Source: Mesorhizobium shangrilense
GTDB taxonomy: Bacteria; Pseudomonadota; Alphaproteobacteria; Rhizobiales; Rhizobiaceae
Length of the DNA stretch: 64,000 bases
Direction of reading: 5' to 3'
Assembly (NCBI RefSeq): GCF_028826155.1
Contig: NZ_JAQGPN010000001.1
Span: 558,001 to 622,000, forward strand
Positions 1-64,000 of the stretch are shown here, piece by piece. A program made the position numbers and the translations under genes. Positions within the stretch are counted from its first letter, which is position 1, and each line of letters begins with the position of its first letter. The notes under the pieces are model-generated. The model was not told the DNA's origin. It was given only the letters and a program-made list of their open reading frames with translations, and did not search any database.

Positions 1-1919
1 GCCATCAAATCCTTGACGGCGATGTGGCCGGGCAGCAGGAGCCTGTCGGCGCCGGCGACCGGGATGTCGCGGTTCTTCAAGCTGCGCGACAGCGCATGCA
101 TGAAGCTGTCGCGCTTGCGCACCAGCACCAGCACGTCGCCCGCGGTCAGGGCCTTGCCCGTTCCTTCGATGATCTCGCCATTGTTGATCCAGCGCTCGAT
201 CGTCGCCGCCACCGTTTCCGCCAGACGCACGGCCGGCGCGCTGGCATGGTCGATCGGCGTGGACCAGTCATCGGGGTCGTCGACCTGCTCGACGCCGAGA
301 GAAGGCCACAGCTCAACATAGCCGGGGGTCAGTTCGCGGATGGCGCTGTGGGCTATAGGCTCGCCGTCGCGCGTCAGGCCGCGCCGCGCGTCGTCATTCC
401 CGAACACGACGTCGACCGCCGACAGCACGTCGATGGTCGAACGGAAGGACCAGTTGAGCCGCACGTCGGCGAAGCGACCGTCGGCGCCGCGGACCCGGGG
501 GGCGAAGTGGTGCTTGGTCTCGGCGAACGATTCCGGGCGGGCTCCCTGGAAGGAGTAGATGGACTGCTTCTCGTCTCCCACCGCGAAGATGGTGCGGCGC
601 ACCCCGCGGGCGCCCTCTCCGGCGAAGAATTCCTCGGTGAGCCCCTTCACCACCTCCCATTGATCGGGACTGGTGTCCTGCGCCTCGTCGAGCAGGATGT
701 GATCGATGCCCTTGTCGAGCTTGAACTGCACCCAGGCGCCGGCATTGCGGCGCGCCAGGAGCCTCAGCGTGCGCGTGATCAGGTCGTTGAAGTCGAGCAT
801 GCCCCGGGCGCTCTTGACGCGCTCGTAGCGGGCGATCATCCAATCGGCGAGGTCGAGCGCCGCGCAGGTCGCCTCCAGCATGCGGAACAGCGCCACGCGG
901 TCGCAGGCGACGACGATCGCGTCCGCCGCCGACATATAGCGTTCGGCGAGGTCCGGCAGCTGCTGGTGCATCGCCTTCTTGAAGGCTTTCGCCGCATCGT
1001 AGGGCTCGCCGTTCGCCTTCAGGAACCCCTGCTTGAGCAGCGTGAGCCTGAGCACCGGATCGGACTCGGCGAAGGCTGCGGACGCGTGGGGCAGGATGCT
1101 GTTGATGACCGTGCGCGCATCGGCGGCCTCGGCAACCTGCGCAAAATCCCGGAAAAAATCCGCAGCAAAGCCCGGCAGCGGCCATATCGAAGCCGCGATG
1201 GATTCGGAGGAATCGCGAGGTCGGAAACCCAGCGCCTCGAACAGGCGCAGATACGGGGTTTCGTCGATCTTCACGGCGTCGATGAAGGCGCGCAGGCCGT
1301 CGCGCTTGGCGACGATCTCGCGGAGCAGCTTCTCCAGCCCGTGCTCCCCGCCATGCTTGAGCACTGTCGCGAAGGCGCGTTCGAGCTCGGGATTGTTGGC
1401 GGCGCCCGCGCCCGTCAGCATCTCCCGCCGGACGGATTCCACCAGCGCGGCCTCCATCTTCGGGTCGAGCAGCTCGAAATGTGCGGCGATGTTGGCTTCT
1501 AGCGGGAACTGGTGGAGCACGGACTCGCAAAAGGCGTGGATCGTCTGGATCTTCAGCCCGCCCGGCGTCTCCAGCGCCCGCGCGAATAGCCGCCGGGCGG
1601 CGGCGATCTTTGCGGCGTCCGGCTTCTCGTCCTCGAGCTGGCGGATCTGCTCGGCAAGCGCCCGGTCCGGCATCGTCGTCCAGGCGGCGAGCGTCTTGAA
1701 GACGCGATTGGACATGTTGGCGGCTGCCGCCCGCGTATAGGTCAGGCAGAGGATCTTCGACGGATCGGCGCCGCGCAGCAAAAGCCGCACGACGCGCTGC
1801 GTGAGCACATGCGTTTTGCCGGAGCCGGCATTTGCCGAAACCCAGGCCGAGCTGGACGGATCCGCGGCTCGCGCCTGGTCGGCGCGCGTCTCGTCGGGAA
1901 TCCGGACGGTCCGCTTCAT
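1..1919 (-). CDS. addA: AddA, double-strand break repair helicase-nuclease subunit (3' part outside window)
   Basis: AddA is the UvrD/Rep-type helicase and nuclease subunit of the AddAB complex, which resects double-strand breaks for RecA recombination. The first 639 residues are in the window and the frame stays open to base 1; the usual length is about 1150 residues, so the C-terminal nuclease domain is missing here only because of the window edge. The Walker A motif ANAGSGKT lies at residues 29-36, followed by the SF1 helicase pattern LCLTYTRAAAANM. The ATG at 1919 overlaps the addB stop by 4 bases (ATGA), so the two subunits are probably translationally coupled. The assignment follows from the motifs together with the addB neighbour. 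Confidence 0.95.
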   Translation of the reverse strand, partial: MKRTVRIPDETRADQARAADPSSSAWVSANAGSGKTHVLTQRVVRLLLRGADPSKILCLTYTRAAAANMSNRVFKTLAAWTTMPDRALAEQIRQLEDEKPDAAKIAAARRLFARALETPGGLKIQTIHAFCESVLHQFPLEANIAAHFELLDPKMEAALVESVRREMLTGAGAANNPELERAFATVLKHGGEHGLEKLLREIVAKRDGLRAFIDAVKIDETPYLRLFEALGFRPRDSSESIAASIWPLPGFAADFFRDFAQVAEAADARTVINSILPHASAAFAESDPVLRLTLLKQGFLKANGEPYDAAKAFKKAMHQQLPDLAERYMSAADAIVVACDRVALFRMLEATCAALDLADWMIARYERVKSARGMLDFNDLITRTLRLLARRNAGAWVQFKLDKGIDHILLDEAQDTSPDQWEVVKGLTEEFFAGEGARGVRRTIFAVGDEKQSIYSFQGARPESFAETKHHFAPRVRGADGRFADVRLNWSFRSTIDVLSAVDVVFGNDDARRGLTRDGEPIAHSAIRELTPGYVELWPSLGVEQVDDPDDWSTPIDHASAPAVRLAETVAATIERWINNGEIIEGTGKALTAGDVLVLVRKRDSFMHALSRSLKNRDIPVAGADRLLLPGHIAVKDLM

Positions 1920-4900
1920 GACCCCTCGCCTTCCGCATCGCCGCCGCCGGCCGACCATTCGAGCACGCGGGCGAGGTGATCATAGTCGCCCTCCGTGTCT
2001 CCCTCGCGGAACGGCAGCGCGCGCGACAGATAGCCGGTGGCCGGACTCTGGTAGTGCAGGATCAGCTCTTCGAGGCGTCGCCAGGCGTCTTCGGCGAGGT
2101 CGTCGGCGGGCCGGGAATTCCGATTGTATTCGAGGATGGACTCCTCGTTGACGAGGCCGTTGGGGCGCAGGCGCACAAAGGCCAGATCGGAAAGGTTCGG
2201 CGTCCCCAGCGGCCTGAACGCGCCGCGCCGCAGCAGCGCGCCTTCGAGCGCGAGCTGCGGGGAGAGCAAGGTGTGGGCCTGCCCTTTCGATGGCGAGGAG
2301 CCGGTCTTGTAGTCGAGGATGACCGCCATCCCGCCGGAGAGGATGTCGATGCGGTCGGCGCGTCCGGACAGGGTGACGCCGGTGCGCGCCACCTCCAGCG
2401 CCAGCGCGGCCGCCTCGGCATGACGCGACCTCACTGCCGCAGCACGCCGCGCTTCCCAGGCCAGGATCTCGGGCGCCATGCGCAGGAAACGCGGCCACCA
2501 GATCGCATGCACGTCGGGCGGCAGTTCGATCTCCGCGAAGCAGGCGTGGCCGATGTCGACGAGACCGTCGAGCGCTCCACTGCCCAGCGCATCGACGCCG
2601 CTTTCCGTGAAACGGTGCAGGATGTCATGGAACAGCGTTCCGCGATCCGCCGCGCCGGGATCGCGCACCAGCGGGTCGAGCGCCTGCAGGCCGAGGATGC
2701 GCTTGGCGTAGATGGCGTAGGGGTCGCGGCGCAGCGTCTCGATCTCGGTCACGGAGAATTTTCGCGGACGCGCCTCGAGCGGCGGCTTCGGCTCAGGCCG
2801 CCTGGCGAAGGGCTGCTTGTCGCCAGCGTCGAGCTGGCGCGCCCAGTCGAGCAGCACATTGCCGCGCGCACGCATCTTCCCGGCCTGCTCGTCGCCGACA
2901 TAGGTGAGCAGCCTCTGCAGCCAGCGCGACGCCAGCGCCGGCGCATCGCCCGAGCGCGCGGCGCGGGTGAGCACCACCTCGCCCGTGCCCATGGCGATCA
3001 TGAAGTCGTGCGCGGCGAGGCCGATCCGGCGTTCCGGGGGCTCGAGCTCAAGACCGGACTTCATCATGCGCGACATGAAGCGGTCGGCCTGCGCCTTGCG
3101 CGGCCAGACGCCCTCGTTGAGACCGCCGAGAACCAGCATGTCGACGGTCTGCAACCGCGCCTCGAGCTGCCCCCAGATGGCAATCCGGCTTTCCGCTCCG
3201 GGGTTGGGCTTCACCACTTCGGGCGAGATCAGGGCCGCGAACACGTCCGGCCATTCGCCGGCGACGAGATCGAAGGCCGCATCCGAGCCGACCAGCGAGC
3301 GCAGGAACTCGGCCAGCGTGGCGCCCGCTTCCCCGGCATAGAGCTGCTCCAGCCCGCCATCCGCGGACCGGCCCAGCGTCTCGAATGACTGGATCGTTTG
3401 CCGCGCGATCTCGGCAAGGTCTACCGACCGGGCCTCACGCAAGGCGGCGAGCGGAGCGATCGCGTCGCCGAGGCTGGCAAGCGCGGTGCGGGCCTCCGCG
3501 AGGCGTTCCTCGTTCAGGCGGGCCAGCCAATGGGGCTGACGCACGTCACCGGCGAAGCCTGCAAGCCGCTCCTCGAACAGCGCCGGCAGTTGCGCGGCGT
3601 CGGGGCGTCCTGTGCCGCCTCTCAGCGCCACCAGTTCGACCGTCTCGAACGCCCTGCGCACGAGCGCCCGCTCGAGCCCGAGGGTCAGCAGCGGATGCTT
3701 GAGCAGGGCCACGACCGGCACCGGGTCGCCGGGCCGGAAGACGGCCTCCAGGAGCAGCGTCAGGAGCTCGGCCGGGGACGTGCGGGTCAGCGGCGTACCG
3801 CCGGAATCATCGGCCACGACGCCCAACCGCAGCAGCTCGGTGGAGACGCGCCGGGCGAGATTGCGGTCGCCGGTCACCAGCGCCACGCGCGCGTCCGGCC
3901 GTTGCGCCGCGCGCTTGAGAGCGACGGCGATCGCCGCCGCCTCGTCGCGCTCGTTGGCCGCCTCCACCAGGGTCACGCCGGCAAGCGCCGCATCGACGTC
4001 CGCGGGCGCGGCGGCGACGGCCGATCCGGAGGCCCAGGCGTCGGTGGTGACCGCGGGCCGCAGCGCGTCGCTGACCAAATCCTTGCGGACCTGGAGATCC
4101 GGGTGCAGGGACGCGAGTTGGGTCACGTCCTCGCGCGTCGCGCCAAGCTTGCGCAGCAGCTTGGCCAGGCCGAACTGGGGATGGCCGAGGACGGCCGGTT
4201 CGGGCGCAGGGTCGTCGATGATCGACCAGGACGGCGCGTCGAGATGGGTGTCGAGCCCCGGCAGCACGACCGCGCCCTGCGGCAAGCGGGCGATCACCGA
4301 CAAGAGTTCGGCCGTGGCCGGAATGGAACCCGTGGAACCCGCGGCGATGACCGGCCCGGCGGCTGGGCTGCGCCTCAGCCGTTCGGCCTCCAGCGCCATC
4401 AGGCGGCTGCGATGCGCGGCCGGATTGGACTGGCCGCGCTCGGCGAGCACGGCGGGCCATTGATGCGTGACGATCGACAGAAACTCGAGGGTGACCTGCC
4501 ACCAGCCGGCAAGTTCGCCGGGAACAAGGTCGGCCAGTCTCGACCAGTCGGCTCGCTCCGTCTCGATCTCGTCCATCAAGGCTGCCAGATCGCGGGCGTG
4601 CCAGATGGCATCGGCCGCCGAAGCGGGAACGATGACCTCCTCCTCGAACAGCTGCGCCACATGCGCCGGCAGTCGCCGCTTCCAGGCGCGCACCAGCTTC
4701 GCCAACAGCAAAAGGCGGTCGAGCGGGGCGATCGGCGGCGCAAGGTCGAGCGAGCCGGCGATTGCGGCGTCGAAGACGGCGCCTTCCTCGTCGAACTCGC
4801 CCAGAGCCCGGATGGTGGGAAGGATCGCGGAACCGCCCGAAACCTTGCCGACCAATACGCTTCTCAGCTCGCGGGCGGCGCGGCGCGTCGGCAGATAGAT

Positions 4901-5038
4901 GGTCACGCCGGCCAGCGCCAGCGGATCGCGCGCATCGAAGCCGGCAATCAGGCGACCGGAAAGCAGGGCCTCGGCGAGGCTCGGCAGAAAGGGTGCGCCG
5001 GGCGGGATGGAGAAGAGATGGAGGCCGGGGTCGCTCAT
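1916..5038 (-). CDS. addB: AddB, double-strand break repair protein
   Basis: This is the partner of AddA in the alphaproteobacterial AddAB helicase-nuclease. At 1040 residues it has normal family length. The N-terminal part is a degenerate helicase fold (alphaproteobacterial AddB has no Walker A, and none is seen). The C-terminal quarter is a PD-(D/E)XK nuclease: GRADRIDIL is followed by VILDYKTGS near residue 905, giving the Asp and Glu/Asp-x-Lys metal and catalytic residues. It overlaps by 4 bases both addA downstream and the nucleotidyltransferase gene upstream, so it sits in a tightly packed operon. The order nucleotidyltransferase-addB-addA is typical for Rhizobiales. Confidence 0.95.
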   Translation of the reverse strand: MSDPGLHLFSIPPGAPFLPSLAEALLSGRLIAGFDARDPLALAGVTIYLPTRRAARELRSVLVGKVSGGSAILPTIRALGEFDEEGAVFDAAIAGSLDLAPPIAPLDRLLLLAKLVRAWKRRLPAHVAQLFEEEVIVPASAADAIWHARDLAALMDEIETERADWSRLADLVPGELAGWWQVTLEFLSIVTHQWPAVLAERGQSNPAAHRSRLMALEAERLRRSPAAGPVIAAGSTGSIPATAELLSVIARLPQGAVVLPGLDTHLDAPSWSIIDDPAPEPAVLGHPQFGLAKLLRKLGATREDVTQLASLHPDLQVRKDLVSDALRPAVTTDAWASGSAVAAAPADVDAALAGVTLVEAANERDEAAAIAVALKRAAQRPDARVALVTGDRNLARRVSTELLRLGVVADDSGGTPLTRTSPAELLTLLLEAVFRPGDPVPVVALLKHPLLTLGLERALVRRAFETVELVALRGGTGRPDAAQLPALFEERLAGFAGDVRQPHWLARLNEERLAEARTALASLGDAIAPLAALREARSVDLAEIARQTIQSFETLGRSADGGLEQLYAGEAGATLAEFLRSLVGSDAAFDLVAGEWPDVFAALISPEVVKPNPGAESRIAIWGQLEARLQTVDMLVLGGLNEGVWPRKAQADRFMSRMMKSGLELEPPERRIGLAAHDFMIAMGTGEVVLTRAARSGDAPALASRWLQRLLTYVGDEQAGKMRARGNVLLDWARQLDAGDKQPFARRPEPKPPLEARPRKFSVTEIETLRRDPYAIYAKRILGLQALDPLVRDPGAADRGTLFHDILHRFTESGVDALGSGALDGLVDIGHACFAEIELPPDVHAIWWPRFLRMAPEILAWEARRAAAVRSRHAEAAALALEVARTGVTLSGRADRIDILSGGMAVILDYKTGSSPSKGQAHTLLSPQLALEGALLRRGAFRPLGTPNLSDLAFVRLRPNGLVNEESILEYNRNSRPADDLAEDAWRRLEELILHYQSPATGYLSRALPFREGDTEGDYDHLARVLEWSAGGGDAEGEGS

Positions 5039-5769
5039 CGCCCTTCGGCGCGCGCCCGGGCGACCGCCGCCTCCGCCGGCGCGATGGCGTCGGGCGTGCC
5101 GACGGTGATCCAGTCGCCCACCAGCGTCATCCCGAAGAGGCGGCCGGCGGCGATCGCCTCGTCGAAGTAGCGGTTGAGGGAAGCCGGTGCGACTTCCTTC
5201 CCGGCGAACAGGCGCGGATTCATGATCGCGGCCCCGGCATAGATCACGCCAGACGGGTCCTGCCTGGAACGCGAGAGGCGACCGTCGGCATCAATCAGGA
5301 AATCGCTTCCGCCGCTGTGCCCGGTCGCCGATTCGAGGTCGGAAAGCATGAGCAGAATATCCATCCGCGCGGCATCCCACGCAAGGGCGAGCGCATCTAG
5401 GTTGGGGATATCCCGGTCGATCCAGAAGGTATCGGCGTTGAGCAGGTAGAACGGTTCGTCACCCAGTTCGGGCAACGCCTTGACCACGCCGCCGGCCGAG
5501 TCGAGCAGGCCATCCTGTTCGTCGGAGATGACGATACTGGGCATGGTGCGCTGGGCGACATGCGCGACGATCTGATCGGGCAGGTAGTGCACGTTGACCA
5601 CTGCCTTGCGGACTCCGGCCTTCTCCAGCAGGTCGAGCGACCAGTCCAGCATCGGCTTCCCGGCGATGCTTACCAGCGGCTTGGGCATGATGTCGGTGAT
5701 CGGGCGCATGCGCTTGCCGAGGCCGGCGGCAAGCACCATGGCCGTCTGGGGCTTCCAGGAAAACGTCAA
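5035..5769 (-). CDS. murU: MurU-like sugar-1-phosphate nucleotidyltransferase
   Basis: This 244-residue nucleotidyltransferase has the N-terminal GT-A signature MVLAAGLGKRMRPIT and then MPKPLV, which bind the NTP and metal. With the phosphotransferase encoded just upstream it resembles the MurU/AmgK pair, which recycles cell-wall N-acetylmuramate to UDP-MurNAc in the cytoplasm; the exact sugar is inferred from this pairing. The start chosen at 5769 is TTG, because it overlaps the upstream stop (TTGA) and keeps the coupling pattern of the operon. An ATG at 5739 would remove only ten residues before the signature and is the alternative. The 3' end overlaps addB by 4 bases. Confidence 0.8.
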   Translation of the reverse strand: MTFSWKPQTAMVLAAGLGKRMRPITDIMPKPLVSIAGKPMLDWSLDLLEKAGVRKAVVNVHYLPDQIVAHVAQRTMPSIVISDEQDGLLDSAGGVVKALPELGDEPFYLLNADTFWIDRDIPNLDALALAWDAARMDILLMLSDLESATGHSGGSDFLIDADGRLSRSRQDPSGVIYAGAAIMNPRLFAGKEVAPASLNRYFDEAIAAGRLFGMTLVGDWITVGTPDAIAPAEAAVARARAEGR

Positions 5770-7277
5770 GCGGAAACCTCGTCGAGCAAGCCGTGGCGGC
5801 GGTAGAGATCGGCAATGTCGGCCAGGGCCGGATGCGCCAGGGCGCGGCGCAGATAGTCCCGGATGCGGGGCAGATGCTTAAGGTAGGCAGGCTTCCCGTC
5901 GCGGCGATCGAGCCGCACGAAGATCCCCAGTATCTTCGAGTTCCGCTGCGCGGCCGTGATCGCGTAAGCCTCCGCGAAGGCGTCGGCGTCGAACGAAACG
6001 GCAGCCTTTCGCGCCGAGACATAGGCCTCGACCGTCGCGCTTTCGACGTCGGCGGGGACGGTCACCCGGGCATCCATGGCGAGCGAGGCGACGTCGTAGG
6101 CCAGCGGTCCGATGAGCGCATCCTGGAAATCGATGATGCCCAGCCGGTCATGGCCGGAGCGGCCTTCGCGCCAGATGAGGTTGGGGGAATGATAATCGCG
6201 CTGCACCAGCCCCGTTTCGGCGGAGGCCAGGCGGTCGCTCAGATTGCTCCAGGCGAGGTCGAATTCCCTGCGCAGGCTGTCGCTTGCCGGCTTGCCCGTC
6301 GCCCACGGCACATACCAGTCGAGCAGCAGCGCCACCTCGATGAGCATGGCCTCCCGATCGAATGGAGGCACGTCGTGCCAGATACCGGGCGCAACCGGCA
6401 AACGCGGGGAAGACGGCTTCTCGTGCAGCCAGGCGAGCAGTTCGGCGGCAGCCCTGTAGCGCGCGACGATGGGCCTGCCTTCTGGATCGATGACGCCATC
6501 GGAGCCCAGATTCTCGATCAGCAAGAACCCCCGATCGAGATCCTGGGCATAGATCGTAGGCACGCTGACGCCGGCATCGGCGAGAGCGCGGTCCACCGCC
6601 ACGAAGGCGGCGACCGTGCGGGCGGTGTGCGCGATCTCCGCATAGGCCTTGCCGTCCTTCACCGGAGGACCGAGCACCAGCGGCGGCGAATTCATGAGGA
6701 TACGCGGCTCGCGGCCGGCGAGCACGACGGTTTCGTAGCTGCGCGCCGAGGCGTCGCCGGCCAGACGCCGCCGATCAGCCTCTCCCCAACCAGCGCGGCC
6801 AAGGAAGTCGCGCATCGCCAGCGAGCGCTGTACGCGTTCGAACGCCCCGCCTCCGCCCGCGATGCGGACGAGGCGGCCGTTGCCCTCGTGCGTCAGGTCT
6901 ATATGGAGCGTCTCCTTCGGCAGCGCGTCGCCAGCCCGGTCCGGCCACTCGACAAGCGCCGCTCCCTGCTCACGCGCCTCGTCGAAACCGAGTTCGCCGA
7001 GCTCGTCCGGCGACGACAGGCGGTAAAGGTCGAAATGGTGGATCGGCACTCTCGCCTCATAGGACTGGACGAGGGTGAAGGTGGGGCTTGGCACGTCGAG
7101 TTCGGGGTCCGCCGCCACCGCGCGGATGAGGCTGCGCGCCAGCGTCGTCTTTCCGGCGCCCAGATCGCCGTGCAGCGCCAGCACGTCGCCGGGGCGGATG
7201 GCTTGGGCCAGGTCCTGGCCGAGGCGGACGGTGTCTGCTTCACTGGCGAGGAAGCGTTCCAGCATAGGGCCCGTCAT
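5766..7277 (-). CDS. tsaE: TsaE-phosphotransferase fusion (TsaE/AmgK-like)
   Basis: This 503-residue protein carries two activities. Residues 1 to about 150 are TsaE, the ATPase subunit for the t6A tRNA modification, with P-loop GDLGAGKTTLA at 38-48 and the downstream pattern SPTFTLVQSYE. Residues from about 165 on are an aminoglycoside-phosphotransferase-like sugar kinase, with the catalytic loop QRDYHSPNLIW and the metal motif GIIDFQDA; this half resembles AmgK, the anomeric MurNAc/GlcNAc kinase that feeds MurU. The fusion is common in alphaproteobacteria. The ATG at 7277 was chosen because it starts the TsaE homology 8 bases after the kinase stop. The same frame is open further upstream but there only reads antisense to the kinase gene. 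The 3' end overlaps murU. Confidence 0.88.
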   Translation of the reverse strand: MTGPMLERFLASEADTVRLGQDLAQAIRPGDVLALHGDLGAGKTTLARSLIRAVAADPELDVPSPTFTLVQSYEARVPIHHFDLYRLSSPDELGELGFDEAREQGAALVEWPDRAGDALPKETLHIDLTHEGNGRLVRIAGGGGAFERVQRSLAMRDFLGRAGWGEADRRRLAGDASARSYETVVLAGREPRILMNSPPLVLGPPVKDGKAYAEIAHTARTVAAFVAVDRALADAGVSVPTIYAQDLDRGFLLIENLGSDGVIDPEGRPIVARYRAAAELLAWLHEKPSSPRLPVAPGIWHDVPPFDREAMLIEVALLLDWYVPWATGKPASDSLRREFDLAWSNLSDRLASAETGLVQRDYHSPNLIWREGRSGHDRLGIIDFQDALIGPLAYDVASLAMDARVTVPADVESATVEAYVSARKAAVSFDADAFAEAYAITAAQRNSKILGIFVRLDRRDGKPAYLKHLPRIRDYLRRALAHPALADIADLYRRHGLLDEVSA

Positions 7278-7285
7278 GATGCGGC

Positions 7286-9850
7286 TTACTCCGCCGCATC
7301 CTGCATCTGTTTCGGCTCTCTTGGAAAGAAGCACACGACTGTTGTGCCCTGTTCCTGTCCCGACTCGATGCGGACCGAGCCGCCATGCAGCTCGACGAAG
7401 CTCTTGACGATCGACAGACCGAGGCCGGCGCCGCGGCGGCGGCCGCCATTGGCCCGCGTCTCGAAGCGGCGGAAGGCGATATCCAGCACCTCCGGCGGCA
7501 TTCCCGGACCTTCGTCCGAGACGGCAAACTCCATGCCGTTCGCCACCTCGCGGCAGGCCAGCGAGACAGTGCTGCCCTCGGGCGCGTAGTTCGCAGCGTT
7601 GCTGAGGAGGTTGGCGAGTACCTGCCGGATGCGGTTTTCGTCGCCGACCATGGATTTCGGGGCTCCCCCGACATCGACCGAGAGCCCGATCCGGTGCTCG
7701 GAAAAGCGGTCGGACACCATCTCGGCCGCGGAAGCGATGACCTGCGTGATGCGCACCTCGCCAACTTCGAGCCGCATGATGCCGGCATCGACCGTGGCGA
7801 GGTCGAGGATATCGTTGACCAGCGTCAGCAGGACCGACGACGAGGAGAAGATATGCCGGACATACTCTTTCTGGCGCTCGGTCAGAGGGCCTGTCGCGCC
7901 GGCGTCGAGAAGTTCGGTGAAGCCGATGATGTTGGTCAGCGGAGAACGCAGCTCGTACGAGACGCGCTGGACGAAATCGTTCTTCAGCTGGTCGGCTTTC
8001 TGCAGCGCCTCGTTCTTGTCCTGCAGCGCCCGCTCGACATTGACGCTGTCGGTGACGTCGATGAAGGTGAGCATGACCTGGCCGTTGGGCAGGTGGATCA
8101 GCGCATAGCGCAGCACGGTGCCGTTCTTCAGCTCGGCCTGCCCCTGGCGGTCCCGGCGCTCGTCGTCGAAGCCGGTGACGGCGGCCACAAAGCCGTGCCA
8201 CGGACTGTCGATGGCCTTGTCGTCGCAGGCAGTCCGCAGGGCGGCGATATGCGTCTCGTTGGTGGCGCTCCCCGGCGTCAGGCTCCAGAGCCGGAAGAAA
8301 GCTGGGTTGGCGAGCCGCATGCGGCCGTCCGGACCGAACACGGCGACGCCCTCGGTGAGGCTGTCCAGCGTCTCGCTCTGCACGCGGATGGCCGTGTTGT
8401 AGCGGCTTTCCAGCGCGAACTTCTCGGTGAGGTTCTCGAAAACCCAGGTCACGCCGCCCTTCGGCTGCGGATTGGCGATGACGCGGATCGTGCGGCTATC
8501 GGGCAGATGCCACCAGTGCTCCGCGGAATCGACCGATCGGTAGACGCTGAGGAGGTTGTCCTTCCAGCGCCGCCACTCCGGCTGTTCGGCGATCTTGCCG
8601 TCGCCGCGCAGCCGGTCGAGCAGCAGCGCATTGTCGGGCGAGCTGTTGAGGAAGGCGATGTCCAGCTCCCAGAGCTTCTGGAAGGCGTTGTTGTAGAAGC
8701 GCAGCTTCTGGTCCGCATCGAACTGCGCCACAGCCGTGGTCAGCTGGTCGAGCGTGTCGGCCTGGTTGCGCATCATCTGCGCGTAGTCCTCGCGCATGGC
8801 CTCCATCGAACTGACATCCAAAGCGAGGCCGGCGGCGCCGGATGGGCTCGCAAAATCGGTGACCGTGAACAGCTTGCGGTCGCCGTGGACGACCGTGGAC
8901 ACGGTCTGCTGCAACAGTTGCTCGGACTGGTGGTGCCGGGCGATCGCCTCCCGCGCCTGCGTGCCGAGCAGTTCCTTGCCGTCGCGCACGGCCGCTTCGG
9001 AACTCTCGGCTTCGACGGCCTGGGCATAGGCCCGGTTCACCCATTTGAGGCGTCCATCGGCGGACCGCACCCAGAACGGCATGGCAAGCGCGTCGGCCAT
9101 GCTGAGAAGGTTTTCCCAGTCGGCGCTAAGACGCTGGTTCTCCAGCCTCAGGCGGGCCTCTGCCCGTTGCGTCTCGGACAGCGAAACGAAGCGCACGATC
9201 GCGTGGCCGGGCGTCTTGCGGCCGCGCACCTCGAGCGGAGCGCCGTTCTGGCTCTCGATGACACGGTCGAAGGGCGTTCCCTTCTCGCGCAACGCTGCGA
9301 TCGCGTTCTCCAGTACGGAAGCTGAGCGGGGCGACAGCCAGCGGCCGAAGGCGAGGAACGCCGCGCGCTCGTCAGGCGCGCCGGACTCTGACGGCAGCGC
9401 ACCCACCAATTCAGGCTTCGACTTGTCCGACGTCCACACGACAACACGCTGGTCGCGCAGATTGAGCAGCGACTCTGTTCGCGACAGGGATGCGTTGAGA
9501 TCCGACACCTTGGCTCGCAGCGACGCGTTCTCGGCCGCCGTGCGGGCACGCTCGCGGATCAGCCACAGCGCCGAGAGGAGAGCCGCGCCGAGCACGCCGG
9601 TGAAGACGGCGAACTGGATGACCTCGAACGTACCGACGGACAGTCCGGGTATGCCGAAGACGTCCGCCTGCTGGGCCGGTGCGCCGTGCGCCGAAACGGT
9701 CAGTCCAGAAAATGCTGATGCGGAAAGCGCGGCGCGAAGGCGGCGCAGACGCGGCCGCGAGACCATGCTTCCGCGCTCCGCGATCTGGCGCGAATCGTCA
9801 TGGCCGCCGGATACGGCCTCTCCCGCGTAGCGCGGGTTGTCCCCCGGCAT
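7286..9850 (-). CDS. divL: DivL-like PAS sensor pseudo-kinase with tyrosine in the H-box
   Basis: This 854-residue membrane-anchored kinase-family protein most likely controls the CckA-CtrA cell-cycle pathway. The N-terminus has a signal-like segment and a hydrophobic stretch near residues 75-99. Three PAS-like segments follow (about 255, 370 and 490), then the dimerisation helix and an HATPase domain with DENRIRQVLANLLSNA, VSDEGPGMP and GAGLGLSIVKS. The phospho-acceptor helix reads QRVSYELRSPLTN: the usual His is Tyr at residue 632, the hallmark of DivL. The start at 9850 has AGAGGA six bases upstream; an upstream ATG at 9904 has no good ribosome site. The gene lies 8 bases before tsaE and downstream of ahcY, a conserved rhizobial arrangement. 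Confidence 0.82.
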   Translation of the reverse strand: MPGDNPRYAGEAVSGGHDDSRQIAERGSMVSRPRLRRLRAALSASAFSGLTVSAHGAPAQQADVFGIPGLSVGTFEVIQFAVFTGVLGAALLSALWLIRERARTAAENASLRAKVSDLNASLSRTESLLNLRDQRVVVWTSDKSKPELVGALPSESGAPDERAAFLAFGRWLSPRSASVLENAIAALREKGTPFDRVIESQNGAPLEVRGRKTPGHAIVRFVSLSETQRAEARLRLENQRLSADWENLLSMADALAMPFWVRSADGRLKWVNRAYAQAVEAESSEAAVRDGKELLGTQAREAIARHHQSEQLLQQTVSTVVHGDRKLFTVTDFASPSGAAGLALDVSSMEAMREDYAQMMRNQADTLDQLTTAVAQFDADQKLRFYNNAFQKLWELDIAFLNSSPDNALLLDRLRGDGKIAEQPEWRRWKDNLLSVYRSVDSAEHWWHLPDSRTIRVIANPQPKGGVTWVFENLTEKFALESRYNTAIRVQSETLDSLTEGVAVFGPDGRMRLANPAFFRLWSLTPGSATNETHIAALRTACDDKAIDSPWHGFVAAVTGFDDERRDRQGQAELKNGTVLRYALIHLPNGQVMLTFIDVTDSVNVERALQDKNEALQKADQLKNDFVQRVSYELRSPLTNIIGFTELLDAGATGPLTERQKEYVRHIFSSSSVLLTLVNDILDLATVDAGIMRLEVGEVRITQVIASAAEMVSDRFSEHRIGLSVDVGGAPKSMVGDENRIRQVLANLLSNAANYAPEGSTVSLACREVANGMEFAVSDEGPGMPPEVLDIAFRRFETRANGGRRRGAGLGLSIVKSFVELHGGSVRIESGQEQGTTVVCFFPREPKQMQDAAE

Positions 9851-9889
9851 GTCTTGTCCTCTCGCCGCTAGAATCCCAAGACCGCCTTG

Positions 9890-9924
9890 TCCGCTTCCGT
9901 CCATGCCCCGATCGCGGAAGCGGA
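9890..9924. repeat. Perfect 10-bp inverted repeat in the divL leader
   Basis: TCCGCTTCCG at 9890-9899 and CGGAAGCGGA at 9915-9924 are exact reverse complements separated by 15 bases. The repeat lies 40-75 bases upstream of the chosen divL start. It could be a leader hairpin or a dimeric regulator site. There is no T-run, so it is not a classical terminator. Confidence 0.5.
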
Positions 9925-9984
9925 TACTTCGCGAATCACCTCACAATAGACTCTGCGGGAATCCCCGTGAAGAAGCTTTGGGCC

Positions 9985-10020
9985 AAAAAGAAACGCCGGG
10001 GGATATTCAATCTCCCGGCG
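9985..10020 (-). terminator. Rho-independent terminator of ahcY
   Basis: On the minus strand a stem of CGCCGGGAGA pairs with TCCCCCGGCG around a short AT-rich loop and is followed directly by TTTCTTTTT. It starts 30 bases after the ahcY stop codon. This is the clearest intrinsic terminator in the window and separates ahcY from divL. Confidence 0.85.
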
Positions 10021-10049
10021 TCAATATGTTGTGTTTATTGCTTACAAAA

Positions 10050-11450
<1,401 letters not shown>

Positions 11451-11550
11451 GGCAGGTCTCCGTTGATGATTGCGTTGCGACGCGGGATCAGCGTCGGACA
11501 GTCCTGGAAAGGCGCTTGACTACCAGACGCCAGGACTTTCGACAATGGGA

Positions 11551-11568
11551 CATAAAGAAATCCTTATG
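11551..11568. promoter_or_regulatory. SahR-like operator upstream of ahcY
   Basis: CATAAAGAAATCCTTATG is a near-perfect palindrome lying 101-118 bases before the ahcY start. It resembles the ATAAAGA-ATCTTTAT-type motif reported for SahR, an ArsR-family regulator of the SAM/homocysteine cycle in Proteobacteria that responds to S-adenosylhomocysteine. The match to that motif is from memory and the sahR gene is not in the window. Confidence 0.65.
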
Positions 11569-11635
11569 CGTGCATGTCGTCGGAAGCGGCGCGAGCAGGG
11601 CCTCCGGGATCGCTAGGGCGTTGCACGGCAGGCTG

Positions 11636-11660
11636 GGCGACGCGGAAAAGCCGCGTCGCC
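11636..11660. terminator. Strong hairpin downstream of the SDR gene
   Basis: GGCGACGCGG and CCGCGTCGCC form a perfect 10-bp stem with a 5-base loop, 25 bases past the SDR stop. No U-run follows on the minus strand, so it may be a rho-assisted end or an RNA-stabilising stem rather than a classical terminator. Confidence 0.5.
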
Positions 11661-11685
11661 GAATTGCGGCCTGCGGCCCTGGGCG

Positions 11686-12453
11686 TCAGTACATCAGCCA
11701 GCCGCCGGACACGTTCATGGTCGCGCCCGTGATGTAGTCGGCGTTGTCGGAGGCGAGGAAAAGCACGGCGCCGGCGAGCTGCGACGGATGCGCCATGTAG
11801 CCCAGCGGGATCTGGGCGATGGTGCCGGCCAGCGCCGCCTCGTCCATGCCGGAGCGCATCATCGCCGTATCGGCCGCGCCCGGCAAAACGGCGTTCACGG
11901 TGATCTTGTCCGCCGCCAGCGAACGGGCCATGCCGCGCGTCATCGAGACGATGCCGCCCTTGGTCGCGGCATAGGCCACGGATCCGCCGAAGCCGCCGCT
12001 CCAGAACCCTTGCGAAGTGAAGTTGATGATGCGGCCGCCCTTGCCCTGCTCGACCATCCGTCTCGCAGCGGCCTGCGCCAGGAAGAAGCTGGCCTTGAGG
12101 TTGACGTCATGCTGGAGATCCCAGTCGGCCTCGGAGACGTCGAAGATGGTCGGACGGCGGGCGAGCACGGCGGCCGTCTGCACCAGCACGTCCAACCGGC
12201 CGAACTTTTCGACCACGCGATCGACCAGCGCCGCGTGCCCGGCGACGGGCCGCAGGTCGTAGCCGATCGCGAGATGCGGACCGCCTTCCATCTCGGCCAC
12301 CAGCGCATCGGCGCTCTTCTGGTCCATGTCGACCACGGCCACCTTCGAACCCGCGCCGGCAAAGGCCAGCGCCACCTCGCGGCCGATGCCGCCGGTCGCC
12401 CCGGTAAGCAGCACCACCCGGTCCTTGAGGCCGGCTCCCAGATCGTATGGCAT
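11686..12453 (-). CDS. Short-chain dehydrogenase/reductase
   Basis: This is a classical SDR of 255 residues that oxidises or reduces a hydroxyl/carbonyl substrate with NAD(P)(H). The cofactor motif is TGATGGIG near residue 18, an acidic Asp after the second strand (VVDMDQ) favours NAD(H), and the catalytic YAATK follows the expected Ser region. The ATG at 12453 has AAGGAG six bases upstream; the frame is open further upstream but without a better start. It follows the amidohydrolase by 57 bases on the same strand. With that enzyme and the divergent enolase-family gene it probably forms a sugar acid or lactone pathway (dehydrogenase, lactonase, dehydratase). The substrate is unknown. Confidence 0.85.
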   Translation of the reverse strand: MPYDLGAGLKDRVVLLTGATGGIGREVALAFAGAGSKVAVVDMDQKSADALVAEMEGGPHLAIGYDLRPVAGHAALVDRVVEKFGRLDVLVQTAAVLARRPTIFDVSEADWDLQHDVNLKASFFLAQAAARRMVEQGKGGRIINFTSQGFWSGGFGGSVAYAATKGGIVSMTRGMARSLAADKITVNAVLPGAADTAMMRSGMDEAALAGTIAQIPLGYMAHPSQLAGAVLFLASDNADYITGATMNVSGGWLMY

Positions 12454-12510
12454 TGTTTCTCCTTCGGTACTCGTGCCGATCATGGATCGCGGCGCGCCGC
12501 GAACCATGCG

Positions 12511-13380
12511 TCAGATGCGGAAAATCCGTTCGGCATTCCCCGAGAACAGCTTCACCTGCTCCTCACGGGGAAAGACGGAAACGAGCTCCATATAGGCGTT
12601 GATGACGTCGGGATAGGAGCTGAACATGCGGTCAACAGGCCAGTTGGTGCCCATGACGATGCGATCGGTTCCAAAGGCCTCGATGGAGCCAAGCACGTAG
12701 GGCCGGATGGATTCCACCGTCCACAGCGGATCCGCCATCCCGAGCCCGGAGACCTTCATGACGACGTTCGGCATCTGCGCCATGACGTCCATCGCCTTGC
12801 GCCACGCCTTGAAGCTCGCGGCGTCGCGCGCCATCGGAACGGCGCAGTGGTCGACGCAGATCAGCGTATCGGCAAAGCTGCGCGCCAGGTCGCGCAGGTC
12901 GTCGGCGAGTTCAACGCGCGTGTCGATGCAGGAAACCAGCCGACGCGGGCCGAGTTCGACGAAGCCGCGCCGCCAGTCGGCATCGATCAGGTAGCGTCCT
13001 TCGCCGAAATTGCGGATGCCGCGCACGTTTGGATATTGCAGGTGCCGGTCGAGCACCTCGGCTGCGTCCGGCCGCGCCAGATGGCACTCCGCGACGATGC
13101 CGTGCGGGTAGCCGGTCTGGTCGGCGAAGGCCTGCAGCCATTCGGTCTCCGCCACCGGGTCCGGGGTATCGACAGCCGCCTGAACGTGGATCGCCTTGGT
13201 CACATTGGCGAAGCGTATCTCGGCCAGGTAGTCCTTGATGAAGTAGTGCTGCGATTTCAGCGGATCGGTGTCGGGCAGGAACCCGTGAACCGCATCCGGT
13301 TCCAGCCAGGCGTAGCGCAGCCTGGGGTGTTTCATGTCATGGAGATGGAAGTGGGTGTCTACAAACGCCAGTTCCGCCAT
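12511..13380 (-). CDS. Amidohydrolase-2 family protein (lactonase-like)
   Basis: This 289-residue TIM-barrel metal hydrolase belongs to the amidohydrolase-2 family (PF04909), which includes L-fuconolactonase and 2-pyrone-4,6-dicarboxylate lactonase. The N-terminal metal motif is DTHFHLHD; later ligands are suggested by CVDHCAVP and by MGTNWPVDR near residue 243, the usual strand-8 Asp position of these lactonases being Asn or Asp nearby. It is upstream of the SDR gene in the same operon and divergent from the enolase-superfamily gene. A sugar-lactone hydrolase role is inferred from family and neighbours, not shown. Confidence 0.8.
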   Translation of the reverse strand: MAELAFVDTHFHLHDMKHPRLRYAWLEPDAVHGFLPDTDPLKSQHYFIKDYLAEIRFANVTKAIHVQAAVDTPDPVAETEWLQAFADQTGYPHGIVAECHLARPDAAEVLDRHLQYPNVRGIRNFGEGRYLIDADWRRGFVELGPRRLVSCIDTRVELADDLRDLARSFADTLICVDHCAVPMARDAASFKAWRKAMDVMAQMPNVVMKVSGLGMADPLWTVESIRPYVLGSIEAFGTDRIVMGTNWPVDRMFSSYPDVINAYMELVSVFPREEQVKLFSGNAERIFRI

Positions 13381-13629
13381 TTTTCCTCACCACCGCTCAT
13401 CCGGCACGGACCACGCCGGCAACAGCCGGACAGGAACTTTTGGTCGACGCCGTGCGACGACGCAAGCCGCTTGACGCCCGGCTCCCGGAAATCCCGCGCC
13501 GGCCGGCCGTTTGGGCGGATGTCGGCCGACGCTGCGCCTTTGCGAGACTAACGGCTGGCCGTAAGCGCAAAGTCGATCTAGGGATACGAACCACGCCGTC
13601 ATTCCGCGGCGCTTTCGGACAGGACCAAT

Positions 13630-14763
13630 ATGAAGATCGCCAAAGTCGAAGCCATACCCGTCAGCTACCCCGAGCCGAACGACTTCGATGCGTTGCGGCA
13701 CCTGTGCCTGGTCAAGATCACCGCCGACGACGGCCAGGTGGGCTGGGGCGAGTCCATCACGCAGTTCCCGGAGGCCAGTTTCGCCGCCAAGGCCATCATC
13801 GAGGGCATGGCGCCGAACCTGATCGGCAAGGATCCCGTCCAAACGGAAACGCTCTGGCGCCAGAACAAGCAGCAGGCTTGGTGGTACGGCTATCACGGGG
13901 GCATCGCCTCCTATGCGACCGCGGCCATCGACATTGCGCTCTGGGATCTCAAGGGCAAGGCGCTCGGCAAGAGCGTGCTCGATCTTCTCGGCGGCCCCGC
14001 GCACGAGCGGCTGCCGGCGATCGCCTCGTGCCATGCACACTTCGAAAACATCGAGGAGATGGCCGAAGAAACCGCCGAATGGGTGTCGACCGGCCTGCAA
14101 GGCCTGAAGACCGGCTTCGGCAAGCGCGGCAACGCGCGCCTTGGCTACGACCACGACCGCGACGTCGCCTACGTGAAGGCGATGCGCGAGGTGCTCGGCG
14201 ACAAGATGCTGATGATCGACAACGGCATCGCCATCAAGTGGGACGTCACAGACGCGGTGCGCCGCGCCAAGGCGATGGAAGAGTACGACCTCGCCTGGAT
14301 CGAGGAGCCGCTGGGCGCCTGGGATCCCGAGGGCTACGCCAACCTGCGCGCCAAGACGACAACCCGCATCGCCTATGGCGAGCGCGAATGGACGCTCGAG
14401 CAGTTCGAACGCGTGCTCGCCACAGGCACGGTCGATGTCGTCGGCGTCGATCCGGGCCGGGCGGAGGGAATCACCGGCTTCAAGAAGGTGACGGAGCGCT
14501 GCGAGTTCTACCGCCGCCAGGCCAACGCGCATGCGTGGTCGTCGGCGATCGTATCGGCGGCAAGCCTGGCCATTTCGTTCAATTCGCCGGCCTGCAAGCT
14601 GTTCGAGCTGAAGCCGCTGCGCAACCCGATGCAGCACGACCTGGTCACGGTTCCCTTCGAACACAAGGACGGCTGGATGTATCCGCCGACCGGTCCGGGG
14701 CTGGGCATCGAGGTCGTCGAGGAAGTCGTCGAGGGCTATCGCAGCGAAAAGGTGCTGGGCTAG
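13630..14763 (+). CDS. Enolase superfamily (mandelate racemase/muconate lactonizing type) enzyme
   Basis: This 377-residue enzyme should abstract a proton next to a carboxylate using Mg2+; most relatives dehydrate or cycloisomerise sugar acids. The N-terminal capping domain includes VGWGESITQFPEASF. The barrel shows metal ligands in MLMIDNG, WIEEPLG and AYGEREW, and a His in NAHAWSS. The second-strand KxK motif reads LKTGFGK: only the first Lys is in place and the second position is Gly, so the usual base may be altered. An AGGACC ribosome site precedes the ATG. The 249-base gap to the divergent amidohydrolase gene must hold both promoters. Confidence 0.85.
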   Translation: MKIAKVEAIPVSYPEPNDFDALRHLCLVKITADDGQVGWGESITQFPEASFAAKAIIEGMAPNLIGKDPVQTETLWRQNKQQAWWYGYHGGIASYATAAIDIALWDLKGKALGKSVLDLLGGPAHERLPAIASCHAHFENIEEMAEETAEWVSTGLQGLKTGFGKRGNARLGYDHDRDVAYVKAMREVLGDKMLMIDNGIAIKWDVTDAVRRAKAMEEYDLAWIEEPLGAWDPEGYANLRAKTTTRIAYGEREWTLEQFERVLATGTVDVVGVDPGRAEGITGFKKVTERCEFYRRQANAHAWSSAIVSAASLAISFNSPACKLFELKPLRNPMQHDLVTVPFEHKDGWMYPPTGPGLGIEVVEEVVEGYRSEKVLG

Positions 14764-14775
14764 CCAGCCTCTCGA

Positions 14776-14830
14776 CCACCGCGCCGGGCGGCGGACGCGA
14801 CCTCGTCGCGCTTCCCTGCAGGCGCGGTGG
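14776..14830. terminator. Bidirectional hairpin between convergent genes
   Basis: CCACCGCGCC (14776-14785) and GGCGCGGTGG (14821-14830) are exact reverse complements, with an inner GCGAC/GTCGC hairpin in the loop. The element fills the gap between the enolase-family gene and the convergent methyltransferase gene, so it probably ends transcription from both sides. Confidence 0.55.
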
Positions 14831-14831
14831 C

Positions 14832-15311
14832 CTACATGCGCCGATACAGGAAGTAGCGTTGCACGGGCACGGAAGCCGGCAAATCCACCGGCGCCAGTTG
14901 CGGGTGGTGGAGTTCGAGCCCGCTTGCGGACATGCCGCCCGACCGCAGCAGCGCCGCCACCAGGTCCGGCAACCACGCCAGGGTCTCGGCATCCCGGTCG
15001 GCATAGCCGGTGCCGATATCGGCATGAACCAGCGACGCGTCCAGCCCGATGAACGACCTGGCCGTTTCCGAGATCTCCCCCAAAATCAGGTTTTCAGGGC
15101 CCGGAACGCACGACAGATGCGCCGCAAACTTGCGATCGAAGGCGACGATGCGCCGGTCGGGAAGCTTTTCGCGCAAGTGGTCGTAGGTTCGGCCATTGCC
15201 GAGACCCAGTTCGACCACCGGGCCGCTGAGGTCGCCGATCAATGACACGACATGGTTGAGGCAGTCCCGCTGCGCGGTCACACGCCGGATAAAGCTGTCG
15301 AGGCGGCTCAT
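14832..15311 (-). CDS. Small class I SAM-dependent methyltransferase-like protein (paralog 1)
   Basis: This 159-residue protein shows a glycine-rich SAM-binding loop, [16 protein letters not shown] near residue 32, followed by a strand ending in Asp (VAFDRK), the usual pattern of class I methyltransferases. It ends in QRYFLYRRM. The gene at 16983-17480 encodes a paralog with the same loop and the same ending, and the two flank ugd. It is divergent from ugd and convergent with the enolase-family gene. The substrate is unknown; proximity to UDP-sugar metabolism suggests a polysaccharide or small sugar-linked acceptor, which is inference only. The protein is at the short end for a complete methyltransferase domain. 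Confidence 0.7.
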
Positions 15312-15553
15312 TTTGCACGCCCTGCTGCAAGCACCAGCGGCCTGCGATACGCGTGCTCACGCAGTTCTGCCAGGACCGCCGTATTCCACTGATGCATTCG
15401 ACCCGCCGTAAAATCGCCCCGCTGATGCGAGGATCCGTTCGTCTCGTGTGGCAAATATCGCTGCCGATGTCTATTTTGCGTCGACGTCTCGGTGTAGCGG
15501 GACCGCAACGGGACCTCCAGCCATATGCCGCCTGCAAACAGGGAAACCTTCCG

Positions 15554-16930
15554 ATGAGGCTCACAATCTTCGGCACCGGCTATGTCGGTCTGGTCACCGG
15601 CGCCTGTTTCGCCGATGCAGGCCACCAGGTGCTCTGTGTCGACATCGATCCGGAACGGATCGCGGTATTGGAGGGCGGCACGGTTCCGTTCTTTGAACCG
15701 GGCCTCAAGGAAATGGTCGCGACCAACAGGGCCGCAGGTCGCCTGTCGTTCACGAGCGACGGCGCCAGCGCGGTGCGCTTCGGCGAGGTGATCTTCATCG
15801 CAGTCGGCACGCCCCCGAGCGACGACGGCTCGGCCTATCTCGGTCATGTCCGCGATGTGGCGCGGACCATCGGCGGGAGCATCGACGGCTACAAGATCGT
15901 CGTCGGCAAATCGACGGTTCCCGTGGGCACCGCAGATCTCGTGCGCCAGACCATCGCCGAGGCGCAGAGCGCGCGCGGTGCGCGCCATGACTTCGATGTC
16001 TGCTCCAATCCGGAGTTCCTGAAGGAAGGCAGCGCCATCGAGGATTTCACGCGCCCCGCGCGCATCATCATCGGCACCGATTCCGCGACCGTGCGCAAGA
16101 AGCTTGCGGCCTGCTACGCGCCCTACAATCGCAATCACGACAAGCTGATGATGATGGACGTGCGCTCGGCGGAGCTGACCAAGTATGCGGCCAACGCCAT
16201 GCTCGCGACCAAGATCAGCTTCATGAACGAGATGGCGAACATCGCCGAGCGGCTTGGCGCGGACATCGAGGACGTGCGCCGCGGAATCGGCTCCGACCCC
16301 CGGATCGGCTACCAGTTCATCTATCCGGGCTGCGGCTTCGGCGGATCCTGCTTCCCCAAGGATGTCCGGGCAATCACCAGGACAGCCGCCGAAGCAGGCT
16401 ACCAGTCGCATCTCCTCGAGGCAGTTGAGCGCGTCAACGAGAGCCAGAAACAGGTGATCTTCGACAAGCTGCGACAAGCCTTCGACGGCCGGCTGGCGGG
16501 GCGCACGATCGCGCTCTGGGGCCTTTCATTCAAGCCTAACACCGACGACATGCGCGAGGCGCCGAGCCGCGCCCTCATGGAAGCGCTGTGGAACGCCGGC
16601 GCCAAGGTGCGCGCGTTCGATCCGGAAGCCATGAAGATGGCGAAGGAAATCTATGGCGAGCGTCCCGACCTGATGCTCGCCGCCTCGCCGCAGGAGGCCG
16701 CGGCCGGCGCGGACGCACTGGCGATCTGCACGGAATGGCGACAATTTCGGGTTCCCGACTTCGCCTGGCTGAAGAACAACCTCGCACATCCGATCGTCGT
16801 CGACGGCCGCAACCTTTACGATCCTCAGGTGGTGGCGCAGCACGGGCTGCTCTACTACGCCATCGGCCGGGGTGAGTCTGTGAACCGCCCGGGCGCAGAC
16901 GACGCGGGTGCGACCCGGAGCGTCGCATGA
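15554..16930 (+). CDS. ugd: UDP-glucose 6-dehydrogenase
   Basis: Ugd oxidises UDP-glucose twice with NAD+ to UDP-glucuronate, a precursor for exopolysaccharide and glucuronosyl lipids. The protein is 458 residues long. It has the Rossmann motif [10 protein letters not shown] at residues 7-16, the central PEFLKEGSA, and the catalytic Cys266 in [12 protein letters not shown]; the C-terminal UDP-binding domain contains [17 protein letters not shown]. The ATG at 15554 was chosen because the conserved domain starts immediately; the frame is open further upstream without homology. It is followed at 52 bases by a small methyltransferase gene on the same strand. Confidence 0.95.
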
Positions 16931-16982
16931 CGCATCAGCAGGCTGCGGCCATCGTTTCACCTCGTCCCCAGGAAGCCAGGAC

Positions 16983-17480
16983 ATGAAGCTCACGCGTCTC
17001 GACAAGTTGCGGCTAAGGCTGGAGGCGCAGAACGCCTGCCTTGGATGGGCATTCGAGGAGATCGCCGGGAAACCGGGCCTGGTGTTCGAGCTCGGCCTCG
17101 GGCACGGCCGCACCTACGACCATCTGCGGACGCATCTTCCCGAGCGCGACATCTACGTCTTCGATCGCGAGATCGACTGCTACGAGGACTGCACCCCGCC
17201 CAGGGACCGCATGCTGCTCGGCAATATCGACGAGACCCTGCAGGCTGCGGCCGAACGCTTCCCCAAGGCAGCCGCTCTCGTGCATTCCGACATGGGCTCC
17301 TACACCGAGGCCCACAACTCCGCCATGAGCGCCCTGCTCAGCCGTGCGTTGCCAGCGGTTCTCGCGCCCGGCGCGATCGTGGTGTCGGACCTGCCCCTGG
17401 CGATGACGGGCGCGACAGCCCTGCCGCTGCCGACCGGGGCGCAGGAAGGGCGATATTTCCTTTACCGGGCGGGCGTTTGA
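16983..17480 (+). CDS. Small class I SAM-dependent methyltransferase-like protein (paralog 2)
   Basis: This 165-residue protein is a paralog of the product of 14832-15311. Both share V(V/F)ELGLG(N/H)GRTYDHLR, a DR pair after the second strand, a (V/L)VH(A/S)D(I/M)G motif, and the ending YFLYR. The VHSDMG region fits the acidic strand-4 motif of class I methyltransferases. It is 52 bases after ugd on the same strand, so it is probably cotranscribed, and 26 bases before the NTF2-like gene. Duplication and inversion around ugd is the simplest origin of the pair. The acceptor is not known. Confidence 0.7.
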   Translation: MKLTRLDKLRLRLEAQNACLGWAFEEIAGKPGLVFELGLGHGRTYDHLRTHLPERDIYVFDREIDCYEDCTPPRDRMLLGNIDETLQAAAERFPKAAALVHSDMGSYTEAHNSAMSALLSRALPAVLAPGAIVVSDLPLAMTGATALPLPTGAQEGRYFLYRAGV

Positions 17481-17506
17481 GCTGATAGCGGCGGCGGAAA
17501 GCGAGC

Positions 17507-17908
17507 ATGGCGACTGAACGTTTCGAGCTCGACCTTATCGACCGCTACTGCGCGGTGTGGAGCGAGGCTGACGCAAACAGGCGGGCGACGTTGCTGACCT
17601 CGCTGTGGGCCGAACACGCCACCTACACGGATCCGACGACCCACGCTTCCGGCGCGGGCGAGCTGCTTGCGCATATCGCCGGGGTTCAGGCCAGACGCCC
17701 GGGCTCGCGCGTCGTCCGCACCGGCGGCGTGGATCTGCACCATGATGTCGGCTACTTCGCCTGGCAGGCGCTCAGCGCGGAAGGAGCGGTCCTGCGCGAG
17801 GGCGTGGACGTCGCCTTCTTCAACACTGACGGGACGCGCATCGAGCGCATCATCGGGTTCTTCGCCCCGTTCGCGGCGCACGAAGAAGCGCCGGCGACGA
17901 CTGCCTAG
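17507..17908 (+). CDS. NTF2-like / SnoaL-like protein
   Basis: This 133-residue single-domain protein has the SnoaL/NTF2 cone-fold pattern: an N-terminal helix with DLIDRYCAVWSEADANRR, then WAEHATYTDP, a central GELLAHIAGV helix, and two late strands (VGYFAWQAL and IERIIGFFAPF). Members are polyketide cyclases, isomerases or ligand-binding proteins, and no specific activity can be assigned. It lies 26 bases after the methyltransferase gene on the same strand and probably ends the ugd transcription unit. The next gene is convergent, 25 bases away. Confidence 0.7.
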   Translation: MATERFELDLIDRYCAVWSEADANRRATLLTSLWAEHATYTDPTTHASGAGELLAHIAGVQARRPGSRVVRTGGVDLHHDVGYFAWQALSAEGAVLREGVDVAFFNTDGTRIERIIGFFAPFAAHEEAPATTA

Positions 17909-17933
17909 CTGCCGGCGCGTCGCCGCGAGGCGC

Positions 17934-19154
17934 CTATCGATACGGATCCGCTGCGTCGCGCAATCCATCGCCGAGGAAGTTGAAGGCGAGGATGACGAGG
18001 ATCACCGGAATCATCGGGAACAAGAGCCACGGATAAAAGGCGATGACGCTGACGCTGCGCGCCTCGGTGAGCAGGATGCCCCAACTGGTGATCGGCGGAC
18101 GCAGCCCGAGCCCCAGGAAGCTCAACGCCGTCTCGCCGAGGATCATGCCGGGGATGGAGATGGTCGCCGTCGCGATCAGGTGCGACATGAAGCCTGGAAT
18201 CATGTGCCGGCCGATGATGCGGGCGGGTCTCGCCCCCATGAGCTGGGCGGCGAGCACGTAGTCTTCCTCGCGCAGGGCCAGCAGCTTCGAGCGAACGGCG
18301 CGGGCAAGCCCCGTCCAGTCGAGCAGGCCGAGAATCATGGTGATGGCGAAGTAGATCAGGATCGGATGCCATGTCGCCGGCATGATCGCCGCCAGCGCCA
18401 TCCACAACGGGATGCTGGGCAAAGACTGCAGGACCTCGATGACGCGCTGCACGATCAGGTCGAACTTGCCGCCGTGGTAGCCGGCCAGGCCGCCGATCAC
18501 GATGCCCAGCACGAAGCTGAAGGTGATGCCCAGCAGGCCGATGGTCAGCGAGACCCGGGCTCCATAGATGATGCGCGAGAGCACGTCGCGGCCCAGCCGA
18601 TCGGTGCCCAGCAGGAACATCTGGCCGTCCTTGGCCGGGCAGACGAGGTGAATGTTGGATTCGATGAGCCCCCAGAACTTGTAGGAATCGCCCCGGCAGA
18701 AGAAGCGGAGCGGCTGCACCTTGGATGGGTTGACCGTGTAGATGCGCTGCAGCGTGTCCATGTCGAGGCGCATGTCGCGGCCATAGACGAACGGTCCCAC
18801 GAAACGGCCCTGATCGAAGAAGTGTACGCGCTGCGGCGGCGAATAGATGTAGTCCATGTTGCGCGTGTGCAGGTTGTAGGGCGCAATGAACTCGCAGATC
18901 AGGATCAGGAAATAGAGCGACGCCAGGAAGATGCCGGAGGCGAGCGCGACCTTGTGGCGCTTGAACTTCCACCACATCAGGCGAAGTTGCGACGCCTGGT
19001 AGACGCGCGACTGCTCGGCGGTCATCGCCTCGATCGACATCGGGTCGAACGGGGCGGTGGACACATAGTGCTCAAGCGGCGCACCGGGCGCCGGCAACGG
19101 CGATTTCGCGGTCGCGACCCCGGAAACCGTATCGTCCCGCGTCACCGAGCTCAT
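17934..19154 (-). CDS. ABC transporter permease, OppC/DppC family
   Basis: This is the inner-membrane permease of a peptide/opine/nickel-type importer. The 406 residues are long for DppC because about 130 residues separate the first membrane segment (near 60) from DRLGRDVLSRIIYGARVSL, where the transport domain begins. The EAA loop that contacts the ATPase reads EEDYVLAAQLMGARPARIIG. It overlaps by 4 bases (ATGA) the upstream OppB-type permease gene and is the last gene of the ATPase, binding protein, permease, permease operon. The transported substrate cannot be read from the sequence. Confidence 0.9.
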   Translation of the reverse strand: MSSVTRDDTVSGVATAKSPLPAPGAPLEHYVSTAPFDPMSIEAMTAEQSRVYQASQLRLMWWKFKRHKVALASGIFLASLYFLILICEFIAPYNLHTRNMDYIYSPPQRVHFFDQGRFVGPFVYGRDMRLDMDTLQRIYTVNPSKVQPLRFFCRGDSYKFWGLIESNIHLVCPAKDGQMFLLGTDRLGRDVLSRIIYGARVSLTIGLLGITFSFVLGIVIGGLAGYHGGKFDLIVQRVIEVLQSLPSIPLWMALAAIMPATWHPILIYFAITMILGLLDWTGLARAVRSKLLALREEDYVLAAQLMGARPARIIGRHMIPGFMSHLIATATISIPGMILGETALSFLGLGLRPPITSWGILLTEARSVSVIAFYPWLLFPMIPVILVILAFNFLGDGLRDAADPYR

Positions 19155-20149
19155 TTGGTGCTCCCGCCTTGAAGCCGGATGCGCGGATCAAGCATCGCCA
19201 GTGCGAGGTCCGAGATCAGGACGCCAATGACCGTAAGGAAGGCGAGGAACATCAGGAACGAGCCGGCCAGATACATGTCCTGACTCTGCAGCGCCTTGAT
19301 CAGCATCGGGCCCGTCGTCTGCAGCGACAGCACGATGGCGGTGATCTCGGCGCCCGAGATGATGGCAGGCAGGATCGAGCCGATGTCGGACACGAAGAAG
19401 TTCAGCGCCATGCGCATCGGATATTTCACCAGCGTGCGGAACGGGTGCAGCCCCTTGGCGCGCGCGGTGACGACATACTGCTTCTGCAACTCGTCGAGCA
19501 GGTTGGCGCGCAGGCGCCGCACCATGCCAGCCGTGCCGGCCGTTCCGATGATGATGACCGGGATCCAGAGATGGTCCAGGATCGACCTCGCCTTCGCCCA
19601 GCTCATCGGCTGGTCGACAAACTGCTGGTCCATCAGGCCGCCGATCGAGGCGCCGAACCAGATGTTGGCGAAGTACATCAGGATCAGCGCCAGCATGAAG
19701 TTGGGAATGGCGATGCCGATCAGTCCGAGGAAGGTCAGCCCGTAGTCGCCCCAGCTGTACTGGTGCGTCGCCGAATACATGCCGATGGGAAATGCGATGA
19801 CCCAGGTGAAGATGATGGTGACGAAGGAGACCAGCACTGTCAGCCACATGCGGTCGCCGACGACGTCTGCGACCGGCAGCTCATACTCGAAGGAGTAGCC
19901 GAAGTCGCCCTGCAGCATGCCGCCGATCCAGTAGAAGTAGCGGATGTAGGCGGGCTTGTCGAAACCGTACTCGGCTCTGAGCTGGTTGATCTTGTCCATG
20001 TCGGCGTTTTCGCCCTGGGCGCGCAACTCGGCCGCATAGCTCTCGAAATAGTCGCCGGGAGGCAGTTCGATGATGGTGAAGACGAGGGCCGAAATCAGGA
20101 AGAGCGTCGGAACCATCACTGCTATGCGCCAGGCGATGTAACGCAGCAC
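19151..20149 (-). CDS. ABC transporter permease, OppB/DppB family
   Basis: This 332-residue first permease of the importer has an N-terminal membrane segment after MLRYIAWRI, a periplasmic stretch with YGFDKPAYIRYFYW and GDFGYSFEY, and five further membrane segments. The EAA-like loop is QKQYVVTARAKGLHPFRTLV. It lies 2 bases after the binding-protein gene and overlaps the second permease gene by 4 bases. Both permeases have the extended periplasmic insertions seen in transporters paired with very large (over 600-residue) binding proteins. Confidence 0.9.
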   Translation of the reverse strand: MLRYIAWRIAVMVPTLFLISALVFTIIELPPGDYFESYAAELRAQGENADMDKINQLRAEYGFDKPAYIRYFYWIGGMLQGDFGYSFEYELPVADVVGDRMWLTVLVSFVTIIFTWVIAFPIGMYSATHQYSWGDYGLTFLGLIGIAIPNFMLALILMYFANIWFGASIGGLMDQQFVDQPMSWAKARSILDHLWIPVIIIGTAGTAGMVRRLRANLLDELQKQYVVTARAKGLHPFRTLVKYPMRMALNFFVSDIGSILPAIISGAEITAIVLSLQTTGPMLIKALQSQDMYLAGSFLMFLAFLTVIGVLISDLALAMLDPRIRLQGGSTK

Positions 20150-20151
20150 GG

Positions 20152-22049
20152 TCAGCCCTCCGCCAGCCAGAACGTGTCAGGCTTATAGACGCCGAGATAG
20201 GACGTCGGATTGAAGCTGTAGAGGCCCTCGGGCGGGAAGTTCCTGAGCCGGGCGGTGGTCAGGATCGGCTGCAGGGCGGAGTTGACGATGCCGATCGAAA
20301 AGACCTGGTCGGCCCATAGCGCCAGCATCTCGTTCCAGACGCTCGCCCTCGTCCCGCTGTCGACCGCGCGGCCCCATCGCTGGAGCAGGTCGAGAAGCTT
20401 GGCCGCTTCCGGCATATCCGGCGGCGAGCCCTGCTCCCCGTTGGAAAGGTAGTGGAGGCCCCAGACGGGCCACTGAAGCTGTTCGTCGGCGGTCGGCGCC
20501 AGTTCGTTGGGGCTCATCTCGGCCGTAGGGATACCGTTGTCGATGCCCGACCAGAGCGACATGGTGATCTGTCCCGCAATGGCGCGGCTGCGGAACACGT
20601 CGCGCTGCGAAGTGCGGATGAAGAGCTTGATGCCGACCTCACGCCAATGGTCCGTGACCAGTTCCAGCACGTCGGTGTCGAGGGTGCTCTCGCCGGCGGT
20701 CTCGACCACGAGCTGCGCCGGATTGCCGTCGGGAAGGAGGCGGATCTGGCCCCTGGCCGGCCGCTTCAGCCCCACCTCGTCGAGCAGCGCATTGGCCTGG
20801 TCGGGATCGTAGGCGGCCCAGGCGGTCGGGAACTCGGGCCGGAACAGCATGCTTTCGGGAAGCACCGTGTCAGCGCTCTCCCTGGACAGTCCGTAGAACA
20901 GGGCAAGATTGATCTCGCGCCGGTTGATTGCCAGCGAAAGGGCGCGCCGTAGCCGCACATCGCGGAGGAAGGGAAGCCATGTCGGGTCGGCGCAATTCAT
21001 GTTCGGCAGCAGCGCGACCCGGGCGCCCTGCGTGCGCTTCCACAGATGGACCTTGACCGGATGGCGCCGCTCGGCATCCTTCAGCAGCGTGTAGTCCGCG
21101 AAGTCGAGCCCGTTCATCTGCAGATCGCTCTCGCCCGCGCTGGTCTTCGCCACGATGATGGCCGAGGAACTGACGTCGAGGATGAACTGGTCGATATAGG
21201 GCAGCTGCTGTCCGGTTTCGTCGACCCTGTGGAAGAAGGCATTGCGCTCGAACACGAAGCGCTCGGCCGGCGGCTTGGTGGTGTTGCGCCACGGATCGAG
21301 GGTCGGCAGCTCGGGATTCTCCGGCCGGTACTGGCGAGCCATGCGCAGGTGGAGCGTCGTCCACTTCTTGGCCTTGTTGACCTTGATCAGCTCGTCGAGC
21401 TTCTCGGGATCCTGGTGCTTCTTGTGGAACTGCTTCATGTAGTGGGCCGGCAGAACCAGCCCCAACGCCTGCGCGGAAGCGATCTCCGGCAGGAAATACG
21501 GATTGGGTGCATGCCAGGTGAAGCGCACGGTCAACGGATCCACGATCTCGAACACCGGCTTCTTGCCGTCGACCAGGAGCGGGCGCGGCAGTCCGCCGGG
21601 CGTCAGGTCCTCGTCGTGATAGACGTCTTCCCAGACATAGCGGAAGTCTTCGGCCGTGAACGGTTGACCGTCCGACCATTTGTGCCCCTCGCGCAGCCTG
21701 AAGGTGAAGATGCGCTCCTCGTCCACTTCGAAGCTCGACAGGATGTCCGGCACGAACTGGAGGGTCTCGTCGTAGCCGACCAGGCGGGAATAGCCGTTGA
21801 TCGTCATCAAGCGGATGTCACGCTGGCCGCTGATCAGAAAACGCACGGAGCCGCCATACTGGCCCGGTTCACGGCCCATCGCGGCGAGATTGACGACAAG
21901 CGGATCCTTCGGCAGCCGTTCGGCCATCGGCGGCAACTTGCCCTCGTCGAGCAGCGCACGCAGGAAGCTCGGCTCCCGGTCGGCGGCGAGGAGCGTGCGC
22001 GGCGACAGAGTGGTGGCTGCGATCAGTCCGAGTGTGGTCCGCCTGTTGA

Positions 22050-22053
<4 letters not shown>
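20152..22053 (-). CDS. Periplasmic solute-binding protein, peptide/opine type (SBP family 5)
   Basis: This 633-residue family-5 binding protein delivers substrate to the adjacent permeases. The N-terminus MINRRTTLGLIAATT has a twin-arginine-like signal and a likely cleavage after LLAA. Family features are FRLREGHKWSDGQPFTAED near residue 120 and the later FLRDVRLRRALSLAINRREI. The ATG at 22053 overlaps the ATPase stop by 4 bases and starts the signal peptide; the longer open frame lies antisense-like inside the ATPase gene. It differs from the usual order in being placed between the ATPase gene and the permeases. Ligand unknown. Confidence 0.9.
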
Positions 22054-23930
<1,877 letters not shown>

Positions 23931-24209
23931 CCCCAGTCAACGCCCCTGCGCCAAGCACCTTTGTGGCGCTTCAGGCGTGGAGACTATAGTACCGCCGCGA
24001 AACTGCCTAGTGGATGTGAACGAGCTCGACTGCCGGCTGATCGAAGGGATACATCCCCTTCAGACGCGCGGAACATAATCGGAACATCTTCCGACCATAT
24101 GGTTCTTCAATGATCGCGACCGCACATTCCATCCCCTTCTCGAATCAGACTCCACATTGGGTTGTGGCTCTGGTTCAATTCCCGCGGGGACAACGGGGGT
24201 GGTTGGGGG

Positions 24210-25097
24210 ATGGCAGATCGCCAATTGATCGAGCCTGTGAAGATACAATTCGCCGGTATCGACGCGGCAGAGCATCGGATGGATGCTCTATTGCTAGGAA
24301 AGTCTCTTTCAGGAATTGCACGGGTCTACAATTCGGTGGGGCATCTGCACTTTCACGGGCAGCTCCGCACCTCAGAGCATACAGACATCCGAGTTCAAGC
24401 GGGCCCGCCGAAGCCTGGAACCATCTGGTATCTGATCTATCTCATGGTCGTGCATGGGAAGATGGCCGTGTATCCCGAGTTGCTTTTCGAAGCAGCCGGT
24501 TTCGTGGTCCCAGCCTTTGTAAAGGCGATCATTGCCAAAAAGACAGGTCAAGGCGGAGAAATGGATAAGGCGCTCGACATCATCCGCCACCAGAGCGACC
24601 AGTATCATGAGTTGGCATCCGCCATGCAGGCTGCCGGGGTTGAGCGTGAACGTCGGGCGGAGCAGAGAGAAGACAGACTGCTCGGTTTGGTGGAAATGCT
24701 CGCAACTCAGAATCGCGGCCCACTGGCAGATTTGGCTGCACCTGTTGGCCGCACCGTCGCTGAAGTTCGTCAACTACCGCACGGTATCGACCCTATTGTA
24801 GTTGATGCGCCAACAGCGGAATCGTTGAGATCACCGGAGGAGGTCACTGTGGGCGAGACCCAGAGATTTCGCGGTACGATAACCGCGCTCGATACCAAGA
24901 CGGGTGCTTTCAAATTTGAAGAGGCTGACTCTGGTCGGGAGTTGCGAGGAAAGATAACCGACCCCGCCCTCACCACTCCGCAAAACGTCTACTCACATGC
25001 GCTCGACACCAAGGTGGCACTTGCCTTGGTGGCAAAGCCGACGCTTCGCGCGGATGGCGGGATTCACAAGCTATTCGTGAGCGACGCAACAAATTGA
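24210..25097 (+). CDS. Uncharacterised protein, orphan gene on an atypical patch
   Basis: This 295-residue protein is not assigned to a function. The N-terminal half includes a possible hydrophobic segment (IWYLIYLMVVHG), a middle helical, charged region (around 130-180, QSDQYHELASAMQAAG) and a beta-rich C-terminal domain with RFRGTITALDTKTGAFKFEE, which looks like a small OB/SH3-type fold and may bind a ligand or nucleic acid. Base composition and codon use are less GC-rich than in the neighbours, and a decayed transposase lies just downstream, both suggesting horizontal transfer. The ATG at 24210 follows a GGGGG-rich ribosome site; an earlier ATG at 24162 is possible. A small reading frame begins at its stop codon (TTGA overlap). 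Confidence 0.65.
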   Translation: MADRQLIEPVKIQFAGIDAAEHRMDALLLGKSLSGIARVYNSVGHLHFHGQLRTSEHTDIRVQAGPPKPGTIWYLIYLMVVHGKMAVYPELLFEAAGFVVPAFVKAIIAKKTGQGGEMDKALDIIRHQSDQYHELASAMQAAGVERERRAEQREDRLLGLVEMLATQNRGPLADLAAPVGRTVAEVRQLPHGIDPIVVDAPTAESLRSPEEVTVGETQRFRGTITALDTKTGAFKFEEADSGRELRGKITDPALTTPQNVYSHALDTKVALALVAKPTLRADGGIHKLFVSDATN

Positions 25098-25372
25098 CTG
25101 TTTCGGACGCAGAAGCCCGCTTCGATCTGCTCTTGAAGGCAATGCCCACGCCCCCTTTGGCTCCGAACGTAGGAAAGACTACAAAAGCAGGTCCAGCATC
25201 ACGTGAGGATGCTTCCGAAGGTCCTGGCGGAACTCGAACTCCAAAGGTAGGTCTGGAGCCACTTCTTCGACACCGAAACGTAAGCTCCGGTCATCAACAC
25301 TTAACGTGCGCCCAACAGGCTTCGATGTTGTTCGTGTGGACCTCGCCTAAGACGTACTGCTTGGCAGAGTGA
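25094..25372 (+). CDS. Possible small coupled gene, 3' end probably lost
   Basis: A TTG at 25094 overlaps the stop of the preceding gene and opens a 92-codon frame starting TVSDAEARFDLLLKAM, a plausible helical protein start. From about codon 55 it runs antisense through the decayed transposase, so the natural C-terminus is probably gone. It may be the remnant of a small partner of the upstream orphan gene, or chance. Confidence 0.25.
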   Translation: MTVSDAEARFDLLLKAMPTPPLAPNVGKTTKAGPASREDASEGPGGTRTPKVGLEPLLRHRNVSSGHQHLTCAQQASMLFVWTSPKTYCLAE

Positions 25373-25675
25373 CGGTCCCGTGGCGGTAGCCAAGCTCCGC
25401 CAGTTCGCGGAACGCGCCAGTTTCGTCCCTGGTGATGCGGGAACCCGGCTTAACCCTTGAAGATGGCGGGGAGTACGTGCTTCCGCTTTAGGCTTGGGAT
25501 GCACCGAAAACGACAGTCTTGTCATCCTCGCCGAGCTTGTCGACGCCGCCGTAAAACATATTGTCGGCTTCCACAACGATACCCTTCCCGCCAAGCGAGT
25601 TGTGGCCATCAACATAGCCCATGTAGTGGCGGATCAGATTGCACATGCGCGGTAGCGGATACATCCGTGATCCGA
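25292..25675 (-). pseudogene. Decayed IS1595-type transposase
   Basis: The minus strand encodes fragments of an IS1595-family (ISXO2-like) transposase in more than one frame. Near 25500-25650 there is GYVDGHNSLGGKGIVVEAD, the first catalytic-Asp region. Near 25295-25370, in another frame, there is HSAKQYVLGEVHTNNIEACW, the conserved HTN-IE-W-K end of the DDE/N domain. Stops and frameshifts separate them, the N-terminal zinc-ribbon part is absent, and no terminal inverted repeats were recognised, so the element is dead. It abuts the stop codon of the polysaccharide lyase gene. Confidence 0.75.
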
Positions 25676-25678
25676 GCG

Positions 25679-26632
25679 CTACTGGGTCGGGCAGGCGCTC
25701 GGTCCGAGCACGTCGGTGCAACGGGGCGAACGGCGGAAGTCGTCATAGTAAAGCGTCCACTCGTTGGTGTGTGCACCCCGATAGGGGCCGAACTTGAAGT
25801 ACTGGTTCTCGCCCAGCCCCGGATCGGCATGGCCGATGCGGCCGGTGACGGTGACCACCGGCTTGCCGTTGGCAAACAGCTCTATCCGGCCCGACCCGTC
25901 CGGCCCCGGCTTGGTGTAGACGGCAAAGTCGATCCAGCCCGAGCCTGGCGTCGGAAGGCTGTTGCCATGGTTCACCACCCTGATGGCGTCTGTGCAGGAT
26001 GTGTAGATGTCGTTGTCGCCCGGCGTCCAGGACGGATCGGTGGCCACGAGCGCGCGCATCTGGTTGGTTTCGGGACGCAGCCAGACAGGCGTGCCGGTCC
26101 CCGCGCAGCCGGTTCCGGAACCTCGTCCGCCCGGATCGAGGTAGTTGGTCTCTACGGTGGCGAAGAGCTTGCCGTTGCGCAGCCGCAGGGCGAAGAAGGG
26201 GCTGAAGTCGCCCGCGGCGCCCGGGTCGATCTCGCGCTTCCACTGGGCGATCAGGTAGCGATGGTCATCCACCGGGATGGGATCGCCGAACTTGACGGCA
26301 AAACCGTACCAGACGCCCTGGTCGTAGGGGACGCGCAGTTCCGTCCTCTCCCAGATCTCGGCGCGCTCGCTGCAGCCTTCCGAGGTGGCCCCACACAACG
26401 GCTTGACCGACAGCTTCAAGGCGCCGCCGCCATTGCGCGCGACCCGGTTCTGGAATTCGACCGAGCCCGCGCTCTGCTCGAAATTGTCGCGATAATAGAG
26501 CCCCCCCGTGTCGGAAAATGTCGGACCGTCAAACCCGTCGCGCAGCACCTGCTCGACAGTATCGGCGACAGCCTGACCGGACGCGCAGATCGCAGCGGCA
26601 AGTCCAGCGGCAGGCAGCACGCGCATGTTCAT
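25679..26632 (-). CDS. Secreted polysaccharide lyase-like protein
   Basis: This 317-residue exported protein has a signal peptide (MNMRVLPAAGLAAAICASG, cleavage after AVAD). The body looks like a beta-jelly-roll lyase of the Pfam Polysacc_lyase group (PF14099, heparin/glucuronan lyase-like): GGGALKLSVKP, ERTELRVP, an internal YLIAQWKREIDP, and the late NQYFKFGPYRGAHTNEWTLYYDDF. Such enzymes cleave uronic-acid polymers by beta-elimination. It overlaps the cyclase gene by 4 bases, and that gene follows a UDP-sugar dehydrogenase gene, so the enzyme may trim a self-made glycan. The transposase remnant begins right after its stop, so the original C-terminus may have been trimmed. Confidence 0.7.
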   Translation of the reverse strand: MNMRVLPAAGLAAAICASGQAVADTVEQVLRDGFDGPTFSDTGGLYYRDNFEQSAGSVEFQNRVARNGGGALKLSVKPLCGATSEGCSERAEIWERTELRVPYDQGVWYGFAVKFGDPIPVDDHRYLIAQWKREIDPGAAGDFSPFFALRLRNGKLFATVETNYLDPGGRGSGTGCAGTGTPVWLRPETNQMRALVATDPSWTPGDNDIYTSCTDAIRVVNHGNSLPTPGSGWIDFAVYTKPGPDGSGRIELFANGKPVVTVTGRIGHADPGLGENQYFKFGPYRGAHTNEWTLYYDDFRRSPRCTDVLGPSACPTQ

Positions 26633-27969
26633 TGCAGCTTCTTCATCTCCCGCCTGAAGGGCGACCTGTGTTCCGCCTCTCGATGCAGCATCATCACCTG
26701 TTCGGCATCCGACATGCGATCATAACCTTCTTCGAAATTTCCGTCCTCTGCAATGGCTCCCCCATCCGAGAAATCCGGATGCATGATGATGAGCTTCTGC
26801 TTGGCGCCGGCAAGCTGTTCCTTTCCGATCTCCAGCCAGTTGCCGCCGCAGTAGCCAGCAAAATCGCTGCTGGCGATGATCTCATGGTGGTATTTCTTGG
26901 TCAGGTTCTGAAGGCGCTGCACCTCGTTGACCGCGGACCCGAATGTGGAGAAGGTCAGCCGGTCGGTGAGCCCGACATTGCCGAACATCACGTTGCCCAC
27001 GTGGAGGCCGATGCCGTAGGCGATCTTGCCCAGTCCTTTCTGCTCGCGGGCGCGATTCAGATCGGCCATGCGCGACGTGGCCCGGAACGTCCCCGACAAG
27101 GCCGCCCGGCATGCGACCTCCGACGGGGCGCGATGTCGCTCGCATGGATAGACGGCAAGGAACCCGTCCCCCAGGAAGCTCAGGATCTGCCCCCCGTTGC
27201 GATTGAAGGGCGCGGCGATGGCGTCGAAGAAGGCGTTGAGCGTATCGATATAGCTCTCCCGGCCAACCGTCTCGGCGAGCCTGGTGGAGCCGCGCATATC
27301 GGCCATGACCAGGGCGGCGCGAATGGTGTCGCCGTCGCCGCGCTTCACCTGCCCCCTCAGCACCCGTTTGCCTGCGTCACCGCCGACATAGGTCGTCAGC
27401 ATGTTGTCGGCCAGCTTGTTGAGGACCGCCATCTTGGCGGCCACTGCAAGGGGGCTCTGGATGCGCAGCAACGCCGCGAGCGTGCTCTCCGAGAACCCCT
27501 GCGGGCTGTCGGTGCTCCAGGATCCGAGCATTCCCCGCTGCTCGCCGCCGAAAGAGTGCACAAACGCCAGATAGTCGGTGACGCCCCACGCCCTCAGGTC
27601 TTCGAAAATCGGGAACTCCGACGGCCCCTCCGGATCTATGCGGCGGCGCAGATGCTCGAGCTTGTTGCTCAGCAAATGGAAATAGGGACTGCGCAGGAAG
27701 CGCTCGGGCGGCAGCCCATCCTTCTTGCGCAGCCCTTCTATCTCGATCGCTTCGCCCCGACGCCAGGTGAAGCTCAGCGCATCGTAGAGGGGGTGCAGCA
27801 TCGAAAAACTGAGATGAACGCGGACCACAGGCACTCCGGCAGCGGCCAGCCGCTCGCAAAAACCCTGGATCATGGCTTCCAGCGCATCGCCCGCAAGCGC
27901 CGAGCGCATCAACCAATCCGCCACCTTGTCCATCAGGATGCCGGACACTTCGCCCTGTACGAAAGCCAT
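26629..27969 (-). CDS. Class III adenylate/guanylate cyclase
   Basis: This 446-residue soluble cyclase makes cAMP or cGMP. The N-terminal half (1-200) is the sensor-like region common in rhizobial cyclases (WLMRSALAGDALEAM, LHPLYDALSFTWRRG). The catalytic domain (about 225-400) keeps both metal Asp residues (VMADMRGST and FLGDGFLAVY) and the late Asn/Arg pair in FSTFGSAVNEVQRL. No membrane segment is seen. It lies 45 bases after the UDP-sugar dehydrogenase gene and overlaps the lyase gene by 4 bases, so a second messenger enzyme sits inside a polysaccharide operon. The nucleotide specificity is not decided here. Confidence 0.88.
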   Translation of the reverse strand: MAFVQGEVSGILMDKVADWLMRSALAGDALEAMIQGFCERLAAAGVPVVRVHLSFSMLHPLYDALSFTWRRGEAIEIEGLRKKDGLPPERFLRSPYFHLLSNKLEHLRRRIDPEGPSEFPIFEDLRAWGVTDYLAFVHSFGGEQRGMLGSWSTDSPQGFSESTLAALLRIQSPLAVAAKMAVLNKLADNMLTTYVGGDAGKRVLRGQVKRGDGDTIRAALVMADMRGSTRLAETVGRESYIDTLNAFFDAIAAPFNRNGGQILSFLGDGFLAVYPCERHRAPSEVACRAALSGTFRATSRMADLNRAREQKGLGKIAYGIGLHVGNVMFGNVGLTDRLTFSTFGSAVNEVQRLQNLTKKYHHEIIASSDFAGYCGGNWLEIGKEQLAGAKQKLIIMHPDFSDGGAIAEDGNFEEGYDRMSDAEQVMMLHREAEHRSPFRREMKKLQ

Positions 27970-28014
27970 GGGATGATCCTGTCGCTCCAGGTTATGTTGC
28001 TGTCCCGCCCACCC

Positions 28015-29358
28015 TCAAGCCTTGATGATATGATCGCCGCCTAGCCCAAGGCGACCGAAAACATTGCGCGTATCGATGATCAGCGGCGCGCCCCGCGCGA
28101 TCTCCGCATAGTCGATGGAATCGTGGTCAGTGGCGACGAGCACCGCATCGAACTCGCCGAGCCGCGCCCCGGTGAGTTCGACCGAGCGGCGGCCCTTGAG
28201 CGGCATGTGCTCGCGGGTCGGCGGGATCTCCGCGACATAGGGGTCATGGAACTCCGCCCGCCCGCCACGCTCCTCAATCAGTTCGATCAGCCGCAACGAA
28301 GGGCTTTCGCGGATGTCTGGAACGTTCTTCTTGTAGGCCAAACCGACGACAAGGATGCGCGAGCGGCTGAGCGCCTTGCCGGCATGACGATCCAAAGCGT
28401 CGGCAAGCCGGGCGACGATATGCCGGGGCATGGCCGAGTTAATCTCGCCGGCGAGCTCGATGAAGCGCGTCGGCATCTCGTATTCCCGCGCCTTCCAGGT
28501 CAGGTAGAAGGGGTCGATGGGGACGCAATGGCCGCCGAGGCCGGGACCGGGATAGAACGGCATGAAGCCGAACGGCTTGCTCTTGGCCGCCTCGATCACC
28601 TCCCAGATGTCGATGCCCATCGCGCCGTAGACGAGCTTCAACTCGTTGACGAGCGCGATATTCACCGAACGGAAGATATTCTCGGTGAGTTTTACGGCTT
28701 CCGCCGTCGCAGTCGTGGATACCGGAACGACGGTATCGACCACGGCGCCGTAGAACGCCCGCATGAGCGCGGCTGCTTCATGACCGTCGCCGGCGACGAC
28801 CTTCGGGATCGTCGACACGGCGAAGTCGCGGTTGCCCGGGTCCTCGCGCTCAGGGGAGAAGCCAAGGTAGAAGTCCCGGCCCGAGCGCAGCCCGGTCGCT
28901 TCCAGGATCGGCCTCAGGACGCCGTCGGTGGTGCCTGGGTAGGTCGTCGATTCCAGGACGACGAGTTGTCCCCGCCGCAGACTGGCGGCTATGGCGCGTG
29001 CGGTGTTCTCGACGAAGGAAAGGTCCGGATCGCGATGCCTCGTCAATGGCGTCGGCACGCAGATCACGATGACGTCGCATTCGGCCAATCCGACGAAATC
29101 GTGGCTGGCGCGGAACCTACCGTCGCGCAGCGATCGGCCGAGGGCTTCGTCGGGCACTGCTTCGATATAGGACGCTCCGCCGTTGAGCATGTCGACCTTG
29201 GCGGGATCGATGTCGAATCCCAGCGTCGGAAAGCCGCCCGTCGCCATGGCCATCGCGAGCGGCAGCCCGACATACCCCAGCCCGATGACCCCGACGCGCG
29301 CCGTAAGCCGGTCGATGCGCGTGCGCAGGATCTCATAGGTCGAGTGGCTTGTGTGCAA
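28015..29358 (-). CDS. UDP-N-acetylglucosamine-type 6-dehydrogenase (WbpA/TviB family)
   Basis: This 447-residue nucleotide-sugar dehydrogenase oxidises C6 of a UDP-N-acetyl-hexosamine to the uronic acid with NAD+. The Rossmann motif is GVIGLGYVGLPLA (23-35), the central part has YLGFSPEREDPGN, and the catalytic Cys278 lies in GPGLGGHCVPIDP, the form typical for UDP-GlcNAc/ManNAc rather than UDP-glucose enzymes. It differs clearly from the Ugd at 15554. As first gene of the dehydrogenase-cyclase-lyase operon it suggests synthesis of a uronic-acid-containing glycan. No glycosyltransferase lies next to it. The exact sugar is inferred. Confidence 0.9.
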   Translation of the reverse strand: MHTSHSTYEILRTRIDRLTARVGVIGLGYVGLPLAMAMATGGFPTLGFDIDPAKVDMLNGGASYIEAVPDEALGRSLRDGRFRASHDFVGLAECDVIVICVPTPLTRHRDPDLSFVENTARAIAASLRRGQLVVLESTTYPGTTDGVLRPILEATGLRSGRDFYLGFSPEREDPGNRDFAVSTIPKVVAGDGHEAAALMRAFYGAVVDTVVPVSTTATAEAVKLTENIFRSVNIALVNELKLVYGAMGIDIWEVIEAAKSKPFGFMPFYPGPGLGGHCVPIDPFYLTWKAREYEMPTRFIELAGEINSAMPRHIVARLADALDRHAGKALSRSRILVVGLAYKKNVPDIRESPSLRLIELIEERGGRAEFHDPYVAEIPPTREHMPLKGRRSVELTGARLGEFDAVLVATDHDSIDYAEIARGAPLIIDTRNVFGRLGLGGDHIIKA

Positions 29359-29653
29359 AGGCGCGGGCCTTTTCGAGTGGGAACGCAGTCGGAAAGAACA
29401 TATGGGCGGGCCGACAGCGCGACGCCAGAGGATTTATTGTCGAACGATCTATCGGACAAGCTGGCCAGATGGCGCATTCTGATCGGATGCCTCGCAGGTC
29501 TTGCGCCAATGTCGGGTCACTCCCCGGCCGATGAGTTCCGGACTTCCCGACTTCGTTCAGCATCCGTGCCCTCATGCAGGCGCCTGACGACGACGCCACC
29601 CGCGGAGCGCGTCGGCCTTCCGCATTCATCATCAGGCAAACAGTTCGATCAAC
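29359..29653. other. Non-coding gap between two minus-strand operons
   Basis: No convincing gene is seen in these 295 bases; open frames here lack ribosome sites and family features. The gap should hold the promoter of the dehydrogenase-cyclase-lyase operon and the end of the yhaN-like gene. No clear terminator was found. Confidence 0.5.
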
Positions 29654-32278
29654 TCAGCCCGGGGCCCAGTCGGCCATTTGAAGCGCATTGCCGCCCAGCT
29701 TCTGGAAGGCCCGCTGACGGCAGGAAAAGACGATGATCTGCTGGTCGCGCGACTGGCGGTGCAGGGCGTCGAACATCTTCTCGATGCGGTCGTCATCGGA
29801 GTAGACCAGCGCGTCGTCGAGGATGACCGGCGCCGGCCGGCCGTCCTTCGCCAAGAGCCGCGCGAAGGCGAGCCGCGTCAGCACCGAGAGCTGCTCGCGC
29901 ATGCCCCCGCTGAGGCGCTCCACCTCCTCTTCCTGACCGTTCCGCAGGATCTTGTGCGGCAGCAGCGTCTTCTCGTCGAAGGTGATCGACACGTCGTCGA
30001 AGAGGAGCCCGAGCAGCGGCCGCAGCTCCGTCATCACCGGCAGGAGGTAGGTTTCGCGCGCATGGCTGCGCGCGGTTTCCAGCGCAAGGCGCAGGCGCTT
30101 CAGGACCGCGACCTCCGTCCGGTAAGCCTCGGCGCGCGCCCTCGCGGCACTCAGCGCGTCGGCGGTCTCGCGCCATTTCTCCTCGACCGCAAGATCGGTC
30201 TGCGTGGCGATGTGCGCATTGAGGCCGGAAATTTCCTCCCGCAACCTGCCGATTTCCTTCTCGGCCGCGTCCGCGACGGAACGGACCCGGCGGAGCGCCG
30301 CCTCGGCGGAAGCGACGTCCACCGCATCGCCCTGGAGCTTCGATACCGCCGCCAGCTGCTCCGCCAGCCGGGTATTTGACGCGATAAACCTGTCCGCGAG
30401 CTGGCGCTCGCGCTCGGCGCGCGTCTCCTCGGGTCCGAGAAGGGCCTCGACAAGCGCGCGCTCGGCCCCGAGCGCCGCGAAGGCCGTCTCCGCCGCGACG
30501 ATGGCGTCCCCGGTTCCCGCCTGCACAGGCTCGGTCTCGCGCAGGACCTGCCGCGCGGCGAGCCGCCGCGCCTCCGCTTTCTCGTGCGCGATGCGTGCCT
30601 GCGCGGGATCCTCCTTCAGTTCGAGGACTTCCCCCGCCGCCGCACGACGCCCCGCAATCTCTTCCCGAAGTTTCGGCAGGCCGTCAGGCGCAAGCAGCGA
30701 CAGCCGGGTCCTTAGCTCCCGCAGGTCGCCCTCGATGCGCTGTGCTTCGACCTGCCGTTCGCGTGCGGCAGCGAGGTCCGCGACGCCCATGGAGGCGAGC
30801 AGGACGCGCCGGCGTTCTTCAGTCTGTGGCAGCCGGTGGTCGCTTCCGGACTGTCGGTTGGTCCGCAGCGTGACGACGCCAACGCCCGGAATGGCCAGTT
30901 GCGCCTGGCTGTCATAGCCTCGCAGTTCGCCGTCCTTCAGCGCCGTGCCGTCGATGGTGACCGCCGGGGCGTTCGGCTCGTAGGCGATGGCGACGGAAGG
31001 GCGGCCCGCTTCGGCGACGGCGCGAAGCCTGGCGATCTCGACGTCGAGGTTTTCGAGTTCGGCCACCGCCTTCTCTGGGAGCCTGAGCAGCGAAAGCCTT
31101 GCCTCGCCGTCCTCGATCTTCCTGCGGCATTCCTCCGCCGCTTCCAGCTTCTGCTCCAGTTCAGACAGCTGTTGTGCGGCCTCCCGCGCCTTCAGCGCGG
31201 CGTCGAGACGGGCGAGAAGGGCGCGCGCTTCCAGTTCCTCCGTCTCGGCTGCCTCTGTTTCCATCCTGGCCTTGCCGATTGCGGTTGCGACCTCGTCGCG
31301 CCGGGCAAGCGCCTGCGCGCGCATACCCTCGGCCTCCGTGAACCTTCCCCGGAGGCTTTTCGCTTTCTCGAGAGCGTCGCGGAAGGATTTGAGCTCCCGG
31401 TTGGCACTGTCGTGCTGCTCCCGCGCGAGCTTGAGTTCCGCTTCGGCGGCGCGCAGCGTCTCGGCCTGTGCCTTGGCGGCGTCAAAAACCGCCTGCGCCG
31501 CCTCGATCGCCTTCGACCGCCCGTCGCGATCGTCAGCGCCATCGAGTTCGGCCAGCCGCCTGACGGCCGCCGCCCGCTGGTCGAGAGCGCCCCGCAGCGC
31601 CGTCACTTCGGACTCGCGTCGCTGCTCCTCCGCCTCCAGCCGGTCGCGGTCGTCGATGGCGGCCGCATATCGCTCGCCCGCCTTCGGACGGCCGGTCGGA
31701 GTGAGGAGCTTGCCCATCGCCTCATCCACCGCCGCCATGATCTCGGCCATGCGGCGGCCGCCGGTGATGGCCTCGACCTCGCCCTGCACGGACTCGAGCA
31801 GGCTGGCGCGCACCTGCTTCTCGCTGTCTTCCTCCGTCTTGCTGCGCTTCTCGATGCCGGTTACCCCCTGGCGCACCCAGAGCAGGCCGGCGGGCCCCGC
31901 CGTCCCGCCCCGGACCAGGCTCGCGATGAAATTCTCCGCTTCGTCAGCCTGCGCGACGATCCGGTCGTTTGCGATGTCGACGACGCGCGCCGAGCGGCCA
32001 CCATAAAACTGCTTGGTGATGCGGAAGCGGCCAGCTTCCGTCGCGATGTCGGCCTCGACCAACGGATTGCCGCCCGAATAGGGGCGCAGGTTGCGGACCT
32101 CGCCGGCAGTGCTCGAATGCGGCTGGAAAAACAGCGCGTGCAGCGCCTCGAAGCTGGTCGACTTGCCGAACTCGTTGGCGGCGCACAGCACGTTGACGCC
32201 GTCGCCGATGCCCTCGATCGCCTTACCGCGGCCGGCGAAGCGCTTGACGTTGAACAGGCGCAGTGCGGAAATCTTCAT
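29654..32278 (-). CDS. YhaN/SbcC-like SMC-type ATPase
   Basis: This 874-residue protein is a coiled-coil ATPase of the Rad50/SbcC/YhaN type and probably works with the nuclease encoded upstream in DNA end processing. The P-loop reads AANEFGKST (33-41) with Ala in place of the usual first Gly. Long Glu/Arg-rich coiled coils occupy about 205-425 and 490-760. The C-terminal signature LSGGMREQLS and Walker B VILDDALVYSDDDR complete the ATPase head. There is no CxxC zinc hook; instead a beta-rich, proline- and glycine-containing segment at about 425-485 sits between the coils. The ATG at 32278 overlaps the nuclease gene stop by 4 bases. Confidence 0.88.
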   Translation of the reverse strand: MKISALRLFNVKRFAGRGKAIEGIGDGVNVLCAANEFGKSTSFEALHALFFQPHSSTAGEVRNLRPYSGGNPLVEADIATEAGRFRITKQFYGGRSARVVDIANDRIVAQADEAENFIASLVRGGTAGPAGLLWVRQGVTGIEKRSKTEEDSEKQVRASLLESVQGEVEAITGGRRMAEIMAAVDEAMGKLLTPTGRPKAGERYAAAIDDRDRLEAEEQRRESEVTALRGALDQRAAAVRRLAELDGADDRDGRSKAIEAAQAVFDAAKAQAETLRAAEAELKLAREQHDSANRELKSFRDALEKAKSLRGRFTEAEGMRAQALARRDEVATAIGKARMETEAAETEELEARALLARLDAALKAREAAQQLSELEQKLEAAEECRRKIEDGEARLSLLRLPEKAVAELENLDVEIARLRAVAEAGRPSVAIAYEPNAPAVTIDGTALKDGELRGYDSQAQLAIPGVGVVTLRTNRQSGSDHRLPQTEERRRVLLASMGVADLAAARERQVEAQRIEGDLRELRTRLSLLAPDGLPKLREEIAGRRAAAGEVLELKEDPAQARIAHEKAEARRLAARQVLRETEPVQAGTGDAIVAAETAFAALGAERALVEALLGPEETRAERERQLADRFIASNTRLAEQLAAVSKLQGDAVDVASAEAALRRVRSVADAAEKEIGRLREEISGLNAHIATQTDLAVEEKWRETADALSAARARAEAYRTEVAVLKRLRLALETARSHARETYLLPVMTELRPLLGLLFDDVSITFDEKTLLPHKILRNGQEEEVERLSGGMREQLSVLTRLAFARLLAKDGRPAPVILDDALVYSDDDRIEKMFDALHRQSRDQQIIVFSCRQRAFQKLGGNALQMADWAPG

Positions 32279-33402
32279 GGAGTGACCGCCTGCGCGTAGG
32301 CATAGAGCCGGGCCAGCGCCGATCGCGCGATGTCGCGCTCCTCCGCCGAACGATTGGCGTCCCCGGTCTCGGCCAGCAGAGCATCGGCCACCTCGCGCAG
32401 GGCGCCGGCACGGTCGATCGCATCGAGATCGCCGGCCTCGCATTCCGTCGCGAGACCTTCGTCATCGAAGTCGAGGAAGGCGAAGTCGGGTCTGGCGTGC
32501 TCGATCGCAGCGGAAAGCGCCGTCCGGCCTTCGAGCCGCGCCCGGCCCGTGGCGACCATCTGAACGAGCCACTGCCGCCTGAGCCGGGCTTCGGGCAACA
32601 TGGCCTCCAGCCGCGCGACGGCGTCCTCGCCGTCGAGCAGATCGAGCGCCAGACTTCGCCACGCGAAGCTGCCCGTCGGCAGCGCGGTCACGTCCGGGTC
32701 GGCCGAAGGCCCATCGAGCGAGACCAGCAGCGCCTCGCCGGGCCGGTCATGCTTGAAGCGGTCCGGCTCCGGCGTTCCGCTGTAGCGCGTGCGCGGGTCG
32801 ATCTCGACGCCGCCGTGCCAGTCTCCGAGCGCGAGGTAGGACAGCCCGGCGCGCCGCGCACGGTCGGGCGCGATTACCTCGAGCCCATTGCCCTCTTCAG
32901 AAAAGCTCTGCACCGCACCGTGCGCGAGGCCGATGCGGATCGTTCCTTCAGGCGTCGTCGCGGCATCCATCCATTCGGTGAGGTCGCGGCCGGGCCGCCG
33001 CGTCGTGCAGGGCGCCGGCAGCAGCGCCACGCCCTGCGTCAGTTCGAACGGCTGCGGCTCGACGGCGAGGATGACGTTGTCGGGCGCCTCCGCCTTCAGC
33101 GTCGCCCACAGCTGGGCGGCCTGCAGCGAATCATGGTTGCCCGGCAGGATCACCCAGCGGACCGGCGCATGGTGGCGCATCTCGGCAAGCGCCTGGCGTC
33201 GCACATCCGGCCCCGGGGTTTCGGTGTCAAAAGTGTCGCCGGCCAGCAACACCGTGGTGACGCCCTGCTTGCGCGCATGGTCCGCAAGCTTCCCGATCAC
33301 CGCATGCCGCGCCTCGCGCAACCGCCCCGGCAGGTCGCCAGAGAAGTTGCCGAAACGTTTTCCAAGATGCAGGTCGCTCGAATGGATGAAGCGGAATGTC
33401 AT
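32275..33402 (-). CDS. Metallophosphoesterase, SbcD/YhaO-like DNA repair exonuclease
   Basis: This 375-residue Mre11/SbcD-type nuclease has its metal motifs in order: SSDLHLGK (8-15), LAGDTFDTET, LPGNHDS, LAHGAVQ and LALGDWHGG. It should form a complex with the ATPase encoded immediately downstream (4-base overlap). The length is that of YhaO-type proteins. Its start codon overlaps the stop of a possible 53-codon gene, so translation may be coupled to that small frame. Confidence 0.9.
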   Translation of the reverse strand: MTFRFIHSSDLHLGKRFGNFSGDLPGRLREARHAVIGKLADHARKQGVTTVLLAGDTFDTETPGPDVRRQALAEMRHHAPVRWVILPGNHDSLQAAQLWATLKAEAPDNVILAVEPQPFELTQGVALLPAPCTTRRPGRDLTEWMDAATTPEGTIRIGLAHGAVQSFSEEGNGLEVIAPDRARRAGLSYLALGDWHGGVEIDPRTRYSGTPEPDRFKHDRPGEALLVSLDGPSADPDVTALPTGSFAWRSLALDLLDGEDAVARLEAMLPEARLRRQWLVQMVATGRARLEGRTALSAAIEHARPDFAFLDFDDEGLATECEAGDLDAIDRAGALREVADALLAETGDANRSAEERDIARSALARLYAYAQAVTP

Positions 33403-33560
33403 TCAGTGCTTTCGTGCTCAGCGGCCATATGGAGGCGAGCCCGGGCAATAGCATCGTCAAGTCGCGCGCGCGAGGTGGCGGCGAGTCGCTCTACGCCAAG
33501 GAACCGCGCCATGTCGCGAGCCGGATCGGGCATGTCGAGAAGGTCGGGATTTTCGATCAT
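33399..33560 (-). CDS. Possible small protein coupled to the SbcD-like gene
   Basis: A 53-codon frame starts with ATG at 33560 (MIENPDLLDMPDPARDMA) and ends with a TGA overlapping the start of the nuclease gene in the ATGA manner used throughout this genome. The product is acidic and helical (LDDAIARARLHMAAEHE). It has no recognised family and its ribosome site is weak. The coupling is the main support. Confidence 0.4.
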   Translation of the reverse strand: MIENPDLLDMPDPARDMARFLGVERLAATSRARLDDAIARARLHMAAEHESTE

Positions 33561-33659
33561 TGCCGCAAGCGTGTCCTGTTCGGCGAACTCACAGAGAATT
33601 CCCGCTCGGCCTCGTCGGACTTAGCATGAGCCAATGCCAGGCTTCGAACGGTCCGCAGC

Positions 33660-34466
33660 CTAGACGGAAATCACCCGCGTCGAGTTCAGCACCCTCAGAT
33701 CGGGGAAGTGGCCGGAAACGTCGCCATCGGTCACGAGTACGTCGACCTCCCGAAGCGATGCCACCTTGTGCGGCGCGCGTCGGCGGAACTTCTCATGATG
33801 CGCGACCAAGATCCGCTGCCGCGCCAAGGGAAGGATCGAACGAACGAGATCGACCTCGAGAGGGTCGAACTCCAGTATGTCGCCCTCGTCGTCGATCGCG
33901 CTTGCGCCCAGAAGCGCGACGTCGAACTTGAACCGATCCCGGCTGGCGTCAGCCACCGTGAGGACGGCCGAATCCTTGCTCCGGACATAGCCGCCGTAAA
34001 TGTAGACGGTTGCGTCGGTGTTCATGGCGCAGTTGTAGGCCACCTCGAGGTTCGGCGTGGCGACCAGCAATCCAGGGTGACGAACGATCACTTCATGCAG
34101 CGCGTTGAATGTCGTCCCCAGTCCGACGAACAACGTGGCGCCAGGCGTGAGGAACTCTTCGATTCCCAGCATCAGGCGCCTCTTTATGTCTGCCTGCGTG
34201 CCCTGTCGCTCGAGGTAGTCGAACTTGGCGACGCCCGGCGAGGCGAACGCGCCGCCGAAGCCCTTGTGGATCAGCCCTTTGCCGTCCAGCGAATGCAGGT
34301 CGCGCCGGATCGTCTGCTGGGTGACGGAGAAGCGCTCGGCCAGCTCAGAAACGGACACCGCGCCATTGGCCCGGACCGCCGCCAGTATCGCCGCGCGACG
34401 CTCGCCGACCTTCGCAGCCTCTCCATGCACCTCGGCATCGACCGACACCGTGCGCCGGCCTGTCAT
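33660..34466 (-). CDS. DeoR/GlpR family transcriptional regulator
   Basis: This 268-residue regulator has an N-terminal DeoR helix-turn-helix (VSVSELAERFSVTQQTIRRD at about 38-57) and a C-terminal sugar-phosphate-sensing DeoRC domain (FVGLGTTFNALHEV, VYIYGGYVR, VLVTDGDVSG). Such proteins are usually repressors released by a phosphorylated sugar or a related phosphate ester. It overlaps the PP2C-like gene by 4 bases and lies in the same direction as the binding-protein gene, so it probably controls the divergent ABC transporter. This fits a phosphate-ester substrate. Confidence 0.9.
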   Translation of the reverse strand: MTGRRTVSVDAEVHGEAAKVGERRAAILAAVRANGAVSVSELAERFSVTQQTIRRDLHSLDGKGLIHKGFGGAFASPGVAKFDYLERQGTQADIKRRLMLGIEEFLTPGATLFVGLGTTFNALHEVIVRHPGLLVATPNLEVAYNCAMNTDATVYIYGGYVRSKDSAVLTVADASRDRFKFDVALLGASAIDDEGDILEFDPLEVDLVRSILPLARQRILVAHHEKFRRRAPHKVASLREVDVLVTDGDVSGHFPDLRVLNSTRVISV

Positions 34467-35470
34467 CTCAATCGCACTCCAAGATAGGTGCGGTCGTCGG
34501 TCATGGCGGCGTCCGTCGTTCCTTTCGTGCTCAAGAAACGACCGATCTTGTGCGGGTCCTCCCGTTCGACCCGTTCAAACTCATCCTCCCACGCTGCGGC
34601 TCCAAAGCCAGCAGGCGCAGAAAAGTATCCATCCGAGAACAGCTCGAGCGTTTCGATCTCTGCAATTGGAATGCTGATCGTTTCGATGAACTTGGCTGGC
34701 ACGTCGAACCCATCGATCACCCCGTAGCCGAGTTCTCGATCCGCTGCGTTCTGGAAGCCTCCCTGGCCGTGGACGATGCCGTGGTGGATGAGTTCAAGCA
34801 GTTCCCACTCCGGTATGTCCGGCAGCGCTTGGCGGTTGACGGCGAGGGCTCGCGCCTCGATCTCGGCGCGCACCCCGGGTTCTGCCGTGACAGACCCATC
34901 AGGCTGGTTTCGCGTTCCCTGCCACGTCACCATCATCGACAGCTTGCCGCACGCATCCTGAGGCAGGCCCCGCGCCTCAAAATAGCGCCAGGCCTCCCGT
35001 CTCAATCTCGCGGTCACGTCGTCGAGCGGTTTGAGATCCTGCCAGGGCGAACCACCATTGATCCTGAGCCCACTGTCGCCGACAGAGATGACCTCCAGAT
35101 CGTCGTCATTGACGAGGGCAATCAACACGGCGCAGCCGGCGCGGACGTTCGCGTCCAACTTTACCTGCTCATAGCGGCAGTTTCGACGATAGCCGTCTGC
35201 AACCGCCTCGGTAAGCTGGCCCACCAACTCGCCTGGCCCCTCATGGCGTCGAATGCCGGCCGCCAGGTCGAGCAGATAGCGATTGATCGTTGCTGCGGCC
35301 GACTTCGAGGCGAAGCGGCCCCCCAGGACGCCGTCATACAGAGTGCCGTCGCGGTCCGTAACGCCGTCGACCACGGCGTAACCCACGCCAGGCACGATGA
35401 CGAGACTATCCTCGTTGGTTTCCGGCTGGCCGCGTCGCTTACCGAGGGTGAATGCTTCGAGGGATCTCAT
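34463..35470 (-). CDS. PP2C-like protein phosphatase domain protein
   Basis: This 335-residue protein shows the PP2C metal-binding pattern: NEDSLVI (about 18-24), YAVVDGVTD, ISVGDSGLRI, LELFSDGYF and, near the end, TDDRTYLGVRL. The classical DGxGG is replaced by DGVTDRDG. It is cytoplasmic by the lack of a signal. The start used is the ATG at 35470, preceded directly by an in-frame TTG. It sits between the binding-protein gene (99 bases upstream) and the deoR-type gene (overlap), an unusual place for a protein phosphatase. It may dephosphorylate an imported phosphate ester or a regulatory protein; this is open. Confidence 0.75.
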   Translation of the reverse strand: MRSLEAFTLGKRRGQPETNEDSLVIVPGVGYAVVDGVTDRDGTLYDGVLGGRFASKSAAATINRYLLDLAAGIRRHEGPGELVGQLTEAVADGYRRNCRYEQVKLDANVRAGCAVLIALVNDDDLEVISVGDSGLRINGGSPWQDLKPLDDVTARLRREAWRYFEARGLPQDACGKLSMMVTWQGTRNQPDGSVTAEPGVRAEIEARALAVNRQALPDIPEWELLELIHHGIVHGQGGFQNAADRELGYGVIDGFDVPAKFIETISIPIAEIETLELFSDGYFSAPAGFGAAAWEDEFERVEREDPHKIGRFLSTKGTTDAAMTDDRTYLGVRLR

Positions 35471-35572
35471 CAATTTCTTCAGACCTGGGCGGCCGAGGAT
35501 CGGCTGGCGATGCGGGCATTCGTTGTGGATTGGGCGTGGCTGCCACGCTTAACGCGGCAGCCACGCGGGAGC

Positions 35573-36562
35573 CTACTCGCCGATGGCCGTCCGCCACTTG
35601 GCGAGAACCGCCTCGGCGCCGCCGAAGTCGGCGAGCGGCTTGGGGTTCACGACGTTGATCTCCGAAAGGGCAGGTGTTCCCTCCGGATTGCTCGCGTCGG
35701 TGCGGACGGAGCGCCGGCCGATCTTGGTCGCCAGGGTGTCCTGCGTCGACTTGGACATCGCCCAGTCGATGAACTTCTTGCCGCCTTCCGCGTTCGGGCC
35801 GCCCTTGACGAGTGCAATGCCGTCCGGCGTGGCCGCAGTGCCGTCCGTCATATGGACGATCGCCACAGGCGCGCCGTTCTGGGCATACTCGAGTGCGTTG
35901 TCCTCGAGCGTCAGACCCATGGATGTCTCACCATCCGCCACGAAGCGCGGCACGGCGCCGGAACTGTCGGTGAACACGAAGTTCTTGGCGATCTCGGTAT
36001 AGGTGTCCCAACCCTTGTCGCCGAACACCGTAAGAACCGTCTGCAACTGCTGCATGGCGGATCCGGAACCGTCTGCGCGCGCGGTTGCAAGCTGCCCCTT
36101 CCACTTCGGATCGGCGAGCGCCGCCCAGGTCTTGGGGGCCTCTTCCAGCGGAAGCATGGTCGTGTTGACGGCGAGCACGTAGACGACCGCCGTGTAGGGG
36201 GTCCAGTTCGGGTTCTCGACGAACTGCTGGTCGATCTTGTCGGCGTCCGCCGGAGCGTAGGGCTCGATCAGATCCTGGATGTCGGTGAGCAGGCTGCCGG
36301 TGATCGACCAGATGACGTCCGCGGCCGGCGCGCCAGCCTCGGCCTTCACGCGCTTCATGATGTCGCCCGATCCGAGCTTCACCACCTCGGCCTTGAGGCC
36401 CGTCTCCTTCTCGAACATCGGCAGCAATGTGTCGACGATGGACGATTTATGGGCCGTGTAGACCACGACAGGCTTGTCTTGGGCAACGGCGCCGCCGGCG
36501 AGCGTCAGCGACACTGCCGCAGCCGCGGTCAGCGCCAAAAATGTGCGTTTGCGAATATTCAT
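35573..36562 (-). CDS. Periplasmic binding protein of a ferric/sugar-phosphate-type ABC importer
   Basis: This 329-residue protein of the family-1/FbpA-AfuA-like group (SBP_bac) has a signal peptide (MNIRKRTFLALTAAAAVS, cleavage after AVAQ). The mature protein starts with VVVYTAHKSSIVDTLLPMFE, typical for this group, and includes IWSITGSLLTDIQ and WKGQLATARADGSGSAMQQL. FbpA-type iron tyrosines near the C-terminus are not seen. It is divergent from the ATPase and permease genes. AfuA relatives bind sugar phosphates, which suits the DeoR and phosphatase neighbours; 2-aminoethylphosphonate is another option. Confidence 0.85.
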   Translation of the reverse strand: MNIRKRTFLALTAAAAVSLTLAGGAVAQDKPVVVYTAHKSSIVDTLLPMFEKETGLKAEVVKLGSGDIMKRVKAEAGAPAADVIWSITGSLLTDIQDLIEPYAPADADKIDQQFVENPNWTPYTAVVYVLAVNTTMLPLEEAPKTWAALADPKWKGQLATARADGSGSAMQQLQTVLTVFGDKGWDTYTEIAKNFVFTDSSGAVPRFVADGETSMGLTLEDNALEYAQNGAPVAIVHMTDGTAATPDGIALVKGGPNAEGGKKFIDWAMSKSTQDTLATKIGRRSVRTDASNPEGTPALSEINVVNPKPLADFGGAEAVLAKWRTAIGE

Positions 36563-36688
36563 GCTGCTCCTCCCGTTCGTAAACGATCATTTTTCGATCG
36601 CATCGATACTGATTTGGTTTCCTTGTTGTTGCAAGGCGAAAATCATGGTTAGGTTTGCGATGGATGTCCTGCCGAGGGGGGAAGGCGC
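36563..36688. promoter_or_regulatory. Divergent promoter region with candidate DeoR sites
   Basis: This 126-base AT-richer gap separates the binding-protein and ATPase genes. It contains TCGTAAACGA (36577-36586, near-palindromic) followed by TTTTCGATCG, repeated TCG/CGA half sites of the kind used by DeoR-family proteins. The nearby deoR-type gene is the likely regulator. The sites are a visual call. Confidence 0.45.
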
Positions 36689-37756
36689 ATGAGCTATCTG
36701 GAGGTCGCCGACGCGATCAAACAGTTCACCTCGGAATTTCGGGCGCTGGACAATGTTTCGATCTCGGTGGAACGCGGCGAGTTCTTCACGCTCCTCGGAC
36801 CGAGCGGATGCGGGAAGACGACCCTCCTGCGCGCCATCGCCGGCTTCAACGACCTCACATCGGGATCGATCGCGCTGGACGGGAGCGATCTGCGCAAGGT
36901 GCCGCCGCACAAGCGCGACATCGGCATGGTCTTTCAGGATTACGCCGTATTCCCCCACCTGAGCGTGTTCGACAACGTCGCGTTCGGACTGAAGCCCAGG
37001 AAAGTCCCGGCCGCCGACATAAAGAAGCGTGTCGAGAAGGCGCTGGAGGGCGTGCACCTCTCCGCGCTTGCGGACCGCATGCCGGCAGCGATGTCGGGAG
37101 GGCAGCAGCAGCGCATCGGCATCGCCCGCGCCCTGGTCATCAACCCGCGCCTGCTGTTGATGGACGAGCCGCTTTCCAATCTGGACGCCAAGCTGCGCAT
37201 CGAGCTGCGCGAGGAGATCCGCGACATCCAGAGGAAGGTGAACATCGCCTCCATCTACGTCACCCACGACCAGGAAGAAGCGCTGGCCATCTCCGATCGC
37301 ATCTGCGTGATGAGCGCCGGCCGCATCGAGCAGATGGGCACGCCGCAGGAGATCTACGGCGATCCCCAGACGATCTTCGTGGCGCGCTTCGTTGGCACCT
37401 TGAACGAGTTCTCTCAAGGACCGGCGCGCGACGCGCTTCTGAAGGACCTCGGCCTGGACATGGTCAAGGCCGCCACCTGGTCAGTGCGCCCGGAGAAGCT
37501 CCAGCTCGCCCGCGCCGGCGATCAGGGCGCCGCCGGAAAGGCCGCGATCGTCCCCGCGAAGGTCGTCAAATACACCTATCTCGGGCGGGAAGCGCACGTG
37601 CTGGTCGAGACCGGCTTTGGCCAGGCGATCGTCCACCTCTCCAATCCGGGAACGCGATCGACCCGTGAAACCAGCGAGGATGTCCTCGTCGCCGTGGAGC
37701 GCGAGGCGCTCATGGCGTTCGACAGCGCCGGCAAGCGCTTGCCCATCGGAGCCTGA
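36689..37756 (+). CDS. ABC transporter ATPase (FbpC/PotA-like)
   Basis: This 355-residue importer ATPase has Walker A LLGPSGCGKTTLL (about 35-47), Q-loop VFQDYAVFPH, signature MSGGQQQR and Walker B LLLMDEPLSNLDAK with the switch His in YVTHDQEEAL. The C-terminal 110 residues form a TOBE-type domain (WSVRPEKLQLA). It energises the two-domain permease encoded 5 bases downstream and serves the divergently encoded binding protein. Confidence 0.93.
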   Translation: MSYLEVADAIKQFTSEFRALDNVSISVERGEFFTLLGPSGCGKTTLLRAIAGFNDLTSGSIALDGSDLRKVPPHKRDIGMVFQDYAVFPHLSVFDNVAFGLKPRKVPAADIKKRVEKALEGVHLSALADRMPAAMSGGQQQRIGIARALVINPRLLLMDEPLSNLDAKLRIELREEIRDIQRKVNIASIYVTHDQEEALAISDRICVMSAGRIEQMGTPQEIYGDPQTIFVARFVGTLNEFSQGPARDALLKDLGLDMVKAATWSVRPEKLQLARAGDQGAAGKAAIVPAKVVKYTYLGREAHVLVETGFGQAIVHLSNPGTRSTRETSEDVLVAVEREALMAFDSAGKRLPIGA

Positions 37757-37761
37757 GCGCC

Positions 37762-39402
37762 ATGAAACGCTTCGACTTCTGGACCGTGGTGATGATCCTC
37801 ACCTGGGTCTTGCTGCTGATCCTGCTCTTCGTGCCCGTAGGCTCGGTCCTGGTCTCGAGCTTCTACGATCCCAGCGGCAATTTCACCCTCGCGAATTATC
37901 AGAAGTTCGTCGCCGAACCGCGCTTTCGGCAAGCCTTCCTGAACACGCTGGTCGTCGGCTTCGGAGGCCTGGTGGGCGCACTGGTCCTCGGCTCGATCAT
38001 GGCGTTCTGCATCTCGCGTTTCGTCATCAAGGGCAGCCGGTTCGTTTCGCTGCTGGCCATCCTGGCGCTGGTCTCACCACCATTCATCGGCGCCTATTCG
38101 TGGATCGTACTCTTTGGAGCGGGCGGCCTGGTGCGCACCACGGCGCGGACCTTCGGCATCCAGATGCCGACCATCTACGGCCTGACCGGCATCCTCATCG
38201 TCTTCGCCTTCAAGTTCTACCCCTTCGTCTACCTGATGGTGTCCGGCGCGCTCTCGAACGTGAACCGCTCGCTGGAGGAAGCCGCCGAAGGGCTCGGGCT
38301 GACGCCCTGGCAGCGCGCCTTCAAGATTTCGTTCCCGATGGTGTTCCCGGCGCTTTCGGCCGGCGGACTGCTCGCCCTCATCCAGGCGATCGCAGACTTC
38401 GGCACCCCACGGCTCCTCGGGCGCGGCTACAATGTGCTGGCGACGGAGGCCTACACGCTCTACTCGGCCGAAATCGGCTCGAACCTTTCCATGGCGACGA
38501 CCATCAGCGTCATCCTGATCGTCGTCTCGATGGCCTTCGTGCTGCTGCAACGCTACGTGTCGCGGCGCAACGTCTATCACGGCAACATGATCAACAAGCC
38601 GATCAAGATCCGCCTGACCGGCTGGAGGAACGCGCTCGCGCACTTCGCGGTCTATGCCATCGGCCTGCTTGGCGCCCTCCCCGTCATCGTCTCGATCATC
38701 TATTCCTTCCGCAAGACCAGCGGTCCGGTCTTCCAATCGGGACTGGGCCTCCAGAGCTACGAGCGGATCCTCTTCAACCTCGGCGACGTAGTGCGCAACT
38801 CGCTGGTGTTCTCGTTCTCGGCGGTCGCGCTGATCGTGATAGCCGGCACGCTCATCGGCGTGCTGGTCGCGCGGCGCACCAATCTCAACACGTCGCTGCT
38901 CGACGGCGCATTCATGATCCCTTACGTCATGCCGGGCATCGTCATCGGCATCGCCTACATAGCGGCGTTCAACACCGGGCCCGTCGTGCTGACCGGCACC
39001 GCGATGATCATCATCCTGACCATATTCATCCGCCGCCTGCCCTATGCCGTGCGCACGACCTCGTCCGCCCTCCGGCAGATCTCGCCAAGCCTGGAGGAGG
39101 CCGCCGTCTCGCTCGGCTACAGTCCGTTGCAGGCCTTCCTGCGGGTCACCGTGCCGCTGATCGTGCCAGGCATCGTCGCCGGCGGCATGCTCTCCTTCGT
39201 CACCGCGATCAACGAACTCTCGTCGTCGCTGGTGCTCTATGTCGGCTCGACCATGACGATGCCCGTCCGCATCTATCTGCTGATCCTCGACGGCGACTTC
39301 GGCACGGCGGCGGCCATGTCCTCCATCCTGCTTGTGCTCAGCGGGCTGGCGATCTACCTCGCCTTCCGCTTCCTCGGCCGCAACGAGCAGGCGTTGCTGT
39401 AG
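37762..39402 (+). CDS. Two-domain ABC permease (FbpB/AfuB-like)
   Basis: This 546-residue membrane protein contains two permease domains in tandem, about 12 membrane segments in all. Each half has an EAA loop: EEAAEGLGLTPWQRAFKISF near residue 172 and EEAAVSLGYSPLQAFLRVTV near 445. One chain replaces the two permeases of other importers, as in FbpB, AfuB and thiamine-type systems. It follows the ATPase gene with a 5-base gap. No gene follows on the same strand. Confidence 0.93.
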   Translation: MKRFDFWTVVMILTWVLLLILLFVPVGSVLVSSFYDPSGNFTLANYQKFVAEPRFRQAFLNTLVVGFGGLVGALVLGSIMAFCISRFVIKGSRFVSLLAILALVSPPFIGAYSWIVLFGAGGLVRTTARTFGIQMPTIYGLTGILIVFAFKFYPFVYLMVSGALSNVNRSLEEAAEGLGLTPWQRAFKISFPMVFPALSAGGLLALIQAIADFGTPRLLGRGYNVLATEAYTLYSAEIGSNLSMATTISVILIVVSMAFVLLQRYVSRRNVYHGNMINKPIKIRLTGWRNALAHFAVYAIGLLGALPVIVSIIYSFRKTSGPVFQSGLGLQSYERILFNLGDVVRNSLVFSFSAVALIVIAGTLIGVLVARRTNLNTSLLDGAFMIPYVMPGIVIGIAYIAAFNTGPVVLTGTAMIIILTIFIRRLPYAVRTTSSALRQISPSLEEAAVSLGYSPLQAFLRVTVPLIVPGIVAGGMLSFVTAINELSSSLVLYVGSTMTMPVRIYLLILDGDFGTAAAMSSILLVLSGLAIYLAFRFLGRNEQALL

Positions 39403-39729
39403 GGGTCAGGGTCGAGACATTTGAGGAGGTGCCGGAGGCTCGGCGGATGAACCGAAACGACTTTGAGCCGAAGACCCGCCGCGCTCGGCCTCGTTAAGCC
39501 CCGCGAGGTAGCCTGCGCCAGCTCCACTTTTTCGATCGGTCAAGGGCGGTTGATCGCTGGAACGAAGCGATCAATCGTCCAGGTCTTGGAGCGCAGGAAT
39601 GGCTGCGTCGGGCTGTCCACCAGACTCCCCGGTTCTCCCGCGACACAGCTGGTTTGCGGCAAGTCCGGACATAGACGCCAAAACAATCGTCTCGGCGCCT
39701 GCAGCCAGTGCGTTGCGCAACGTCCGTGG
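39403..39729. other. Gap between convergent units, with a hairpin
   Basis: No gene is supported in these 327 bases. An inverted repeat, TTGATCGC (39550-39557) and GCGATCAA (39567-39574), extendable to 10 pairs with one G-T, forms a hairpin between the permease gene and the convergent broken hydrolase gene. It may end transcription, although no U-run follows. The rest shows no recognised feature. Confidence 0.45.
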
Positions 39730-40824
39730 TTACTGACCGGAACGCTCGCTGCCCAGAGTGAGGCTCATCAGGTCTTCGCCAATCACCAGCTCGCCCTTGA
39801 AGGTTTCCTGTGCGCTTAGCCAGTGCTCGCGGGGCGCATCGCCGGGAACCAGGTGAGACAGCACCAGCGTCTTGACGCCTGCGCGCGTCGCCACGTCGCC
39901 GGCCTGCTCGGGCGTGACATGCGTGTGCTGGAGCTAATGCGCAAGGGCCTCCTGCCGCGCGTTCCACGGCTTGTCTCCGACGATCTTGGCAATCCAGCTC
40001 GGGTCGATGGCCTCGTGCACGAGAATGTCCGCATCCTTGGCGAGGCGTACGAGATTCTCGCTGATAGCCGTATCGCCCGAAAAGACGATCGACCCGTCAG
40101 CCGTGTCGAAGCGATAGGCGTAGTTGGGGAAGACCTTTCCGTGATCAACCAGCGTCGCGGTGACGCGCACGTTCTCGTCGGCCCACACCTCGAAAGGTTC
40201 CATGGACGGCCATGCGTCGGCGTTCGAATCGACCGCCACGGATGCCGGCATGGCGACATCATGGGCCTCGAAGAAATCCCGCACGTCCGGAATACCCTCG
40301 TGGCGAACCCGGATGTTCATGTCCGTCGCGAAGGCGCCGACGAGGGCGGACACCATGTCGGCAGTTCCCGGCGAAGGATTTTCGGGATGGATCACGACGT
40401 CTTCCTTGGCGTCGCCTGCCAATGGCGGCAGCACGCCGCGCGTTCCGGGACCGAAGATCTTCAGGGACGCATTCGCCCGCTTGCGGGCGCTCGGGTCATA
40501 CATCAGCAGGCTTGGCAGATCGATCACGTGATCGGAGTGCAGGTGGGTGAAGAACAGCGCCGCCTCCGATCCCGGCTTGATTCCTGCCGTCCGCAGCTGG
40601 CGATAGGCTCCCGAGCCAAAATCGACGATATAGGCGCGGCCGTTCACTATCACCGCCGACGAAATGCCGTGCGGCGAGTTATCGCCGTACCATGTCGGTC
40701 CGCCCGCGGTGCCGAGCAATACGAGGCGGGTGGACTTCTGCTCGCTCGCAACAGCGCCCGACTCGGCTGCAGCGGAGCCAAGCCCCAACAGCGTCGCGCA
40801 AATGATCGTAAAGGCAGCTTTCAT
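39730..40824 (-). pseudogene. Exported metallo-beta-lactamase-fold hydrolase, interrupted by an amber codon
   Basis: The reading frame from the ATG at 40824 encodes a signal peptide (MKAAFTIICATLLGLGSAAA) and an MBL-fold domain with THLHSDH (residues 93-99), GDTAIS and VHEAID. A TAG at 39934-39936 (codon 297) stops it. The same frame then continues without a further stop for 67 sense codons to TAA at 39730, reading LQHTHVTPEQAGDVA and LVLSHLVPGD, the normal end of arylsulfatase/AtsA-type MBL enzymes. The amber codon removes the last metal-ligand His regions, so the short product should be inactive. One base change (TAG from CAG or AAG) explains it; a sequencing error or readthrough is not excluded. 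Confidence 0.8.
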
Positions 40825-40996
40825 GGTCTCGATCCTCCAGAGGGTTTGGCGGGATCGTAGGGTTGGACGGAAATGCCGCCAATCGCGAAAGCCGAAGCGA
40901 GGCATAGGCCGGAGCGAAGCGCCCTTCCATGCCGTCCCGACGGGGCGACCGATCGCCGTAGCCCCTCGCCGGTTCCGGTGTTAAACGTCGCCTGAC

Positions 40997-42889
40997 ATGG
41001 AAATCCGGCAACTTTCTTATTTCCTGCTGGCCTGCCAGCACAAGAACCACGCGGAGGGCGCGGCACGATCCGGCCTTTCCGCATCGGCGCTGAGCGAGAA
41101 CCTCAACCTGCTCGAACGCGAGCTGGGGCTGACCATGTTTCAGCGCGGTCCGCTGGGCCATTACCCGACGGAGGCTGCCCGCTGGCTGTACCAGGCGGCC
41201 GAGCCGATCCTGCGGCTTGCCGAAGCGGCTGAAACCATCCTGACGCTGCCGGTGTCGCAAGAGATCCAGCGGATAGAGGTGAGGTCGCCGCTGCAGTTCA
41301 TGCTGGGTCGCCTTTCGCGGGCCGCCAGCCTCGCCGCGCGCGAGTTGCGCAGGATGCATCCCGAGGCCCTGGCAACCGTCAGCTTTGCCGACAGCGCTTC
41401 GCGCGAAGCATCCGTCCATGACCTGCCCGCACAACAGGAGCCGCCGCCTGCAGGTCGCGTGGTTCTGGACTATGCTGAAAGCGGCGGCGACGGCGCTTTC
41501 CTTTTCCTCGACGAATGGCTGTGCGTCACGCCGGCCGAACGCTTCGGCGACGACGAGAGGACCGTTCCGTTCGATATGCTGCGCAAGCTCCCCCTCTTCG
41601 TGCCGTCGCTGGCTCCGGCCCAGCTGGGGCAGGCGCGGGCCTATTGCGCAGCGCATGACCTTCCCGAGCCGACGGTGATCGAAGAGGACGTCGGGACCTT
41701 CCCGAAACTGTCGCGCGACGCCGCCCCCTTCTGCCTCCTGGCGCCCCAAAGCCTGGTTGCGGGAGGACTTGCGCGCCTTAACCTCGGCCACGCCAGGCTT
41801 CCGGCGGACCTTTCCAGCAAGGTCGTGGCGCGGATCGACGTCGATCATCCCGCGGCGCGCAGCTATGTCTCGCTGCTGCAGGCGATCGTGCAGGATCCGG
41901 ATCCGGTCGTGCTCTACGAGCCGAAGATCACGTTGAAGCAGATGCGCTACTTCCTGACGCTCTGCGAGCAGCTGAACGTCACGGCGGCGGCGCGCAAGCT
42001 GCACGTCGTCCAGCCGGCCCTGTCCAATCAGTTGCGCAAGCTCGAAACCGTGGTCGGCCGCAAGCTGTTCGTCCGGCACCGGACCGGCCTCGAGCCGACG
42101 CCCGACACCCGCCGGCTTGCCGAACTGTTCACGCCGGCAGTCGAACAGGCCGACCATATCGTCTTCCAGGCCGCACATCACGCCGCCACCCGCCATCAGC
42201 GGCTGTCGATCGGCTTCATCCCGATGATCAACCACGACGGTCCGCTGGTGCGGGCGATGACCGCGGCGCTGGAGGAATGGGGCCGTACCTATCCGAATGT
42301 GAAGCTGCAGATCAGCGAGGCGCCGACGCAGACACTGCATCGGTGGGTGGAGTCGGGAGCGATCAGCTTCGCGCTCGTCGAGGCGCATGTTTCGCGCATC
42401 TCGCAACTCGATCTCAATACGAGCGATGCGATCGGCGTCGTCTCGAGCGCGGCGGCAGAGTTGCTGCCGCCCGGCGTCGTTCCGCTGCGCCGGCTGACCA
42501 CTCTACCGCTCGTCCTGCCTGGCGAAGCGTTCGGGTTGCGCCAGATCCTCGACCGGGCCGCAGACCTGCGGCTCACCCCGCAGATGGAAGTCAATTCGTT
42601 GACGATGATCCTGGCGCTCATCCGGCGCATGCCGCTGGCAACGGTGCTGCCCCAGCATTCGGTGCAGCCTTATGTCGACGCCGGAATTCTCCAGTTCAAC
42701 CCGATCGTGGAGCCGGCCATCAGCCGGCGTCTGTCGATCCTGTTCTCGGCTTCGCGCACCCTTACCGAGATCGAGCGCAGCCTGATCGGCATCTTCCGCC
42801 AGAATCTGGCGCTCGCCGGCTTCACGCCGCCTGCAGCGAGCGATAGCGCGCCAGATGACGCTCGGCAGGACCATACACCAGTTCATTGA
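40997..42889 (+). CDS. Tandem LysR-type regulator (two LysR units in one chain)
   Basis: This 630-residue protein is twice the length of a LysR regulator. Residues 1-60 form one winged helix-turn-helix (LSYFLLACQHKN, GLSASALSENLNLLERELG) with an effector-binding region to about 305. Residues 311-370 form a second (MRYFLTLCEQLNVTAAARKL, VVQPALSNQLRKLE), followed by a second effector domain (GFIPMINHDGPLVRAM). There is no stop or frameshift between them. The 3' end overlaps the convergent acyl-CoA dehydrogenase gene by 68 bases. It is divergent from the broken hydrolase gene and next to the end of the large catabolic operon, which it may regulate. Confidence 0.88.
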   Translation: MEIRQLSYFLLACQHKNHAEGAARSGLSASALSENLNLLERELGLTMFQRGPLGHYPTEAARWLYQAAEPILRLAEAAETILTLPVSQEIQRIEVRSPLQFMLGRLSRAASLAARELRRMHPEALATVSFADSASREASVHDLPAQQEPPPAGRVVLDYAESGGDGAFLFLDEWLCVTPAERFGDDERTVPFDMLRKLPLFVPSLAPAQLGQARAYCAAHDLPEPTVIEEDVGTFPKLSRDAAPFCLLAPQSLVAGGLARLNLGHARLPADLSSKVVARIDVDHPAARSYVSLLQAIVQDPDPVVLYEPKITLKQMRYFLTLCEQLNVTAAARKLHVVQPALSNQLRKLETVVGRKLFVRHRTGLEPTPDTRRLAELFTPAVEQADHIVFQAAHHAATRHQRLSIGFIPMINHDGPLVRAMTAALEEWGRTYPNVKLQISEAPTQTLHRWVESGAISFALVEAHVSRISQLDLNTSDAIGVVSSAAAELLPPGVVPLRRLTTLPLVLPGEAFGLRQILDRAADLRLTPQMEVNSLTMILALIRRMPLATVLPQHSVQPYVDAGILQFNPIVEPAISRRLSILFSASRTLTEIERSLIGIFRQNLALAGFTPPAASDSAPDDARQDHTPVH

Positions 42890-43883
42890 CCAGGATGCGC
42901 TTGACGTAGCGGCCGACGACGCATTCGTCGGTCATGCCGATGGCGCCGTGTATCTGGATGGCCTCCTCGCAGATCGCCTTGCCTGACCACAGCGTCTGGA
43001 TCCAGGCCGCGGCGGCGAGCCCTGCGGCGTCTGCGTGCCCTTCATCGGCCGCCATCGTCGCGGTCATGACCAGCGAACGCGCCTCGTCGAGCTTGATCCA
43101 GAGATCGACCAGCCGGAACTGCAGGACCTGGAAGGATCCGATGGCGCGGCCGAACTGCTTGCGCGTCTTGGCATATTCGAGGGTGAGGTCGAAAAGGGTC
43201 TGCATCGCACCCAGGTTCTCGGCCGCCGCGGCAAGCAGCGCGGCATCCCTCGTGGCTGCGAGCACGCCACGGCCGTCGGCTCCGACTTCTATCCGCTGGG
43301 CGGCGGCGAGGGACGCATCGGCCATGTTGAGGCGAGCGGCCGCTCGACCGTCGGCGAGCGTCATGGCCCGAAGCTCGACGCCGCTGCCGTCGAGCGGGAC
43401 AAGGAACAGGGCGATGTCCGACGAGTTGTCCAGGCGGGCCGGCACCACCACCGCATCAGCACCATCGACGTCGAGCACCAGGATGCCGCTTCCGCTCAGG
43501 CGGTAATGGTCGCCATTCGGGCGCGCGATGGCCTTCACATCTTCGGGATCCGCAGCACAGGCCGCGGTGATCCGCGAACGCCCTTCGATGAGCGAAGACA
43601 AAGTATCGGAGTGCGCCGGACTGCGGGCCAGAACGCCCCCCGCCATCACGACGGACGGAATGAAGGGAACAGCCAGCGAGCCGGCTCCGAGGCCTTCCAT
43701 CACGACCATGGCGCCGATGCCTCCAAGGCCGATGCCGCCAACCGCTTCCGGAAGCGGCAGGCCGAGCCAGCCGAGTTCGGCGATTGTCGGCCAAAGGTCA
43801 CCGGGCGCCTCGGTGTGATCCTTGACGAAACGGGCCACGCTCTCCGCGAGCATCTGCGTTTCGCTGTCGAAAGAATAATCCAT
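42822..43883 (-). CDS. Acyl-CoA dehydrogenase family protein, small subunit type
   Basis: This 353-residue FAD-dependent acyl-CoA dehydrogenase-family protein begins with the usual N-terminal helices (FVKDHTEAPGDLWPTIAELGWLGL) and has the C-terminal bundle with YAKTRKQFGRAIGSFQVLQ and EEAIQIHGAIGMTDE. The middle beta domain is degenerate, and the catalytic Glu motif near the C-terminus is not recognisable (VNELVYGPAERHLA). Together with the next gene (5-base gap) it resembles the heteromeric enzymes of steroid and pimelate degradation, in which one chain is catalytically reduced. It is the last gene of the unit and overlaps the convergent lysR-type gene. Confidence 0.85.
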   Translation of the reverse strand: MDYSFDSETQMLAESVARFVKDHTEAPGDLWPTIAELGWLGLPLPEAVGGIGLGGIGAMVVMEGLGAGSLAVPFIPSVVMAGGVLARSPAHSDTLSSLIEGRSRITAACAADPEDVKAIARPNGDHYRLSGSGILVLDVDGADAVVVPARLDNSSDIALFLVPLDGSGVELRAMTLADGRAAARLNMADASLAAAQRIEVGADGRGVLAATRDAALLAAAAENLGAMQTLFDLTLEYAKTRKQFGRAIGSFQVLQFRLVDLWIKLDEARSLVMTATMAADEGHADAAGLAAAAWIQTLWSGKAICEEAIQIHGAIGMTDECVVGRYVKRILVNELVYGPAERHLARYRSLQAA

Positions 43884-43888
43884 ACCGA

Positions 43889-45064
43889 CTACCCCAGTCC
43901 CAGTATCTGCTTGGCAAGGATCATCCGCTGAATCTCATTGGATCCGCCCCAGATCGAGAGCTTGCGTTGGTTGAGATAGGTCGCGATCGCTCCGGCCGCC
44001 GACGGGTTTTCCGAGGTGGCCAGACCGTCGAGGAAGGCATCGGAATGCGGCAGACACGCCTGTCCATGGATGTCGATCCTCAGCTGCGAAAGCGCTTGGG
44101 CGATCTCCGTCCCCCTTATCTTCAGCTTTGACGCTTCAGGCCCGAGATTGTCGCCGGAAATGCTGCGGGCGAGCAGACGAAGCTCCATGTACTCGAGCGC
44201 AAGCAGCTCGACCTCGAGACGGGTCAGGCGGTCGGCGATGAACGCGTCCTCGTGACGGCCAAGATCGCGGGCATCCTCGCCAAGCTCCTTGAGGATACGC
44301 TTCGAGCGGGCGGACCCGGACATCGAGAAGCGTTCATGCTCGAGCAGGAACTTGGCGAACGTCCACCCCTCGCCCTCCTTGCCGATCATGTTTTCCGCCG
44401 GAACGCGGACATTGTCGAAGAAGACCTCGTTGAACTCGGCGTCGCCGTCGAGCGTCTTGATCGGACGCACGGTGATGCCCGGCGTGCGCATGTCGACGAG
44501 GAGGAAGGAGATGCCGAGCTGCGGCTTCACCGTCAGGTCGGTCTTGACCAGGCAGAACATCCAGTCGGCCCAGTTCGCCCAGGTCGTCCAGATCTTCTGG
44601 CCGTTGATCACGTAGGAATCGCCGTCGCGCGTGGCCGTGGTCCGCAGTGCGGCCAGGTCCGATCCTGCACCAGGCTCGGAATAGCCCTGGCACCAGAAAT
44701 CCCGGTTCTCGCGGATGCCCGGCAGGAAGCGCGCCTTCTGTTCGTCCGAGCCGAAGGTGTAGATGACCGGACCCGCCATCGCGATGCCGAACTGGCAGGG
44801 ATGCGGACAAGGCAGCGCGCCGTACTCCCTGTCGAACAGGTAGCGCTGGGTAGGCGTTAGCCCCGGCCCGCCGGCTTCCTTCGGCCAGCCGATGGCATAC
44901 CAGTTGGCCACCGCGAGGACAGCCTGCCACTGCACGTAGTCCTCGCGCGTCAGCCGCTGGTTGTAGCGAACCTTGTGGGCGAGCGCTTCCGGCAGGTTCT
45001 CGCCGAGATAGCTGCGGACGGAGCGGGCGAACGCCCTGTCCTCGTCCGAAAATCGCAGATCCAT
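43889..45064 (-). CDS. Acyl-CoA dehydrogenase, large subunit type
   Basis: This 391-residue acyl-CoA dehydrogenase has the FAD/substrate motif CQGYSEPGAGSDLA near 125, GQKIWTTWANWADW, and the C-terminal IWGGSNEIQRMILA. The last motif has Gly where medium-chain enzymes carry the catalytic Glu (YEGTSE), so the base may be the Glu of LLEHERFSM on helix G, as in long-chain and isovaleryl enzymes. The ATG at 45064 begins the homology; the longer frame lacks support. It is expected to introduce a 2,3-double bond into a CoA ester made by the upstream CoA-transferase. Confidence 0.9.
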   Translation of the reverse strand: MDLRFSDEDRAFARSVRSYLGENLPEALAHKVRYNQRLTREDYVQWQAVLAVANWYAIGWPKEAGGPGLTPTQRYLFDREYGALPCPHPCQFGIAMAGPVIYTFGSDEQKARFLPGIRENRDFWCQGYSEPGAGSDLAALRTTATRDGDSYVINGQKIWTTWANWADWMFCLVKTDLTVKPQLGISFLLVDMRTPGITVRPIKTLDGDAEFNEVFFDNVRVPAENMIGKEGEGWTFAKFLLEHERFSMSGSARSKRILKELGEDARDLGRHEDAFIADRLTRLEVELLALEYMELRLLARSISGDNLGPEASKLKIRGTEIAQALSQLRIDIHGQACLPHSDAFLDGLATSENPSAAGAIATYLNQRKLSIWGGSNEIQRMILAKQILGLG

Positions 45065-45101
45065 TCTATTCGTCGTCCTGTTGTCTTCGGGGAAGCGAGG
45101 G

Positions 45102-46286
45102 TCAGATGACGTCGGCCGCCCGCAGGGCGGCAATCTCGTCCGGGGTCGTGCCCAGCAGTTCCGACAGGATCGCCGGCCCGTCTCCGCCGAGCGCCGGCGC
45201 TGCACGCAACGCGCCGCGTTCCTGGCCGTGGATATGCACCGGCTGTTCCGGCAACCTGAGCGATCCGAGCGACGGATGCGCGACGGTCGTCATCAGCTTG
45301 CGGTGGTCGGCATGCGCGCTGTCGGCCGCCTCCGCGACATTCCAGATCATCGACGCCGGAATGCCCGCAGCGCCCAGACACTCGACCACGTCCGCCGCGG
45401 ACTTCTGGCGGGACCAGGTCTCGATTTCAGCGCGCAGGGCATCGCGGTTGAGGCGGCGCTGCTGGTCGGAGGAGAAACGCGCATCCTCGGCCATGGCGGG
45501 CCGTTCGATCGCCACGGCGAACCGCCGGAAGAGCGCATTGTTAGCGATCGCCAGAATGAAGTTTCCGTCGGCGGCGGCATAGGCGCCGAAAGGCGCCGAG
45601 AGGGGATGCTGATTGCCTTCGCGCCCCGGGGCGACCCTGGTCACCTGCCACTGGGCGAGCGCGGTCGGCAGCAACGTGAAGAGCGAATCGAACATCGCCA
45701 CGTCGAGCCGCGCCCCTTCACCCGTCGACTGTCGGCGGTAGAGCGCGGAGGAAATCGACCAGGCGGCAAACAGGCCGGACACGGTGTCGCCGACGGAATC
45801 GCCGACCAGCATCGGTTCCCCTTCGGGCGATCCGGTAATGCTCATCAGGCCCGACAGGGCTTGCGCCACGACGTCGTAGCTCGGAGAGCCGGCCAGCGGC
45901 CCCGATTGGCCGAAGCCGGAGATGGAGCAATAGATCAGGTCCGGACGCAGCTGGCGCAGCGATTCGTAGTCGATGCCGAGCTTGGCGGCGACGCCGGGGC
46001 GGAAGTTCTCGACGACGGCGTCGCATTGCGCCGCAAGCCGCCTCGCGATGTCGCGCCCCTCATCGCTCTTCAGATCGAGCTTGAGGCTGCGCTTGTTGCG
46101 GTTGATCAGTTCGAAGCTGACGCTGACGCCGTCGCGAAACGCACCCATCGACCTCTGGTCGTCGCCCGTGGGCGGCTCGACCTTGATGATGTCGGCCCCC
46201 ATGTCGGCCATCAGGGCCGTGCAGAAGGGGCCGGCGAGAACCCGACTGAAGTCGAGAACCCGGACGCCCGACAATAGCTTGGTCAT
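45102..46286 (-). CDS. CaiB/BaiF-family (type III) CoA-transferase
   Basis: This 394-residue family III CoA-transferase moves CoA from a donor ester to a carboxylic acid. It starts with the typical LLSGVRVLDFSRVLAGPFCT and ADIIKVEPP, includes NRNKRSLKLDLKS and VVENFRPG, and keeps the catalytic Asp in ARLDVAMFDSL near residue 195. It is encoded between the TRAP permease and the acyl-CoA dehydrogenases, so it probably activates the acid that the TRAP system imports. Confidence 0.92.
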   Translation of the reverse strand: MTKLLSGVRVLDFSRVLAGPFCTALMADMGADIIKVEPPTGDDQRSMGAFRDGVSVSFELINRNKRSLKLDLKSDEGRDIARRLAAQCDAVVENFRPGVAAKLGIDYESLRQLRPDLIYCSISGFGQSGPLAGSPSYDVVAQALSGLMSITGSPEGEPMLVGDSVGDTVSGLFAAWSISSALYRRQSTGEGARLDVAMFDSLFTLLPTALAQWQVTRVAPGREGNQHPLSAPFGAYAAADGNFILAIANNALFRRFAVAIERPAMAEDARFSSDQQRRLNRDALRAEIETWSRQKSAADVVECLGAAGIPASMIWNVAEAADSAHADHRKLMTTVAHPSLGSLRLPEQPVHIHGQERGALRAAPALGGDGPAILSELLGTTPDEIAALRAADVI

Positions 46287-46325
46287 CTAAACAATCCTCG
46301 GCTGAATTCCATTCGTGCTTGCCGG

Positions 46326-47630
46326 CTACCGCAGCAGGTCGGGCAGCCAGGTCGCGAGCTGCGGGAACAGGACGACAAGCAGAAGGGCCACGACGTTCGC
46401 GATCAGGAATGGCGTGATGCCCCGGAATATCGCCCCGAGCGCGATGTCCGGCCGCAAGCCCTTGATGACGAAGACATTGATGCCGACAGGTGGCGTGATC
46501 ATGCCGATCTCGATCACCATGACGTTCACGATGCCCCACCAGACGAGGTCGTATCCGAGGCTCTCGACGAGGGGAATCACGAAGGGCAGCGTCAGCACCA
46601 TGCCGGCCAGTGCGTCGAAGACGCAGCCCAGCACGATGTACATCCCGATCAGGATGAAGATCACCGCGATCGGCGGCACGTTGAGATCCGTCACCCATTG
46701 GGTCAGCGCGCCCGGCATGTGCGACAAGGTCACGAAGTAGCCGAAGATGTTGGCGCCGATGACGATCAGATAGAGCATCGCGATCGAGCCGGCGGAATCG
46801 TAGAGCGTCTCGAAGAACGTCTTCTTGTCCATCGAGCGGCGGGCCAGCGCGAAGATCAGGGTGAGCACGAGGCCGACGGCGGCGCCTTCGTTGACGGTGA
46901 AGAAGCCGGTGTAGATGCCGCCCATGACGATGATGATGATGGCAAGCGCGGCCCAGCTGCGCTTGGTTTCCTTCACCCGGGTCGGCCAGTTCAGCCGCTC
47001 GCCGGCGGTGGCAAGCTTGGGCTGAATCATCAGCTGGATGCGGATCGCCAGAACGAACAGGACGACCGAAAGGATGCCCGGCACGATGGCGGCAAGAAAC
47101 AGGTCGATGATGAACTGCTGAACCTGCACCGCATAGATCACCATGATGATCGATGGCGGGATCAGCGACCCGAGCGTGCCGCCCGCGGCAAGGGTGCCCG
47201 CGCAGAGCGACAGCGCATAGTTGCGCTTCTCCATCTCGGGCATGGCGATCTTGGTCATCGTCGCGGCGGTCGCGATGGACGAGCCGGATATGGCGCCGAA
47301 CCCCGCGCAGCCGAGGATGGTGGCCATGGCGAGCCCGCCCTTCCAATGGCCGATCCAGGCATTGGCGACGCGGTAGATGTCCGCCGAGATGCCAGCCGCG
47401 CCGGCGAAACCGCCCATCAGCAGGAAGGACATCACCACCGCGAAGTCCTTGTTGGTGAGCATGTTGACCGTCTCGGTGCCGAACAGCGAGAACATGCCCG
47501 AAAGGTCGCCCGTCATGTAGAGATAGCCGGCCGCACCGACCGCGGCCATGGCTACGCCGACGGGCACGTGAAGCATGATGACCGCAACGAGGCAGGCCAG
47601 CCCCAGCACGCCGATTTCAATCGGTCCCAT
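46326..47630 (-). CDS. dctM: TRAP transporter large permease (DctM)
   Basis: This 434-residue DctM/SiaM large subunit with about 12 hydrophobic segments catalyses Na+- or H+-driven uptake of organic acids. Family landmarks are the early VPVGVAMAAVGAAGY, LLMGGFAGAAGIS, AGFGAISGSSIATAATMTKI, AGGTLGSLIPPSIIMVIYA and the late MITPPVGINVFVIKG. The gap to the small-permease gene is only 3 bases. Confidence 0.95.
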   Translation of the reverse strand: MGPIEIGVLGLACLVAVIMLHVPVGVAMAAVGAAGYLYMTGDLSGMFSLFGTETVNMLTNKDFAVVMSFLLMGGFAGAAGISADIYRVANAWIGHWKGGLAMATILGCAGFGAISGSSIATAATMTKIAMPEMEKRNYALSLCAGTLAAGGTLGSLIPPSIIMVIYAVQVQQFIIDLFLAAIVPGILSVVLFVLAIRIQLMIQPKLATAGERLNWPTRVKETKRSWAALAIIIIVMGGIYTGFFTVNEGAAVGLVLTLIFALARRSMDKKTFFETLYDSAGSIAMLYLIVIGANIFGYFVTLSHMPGALTQWVTDLNVPPIAVIFILIGMYIVLGCVFDALAGMVLTLPFVIPLVESLGYDLVWWGIVNVMVIEIGMITPPVGINVFVIKGLRPDIALGAIFRGITPFLIANVVALLLVVLFPQLATWLPDLLR

Positions 47631-47633
47631 CTT

Positions 47634-48176
47634 TTATTCGCCCGTCTGCGCAGGCGCGACCACATCGTCCGCCAGGGGTTGATCGGCCAGCGGCCGCGGT
47701 GAAAGGGAACGGCGCAGGTAATAGATGACCTGCGTGAGCTGCACCGGAACGCACAAGATGAACAGCGCCGTCACCAGCACCCAGATCGGCCACACCGGGA
47801 TGTAGAGCAGCCAGGTCGTCTGGCCGGTGCCGTAGATGTCGACGGTGTATTTGACGAGCTGGTAGGCGATGACCGCCATTGCGGCCAACATGATCGTATG
47901 GCCGACAAGATCCAGGATTTCGCGCACCCGCCAGTGAGCCATTCCGGCAAAGCGCACGGCGACATGCTGGTTGTTGGCCAGCGAGGCAGGGAAGCAGGCC
48001 GCGGCCGCGACCACGACGATGAGATCGGCGATGTCGCTGAAACCCGAAATCGGGGAGGAGAAGAGTTCCCGACCGGCGATGTCCGCCATCATCACGATGG
48101 AGAGCACGACGAGCGCGGCCAGCCCGAGCGTCGCGAGCGAACGGGACGCCCTGCGTATGTATTCGAGGAAAGCCAT
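47634..48176 (-). CDS. dctQ: TRAP transporter small permease (DctQ)
   Basis: This 180-residue DctQ subunit with four hydrophobic segments shows the usual RELFSSPISGFSDIADL and ANNQHVAVRF patterns. It pairs with DctM in the inner membrane. The gene lies between the binding-protein gene (59-base gap) and dctM. The C-terminal tail is proline- and alanine-rich and variable. Confidence 0.9.
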   Translation of the reverse strand: MAFLEYIRRASRSLATLGLAALVVLSIVMMADIAGRELFSSPISGFSDIADLIVVVAAAACFPASLANNQHVAVRFAGMAHWRVREILDLVGHTIMLAAMAVIAYQLVKYTVDIYGTGQTTWLLYIPVWPIWVLVTALFILCVPVQLTQVIYYLRRSLSPRPLADQPLADDVVAPAQTGE

Positions 48177-48235
48177 GAGGCGGATCCTGGCTGAGGGGAA
48201 AGACGGCTCCGGCCGGGCCGAAGCCGTCTTGAGCG

Positions 48236-49255
48236 TTACTTGGAAGCGCGCACCGCGTCGCGAGCCGCGATCATCTGCTGGTAGAGGTTGGCGTCGCCAT
48301 CACCCGTGTCCCAGCTGCTCTTGATCGAAGAGAGCTTTTCGGAAAGGCCCTTCACCTCGTCCTCCGAAAACTCCACGATGTGGTGCTTGTCGTCAGCCTT
48401 GAGCTTGGCGAGCGTCTCTTCGTTCTGCAGGTCGAGGTTCTCCGCCAGCACGGTCGTGAACCACTCGCCGCGGACCTTGTCGAGCGCGGCCTTCGCCTTC
48501 TCCGGCAGGCTGTCGTACTTGGCCTTGTTCATCGGGAACAGGACGGCGACGTTGCCGAGCGGAACGTTGACGACGTGGTAGTGGGCGGCATCCGCGATGC
48601 GGAAGTTGTAGAGGTTGCCCATGTCCATCAGGGCGCCGCCGATAACGCCGCGCGAGATGTTCTCGGCGATCTGCGGGGCAGGCATGCCGCCCACGGCAAC
48701 GCCGCCAATGCCCCCCACGACCGCACCCTGCACGGCGCCGCCGGCACGCAGCTTGATGCCTGCGAGGTCCTCCGCCTTTGCCACTTCCTTGGAGGTGTGA
48801 ACGTAGTACGGACCGACTTCAGCGATACCCACGAGCTCGAGGTTGTCGAAGCCGCTCAGCAGGCCCTTCTGATAGAGCGTCCAGGCGGTCAGGCTCGCTT
48901 CCAGCGTCGATTCGAAGACGAAGGGCGTCTCGAACATCTCGAGTTCCCTGAAGCGGCCCGGCGTGTAGGAGGCGACCACCTCGGCGATATCGACCACGCC
49001 GTCCTCGACCAGCTTCAGCTGCGTGGTCGGGTTCGGGCCGAGCGTGCCGCCGGGATAATGCTCAACCTTGAGCGTGCCTTCAGAAGCCTCCTCGATCGCC
49101 TTGATGAAGGCCGGAACCGAGATCGCATTGGTCTTGCTCTGGGGCGGGAAGGCGCTTGCGAATTTGAGAACGATCGGTTCCTGCGCAAATGCCGTACCGG
49201 CCATGCAGGTACCAAGCAAGAATGCCGTCGTCGCAAGCAGTTTGCCAATCATCAT
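48236..49255 (-). CDS. dctP: TRAP transporter substrate-binding protein (DctP)
   Basis: This 339-residue periplasmic DctP-family receptor has a signal peptide (MMIGKLLATTAFLLGTCMAG, cleavage after AFAQ), then LKFASAFPPQSKTNAISVPA and VEHYPGGTLGPNPTTQLKLV. The family Arg that binds the substrate carboxylate lies in IKLRAGG near residue 162. The ATG at 49255 has GGGAGA upstream. It should capture the acid degraded by the operon; the specificity cannot be read. Its gene is separated from ubiX by 187 bases, suggesting an extra promoter. Confidence 0.93.
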   Translation of the reverse strand: MMIGKLLATTAFLLGTCMAGTAFAQEPIVLKFASAFPPQSKTNAISVPAFIKAIEEASEGTLKVEHYPGGTLGPNPTTQLKLVEDGVVDIAEVVASYTPGRFRELEMFETPFVFESTLEASLTAWTLYQKGLLSGFDNLELVGIAEVGPYYVHTSKEVAKAEDLAGIKLRAGGAVQGAVVGGIGGVAVGGMPAPQIAENISRGVIGGALMDMGNLYNFRIADAAHYHVVNVPLGNVAVLFPMNKAKYDSLPEKAKAALDKVRGEWFTTVLAENLDLQNEETLAKLKADDKHHIVEFSEDEVKGLSEKLSSIKSSWDTGDGDANLYQQMIAARDAVRASK

Positions 49256-49442
49256 CAATCTCCCTTGTTGCCCGGCCTCGGCTCTTGGCGTTGTCTGCCG
49301 GCACATGAACCCCTGTGTCCGAACGCGGGAACCCGGCGCTCGGACTTGGGACTATCCGTTCTACTTCGGCAAAGTAAGAAATAGCATTTTAAGAACTGGC
49401 CGATTGCTAAAGGCGAAGCGGGCCATTCGTCGGCGGCTGGGG
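49256..49442 (-). promoter_or_regulatory. Likely internal promoter region before dctP
   Basis: This 187-base gap is much longer than the other gaps of the cluster and holds an AT-rich stretch near 49360-49400 (TTCTTAAAATGCTATTTC on the minus strand). A separate promoter for the TRAP-CoA-transferase-dehydrogenase genes is likely. No exact -35/-10 pair is claimed. Confidence 0.4.
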
Positions 49443-50006
49443 CTACTCCTTCCAGCGTTTCACCCGGCCCGTATCGACGTCGAAAAGGTCGAGCGCCCGG
49501 CCCACCGTGTGGTCGACGATCTCGTCGACGCTCTCCGGCTTCGGATAGAACGCCGGCACGGGCGGCATGACGATTCCGCCCATTTCCGTGACAGCGACCA
49601 TGTTGCGGCAATGGCCGAGGTGCAACGGCGTCTCGCGGAATAGGAGAACGAGCCGCCGCCGCTCCTTCAGGCAGACATCGGCAGCCCGCGAGACGAGGGT
49701 TCCGCAAGCGCCGGACGCTATCTCGCCGAGCGTCTTGGCCGAGCATGGCGCGATGATCATCCCTGCCGTGCGGAACGACCCGCTCGAGATGGGCGCGGCG
49801 ACATCTTCGTTGGAGTGGACGTGGTCGGCGAGCGCCTGCACGTCCTTCAGCTTCATGTCGCTCTCGTAGGCGAGAGCCACCACTGCCGATCTCGACATGA
49901 CGAGATGCGTCTCGAAGTCTAGTTCGCGCAGGGCCTCCAGAAGCCTTATCCCATAAGGGTGGCCGGAGGCCCCGGTTATCGCGATGATGAAACGCTTTCT
50001 CGGCAC
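49443..50006 (-). CDS. ubiX: UbiX-family flavin prenyltransferase
   Basis: This 187-residue UbiX makes the prenylated FMN cofactor that UbiD decarboxylases need. The N-terminal FIIAITGASGHPYGIRLLE binds FMN, and SSGSFRTAGMIIAPCSAKTLG and RETPLHLGHCRNMV are family motifs. It is 20 bases after the ubiD-like gene, so it probably serves that enzyme rather than general ubiquinone synthesis. Confidence 0.92.
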   Translation of the reverse strand: MPRKRFIIAITGASGHPYGIRLLEALRELDFETHLVMSRSAVVALAYESDMKLKDVQALADHVHSNEDVAAPISSGSFRTAGMIIAPCSAKTLGEIASGACGTLVSRAADVCLKERRRLVLLFRETPLHLGHCRNMVAVTEMGGIVMPPVPAFYPKPESVDEIVDHTVGRALDLFDVDTGRVKRWKE

Positions 50007-50026
50007 TGCTGTCTTTCCGTAGGTCT

Positions 50027-51388
50027 TCAGTAGAGGTCCAGATCCCGTCGGACGCGCTCATAGATGTCTTTCGGCGGCCTGGCGAATTCCGAGCGGCCTC
50101 CGGCCTCTCCGTCGCCGGGCCGGGTGGCGGCGACCATGCCGATCTTGGTCACCACCAGATCCTCGTGGACCGGATCGCAGCGGTCGGCCTTGACGCCCGG
50201 CAGCACGATCAGGTCCTCGTCGCCGCGGAAACGGGCAGCCAGGGACCATTCGACCTGCCGCGGGTCTTCGGGGTCCACGTCGTCTTCGACCACGATAACC
50301 AGCTTCAGGAGATTGACGAGCCCCATGGCGAGCAGGACCGCCCTCTTGCCCTCTCCGAGCCGCGGCCGGTGCATGACGATGACCGCATGCAGCCGACCCA
50401 TCCCGCCGTCGGTGACGAAGACGCGCCGCACCGCCGGGATCGAACGCTGCAGGTCGCGCGTCAGGGTGGTTCCGATCGCCACCGCGCCGATCAGGCAGTG
50501 CTCGGCCGCGTAGCCGGGCACGATGGCCTGATAGATTGCGTCGCTGCGGTGGGTGACGCAGTCGATTTCGACGCCGATTCCCGGTCCGTAGTAGACGTAG
50601 AAGCCGGGAAACTCGGACACCGCGTTCTCTTCGATCAGGTCGCCGGGCCGCAGCCGTCCTTCGAGCACGATTTCCGCGTGGGCCGGAACCTCGAGGTCGA
50701 CAGTCCGGCACTTCACGAGTTCCACAGGCTCGCCGAGCAGCCCGCCGACGATGTCGAACTCGTCGTCGCCCAGCTCGACATACATCTGCGATCCGATCAG
50801 CACGGCCGCATGGTTGCCGATCGCAACGGCCATCTCGAGATCATGGCCGCGCTGGCGGGCTTTCTCGGCGATGATCGCCAGGTGATGGTTCCTAGCGATG
50901 CCCGCCATGAGAATGTTGCCGCCCTCGAGCCGCAACCGGGCGATGGAGACGTTGCGGCGCCCCGTCTCGGGATCCTTGGCGACGATGACGCCTGCAGTGA
51001 TGTAGGGCGCGCCTTCGCGTTCGAACCAGTGCGGCACGGGCAGGAGCGCGCCGACGTCGATCGCATCCGAGTGCACCACCTGCTGCACCGGGGCGTCCGC
51101 CACCAGCACCGGCTTGATGGGGTTCCGGAGCGCGGCGAGGCAGGTCGCGTCGAGATCCTTCGCCGCCACGCCGAGCCCGCGCGCGAAACGGTCGCGGCTG
51201 TTGAAGAGGTTGCCGATGACCGGCATGGCGTGGCCGGCGACGTTATCGAACAGCTGGGCAGGACCGCGTTCCCGCAGCGCCAGCACCGAGGCGATCTCGA
51301 ACCGCGGATCGACGTCGCGCTTGACGCGATGCAGTTCGCCATCCGCTTCGAGGTCCGAAAAGAGGGCGCGCAGGCTCTGGTCCTTCAT
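50027..51388 (-). CDS. UbiD-family (de)carboxylase
   Basis: This 453-residue member of the prenyl-FMN-dependent UbiD family decarboxylates (or carboxylates) unsaturated or aromatic acids. Landmarks are PYITAGVIVAKDPETGRRNV near 128-147, ARLRLEGG, and VPAHAEIVLEG at 234-244 holding the Glu residues of the active site. The ATG at 51388 starts the homology, with AAGGGGAA upstream. It is 13 bases after the urocanase-like gene and 20 before ubiX. Its substrate is unknown; an acrylate-type heterocyclic acid such as a urocanate analogue would suit UbiD chemistry, which is inference. Confidence 0.9.
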   Translation of the reverse strand: MKDQSLRALFSDLEADGELHRVKRDVDPRFEIASVLALRERGPAQLFDNVAGHAMPVIGNLFNSRDRFARGLGVAAKDLDATCLAALRNPIKPVLVADAPVQQVVHSDAIDVGALLPVPHWFEREGAPYITAGVIVAKDPETGRRNVSIARLRLEGGNILMAGIARNHHLAIIAEKARQRGHDLEMAVAIGNHAAVLIGSQMYVELGDDEFDIVGGLLGEPVELVKCRTVDLEVPAHAEIVLEGRLRPGDLIEENAVSEFPGFYVYYGPGIGVEIDCVTHRSDAIYQAIVPGYAAEHCLIGAVAIGTTLTRDLQRSIPAVRRVFVTDGGMGRLHAVIVMHRPRLGEGKRAVLLAMGLVNLLKLVIVVEDDVDPEDPRQVEWSLAARFRGDEDLIVLPGVKADRCDPVHEDLVVTKIGMVAATRPGDGEAGGRSEFARPPKDIYERVRRDLDLY

Positions 51389-51401
51389 GCGACGTTTCCC
51401 C

Positions 51402-53051
51402 TTACTGGTCCGAAAGGCGGAAGTGTCGAACCCCGCTCTTGGCGACTTCGTCGAACGACTCCTCATAGCCGGCATCGGCGTAGCGCATCACGCCGGTCGC
51501 GGTGTCGTTGGTCAGCGTCAGCTCGAGGCGTTCGTCGGCTTCCGCCGAGCCGTCGGCGATCAGCGTCACGCCTGAGCTCGTCATGTAGCCCGAATAGCCG
51601 CCGCCGCCCGAATGGATCGCCACCAGATCCGCCTGCGAGGCGCAGTTGACCAGCGCGTTGAGAAGCGGCCAGTCGGCGATTGCGTCCGAACCGTCCTTCA
51701 TGTTCTCGGTCATGATGTTGGGATGCGCCATCGCGCCGGCATCCAGGTGATCGCGCGTGAAGGCGACGGGACCCGACAGCACGCCCTCGCGCACCATGCG
51801 GTTGACCGCGAGGCCGAGCTCCGTGCGCTCGCCGTGGCCCAGCCAGGCGATGCGCGCCGGCATGCCCTCGACCGGGACGTGCTCGCGGGCAAGGTTGATC
51901 CAGTTCGTGACGATCTTGTTGCCGGCGAAATGCTCGAGCAGGAAGTCGTCGATCTTGCGGATGTCGTCGGCATCGTTCGACAGCGCGATCCAACGGAACG
52001 GGCCGATGGCGCGGGCAAACAGCGGCCGGAGGAAGGCTTCGGTGAAGACGGGAATGTCGAACGCGTTGGCGACGCCGCCGTTCTTCGCCTGCGTGCGGAT
52101 GAGGTTGCCGTTGTCGAAGACGACGGCGCCGGCCTTCTGGAAGCCCAGCATCGCCTCGACATGCTTGACGATCGACCGCGTCGACTCGCCCATCAGGCGC
52201 TCGGGCGCCTCCTTGCGGAGCCGGCGCACCTCGTCCAGCGACAGGCCGGCGGGCACGTAGCCGTAGACGAGGTCGTGCGCCGAGGTCTGGTCGGTGACGA
52301 CGTCGGGGATGATGCCACGCGTCAGGATCTCAGGGAAGATGTCGGCAGCGTTGCCGCACAGGCCGACGGACAGCGCCTTCTTCTCGGCCTGGGCCTTGCG
52401 GATCATGTCGAGCGCCTCGTCGAGCGAGCCGGCCTTGGTGTGCAGGTAGCCGACCTGCATGCGCTTCTCGATGCGCTTCTCGTCGATCTCGACGCAGAGG
52501 ATCGCCGCGCCTGCCATCGCGCCGGCGAGCGGCTGCGCGCCGCCCATACCGCCGAGGCCCGCGGTGAGAACGAAACGTCCCGCGAGATCGCCGCCGAACT
52601 TCTGCTCGGCAATGCGCATGAAGATCTCGTAGGTGCCCTGGATGACGCCCTGCGAACCGATGTACTGCCAGTCGCCCGCCGTCAGCCCGCCCCAGCAGAT
52701 CAGGTTCTGCCTTTCCCAGGCATAGAAGTTCTCGGCCTTCGCCCATTGGCCGACCATGTTGCAGTTGGCCATGACCACGACCGGGGCTTTCGCGTGCGTA
52801 CGCACGATGCCGATCGGCTTGCCGGACTGCACGATCAGCGTCTCGCCGTCGTTCATGGTCTTCAGCGATTCGACGATGCGGTCATGCGAGGGCCAGTCAC
52901 GCGCCGCACGCCCAAGGGCCGCGTAGACGATCAGGTTGTCCGGATCCTCGCCGACGGCGAGCACGTTTTCGAGAAGCCGCAGGAGGCCTTCCTGGCGCCA
53001 GCCCTTGCAGCGCAGGTCGGATCCCGAGGTGACAGTGAAGGAACGCTTCAT
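51402..53051 (-). CDS. Urocanase-family hydratase, divergent (candidate (S-methyl)thiourocanate hydratase)
   Basis: This 549-residue protein has the full urocanase fold: GSDLRCKGW, the NAD-binding LTAGLGGMGGAQPLA (162-176), GNAADIFPE, VTDQTSAHD and DGSDAIADWPLLNAL. Two active-site regions differ from histidine-pathway HutU. The Cys of the HutU motif RICWVGLGDR is Ala402 here (RIAWLGHGER), and the HHGGG-type loop is HSGGGGYSGYMTSSG (480-494). No hutH, hutI or hutG lies nearby, but a DUF917 desulfurase, a carbamoylase and a hydantoinase do. The better reading is a hydratase for thiourocanate, S-methyl-thiourocanate or a similar urocanate analogue. True urocanase activity remains possible. Confidence 0.88.
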   Translation of the reverse strand: MKRSFTVTSGSDLRCKGWRQEGLLRLLENVLAVGEDPDNLIVYAALGRAARDWPSHDRIVESLKTMNDGETLIVQSGKPIGIVRTHAKAPVVVMANCNMVGQWAKAENFYAWERQNLICWGGLTAGDWQYIGSQGVIQGTYEIFMRIAEQKFGGDLAGRFVLTAGLGGMGGAQPLAGAMAGAAILCVEIDEKRIEKRMQVGYLHTKAGSLDEALDMIRKAQAEKKALSVGLCGNAADIFPEILTRGIIPDVVTDQTSAHDLVYGYVPAGLSLDEVRRLRKEAPERLMGESTRSIVKHVEAMLGFQKAGAVVFDNGNLIRTQAKNGGVANAFDIPVFTEAFLRPLFARAIGPFRWIALSNDADDIRKIDDFLLEHFAGNKIVTNWINLAREHVPVEGMPARIAWLGHGERTELGLAVNRMVREGVLSGPVAFTRDHLDAGAMAHPNIMTENMKDGSDAIADWPLLNALVNCASQADLVAIHSGGGGYSGYMTSSGVTLIADGSAEADERLELTLTNDTATGVMRYADAGYEESFDEVAKSGVRHFRLSDQ

Positions 53052-53065
53052 GGATGCGGACGCTT

Positions 53066-54151
53066 TCAGCCGAGGGCGTAGTCAGTGAGGTTGATGCCAA
53101 GCGCCTTCTCGACGCTCGGATAGACGGACGGATCGGTGGCGCTCGACGACAGCGGGATCACGTCCTTGGCAATGCGCAGCACCAAAAGTTCCATGCCCTC
53201 GCGGACCTCGCCGACGCTCATCGGCACGCCGTTCACATCGAGGGTGGTGATGACGTCCGGATAAGAAGAGAGGCGCTCGCCGTCGCGCTCGGCCGCCATG
53301 TATTCGTTCATGACGTGGAGGACGCAGGCGTCCTTGCCGTCGCCGATCGTCACTGTCCCCACATCGAACGCCTCGTTGGTATAGACGACCGCCTTCCTGG
53401 TCACCTTGCCCTGGCTGATGATCTCGCCCCTGGTTTCCTTGCAGATGGCGTCGATCACGGCCGCGCCGCCCTTGCCTTCCGCGGCGATGATCGCTTCGCC
53501 GAGCGACAGCGCCATCGAGATGCCGCCGAGCGCGGCATGCTGGCGGACATAGGACGCCGGGACCGGGTTGCGGCAGGATGCGATGAAGCCCCCGGACATG
53601 TCGGAAGCCGTGCGCAGGATCGGCGAGACCTTGGCGGTGGCGCCGCGCACGACGAGCTCGATATAAGCGTTCTTCGAGCGATTGCCGCCGACCGCCGACT
53701 GGATCATCGGCTCCGGCGAATTGGCAAGACCGATCGAGCCCATGTCGCCCGTCGGATGGGCGCGAATGTCGCCGACCGCGTCGACGACCTTGGTGCCGAG
53801 GATCGCGCTGGGAAGCCAGCCGTTGAGCGTGCTCGACTTGCCGTTCTGCCCAATCATCAGCCCGTAGATCGGCGCGCCGAGCTCCTTCTGGACCAGCTGC
53901 ACGGCCTTCACGTAGTCGATGCCCAGCATCTGCCACTCGGTGGTGCTGGCCGGCGCCCCGATCGCGGCGGCGGTGGCGATCCAGGCGTCGTCCGGCACTT
54001 CGTCCATCGACACCAGTTCCGGCTGGCCGGCATTGACCGCCGCCGTTCCCAGCATGCGGCCATGATCGGCCCACCCGCCACCGCCGGCGGCGTAGACAGC
54101 GCCGCCCTTGACGGCAGCCTCGACGTCGCTTGCGCGAAGAATGCGACCCAT
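53066..54151 (-). CDS. DUF917 / S-methyl-thiohydantoin desulfurase family protein
   Basis: This 361-residue protein belongs to the former DUF917 family, whose Pfam domain is now named after S-methyl thiohydantoin desulfurase. Typical features are the glycine-rich N-terminus YAAGGGGWADHGR, a central PTGDMGSIGLANSPEP, and the C-terminal domain with MNEYMAAERDGERLSSYPD. The enzyme class removes the sulfur substituent of a thiohydantoin, giving hydantoin-propionate. It is encoded 14 bases upstream of the urocanase-like gene and 2 bases after the carbamoylase gene, exactly where an (S-methyl)ergothioneine pathway would need it. The family name is recalled; activity is inferred. Confidence 0.82.
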   Translation of the reverse strand: MGRILRASDVEAAVKGGAVYAAGGGGWADHGRMLGTAAVNAGQPELVSMDEVPDDAWIATAAAIGAPASTTEWQMLGIDYVKAVQLVQKELGAPIYGLMIGQNGKSSTLNGWLPSAILGTKVVDAVGDIRAHPTGDMGSIGLANSPEPMIQSAVGGNRSKNAYIELVVRGATAKVSPILRTASDMSGGFIASCRNPVPASYVRQHAALGGISMALSLGEAIIAAEGKGGAAVIDAICKETRGEIISQGKVTRKAVVYTNEAFDVGTVTIGDGKDACVLHVMNEYMAAERDGERLSSYPDVITTLDVNGVPMSVGEVREGMELLVLRIAKDVIPLSSSATDPSVYPSVEKALGINLTDYALG

Positions 54152-54153
54152 GA

Positions 54154-55443
54154 TCAGTTCTCCCGGTCTCTTTGCGTTTGTTCAGCGCCAGCGTCGAAGC
54201 GCAGCACGGCTTCATAGATGGCGGCCGCACCCGCCGCTATGGCGTCGGGCTCAGCCCATTCCTCCGGCGCATGGCTGCGGCCGTCGCGGCACGGAACGAA
54301 CACCATGGCGCTCGGCGCGAAACGCGCGACGAATGCCGCGTCATGACCCGCACCCGACGCCATGGAAAGCGTTGAAAATCCGAGGTCGCGGGCGCTCTGC
54401 GTCAGCAGTTCGCGCAAGCGAGGATCGCACGCGGTCGGTTTCGCGTCGGACAGGATGTTCCACGCGTTTCGCGCGACGCCGCCTGCTTCGGCGATGGCCG
54501 CAGTGGCTTCGTCCAGTTCAGCCATGAACTCATGCACGAGCGCCTGGTCTTCGCCGCGTATGTCGAAGACGATGCGCGCCTGGCCGGGCACCACGTTCGA
54601 GGCATTCGGCGCAAGCTCGACCACGCCGGCCGTGGCGACGAAATGGCCGCGGCCCGCCGCAGCAAGCTCCTTCGCCCGGTCCGCCGCGAAGGCGATCGTC
54701 CGGGCGGCCGCCGCGCCGGCGTCCCGACGAAGATCCATCGGCGTCGTGCCGGCATGGTCCGCACGCCCCTCGAACCTGATCTCGACGCGCGCGATCCCGA
54801 CGATCGCGGTGACGATGCCCAGGTCGATCCCGCGGCTTTCCAGGACGATCCCCTGCTCGATATGCAGCTCGAAGAAGGCGGCGACGTCCTGTCGGAGCGC
54901 CTGTTCCAGATTGGCGACCTTGCCACCCACACGGTCGATGGCGTCGCCGAGGCGCTCGCCGACGCCGTCACGATAGTCGAGCATCTCCGGTGCAAGCGCG
55001 CCGGCCATGGCCCGGCTTCCGATGCAGGAAAGGCCGTGCTCGCTCGGCTCCTCGGCCAGGAAATCCACCACCTCGACGGCGTGCTTCAGCACCTTGCCGG
55101 ACTCGCGAAGCGAACGCAGCGCCTCGAGCGCTGTGAGGACGCCGGCGATGCCGTCGAAGCGGCCGCCGGACGGAACCGTGTCCGAATGGGAGCCCATCAT
55201 GATCGTGCCGGCCGAAGGGTCGCTGCCCTCCAGACGGCCGATCAGGTTGCCGCCCGCATCAAGACGAACCGTGAGGCCCGCCTCCTCGAAACGGCGCGTC
55301 AGCCACGCCCTGCCTTCAAGGAAAAGGGCGGAGAAGGACCGGCGCGTATACGGCTTGCCTGGCTCGGTGATCTCGGCCAGCGCCATCAGGTCGGCCCACA
55401 GCCGGGCGCCGTCCACCGGCAGGTTGGACTGCGCCTTCATCAT
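54154..55443 (-). CDS. M20-type N-carbamoyl-amino-acid hydrolase (hydantoinase/carbamoylase family)
   Basis: This 429-residue Zn-dependent amidohydrolase belongs to the group of L-carbamoylase, beta-ureidopropionase and allantoate amidohydrolase. Metal motifs are MGSHSDTVPSGGRFDG (near 83-98), LAEEPSEHG and ELHIEQGIVLES; RADHAGTTPMDLRRDA is the substrate/dimer region. In this cluster it would cleave N-carbamoyl-glutamate (or an analogue) to the amino acid, CO2 and ammonia. It overlaps the hydantoinase gene by 4 bases. Confidence 0.9.
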   Translation of the reverse strand: MMKAQSNLPVDGARLWADLMALAEITEPGKPYTRRSFSALFLEGRAWLTRRFEEAGLTVRLDAGGNLIGRLEGSDPSAGTIMMGSHSDTVPSGGRFDGIAGVLTALEALRSLRESGKVLKHAVEVVDFLAEEPSEHGLSCIGSRAMAGALAPEMLDYRDGVGERLGDAIDRVGGKVANLEQALRQDVAAFFELHIEQGIVLESRGIDLGIVTAIVGIARVEIRFEGRADHAGTTPMDLRRDAGAAAARTIAFAADRAKELAAAGRGHFVATAGVVELAPNASNVVPGQARIVFDIRGEDQALVHEFMAELDEATAAIAEAGGVARNAWNILSDAKPTACDPRLRELLTQSARDLGFSTLSMASGAGHDAAFVARFAPSAMVFVPCRDGRSHAPEEWAEPDAIAAGAAAIYEAVLRFDAGAEQTQRDREN

Positions 55444-56807
55444 CGCTCCGTCGCCACGGCCGGGGTCACGAAGCGCCCCTGCCCCGGCTCCGCCAGGACC
55501 CGCGCGCCGTCGAACGCCAGCTCGCCGCGCAGGAAGGTCGCCACCGGCCGGTACGGCAGCTCGATGCCCTCATACGGGCTCCAGCCGACGACGTTGTGGC
55601 CGCTTGCCGCGGCATCGTAGCGGCGCGGATCGTGCGCCATCACGACGATGTCCGCATCCCGGCCAGGTTCGAGCGCGCCCTTGCGGTGCCCGATGCGGAA
55701 CAGCCGGGCCGGATTGGACGCCAGCAGCCGCGCCGCCCAGACCGGGCTGAGCTCGCGCTCGACCAGGCCCTTGAGCAGCAGCGAATAGAGCGCCTCGAGC
55801 CCAGGCACGCCCGACGAGTTCTTCAGCATCACCGGATCGCTCTTGCGATCTTCCGACCAGCTGACGTGATCGGTCGAAACGACGGTGATGTTGCCCGCCG
55901 CAAGATGCCGCCACAAAGCCTCGACCTCGCGGCGCGGGCGTACCGGCGGATTGATCTTCGCCTTGCCACCGAGGCGCGCGACGTCGTTTTCCTCGTCGAG
56001 CACCAGATAGTGGATGCACGCCTCGATGGTCGCGTCATGCCCCTGCATGCGGTAGGCGTTGCAGAGCTGGTAGCCGCGGTCGATCGAGCAATGCACGATA
56101 TGGCTGGCGCAGCCCGTCGCCGCGCCGATCTCGTAGACTTCCGCAGTGGCCAGCGCCTCGGCGAGCGGCGGGCGCGACATGCCGTGCGCGCGATAGTCGG
56201 CGATGCCCAGTCGGGCGACCTCCGCCTCGAAGGCGCGCACCGTCTCGTCGTGCTCGTTGTGCGCGCCGGCGATCAGGCCGTGGCGGGCGATCTCGGAGAA
56301 GCACGCGTGCAGCGTGTACGGCGTGATGCGCGGAAAGCGCTCCGGATGCGTGCCGAAGGTGGAGAACTTGAATCCGGCAGCGCCTGCCGCGACCATCTCG
56401 GCGATATGCTTCGGCCCGTCCTTCGGATGGACCGTGCCGTAGAGCGCAAAGTCAACCCGCGCCTGCTGGCCAGCTTCCTCGGCCTTGCGGGTCAGTCGCT
56501 CGCCGGTGCAGATCAGATTGCCGTCGTCATAGGGCATGTCGACGATCGTGGTTACCCCGCCGGCGGCCGCCGAACGGGTCGACCATATGAAATCCTCCTG
56601 GCCGGACTGCGAGCGCGAATGCACCTGCGCATCGATGGCCCCCGGCAGCACGAAGGCGTCGCCGAAGTCGTGACGCTCGCGCGCGGACGGCGGCGTTCCT
56701 TCGCCGACCCGCTCGACCACGCCTGCGCGAACGGCGACATAGCCGTTTTCGCGAACCCTGTCCGTGCCGACGACACGGCCTGTGACTACAAGATCAAAAT
56801 CGCTCAT
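55440..56807 (-). CDS. Cyclic amidohydrolase (dihydropyrimidinase/hydantoinase/allantoinase type)
   Basis: This 455-residue amidohydrolase-superfamily enzyme opens a cyclic amide such as a hydantoin. The carboxylated Lys147 lies in AGFKFSTFG, His183 in GAHNEHDE, His239 in SHIVHCS and Asp313 in STDHVSW. The first metal motif reads DAQVHSRS (59-66): Gln61 replaces the first His of HxH, a change known in some dihydroorotase-like proteins. The ATG at 56807 has AGGAG upstream; the longer frame is unsupported. It is the first gene of the cluster and is coupled to the carbamoylase by a 4-base overlap, a classical hydantoin-degrading pair. Confidence 0.9.
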   Translation of the reverse strand: MSDFDLVVTGRVVGTDRVRENGYVAVRAGVVERVGEGTPPSARERHDFGDAFVLPGAIDAQVHSRSQSGQEDFIWSTRSAAAGGVTTIVDMPYDDGNLICTGERLTRKAEEAGQQARVDFALYGTVHPKDGPKHIAEMVAAGAAGFKFSTFGTHPERFPRITPYTLHACFSEIARHGLIAGAHNEHDETVRAFEAEVARLGIADYRAHGMSRPPLAEALATAEVYEIGAATGCASHIVHCSIDRGYQLCNAYRMQGHDATIEACIHYLVLDEENDVARLGGKAKINPPVRPRREVEALWRHLAAGNITVVSTDHVSWSEDRKSDPVMLKNSSGVPGLEALYSLLLKGLVERELSPVWAARLLASNPARLFRIGHRKGALEPGRDADIVVMAHDPRRYDAAASGHNVVGWSPYEGIELPYRPVATFLRGELAFDGARVLAEPGQGRFVTPAVATER

Positions 56808-57060
56808 CGCAGCTCCTCGAACGTCGAGGATCGGCGAAACGCCGCGCGCGCGAAAATCACTTTCGCCGAAACCCGCGATAACGGAGCGCGAAGTCCGGAA
56901 GGAGCCTTGCGCGACCAACGCAAGCGCCGCCCCGGTTCCCGCCGGAGAGCCGGCCCGGCGACGTCGAGCCGGGACATGCCCATCTCCCTGTCGTGACGGC
57001 CCCTCGGCGATGGCGCGGTACGATGCCCCGCCAAGGAGACATCAACCGCATTGCCTGACG
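56808..57060 (-). promoter_or_regulatory. Promoter/operator region of the large catabolic operon
   Basis: This 253-base gap precedes the hydantoinase gene. It contains two small palindromes on the DNA: TTTCGCCGAAA at 56861-56871 and CGGCGAAACGCCG at 56832-56844, sharing the core GGCGAAA. They are candidate operators, 25-64 bases before the start codon. No -35/-10 pair and no terminator of the upstream gene could be fixed by eye. Confidence 0.45.
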
Positions 57061-60000
57061 TCAGAACTTCCCGACGACGTTGAGGAACACGCCGCGATCG
57101 TCGAGGGTCAGATCCCGCAAGTCGTCGGAGAAGACGCCAAAATTGTAGCCGACGCCGACCTTGAAGTTCTCGCCGACATGCCGGTAGACGGCGGCGAGCG
57201 CGCCCCAGTCGGTGGTCTTGACCTCCGGCATGTGAAGCACACGTCCCTCGATCAGCAGATCCCACTGCTTGACGACGTGGAAGTCGGCCCTGATCACGCC
57301 GAGATGGGCCGAGGACGTTTCCCAGCCCGAGAACGTCTCGGAGTCGGTCAGCCGCTGCTGCACCTCGCCGTAGCGGAAGCCGTATTTTCCGCCGACCGAC
57401 AGCCAGGGAACCAGGTCGTACACGAGGTCGGCCGAGAGGATGTGGCTGCGCTGCTTGGGTCCGTAGGTGCTGCCGTTGACGTCGACCTGATCCGGACCGG
57501 GCAGGTCGTAGAGCCAGGTGTACTTGAACAGCGCATTGAGCCGGTCGTTGTCAACCGGGCGATAGGCATAGCCGAGAGAGGCCTCGACATAGTCGCCGTC
57601 ATGGAAGGCCCCGGAAGCGGCTTCCGACAGCACCGCGTCGACATTGGCGATCAGGCGCCAGTCCTCGCTGGTCTTCCAGGCGAGGCCAGCGGCGATCAGG
57701 TAGGACTGGGCATCCTGGCTGTCGTCGTCGGACTCGTCGAAGCGCGCCTCGCCGCGAACCCGCGCGGTGACGCCCTTTTCCTCGTCGTTGTAGCCCACGG
57801 CGAGCGATGCCGCGGTGCGGTCGAAGTCGGGACGCTCGAGTCCGGTGGCGGAATCGACCGTGGTGTCCCGCACGCGGCCGGCTTCCAGGCCCATGTCGAC
57901 GGTCCACACGGCGTCGGGCGTATAGACGACGCCGTAGGTCTGGGTCAGCGACGTACGGCGGCCGAACATGTCGTAGCTGTTCTCGACATAGGCTGAAGCC
58001 GTCTCGCCAAGCTTGCGCTTGACGCCGCCGACGATGGCGCCGCGGTCGGTTCCAACCAGGTCGTAGTTCCGATCGAGGCTGTTGGCGCGGTCCGGATCGA
58101 GCCGGTAGCCGACGTAGTACTGGTTGTCCGCCGTCGGTTCGTAGGTGACCGCGGCGAGCCCGCCAAGACCCGTATTGCCGTAGGAAATCTCGCCGGTGAC
58201 GCCGATCTTGTCAGTGAGCTTCGTTTCGCCGCCCACGCCGACGCGGTCGTTGCGCCGGATGTCGCGTCTGGTGACAAGCGTGCCCTGCGCAAAGACATAG
58301 ACCTTGCGGTCGTCGTCGGGCTGGTATTCCAGCCGGACGCCGGCATCGACGCGCGCCCCGTCATAACCGCTCTTGCCGGACGCGATCGCCAATGGCGACA
58401 TGATCTCGGTGTAGCTGACGCCGAACGACGCTTTCCAGTATTTGTCGAACTGGTAGCTGACGCTCGCCGTGCCTTCGCGCTCGGTCTGGCCCTGGGCGTC
58501 CGCAAAGTCGTCATAAACGAGGGAGAGTCCGGTGCGATCGTTCAGCTCGACGTCGGCATGCGTTCCCCAGATGCGCTGGTCGACCGAGACTTGCTCCGAC
58601 AGCGTCGAGAAGCCAGCCTCCTTCTCCTCGTAGTAGCCGCCGACCGTGCCCTTGGGCCCGCCCTTCGCAATGTCTTCCAGATCGACCTGGCCGCGCACCC
58701 GCCATGCGGTGGCGGCGCGGTTGCGATCGCCGGAGGTGGGGATGTCTTCCAGCGTCAGGCCGCCGTCGACGGACGTCGACGAACCGAAGCCGGGGCCCTT
58801 CGAATGCGAAACCTCAGCCTCGAGGAACGTGCGCTCCGAATGGCGCAGCTGCAGGTCGGCCCCGTAGACCTGCTGGTCCGCCTCGCCGGTGTTCTCGTTC
58901 ATGCCGGTGACGCCGACGCGCACCTTGTCGTTCAGCCATGCCTGGCCGCGGCCGCCATAGACATAGCCGTCGACATCGGTGGAAACCGGCGTGTACTCGT
59001 ACTGCGCCACCACATAGACGCTGTTCCCGCCAAGCGCGCCATTGCGCACGGGCCCGCTGGTCCCGGTCGAAGACGACAGCGGGCGCTTGAGGATCATCAC
59101 GCCCTGCATGTAGTCGAAGCTGTAGTCCTCGCCGTAGACGAGCACGCGGCGCTCGATCACGCGGCCGGTGACGCTGTCCCGCGTTTCGATCGTGATCGTC
59201 TCGGACCCGATGGTGATGTCCTGCCGCTTCAGGAAGTAGGCCGAACCGCCGGTGCCGAGGAACTCGTCGCGCTGCGGCAGGGTGTCGGGCTGGGCGGCAT
59301 AGAGCGTGACCTCGCTCCTGCGCTCGCCGAAGGAGGTGGTCTCCTCCGAACGGTAGACGGCGCTGGCGCCGTAGAGCGCGCGGTCGGAGCGCATGAACTC
59401 CGTGCCGGTGATGCGGGCGTTGTAGTTGCCCCACATGACGTGGCTGTCGCCGCGCTCGAGCCGCACGAAGAACTTGCCGCTGGTCGGCGCGTCCTCGATC
59501 ATCGTCGAGTCGTCGCCATAGACCGGATAGTAGTCGTCCGGATCGAGGCGGCGCAGCAGCTGCCGCGGGTCCTTGCTGTCGAAGCCGCGGAACAGGTTCT
59601 CGATGTCGTCCTCGCCGGTGTCGGCGGCGGCCGTGAGCAGGTATTTTCCCTTGATCTTGCCCTTCACGTAGAAAGCCAGCCGGCCGTTCGTGTAGATGTC
59701 GTCATACTCGCCCGGCCGGACGCTCTCGATGTGGTCGTCGCCCATCCGCTTGCCGACGGTCAGGTCGGCCAGCGCGACATAGAACCAGTCGTTGTGCGGG
59801 ATGTTGACCTGGCGGCGAAAGTCGAGCGCGCTCGCCTTTGAAATGCCTTGAACCGCGACGTCGACCTCTTGGTCGCCCGGCGGCAGGATGCGCTGCACGA
59901 CGAATGCCCGATCGGGGTCGACCGGAATGTCATCGCCGAGGGCGCTGACCCGGTGTCCCTCGGGCACGTTGCGCCCATAGACGGTAACAGCCCCGCCATT

Positions 60001-60804
60001 GACGGGGATGTTGCGCAGCGCGGTGCGATCCTCGCCCATGCCGGGCGCAACGGCGTCTCGCTCCGGCTTGCCGGAGAGATCGCGCTGCGTGCGCGCGATG
60101 GTCAGCGGCTCGGTCTCGTCGTAGCGCCCCTCGGCGTCGTAGACGCGCAGCACGTAGCTGAATTCCGGCTCACCCTCGACAGCATCCGGCATCGTCCAGG
60201 ATGCCTGGCCGTTGATCGACACCGGCACGACTGCGACCGGAGGTACGCCCTTTCCCGCATCAGTCTGCCGAATGCGGATCTCCGACCTGTCGATGAAGGC
60301 CGGATAGTTGGACGTCGCCAGGAACTCGATGGAATCCCCGGCCTTGTAGGTGCGCCGGACCGGTGTGGTCGAGACATTGAGCAGCTGCTTCGCCCCGAGG
60401 CCGTCGAACTTCACCTGGATATCGACGGCGCTCAGGTCCACGTCCGTCTTGCGCTGGCGGTCCACAGGCTTGCTCGAGGCCTCGCCGGTCCGCCTGCTTT
60501 CCTCCACCGTCTCACCATCGACGCTGATGGAGAACGGAATGCTCGCCTCGCCCGCCGGCGTCTCGCGCTCGGTGTTCTCGCCCGTCGCAATGACGCCAGA
60601 GGCGCTGTTGTCGCGCGCCTTGCCGCGGACTTGCGGCTGGCAGTCGTCGGCCGTGCAGACACCCGCCTCAGGCGAGACCTGGGCCAGCACGCCGCCTGCG
60701 CTCAGCATCAGCAGGGCAAGTGCGCTGCCGAACAGCAGGGTGTGGTGTCGAGAGGTCTTCATGGCCGATCCGCAGTTGTCGAGAGGGTGCGCTGGACTGG
60801 TCAT
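57061..60804 (-). CDS. Large outer-membrane beta-barrel protein
   Basis: This 1247-residue exported protein has a signal peptide around residues 15-42 (MKTSRHHTLLFGSALALL, cleavage after VLAQ) and a periplasmic or surface N-terminal half with Ig-like segments (PVRRTYKAGDSIEFLATSNY, VTVYGRNVPEGHRV). From about 400 on, many alternating strands rich in Tyr, Arg and Asp follow, ending in the outer-membrane signature Phe (FLNVVGKF). The ATG at 60804 overlaps the stop of the DUF11 gene and has GGAGGTG upstream; the ATG at 60762 starts directly at the signal peptide and is the alternative. The coupling suggests that it anchors or exports the DUF11 protein. Confidence 0.8.
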   Translation of the reverse strand: MTSPAHPLDNCGSAMKTSRHHTLLFGSALALLMLSAGGVLAQVSPEAGVCTADDCQPQVRGKARDNSASGVIATGENTERETPAGEASIPFSISVDGETVEESRRTGEASSKPVDRQRKTDVDLSAVDIQVKFDGLGAKQLLNVSTTPVRRTYKAGDSIEFLATSNYPAFIDRSEIRIRQTDAGKGVPPVAVVPVSINGQASWTMPDAVEGEPEFSYVLRVYDAEGRYDETEPLTIARTQRDLSGKPERDAVAPGMGEDRTALRNIPVNGGAVTVYGRNVPEGHRVSALGDDIPVDPDRAFVVQRILPPGDQEVDVAVQGISKASALDFRRQVNIPHNDWFYVALADLTVGKRMGDDHIESVRPGEYDDIYTNGRLAFYVKGKIKGKYLLTAAADTGEDDIENLFRGFDSKDPRQLLRRLDPDDYYPVYGDDSTMIEDAPTSGKFFVRLERGDSHVMWGNYNARITGTEFMRSDRALYGASAVYRSEETTSFGERRSEVTLYAAQPDTLPQRDEFLGTGGSAYFLKRQDITIGSETITIETRDSVTGRVIERRVLVYGEDYSFDYMQGVMILKRPLSSSTGTSGPVRNGALGGNSVYVVAQYEYTPVSTDVDGYVYGGRGQAWLNDKVRVGVTGMNENTGEADQQVYGADLQLRHSERTFLEAEVSHSKGPGFGSSTSVDGGLTLEDIPTSGDRNRAATAWRVRGQVDLEDIAKGGPKGTVGGYYEEKEAGFSTLSEQVSVDQRIWGTHADVELNDRTGLSLVYDDFADAQGQTEREGTASVSYQFDKYWKASFGVSYTEIMSPLAIASGKSGYDGARVDAGVRLEYQPDDDRKVYVFAQGTLVTRRDIRRNDRVGVGGETKLTDKIGVTGEISYGNTGLGGLAAVTYEPTADNQYYVGYRLDPDRANSLDRNYDLVGTDRGAIVGGVKRKLGETASAYVENSYDMFGRRTSLTQTYGVVYTPDAVWTVDMGLEAGRVRDTTVDSATGLERPDFDRTAASLAVGYNDEEKGVTARVRGEARFDESDDDSQDAQSYLIAAGLAWKTSEDWRLIANVDAVLSEAASGAFHDGDYVEASLGYAYRPVDNDRLNALFKYTWLYDLPGPDQVDVNGSTYGPKQRSHILSADLVYDLVPWLSVGGKYGFRYGEVQQRLTDSETFSGWETSSAHLGVIRADFHVVKQWDLLIEGRVLHMPEVKTTDWGALAAVYRHVGENFKVGVGYNFGVFSDDLRDLTLDDRGVFLNVVGKF

Positions 60805-63800
60805 TGGCTCACCTCCACACGCGTCTCGATCTCGAGCCGGTACTGACCTCTCCTTTCGCCCCACTTCTTGCGGATGAGATCGCCCACCTGCTGCAGCCGC
60901 TCGTGGGCAAGCGCCGGGTCGGCCCCCGCATCGACGTAGCTCAGCCGAAGGACCGACTGCTCCTTGCGGAGCACGTCGATCAGTTGGTCGATGCCCTCGT
61001 TCCAGCGCGTCTTCAGGGTCACGTCGCCGGGCTCGAAAGCGTCATCCTTGAGGTCCAGGCGGACCACCCGGCCGATCGACGCGCCGAAGTTGAGCTTGGT
61101 CATCTTGCCGGCCGTCAGGCGGACCACGCGCGGGTTCTCCGTCGTCAGGCGGTAGCCTGTCGGCAGCGTGCGCGTGTCGAGCTTCATGATGAAGTTCGAG
61201 CCGATGCGCTGGTCGGGCAGGTCGGCGCAGGCCACGTGGAAGCGGCCGTGCTTGTCCGTCGTCACCAGAACGCCCTTGACGGTGGCGACCCTCACCCCGG
61301 GCAGGCCCGGTTCGCCATCGTCCTGGTAGCCGTTGCGGTTCTTGTCGTCGAAGACCTTGCCGATGATCTCGCCGCAGTCGAACACCGGATCAGCGACGAT
61401 CTCGACGGTCGCCGTGCCGTCCGGCGTCAGCGGATTGCCGCCGCCGTCGGTCACCACGGCCGTGTTGACGTGCTTGCCCGGACCCGCCGAACTCAGCGCC
61501 ACCAGTTGCAGCCGGATCACCAGTTCGCCGCCACCGGCGACCGAAAGGTCGCGGAAGGACACGCGGCGGCCATTGACGGCCGGGGACACCGATGCGCCGT
61601 CCACCGACGCCGATCCCTCGACGAAGCGGAAGCCGGCCGGCATCAGGTCCGTGACGGTGATGCCGTACGAAGCCTTGGCCGCATTGTTGGTGACCGTGAT
61701 CGTATAGGGCGTCTTCTCGCCGATGCGGACATAGCGAAGGCCTGCCTGCTTGGTGACCGTCAGGTCGGACGGCGCCTGCACCGGGACCGAGACCGCGCAA
61801 TCATTGCAATCGGGACCGATATCGCCGCCGGAGACGATATTGGTGATGGCCGTCACACTCGCCGGCAGCGGATCGTCCACGATGAACTCCACCGCCACGG
61901 TGACAGAACCGCGTACAGGCACGCTGGCGACCGTCAGCCCGAGCTGCGCCGGCCCCGCGACGGGGCCATGGAAGCCCGACGCCCCGCTGACTGCCGTCAG
62001 CGTCGCGCCCTGGGGCACCTGTTCGGTGAAGTCGAAGCCGTTGAACGCGCCGCCACCGGAGTTGGTCAGCGTGATCGTGTAGGCCAGCACCTCGCCGGGC
62101 TGCGCAACGCCGTCGGCGGCGATGCTCTCGCCCGTCAGCCGCTTCGTCACCGAAACCGCCGGAACCGGATCGGTCGGGGTCGTCACCGTCGACGGCGGGC
62201 TCACCGGCGGTGTCAGGCCGGGCGGCGGCGTGCCGCTGGCGGTCGCCGTGTTGGTGACCGAGCCGGCGTCGATGTCGGCCTGCAGAGGCGTGTAGCTCGC
62301 CGTGAAGGTGAAGCTCGCGCCCGGCGCCAGCGTCTGCGGGGCCTCAACGATGGTCACCAGCGGATCGGTGACGGTGACGCCGGTCAGCGTCACCGTGCCG
62401 GTGTTGGTGACCAGGAACGCGTAGGCGATGGTCTCGCCCAGATCGAGCAGGTTGTCGCCGTCGAGGTCGTTGAGCGTGCCGGTCTTGACGAGGGTCAGGC
62501 CGGGCGTCTGCTGCGGCGGCACCACCACCGTCGACGGCGGGCTGACCGGCGGCGTCAGGCCGGGCGGCGGGGTGCCGCTGGCGGTCGCCGTGTTGGTGAC
62601 CGAGCCGGCGTCGATGTCGGCCTGCAGCGGCGTGTAGCTCGCCGTGAAGGTGAAGCTCGCCCCCGGCGCCAGCGTCTGCGGCGCTTCGTTGATGGTCACC
62701 AGCGGATCGGAGACGGTGACGCCGGTCAGCGTCACGGTGCCGGTGTTGGTGACCAGGAATTCATAGGCGATGGTCTCGCCCAGATCGAGCAGGTTGTCGC
62801 CGTCGAGGTCGTTGAGTGTGCCGGTCTTGAGGATGGTCAGCGCCGGCGTCTGCTGCGGCGGCACCACCGCCGTCGACGGCGGGCTGACCGGCGGCGTCAG
62901 CCCGGGCGGCGGCGTGCCGGTGGCGGTCGCCGTATTGGTGACCTGGCCGGCGTCGATGTCGGCCTGCAGAGGCGTGTAGCTCGCCGTGAAGGTGAAGCTT
63001 GCGCCCGGCGCCAGCGTCTGCGGGGCCTCAACGATGGTCACCAGCGGGTCGGTGACGGTGACGCCGGTCAGCGTCACGGTGCCGGTGTTGGTGACCAGGA
63101 ACGCATAGGCGATGGTCTCGCCGAGATCGAGCAGGTTGTCGCCGTCGAGGTCGTTGAGCGTGCCGGTCTTGACGAGGGTCAGGCCGGGCGTCTGCTGCGG
63201 CGGCACCACCACCGTCGACGGCGGGCTGACCGGCGGCGTCAGGCCGGGCGGCGGCGTGCCGGTGGCGGTCGCCGTGTTGGTGACCTGGCCGGCGTCGATG
63301 TCGGCCTGCAGAGGCGTGTAGCTCGCCGTGAAGGTGAAGCTTGCGCCCGGCGCCAGCGTCTGCGGGGCCTCAACGATGGTCACCAGCGGGTCGGTGACGG
63401 TGACGCCGGTCAGCGTCACCGTGCCGGTGTTGGTGACCAGGAACGCATAGGCGATGGTCTCGCCGAGATCGAGCAGGTTGTCGCCGTCGAGGTCGTTGAG
63501 CGTGCCGGTCTTGACGAGGGTCAGGCCGGGCGTCTGCTGCGGCGGCACCACCACCGTCGACGGCGGGCTGACCGGCGGCGTCAGGCCGGGCGGCGGGGTG
63601 CCGGTGGCGGTCGCCGTGTTGGTGACCGAGCCGGCGTCGATGTCGGCCTGGAGAGGCGTGTAGCTCGCCGTGAAGGTGAAGCTTGCGCCCGGCGCCAGCG
63701 TCTGCGGGGCCTCAACGATGGTCACCAGCGGATCGGTGACGGTGACGCCGGTCAGCGTCACCGTGCCGGTGTTGGTGACCAGGAACGCATAGGCGATGGT

Positions 63801-64000
63801 CTCGCCGAGATCGAGCAGGTTGTCGCCGTCGAGGTCGTTGAGCGTGCCGGTCTTGACGAGGGTCAGGCCGGGCGTCTGCTGCGGCGGCACCACCGCCGTC
63901 GACGGCGGGCTGACCGGCGGCGTCAGGCCGGGCGGCGGCGTGCCGCTGGCGGTCGCCGTGTTGGTGACCGAGCCGGCGTCGATGTCGGCCTGGAGAGGCG
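60801..64000 (-). CDS. DUF11-repeat surface protein (5' part outside window)
   Basis: At least 1066 codons of a repetitive extracellular protein are visible; the frame is open to the window edge, so the N-terminus is missing. From the edge to about 62184 it consists of 114-residue DUF11 (PF01345) repeats with LVTNTGTVTLTGVTVTDPLV and a calcium-loop-like DLDGDNLLDLGE. Two more divergent DUF11-like domains follow (about 62160-61390), then an SdrD-B-like segment (GKVFDDKNRNGYQDDGEPG, 61350-61200) and a C-terminal domain with NEGIDQLIDVLRKEQS that recalls OmpA-like folds. It overlaps the outer-membrane protein gene by 4 bases. An adhesin or envelope-scaffold role is inferred. Confidence 0.85.
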   Translation of the reverse strand, partial: PLQADIDAGSVTNTATASGTPPPGLTPPVSPPSTAVVPPQQTPGLTLVKTGTLNDLDGDNLLDLGETIAYAFLVTNTGTVTLTGVTVTDPLVTIVEAPQTLAPGASFTFTASYTPLQADIDAGSVTNTATATGTPPPGLTPPVSPPSTVVVPPQQTPGLTLVKTGTLNDLDGDNLLDLGETIAYAFLVTNTGTVTLTGVTVTDPLVTIVEAPQTLAPGASFTFTASYTPLQADIDAGQVTNTATATGTPPPGLTPPVSPPSTVVVPPQQTPGLTLVKTGTLNDLDGDNLLDLGETIAYAFLVTNTGTVTLTGVTVTDPLVTIVEAPQTLAPGASFTFTASYTPLQADIDAGQVTNTATATGTPPPGLTPPVSPPSTAVVPPQQTPALTILKTGTLNDLDGDNLLDLGETIAYEFLVTNTGTVTLTGVTVSDPLVTINEAPQTLAPGASFTFTASYTPLQADIDAGSVTNTATASGTPPPGLTPPVSPPSTVVVPPQQTPGLTLVKTGTLNDLDGDNLLDLGETIAYAFLVTNTGTVTLTGVTVTDPLVTIVEAPQTLAPGASFTFTASYTPLQADIDAGSVTNTATASGTPPPGLTPPVSPPSTVTTPTDPVPAVSVTKRLTGESIAADGVAQPGEVLAYTITLTNSGGGAFNGFDFTEQVPQGATLTAVSGASGFHGPVAGPAQLGLTVASVPVRGSVTVAVEFIVDDPLPASVTAITNIVSGGDIGPDCNDCAVSVPVQAPSDLTVTKQAGLRYVRIGEKTPYTITVTNNAAKASYGITVTDLMPAGFRFVEGSASVDGASVSPAVNGRRVSFRDLSVAGGGELVIRLQLVALSSAGPGKHVNTAVVTDGGGNPLTPDGTATVEIVADPVFDCGEIIGKVFDDKNRNGYQDDGEPGLPGVRVATVKGVLVTTDKHGRFHVACADLPDQRIGSNFIMKLDTRTLPTGYRLTTENPRVVRLTAGKMTKLNFGASIGRVVRLDLKDDAFEPGDVTLKTRWNEGIDQLIDVLRKEQSVLRLSYVDAGADPALAHERLQQVGDLIRKKWGERRGQYRLEIETRVEVSQ
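62184..63893. repeat. Five tandem 342-bp repeats inside the DUF11 gene
   Basis: Five consecutive, nearly identical units of 342 bases (114 codons) occur, with a sixth cut by the window edge at 63894-64000. Each encodes one DUF11 domain from PPQQTP to PPST(V/A)VV. The fourth unit (about 62526-62867) differs most (TILKTG, AYEF, VSDPLVTINEAP). The near-identity at DNA level points to recent expansion by recombination. Confidence 0.93.

Follow-up and report, generated by a model that had tools for sequence, protein, structure and literature searches.

A candidate thiourocanate-to-glutamate operon with UbiD and CoA-transferase/dehydrogenase modules in Mesorhizobium shangrilense

Gene content of the locus

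The window, by which we mean the whole stretch of DNA that was analysed, comprises 64,000 nucleotides of the Mesorhizobium shangrilense genome (contig NZ_JAQGPN010000001.1, positions 558,001 to 622,000). Six tightly packed genes lie on its minus strand, from 56807 to 49443 (coordinates of the open reading frames), and are listed with their neighbors in Table 1. The ErtD and ErtE genes overlap by 4 bases, and the gaps that follow are 2 bases (ErtE-ErtC), 14 bases (ErtC-ErtB) and 20 bases (UbiD-UbiX). The ErtB-UbiD gap is 13 bases if UbiD starts at the ATG at 51388; the first ATG of that frame is at 51475, and a start there would overlap ErtB. A first-pass annotation had described this cluster, its gene order and its overlaps and short gaps, all of which were found at those positions, with family matches that are not due to chance. 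The interval it had drawn, 49443..56807, contains the six genes but is too short, because the same-strand run extends past UbiX to 42822 and takes in a TRAP transporter, a CoA-transferase and two dehydrogenase subunits.

Table 1. Predicted genes of the locus, in window coordinates
Feature	Coordinates	Strand	Evidence
ErtD-type hydantoin-5-propionate amidohydrolase	55440..56807	-	NF058538, 785.9 bits (cut-off 600)
ErtE-type N-carbamyl-L-glutamate amidohydrolase (M20)	54154..55443	-	NF058540, 585.0 bits (cut-off 520)
Thiohydantoin desulfurase, DUF917/S-Me-THD family (here ErtC)	53066..54151	-	NF058529, 611.1 bits (cut-off 440)
Thiourocanate hydratase, urocanase family (here ErtB)	51402..53051	-	NF058530, 1026.8 bits (cut-off 930)
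UbiD-family prFMN decarboxylase	50027..51388	-	Retains the E-R-E residues; E-x-x-V-S-E loop; member of a clade located near ergothioneine-type genes
UbiX flavin prenyltransferase (supplies UbiD with prFMN)	49443..50006	-	TIGR00421, 233.7 bits (cut-off 108.9)
TRAP solute-binding protein DctP	48236..49255	-	PF03480, 1.4e-29; start picked by eye
TRAP small permease DctQ	47634..48176	-	PF04290, 7.5e-15
TRAP large permease DctM	46326..47630	-	PF06808, 3.5e-80
Family III CoA-transferase (CaiB/BaiF type)	45102..46286	-	PF02515, 9.6e-123
Acyl-CoA dehydrogenase, large-subunit type	43889..45064	-	Top NCBIfam pimC_large, 388.2 bits (below cut-off 623.85); start picked by eye
Acyl-CoA dehydrogenase, small-subunit type	42822..43883	-	Top NCBIfam pimD_small, 203.4 bits (below cut-off 652.7)
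Tandem LysR-like regulator of 630 aa with two HTH units and a single recognised effector domain	40997..42889	+	PF00126 x2, PF03466 x1
Metallo-beta-lactamase-fold hydrolase	39934..40824	-	PF12706, 2.4e-10; start picked by eye

Homologues of the tandem LysR-like regulator are present at UbiD loci. The metallo-beta-lactamase-fold hydrolase is 62-74% identical to proteins adjoining ergothionase-type lyases in Achromobacter, Polaromonas and Bordetella trematum, and possibly belongs to the gene set.

Core enzymes and the search for ergothionase

Bacterial ergothioneine degradation employs ergothionase, thiourocanate hydratase, thiohydantoin desulfurase, ErtD and ErtE. In the window, ErtB, ErtC, ErtD and ErtE all exceed the NCBIfam cut-offs for the plain (non-S-methyl) pathway; as judged by these equivalog models their family identity is clear, and the earlier proposal of an ergothioneine-type cluster with four of the five steps holds. 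Pfam matches were obtained for ErtB (urocanase, 6e-83), ErtC (two S-Me-THD domains, 1.2e-23 and 1.4e-16) and ErtE (M20, 9.3e-29); the Pfam search left out ErtD, whose identity is that given by NF058538. ErtC is the sole match of its family in the genome at E 0.001.

S-methyl-ergothioneine degradation uses the same families (urocanase and S-Me-THD), but the window reaches only 747.8 bits on the S-methyl hydratase model NF058531 (cut-off 880) and 278.7 bits on the S-methyl desulfurase model NF058532 (cut-off 450). Since both scores fall below their cut-offs while the plain models are passed, the S-methyl variant raised in the first-pass annotation was rejected. ErtB also passes the hutU model (701 bits, cut-off 375) but scores higher, 1026.8 bits, as a thiourocanate hydratase, and a separate HutU, 53% identical to ErtB, adjoins HutH elsewhere in the genome. 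We therefore rejected the assignment of ErtB as HutU.

By a 95% rule, 63 ErtB columns set the UbiD-linked and lyase-linked sequences apart from HutU, the latter represented by only four sequences. When a 90% rule was applied to ErtB, ErtC, ErtD and ErtE, none of them had a column that tells the UbiD-linked from the lyase-linked sequences. Because no residue distinguishes the two groups of core enzymes under this rule, thiourocanate is probably still their common intermediate, and the common residues lend indirect support to the predicted activity of the core enzymes on this compound.

The ergothionase that had been noted as missing from the cluster, a PF00221 lyase without the MIO triad, was not found in a profile search of the whole 5.5-Mb genome either: the only PF00221 match is HutH, with the MIO motif GASGDL, adjoining HutU. 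Instead, the window carries UbiD/UbiX, the CoA-transferase, the two dehydrogenase subunits and the TRAP transporter. Ergothioneine synthesis by the host was rejected on the lack of any genomic match to PF10017, the one family searched.

The UbiD clade and the survey of relatives

The window UbiD has the N, middle and C domains (Pfam UbiD match 2.9e-54), keeps the E-R-E residues and is partnered by UbiX (Flavoprotein match 2.8e-41), which together place it in the UbiD family. These features are common to heteroaromatic decarboxylases of the UbiD family such as HmfF, 6h6x, AnInD (7p9q) and PA0254/HudA, but the window protein differs from them in its clade, its E-x-x-V-S-E loop and its ergothioneine-type gene context. 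The clade forms one branch (100/100 support) and the motif is found in 22 of 22 members examined. Three more remote UbiD loci (L171 to L173) were included as outgroup only, and L177 and L178 were left out of the comparison, as were H5 to H9 and H11 (all Agrobacterium vitis) among 11 plasmid matches of UbiD. Of the members examined, 20 have Ert-type genes (one only a fragment) and two have a MIO-less lyase at a distance of no more than about 8 kb, a count in which 13 of the 22 entered via ErtC or the window itself.

On another reading, UbiD and UbiX are a standard decarboxylase pair for ubiquinone or furan-dicarboxylate that came to lie at this locus by chance. The nearest solved structures are 6h6x and 6h6v, the latter being HmfF according to the accessible part of PMC8988006, and one source labels some of the relatives as 2,5-furandicarboxylate decarboxylase (its 847 proteins come with no gene context attached). 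However, a split with 100/100 support sets HmfF and three similar UbiDs apart from the clade, their loop reads EGPFGE, the window UbiD does not branch with HmfF, and the ubiquinone UbiD model gives 171.1 bits against a cut-off of 788, on which ground that function was rejected. Chance placement of an ordinary pair is thus very unlikely. HmfF active-site numbering was not found in open papers. HudA does convert imidazole-4-carboxylate to a small extent, with 1.3% turned over in the assay presented in the part of PMC7976604 available.

To compare settings, we drew 70 named hydratase loci from the best 80 of 373 matches, and the counts refer to this best-matching part of the list. Within the counted stretch, 13 loci carry UbiD, 47 an ergothionase-type lyase, none both and 10 neither (Fisher p 2.4e-8, uncorrected for kinship); among the 13 UbiD copies, that of L062 is interrupted by an internal stop. 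The CoA-transferase and both dehydrogenase subunits occur at seven of the 70 loci (two Nitratireductor, two Pandoraea, Bordetella, Cohaesibacter and Terasakiella). Nine loci have UbiD without this CoA module in the counted stretch and three have the module without UbiD. Well-supported branches of an ErtD tree force at least three changes of UbiD label. A PF00221 search of the genomes behind 10 of the 15 UbiD-ErtBC loci, among them that of the window, showed no MIO-less lyase, lyase typing resting on the MIO motif and Herbaspirillum fragments being included. Two of 32 lyase-type genomes searched for UbiD, those of Rhizobium freirei and R. tropici PTD1, have both genes, at separate loci. On these comparisons, the UbiD and CoA modules are recurrent in relatives.

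If ergothioneine were still the substrate, with UbiD or the CoA/dehydrogenase module driving trimethylamine loss instead of ergothionase, the mutual exclusion of UbiD and lyase at loci would be expected, and the UbiD loci of Pandoraea and Herbaspirillum do keep the type of MFS transporter that accompanies the lyase of Caballeronia and Achromobacter. On chemical reasoning, however, neither enzyme class has a reasonable mechanism for alpha-trimethylammonium removal, and several other UbiD copies adjoin a MIO-less lyase of their own. Furthermore, the genomes of B. trematum and Cohaesibacter each combine a MIO-less lyase with the CoA/dehydrogenase module (in Cohaesibacter the lyase is just outside the counted stretch), and the module is therefore not simply a lyase replacement. 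We regard this reading as very unlikely.

Thiourocanate excreted by other microbes might instead be imported and degraded, with UbiD/UbiX and the CoA-transferase/dehydrogenase as mere neighbors serving another aromatic or acyl acid. TRAP transporters import acids, ErtB to ErtE suffice once thiourocanate is inside, and the two modules occur apart at the nine and three surveyed loci mentioned above. Against this, ErtBCDE and UbiD are found together in both alpha- and betaproteobacteria despite differing gene orders, each of the 22 clade members examined has a MIO-less lyase or Ert-type genes close by, and no surveyed locus combines UbiD with the ergothionase-type lyase, so that mere adjacency seems unlikely.

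Proposed route to thiourocanate and glutamate

The two dehydrogenase genes are adjacent, pimC- and pimD-like and both below cut-off, and may encode one two-subunit enzyme. The CaiB/CaiA carnitine-crotonobetaine CoA cycle has a family III CoA-transferase next to an acyl-CoA dehydrogenase, and the window likewise pairs these families, but with two dehydrogenase subunits nearest the pimeloyl-CoA dehydrogenase models. The CoA-transferase scores 128.6 on the carnitine CoA-transferase model (cut-off 413), and the crotonobetainyl-CoA dehydrogenase model gives 66.1 (cut-off 540). Glutarate catabolism was rejected because the succinate-glutarate CoA-transferase model (292.5, cut-off 750) and the glutaryl-CoA dehydrogenase model (81.3, cut-off 470) both fall short.

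The evidence suggests a sulfur-imidazole acid other than ergothioneine as substrate. We favor, at a probability of roughly 0.6, an operon that takes thiourocanate to glutamate in the four steps already known, the thiourocanate coming not from ergothioneine but from TRAP acid import and the CoA/dehydrogenase and UbiD modules. The TRAP transporter would import an organic acid. The CaiB-type CoA-transferase and two-subunit dehydrogenase would activate a saturated side chain, in the simplest case that of 3-(2-thioxo-imidazol-4-yl)propionate, and then dehydrogenate it, and CoA exchange would return free thiourocanate. In the second module, the UbiD/UbiX prFMN decarboxylase would take a carboxylate off a (thio)imidazole acid before hydration; we know of no natural ring-carboxylated thiourocanate. 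ErtB would then hydrate thiourocanate, ErtC would release H2S, ErtD would act as hydantoin-5-propionate amidohydrolase and ErtE, last, would yield glutamate from N-carbamyl-glutamate. The first-pass annotation had left out the TRAP, CoA-transferase and dehydrogenase genes, but its view of the input as thiourocanate or a different imidazole acid still holds, with added support from the loci of relatives.

More tentatively, and with less than even confidence, these modules may belong to an unrecognised sulfur-imidazole branch, in which a dedicated prFMN decarboxylase clade takes a carboxylate off (thio)imidazole acids, some freed from betaines by further MIO-less lyases, and the CoA-transferase/two-subunit dehydrogenase oxidises thio-imidazole propionate, the reduced product of anaerobes, both leading to thiourocanate. 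No paper naming UbiD or the CoA module in ergothioneine breakdown was found among the matches listed. Ergothioneine is a widespread dietary antioxidant (mushroom), and thiourocanate is reportedly cross-fed among gut anaerobes, according to the accessible part of PMC13405746. If environmental bacteria have other entries to the thiourocanate pathway, uncatalogued natural sulfur-imidazole acids exist, and ergothionase gene counts underestimate how many microbes contribute to this cycling of sulfur and nitrogen. For prFMN enzymes, a UbiD clade linked to imidazole chemistry would, if true, add a new substrate class.

A strict thiourocanate role for UbiD fails to explain one genome (G070), which has a MIO-less lyase, UbiD, ErtD and ErtE, with no ErtC match and no ErtB above cut-off. 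In a Methylobacteriaceae MAG, an S-methyl-thiourocanate hydratase scoring above cut-off adjoins UbiD.

Extent and gene content of the operon

The six co-directional genes described in the first-pass annotation are all present where it had placed them, with gaps of 2-20 bases and one 4-base overlap. Four of the products, which that annotation had read as four steps of ergothioneine breakdown, pass the NCBIfam cut-offs for thiourocanate hydratase, thiohydantoin desulfurase, hydantoin-5-propionate amidohydrolase (ErtD) and N-carbamyl-L-glutamate amidohydrolase (ErtE); the remaining two are UbiD and UbiX. NCBIfam supplies only the names ErtD and ErtE, and ErtB (the hydratase) and ErtC (the desulfurase) are coined here by analogy. 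The S-methyl variant of the pathway, also proposed earlier, was not borne out: the S-methyl hydratase and desulfurase models score under their cut-offs, and the operon is therefore assigned to the plain thiourocanate series. By family assignment, the core enzymes are predicted to take thiourocanate to glutamate in four steps; how substrate reaches this route we infer.

The unit is larger than the interval first described. Beyond UbiX the same strand carries three TRAP transporter genes, a family III CoA-transferase gene and two acyl-CoA dehydrogenase genes (best models, both under cut-off, pimeloyl-CoA dehydrogenase large and small subunit, respectively), and the run stops at 42822.

Ergothionase-type lyases and UbiD at Ert loci

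The first-pass annotation is right in its core observation, and the problem of entry is a genuine one that recurs. Ergothionase was said to be missing, and a search of the whole genome (5,545,526 bases, completeness 100) agrees: the sole PF00221 match adjoins HutU and keeps the MIO motif GASGDL. According to the available text of a review, ergothionase is without MIO (PMC13405746). The triad is missing in 56 of 58 aligned lyase-like frames from ErtC loci (4 of the 56 being two genomes counted twice), which read GCA-D, GQA-D, GEA-D or GKA-D; it is retained only in the HutH of the window genome and in a frame at L049. Among solved structures, ergothionase 6s7j is the best match (1.8e-54, followed by 4.3e-38) of the single rhizobial lyase compared, that of L036. 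Lyases of this type may carry the annotation histidine ammonia-lyase.

When genome contigs were scanned for ErtC, the best 80 of 373 matches were kept, and 70 of the 80 have ErtB by the threshold used. Within the stretches around these 70 loci an ergothionase-type lyase occurs in 47, UbiD in 13, both in 0 and neither in 10, an exclusion with a Fisher's exact p of 2.4e-8, uncorrected for kinship and with some stretches ending at contig ends. In Cohaesibacter a MIO-less lyase is found some 6 kb outside the stretch counted, on a contig whose length marks it as the same one, and one of the 13 UbiD genes, at L062, has an internal stop. When UbiD is mapped as a label on the tree of ErtD, 4 changes are required, 3 of them forced by well-supported branches; gain or loss of the pairing with UbiD therefore happened repeatedly.

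Fifteen loci combine UbiD with ErtB and ErtC (the window, 13 named loci and one plasmid). A PF00221 search of 10 of their genomes (all but L048, L049, L070, L093 and L148, the plasmid carrier) revealed no lyase lacking MIO; one of the 10, the MAG G154, has zero PF00221 matches, and a C-terminal PF00221 fragment in Herbaspirillum is without the motif region. Genome-level exclusion is not absolute, as in 2 of 32 lyase-type Ert genomes searched for the UbiD clade, those of Rhizobium freirei and R. tropici PTD1, UbiD is present at a different place from the lyase-type locus. Genome G070 is another misfit: it has a lyase, UbiD, ErtD and ErtE, with no ErtC match and no ErtB over cut-off. Because of these cases, the substrate class of UbiD may be wider than thiourocanate precursors.

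Under a 90% rule, no column separates UbiD-linked from lyase-linked ErtB, ErtC, ErtD or ErtE (n = 14, 15, 14, 14 and 54, 54, 54, 49, respectively), and 302, 184, 127 and 101 columns, respectively, are conserved in both groups. Under a 95% rule 63 ErtB columns set both groups apart from HutU, represented by only 4 sequences. The alignments indirectly favor the same predicted chemistry from thiourocanate onward.

Nine loci of Bosea/Microvirga type (L065, L073, L077, L081, L083, L085, L089, L094, L108) have ErtC, ErtD and ErtE with no ErtB in the stretch, and no ErtB above the cut-off occurs in two such genomes, G164 and G165; perhaps these loci serve another desulfurase-dependent route. Neighbors at L065 include a flavin reductase, an FAD-linked oxidase and a DHDPS-family protein. 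The Methylobacteriaceae MAGs L052 and L054, which may be incomplete, have ErtDECB loci and no PF00221 match was found in either; in the one of these genomes searched for the UbiD clade (G162), a member occurs at a separate place.

The UbiD clade, the CoA module and a proposed route of entry

The window UbiD keeps the E-R-E residues and has E-x-x-V-S-E in place of the EGPFGE of HmfF, the decarboxylase used for comparison. In a tree of 26 proteins the 22 with E-x-x-V-S-E form a single branch (100/100) that excludes HmfF and three UbiDs similar to it. Nineteen of the 22 lie near genes for Ert-type enzymes and three near a MIO-less lyase, one of these with an ErtE fragment; 13 of the 22 are the window protein or were found via ErtC, and so are biased towards Ert loci, and 9 came from UbiD searches, 3 of them from genomes picked earlier for an Ert locus. 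Among these nine, the UbiD of Thalassospira marina is accompanied by ErtBCDE and TRAP transporter genes, that of Ensifer canadensis by ErtD, ErtE, UbiX and tandem LysR, and that of Rhizobium jaguaris by the latter set together with a MIO-less lyase. The R. jaguaris lyase type, UbiX and LysR recur in R. freirei and R. tropici CIAT 899, the latter with only a fragment of ErtE. Another MIO-less lyase is found beside UbiD in both R. tropici PTD1 and G070, in G070 together with ErtD and ErtE; these two genes are about 8 kb off in Allorhizobium ampelinum, and a Methylobacteriaceae MAG has UbiD between S-methyl-thiourocanate hydratase and HutU. Among 398 sampled genomes of the phylum, UbiD of at least 69% identity occurs in two (the window genome and G070) and of 38-39% in three others, two of these outside the clade and one not placed. 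No link of UbiD to ergothioneine breakdown was seen among the matches listed from the open-access library searched.

Further MIO-less PF00221 lyases of two kinds, GAS-D and GAG-E, adjoin the UbiD clade in rhizobia. The GAS-D lyase scores only a little higher against ergothionase 6s7j (144 bits) than against histidine ammonia-lyases (134 bits), and both kinds are putative enzymes that perhaps act on other betaines.

The CoA-transferase and both dehydrogenase subunits accompany ErtB and ErtC in 7 of the 70 named loci (among the best 80 of 373 matches): two Nitratireductor, two Pandoraea, Bordetella trematum, Cohaesibacter and Terasakiella, with identities to the window of 50-72% for the transferase and 56-77% for the large dehydrogenase subunit. 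Since B. trematum and Cohaesibacter also carry a MIO-less lyase, the module seems to add an entry route rather than to act as a plain substitute.

For a TRAP transporter, an acid is a more fitting cargo than a betaine. Reduction of thiourocanate by gut anaerobes yields 3-(2-thioxo-imidazol-4-yl)propionate, which is a candidate substrate of the CoA module, its saturated propionate side chain being of the type that the dehydrogenases would fit. CoA transfer would be followed by alpha-beta dehydrogenation to thiourocanoyl-CoA and by CoA exchange, yielding free thiourocanate. UbiD may remove a ring or side-chain carboxylate ahead of hydration. For HudA, which is also a UbiD enzyme, the available text of the report (PMC7976604) gives a conversion of 1.3% with imidazole-4-carboxylate and none with imidazole-2-carboxylate. 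Bacteroides xylanisolvens is reported to grow and to make ATP with the support of thiourocanic acid (PMC13405746).

Flanking genes

Coordinates of the operon core, its flanking features and the further lyases
Feature	Location	Coordinates	Strand
Six-gene core	window	56807-49443	-
LysR-type regulator	window	40997-42889	
Metallo-beta-lactamase-fold hydrolase	window	39934-40824	
Spermidine/phosphonate-like ABC transporter, whole	window	35573-39402	
ABC transporter binding protein	window	35573-36562	-
ABC transporter ATPase	window	36689-37756	+
ABC transporter permease	window	37762-39402	+
Two long frames, by eye like large surface proteins	window	57061-63893	-
Further MIO-less lyase	L169	8353-9909	
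Further MIO-less lyase	L168	7947-9815	
Further MIO-less lyase	L147	7635-9089	
Further MIO-less lyase	L166	779-2233	

The second of the two long frames contains, by eye, near-identical tandem repeats of about 115 residues, and no relation of these frames to the operon was seen. Convergent with the operon is a regulator of 630 residues that has two HTH units of the LysR type. Its homologues at L047, L048, L058, L063, L069, L146, L147 and L176 keep reappearing at UbiD or CoA-module loci, and two HTH units per chain were confirmed in the window, L058, L063 and L146. Divergent from the regulator is the metallo-beta-lactamase-fold hydrolase, 62-74% identical to a protein that Achromobacter, Polaromonas and Bordetella trematum encode beside their ergothionase-type lyase. 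The hydrolase, whose start resembles a secretion signal by eye, is common to the window and the betaproteobacterial lyase-type clusters.
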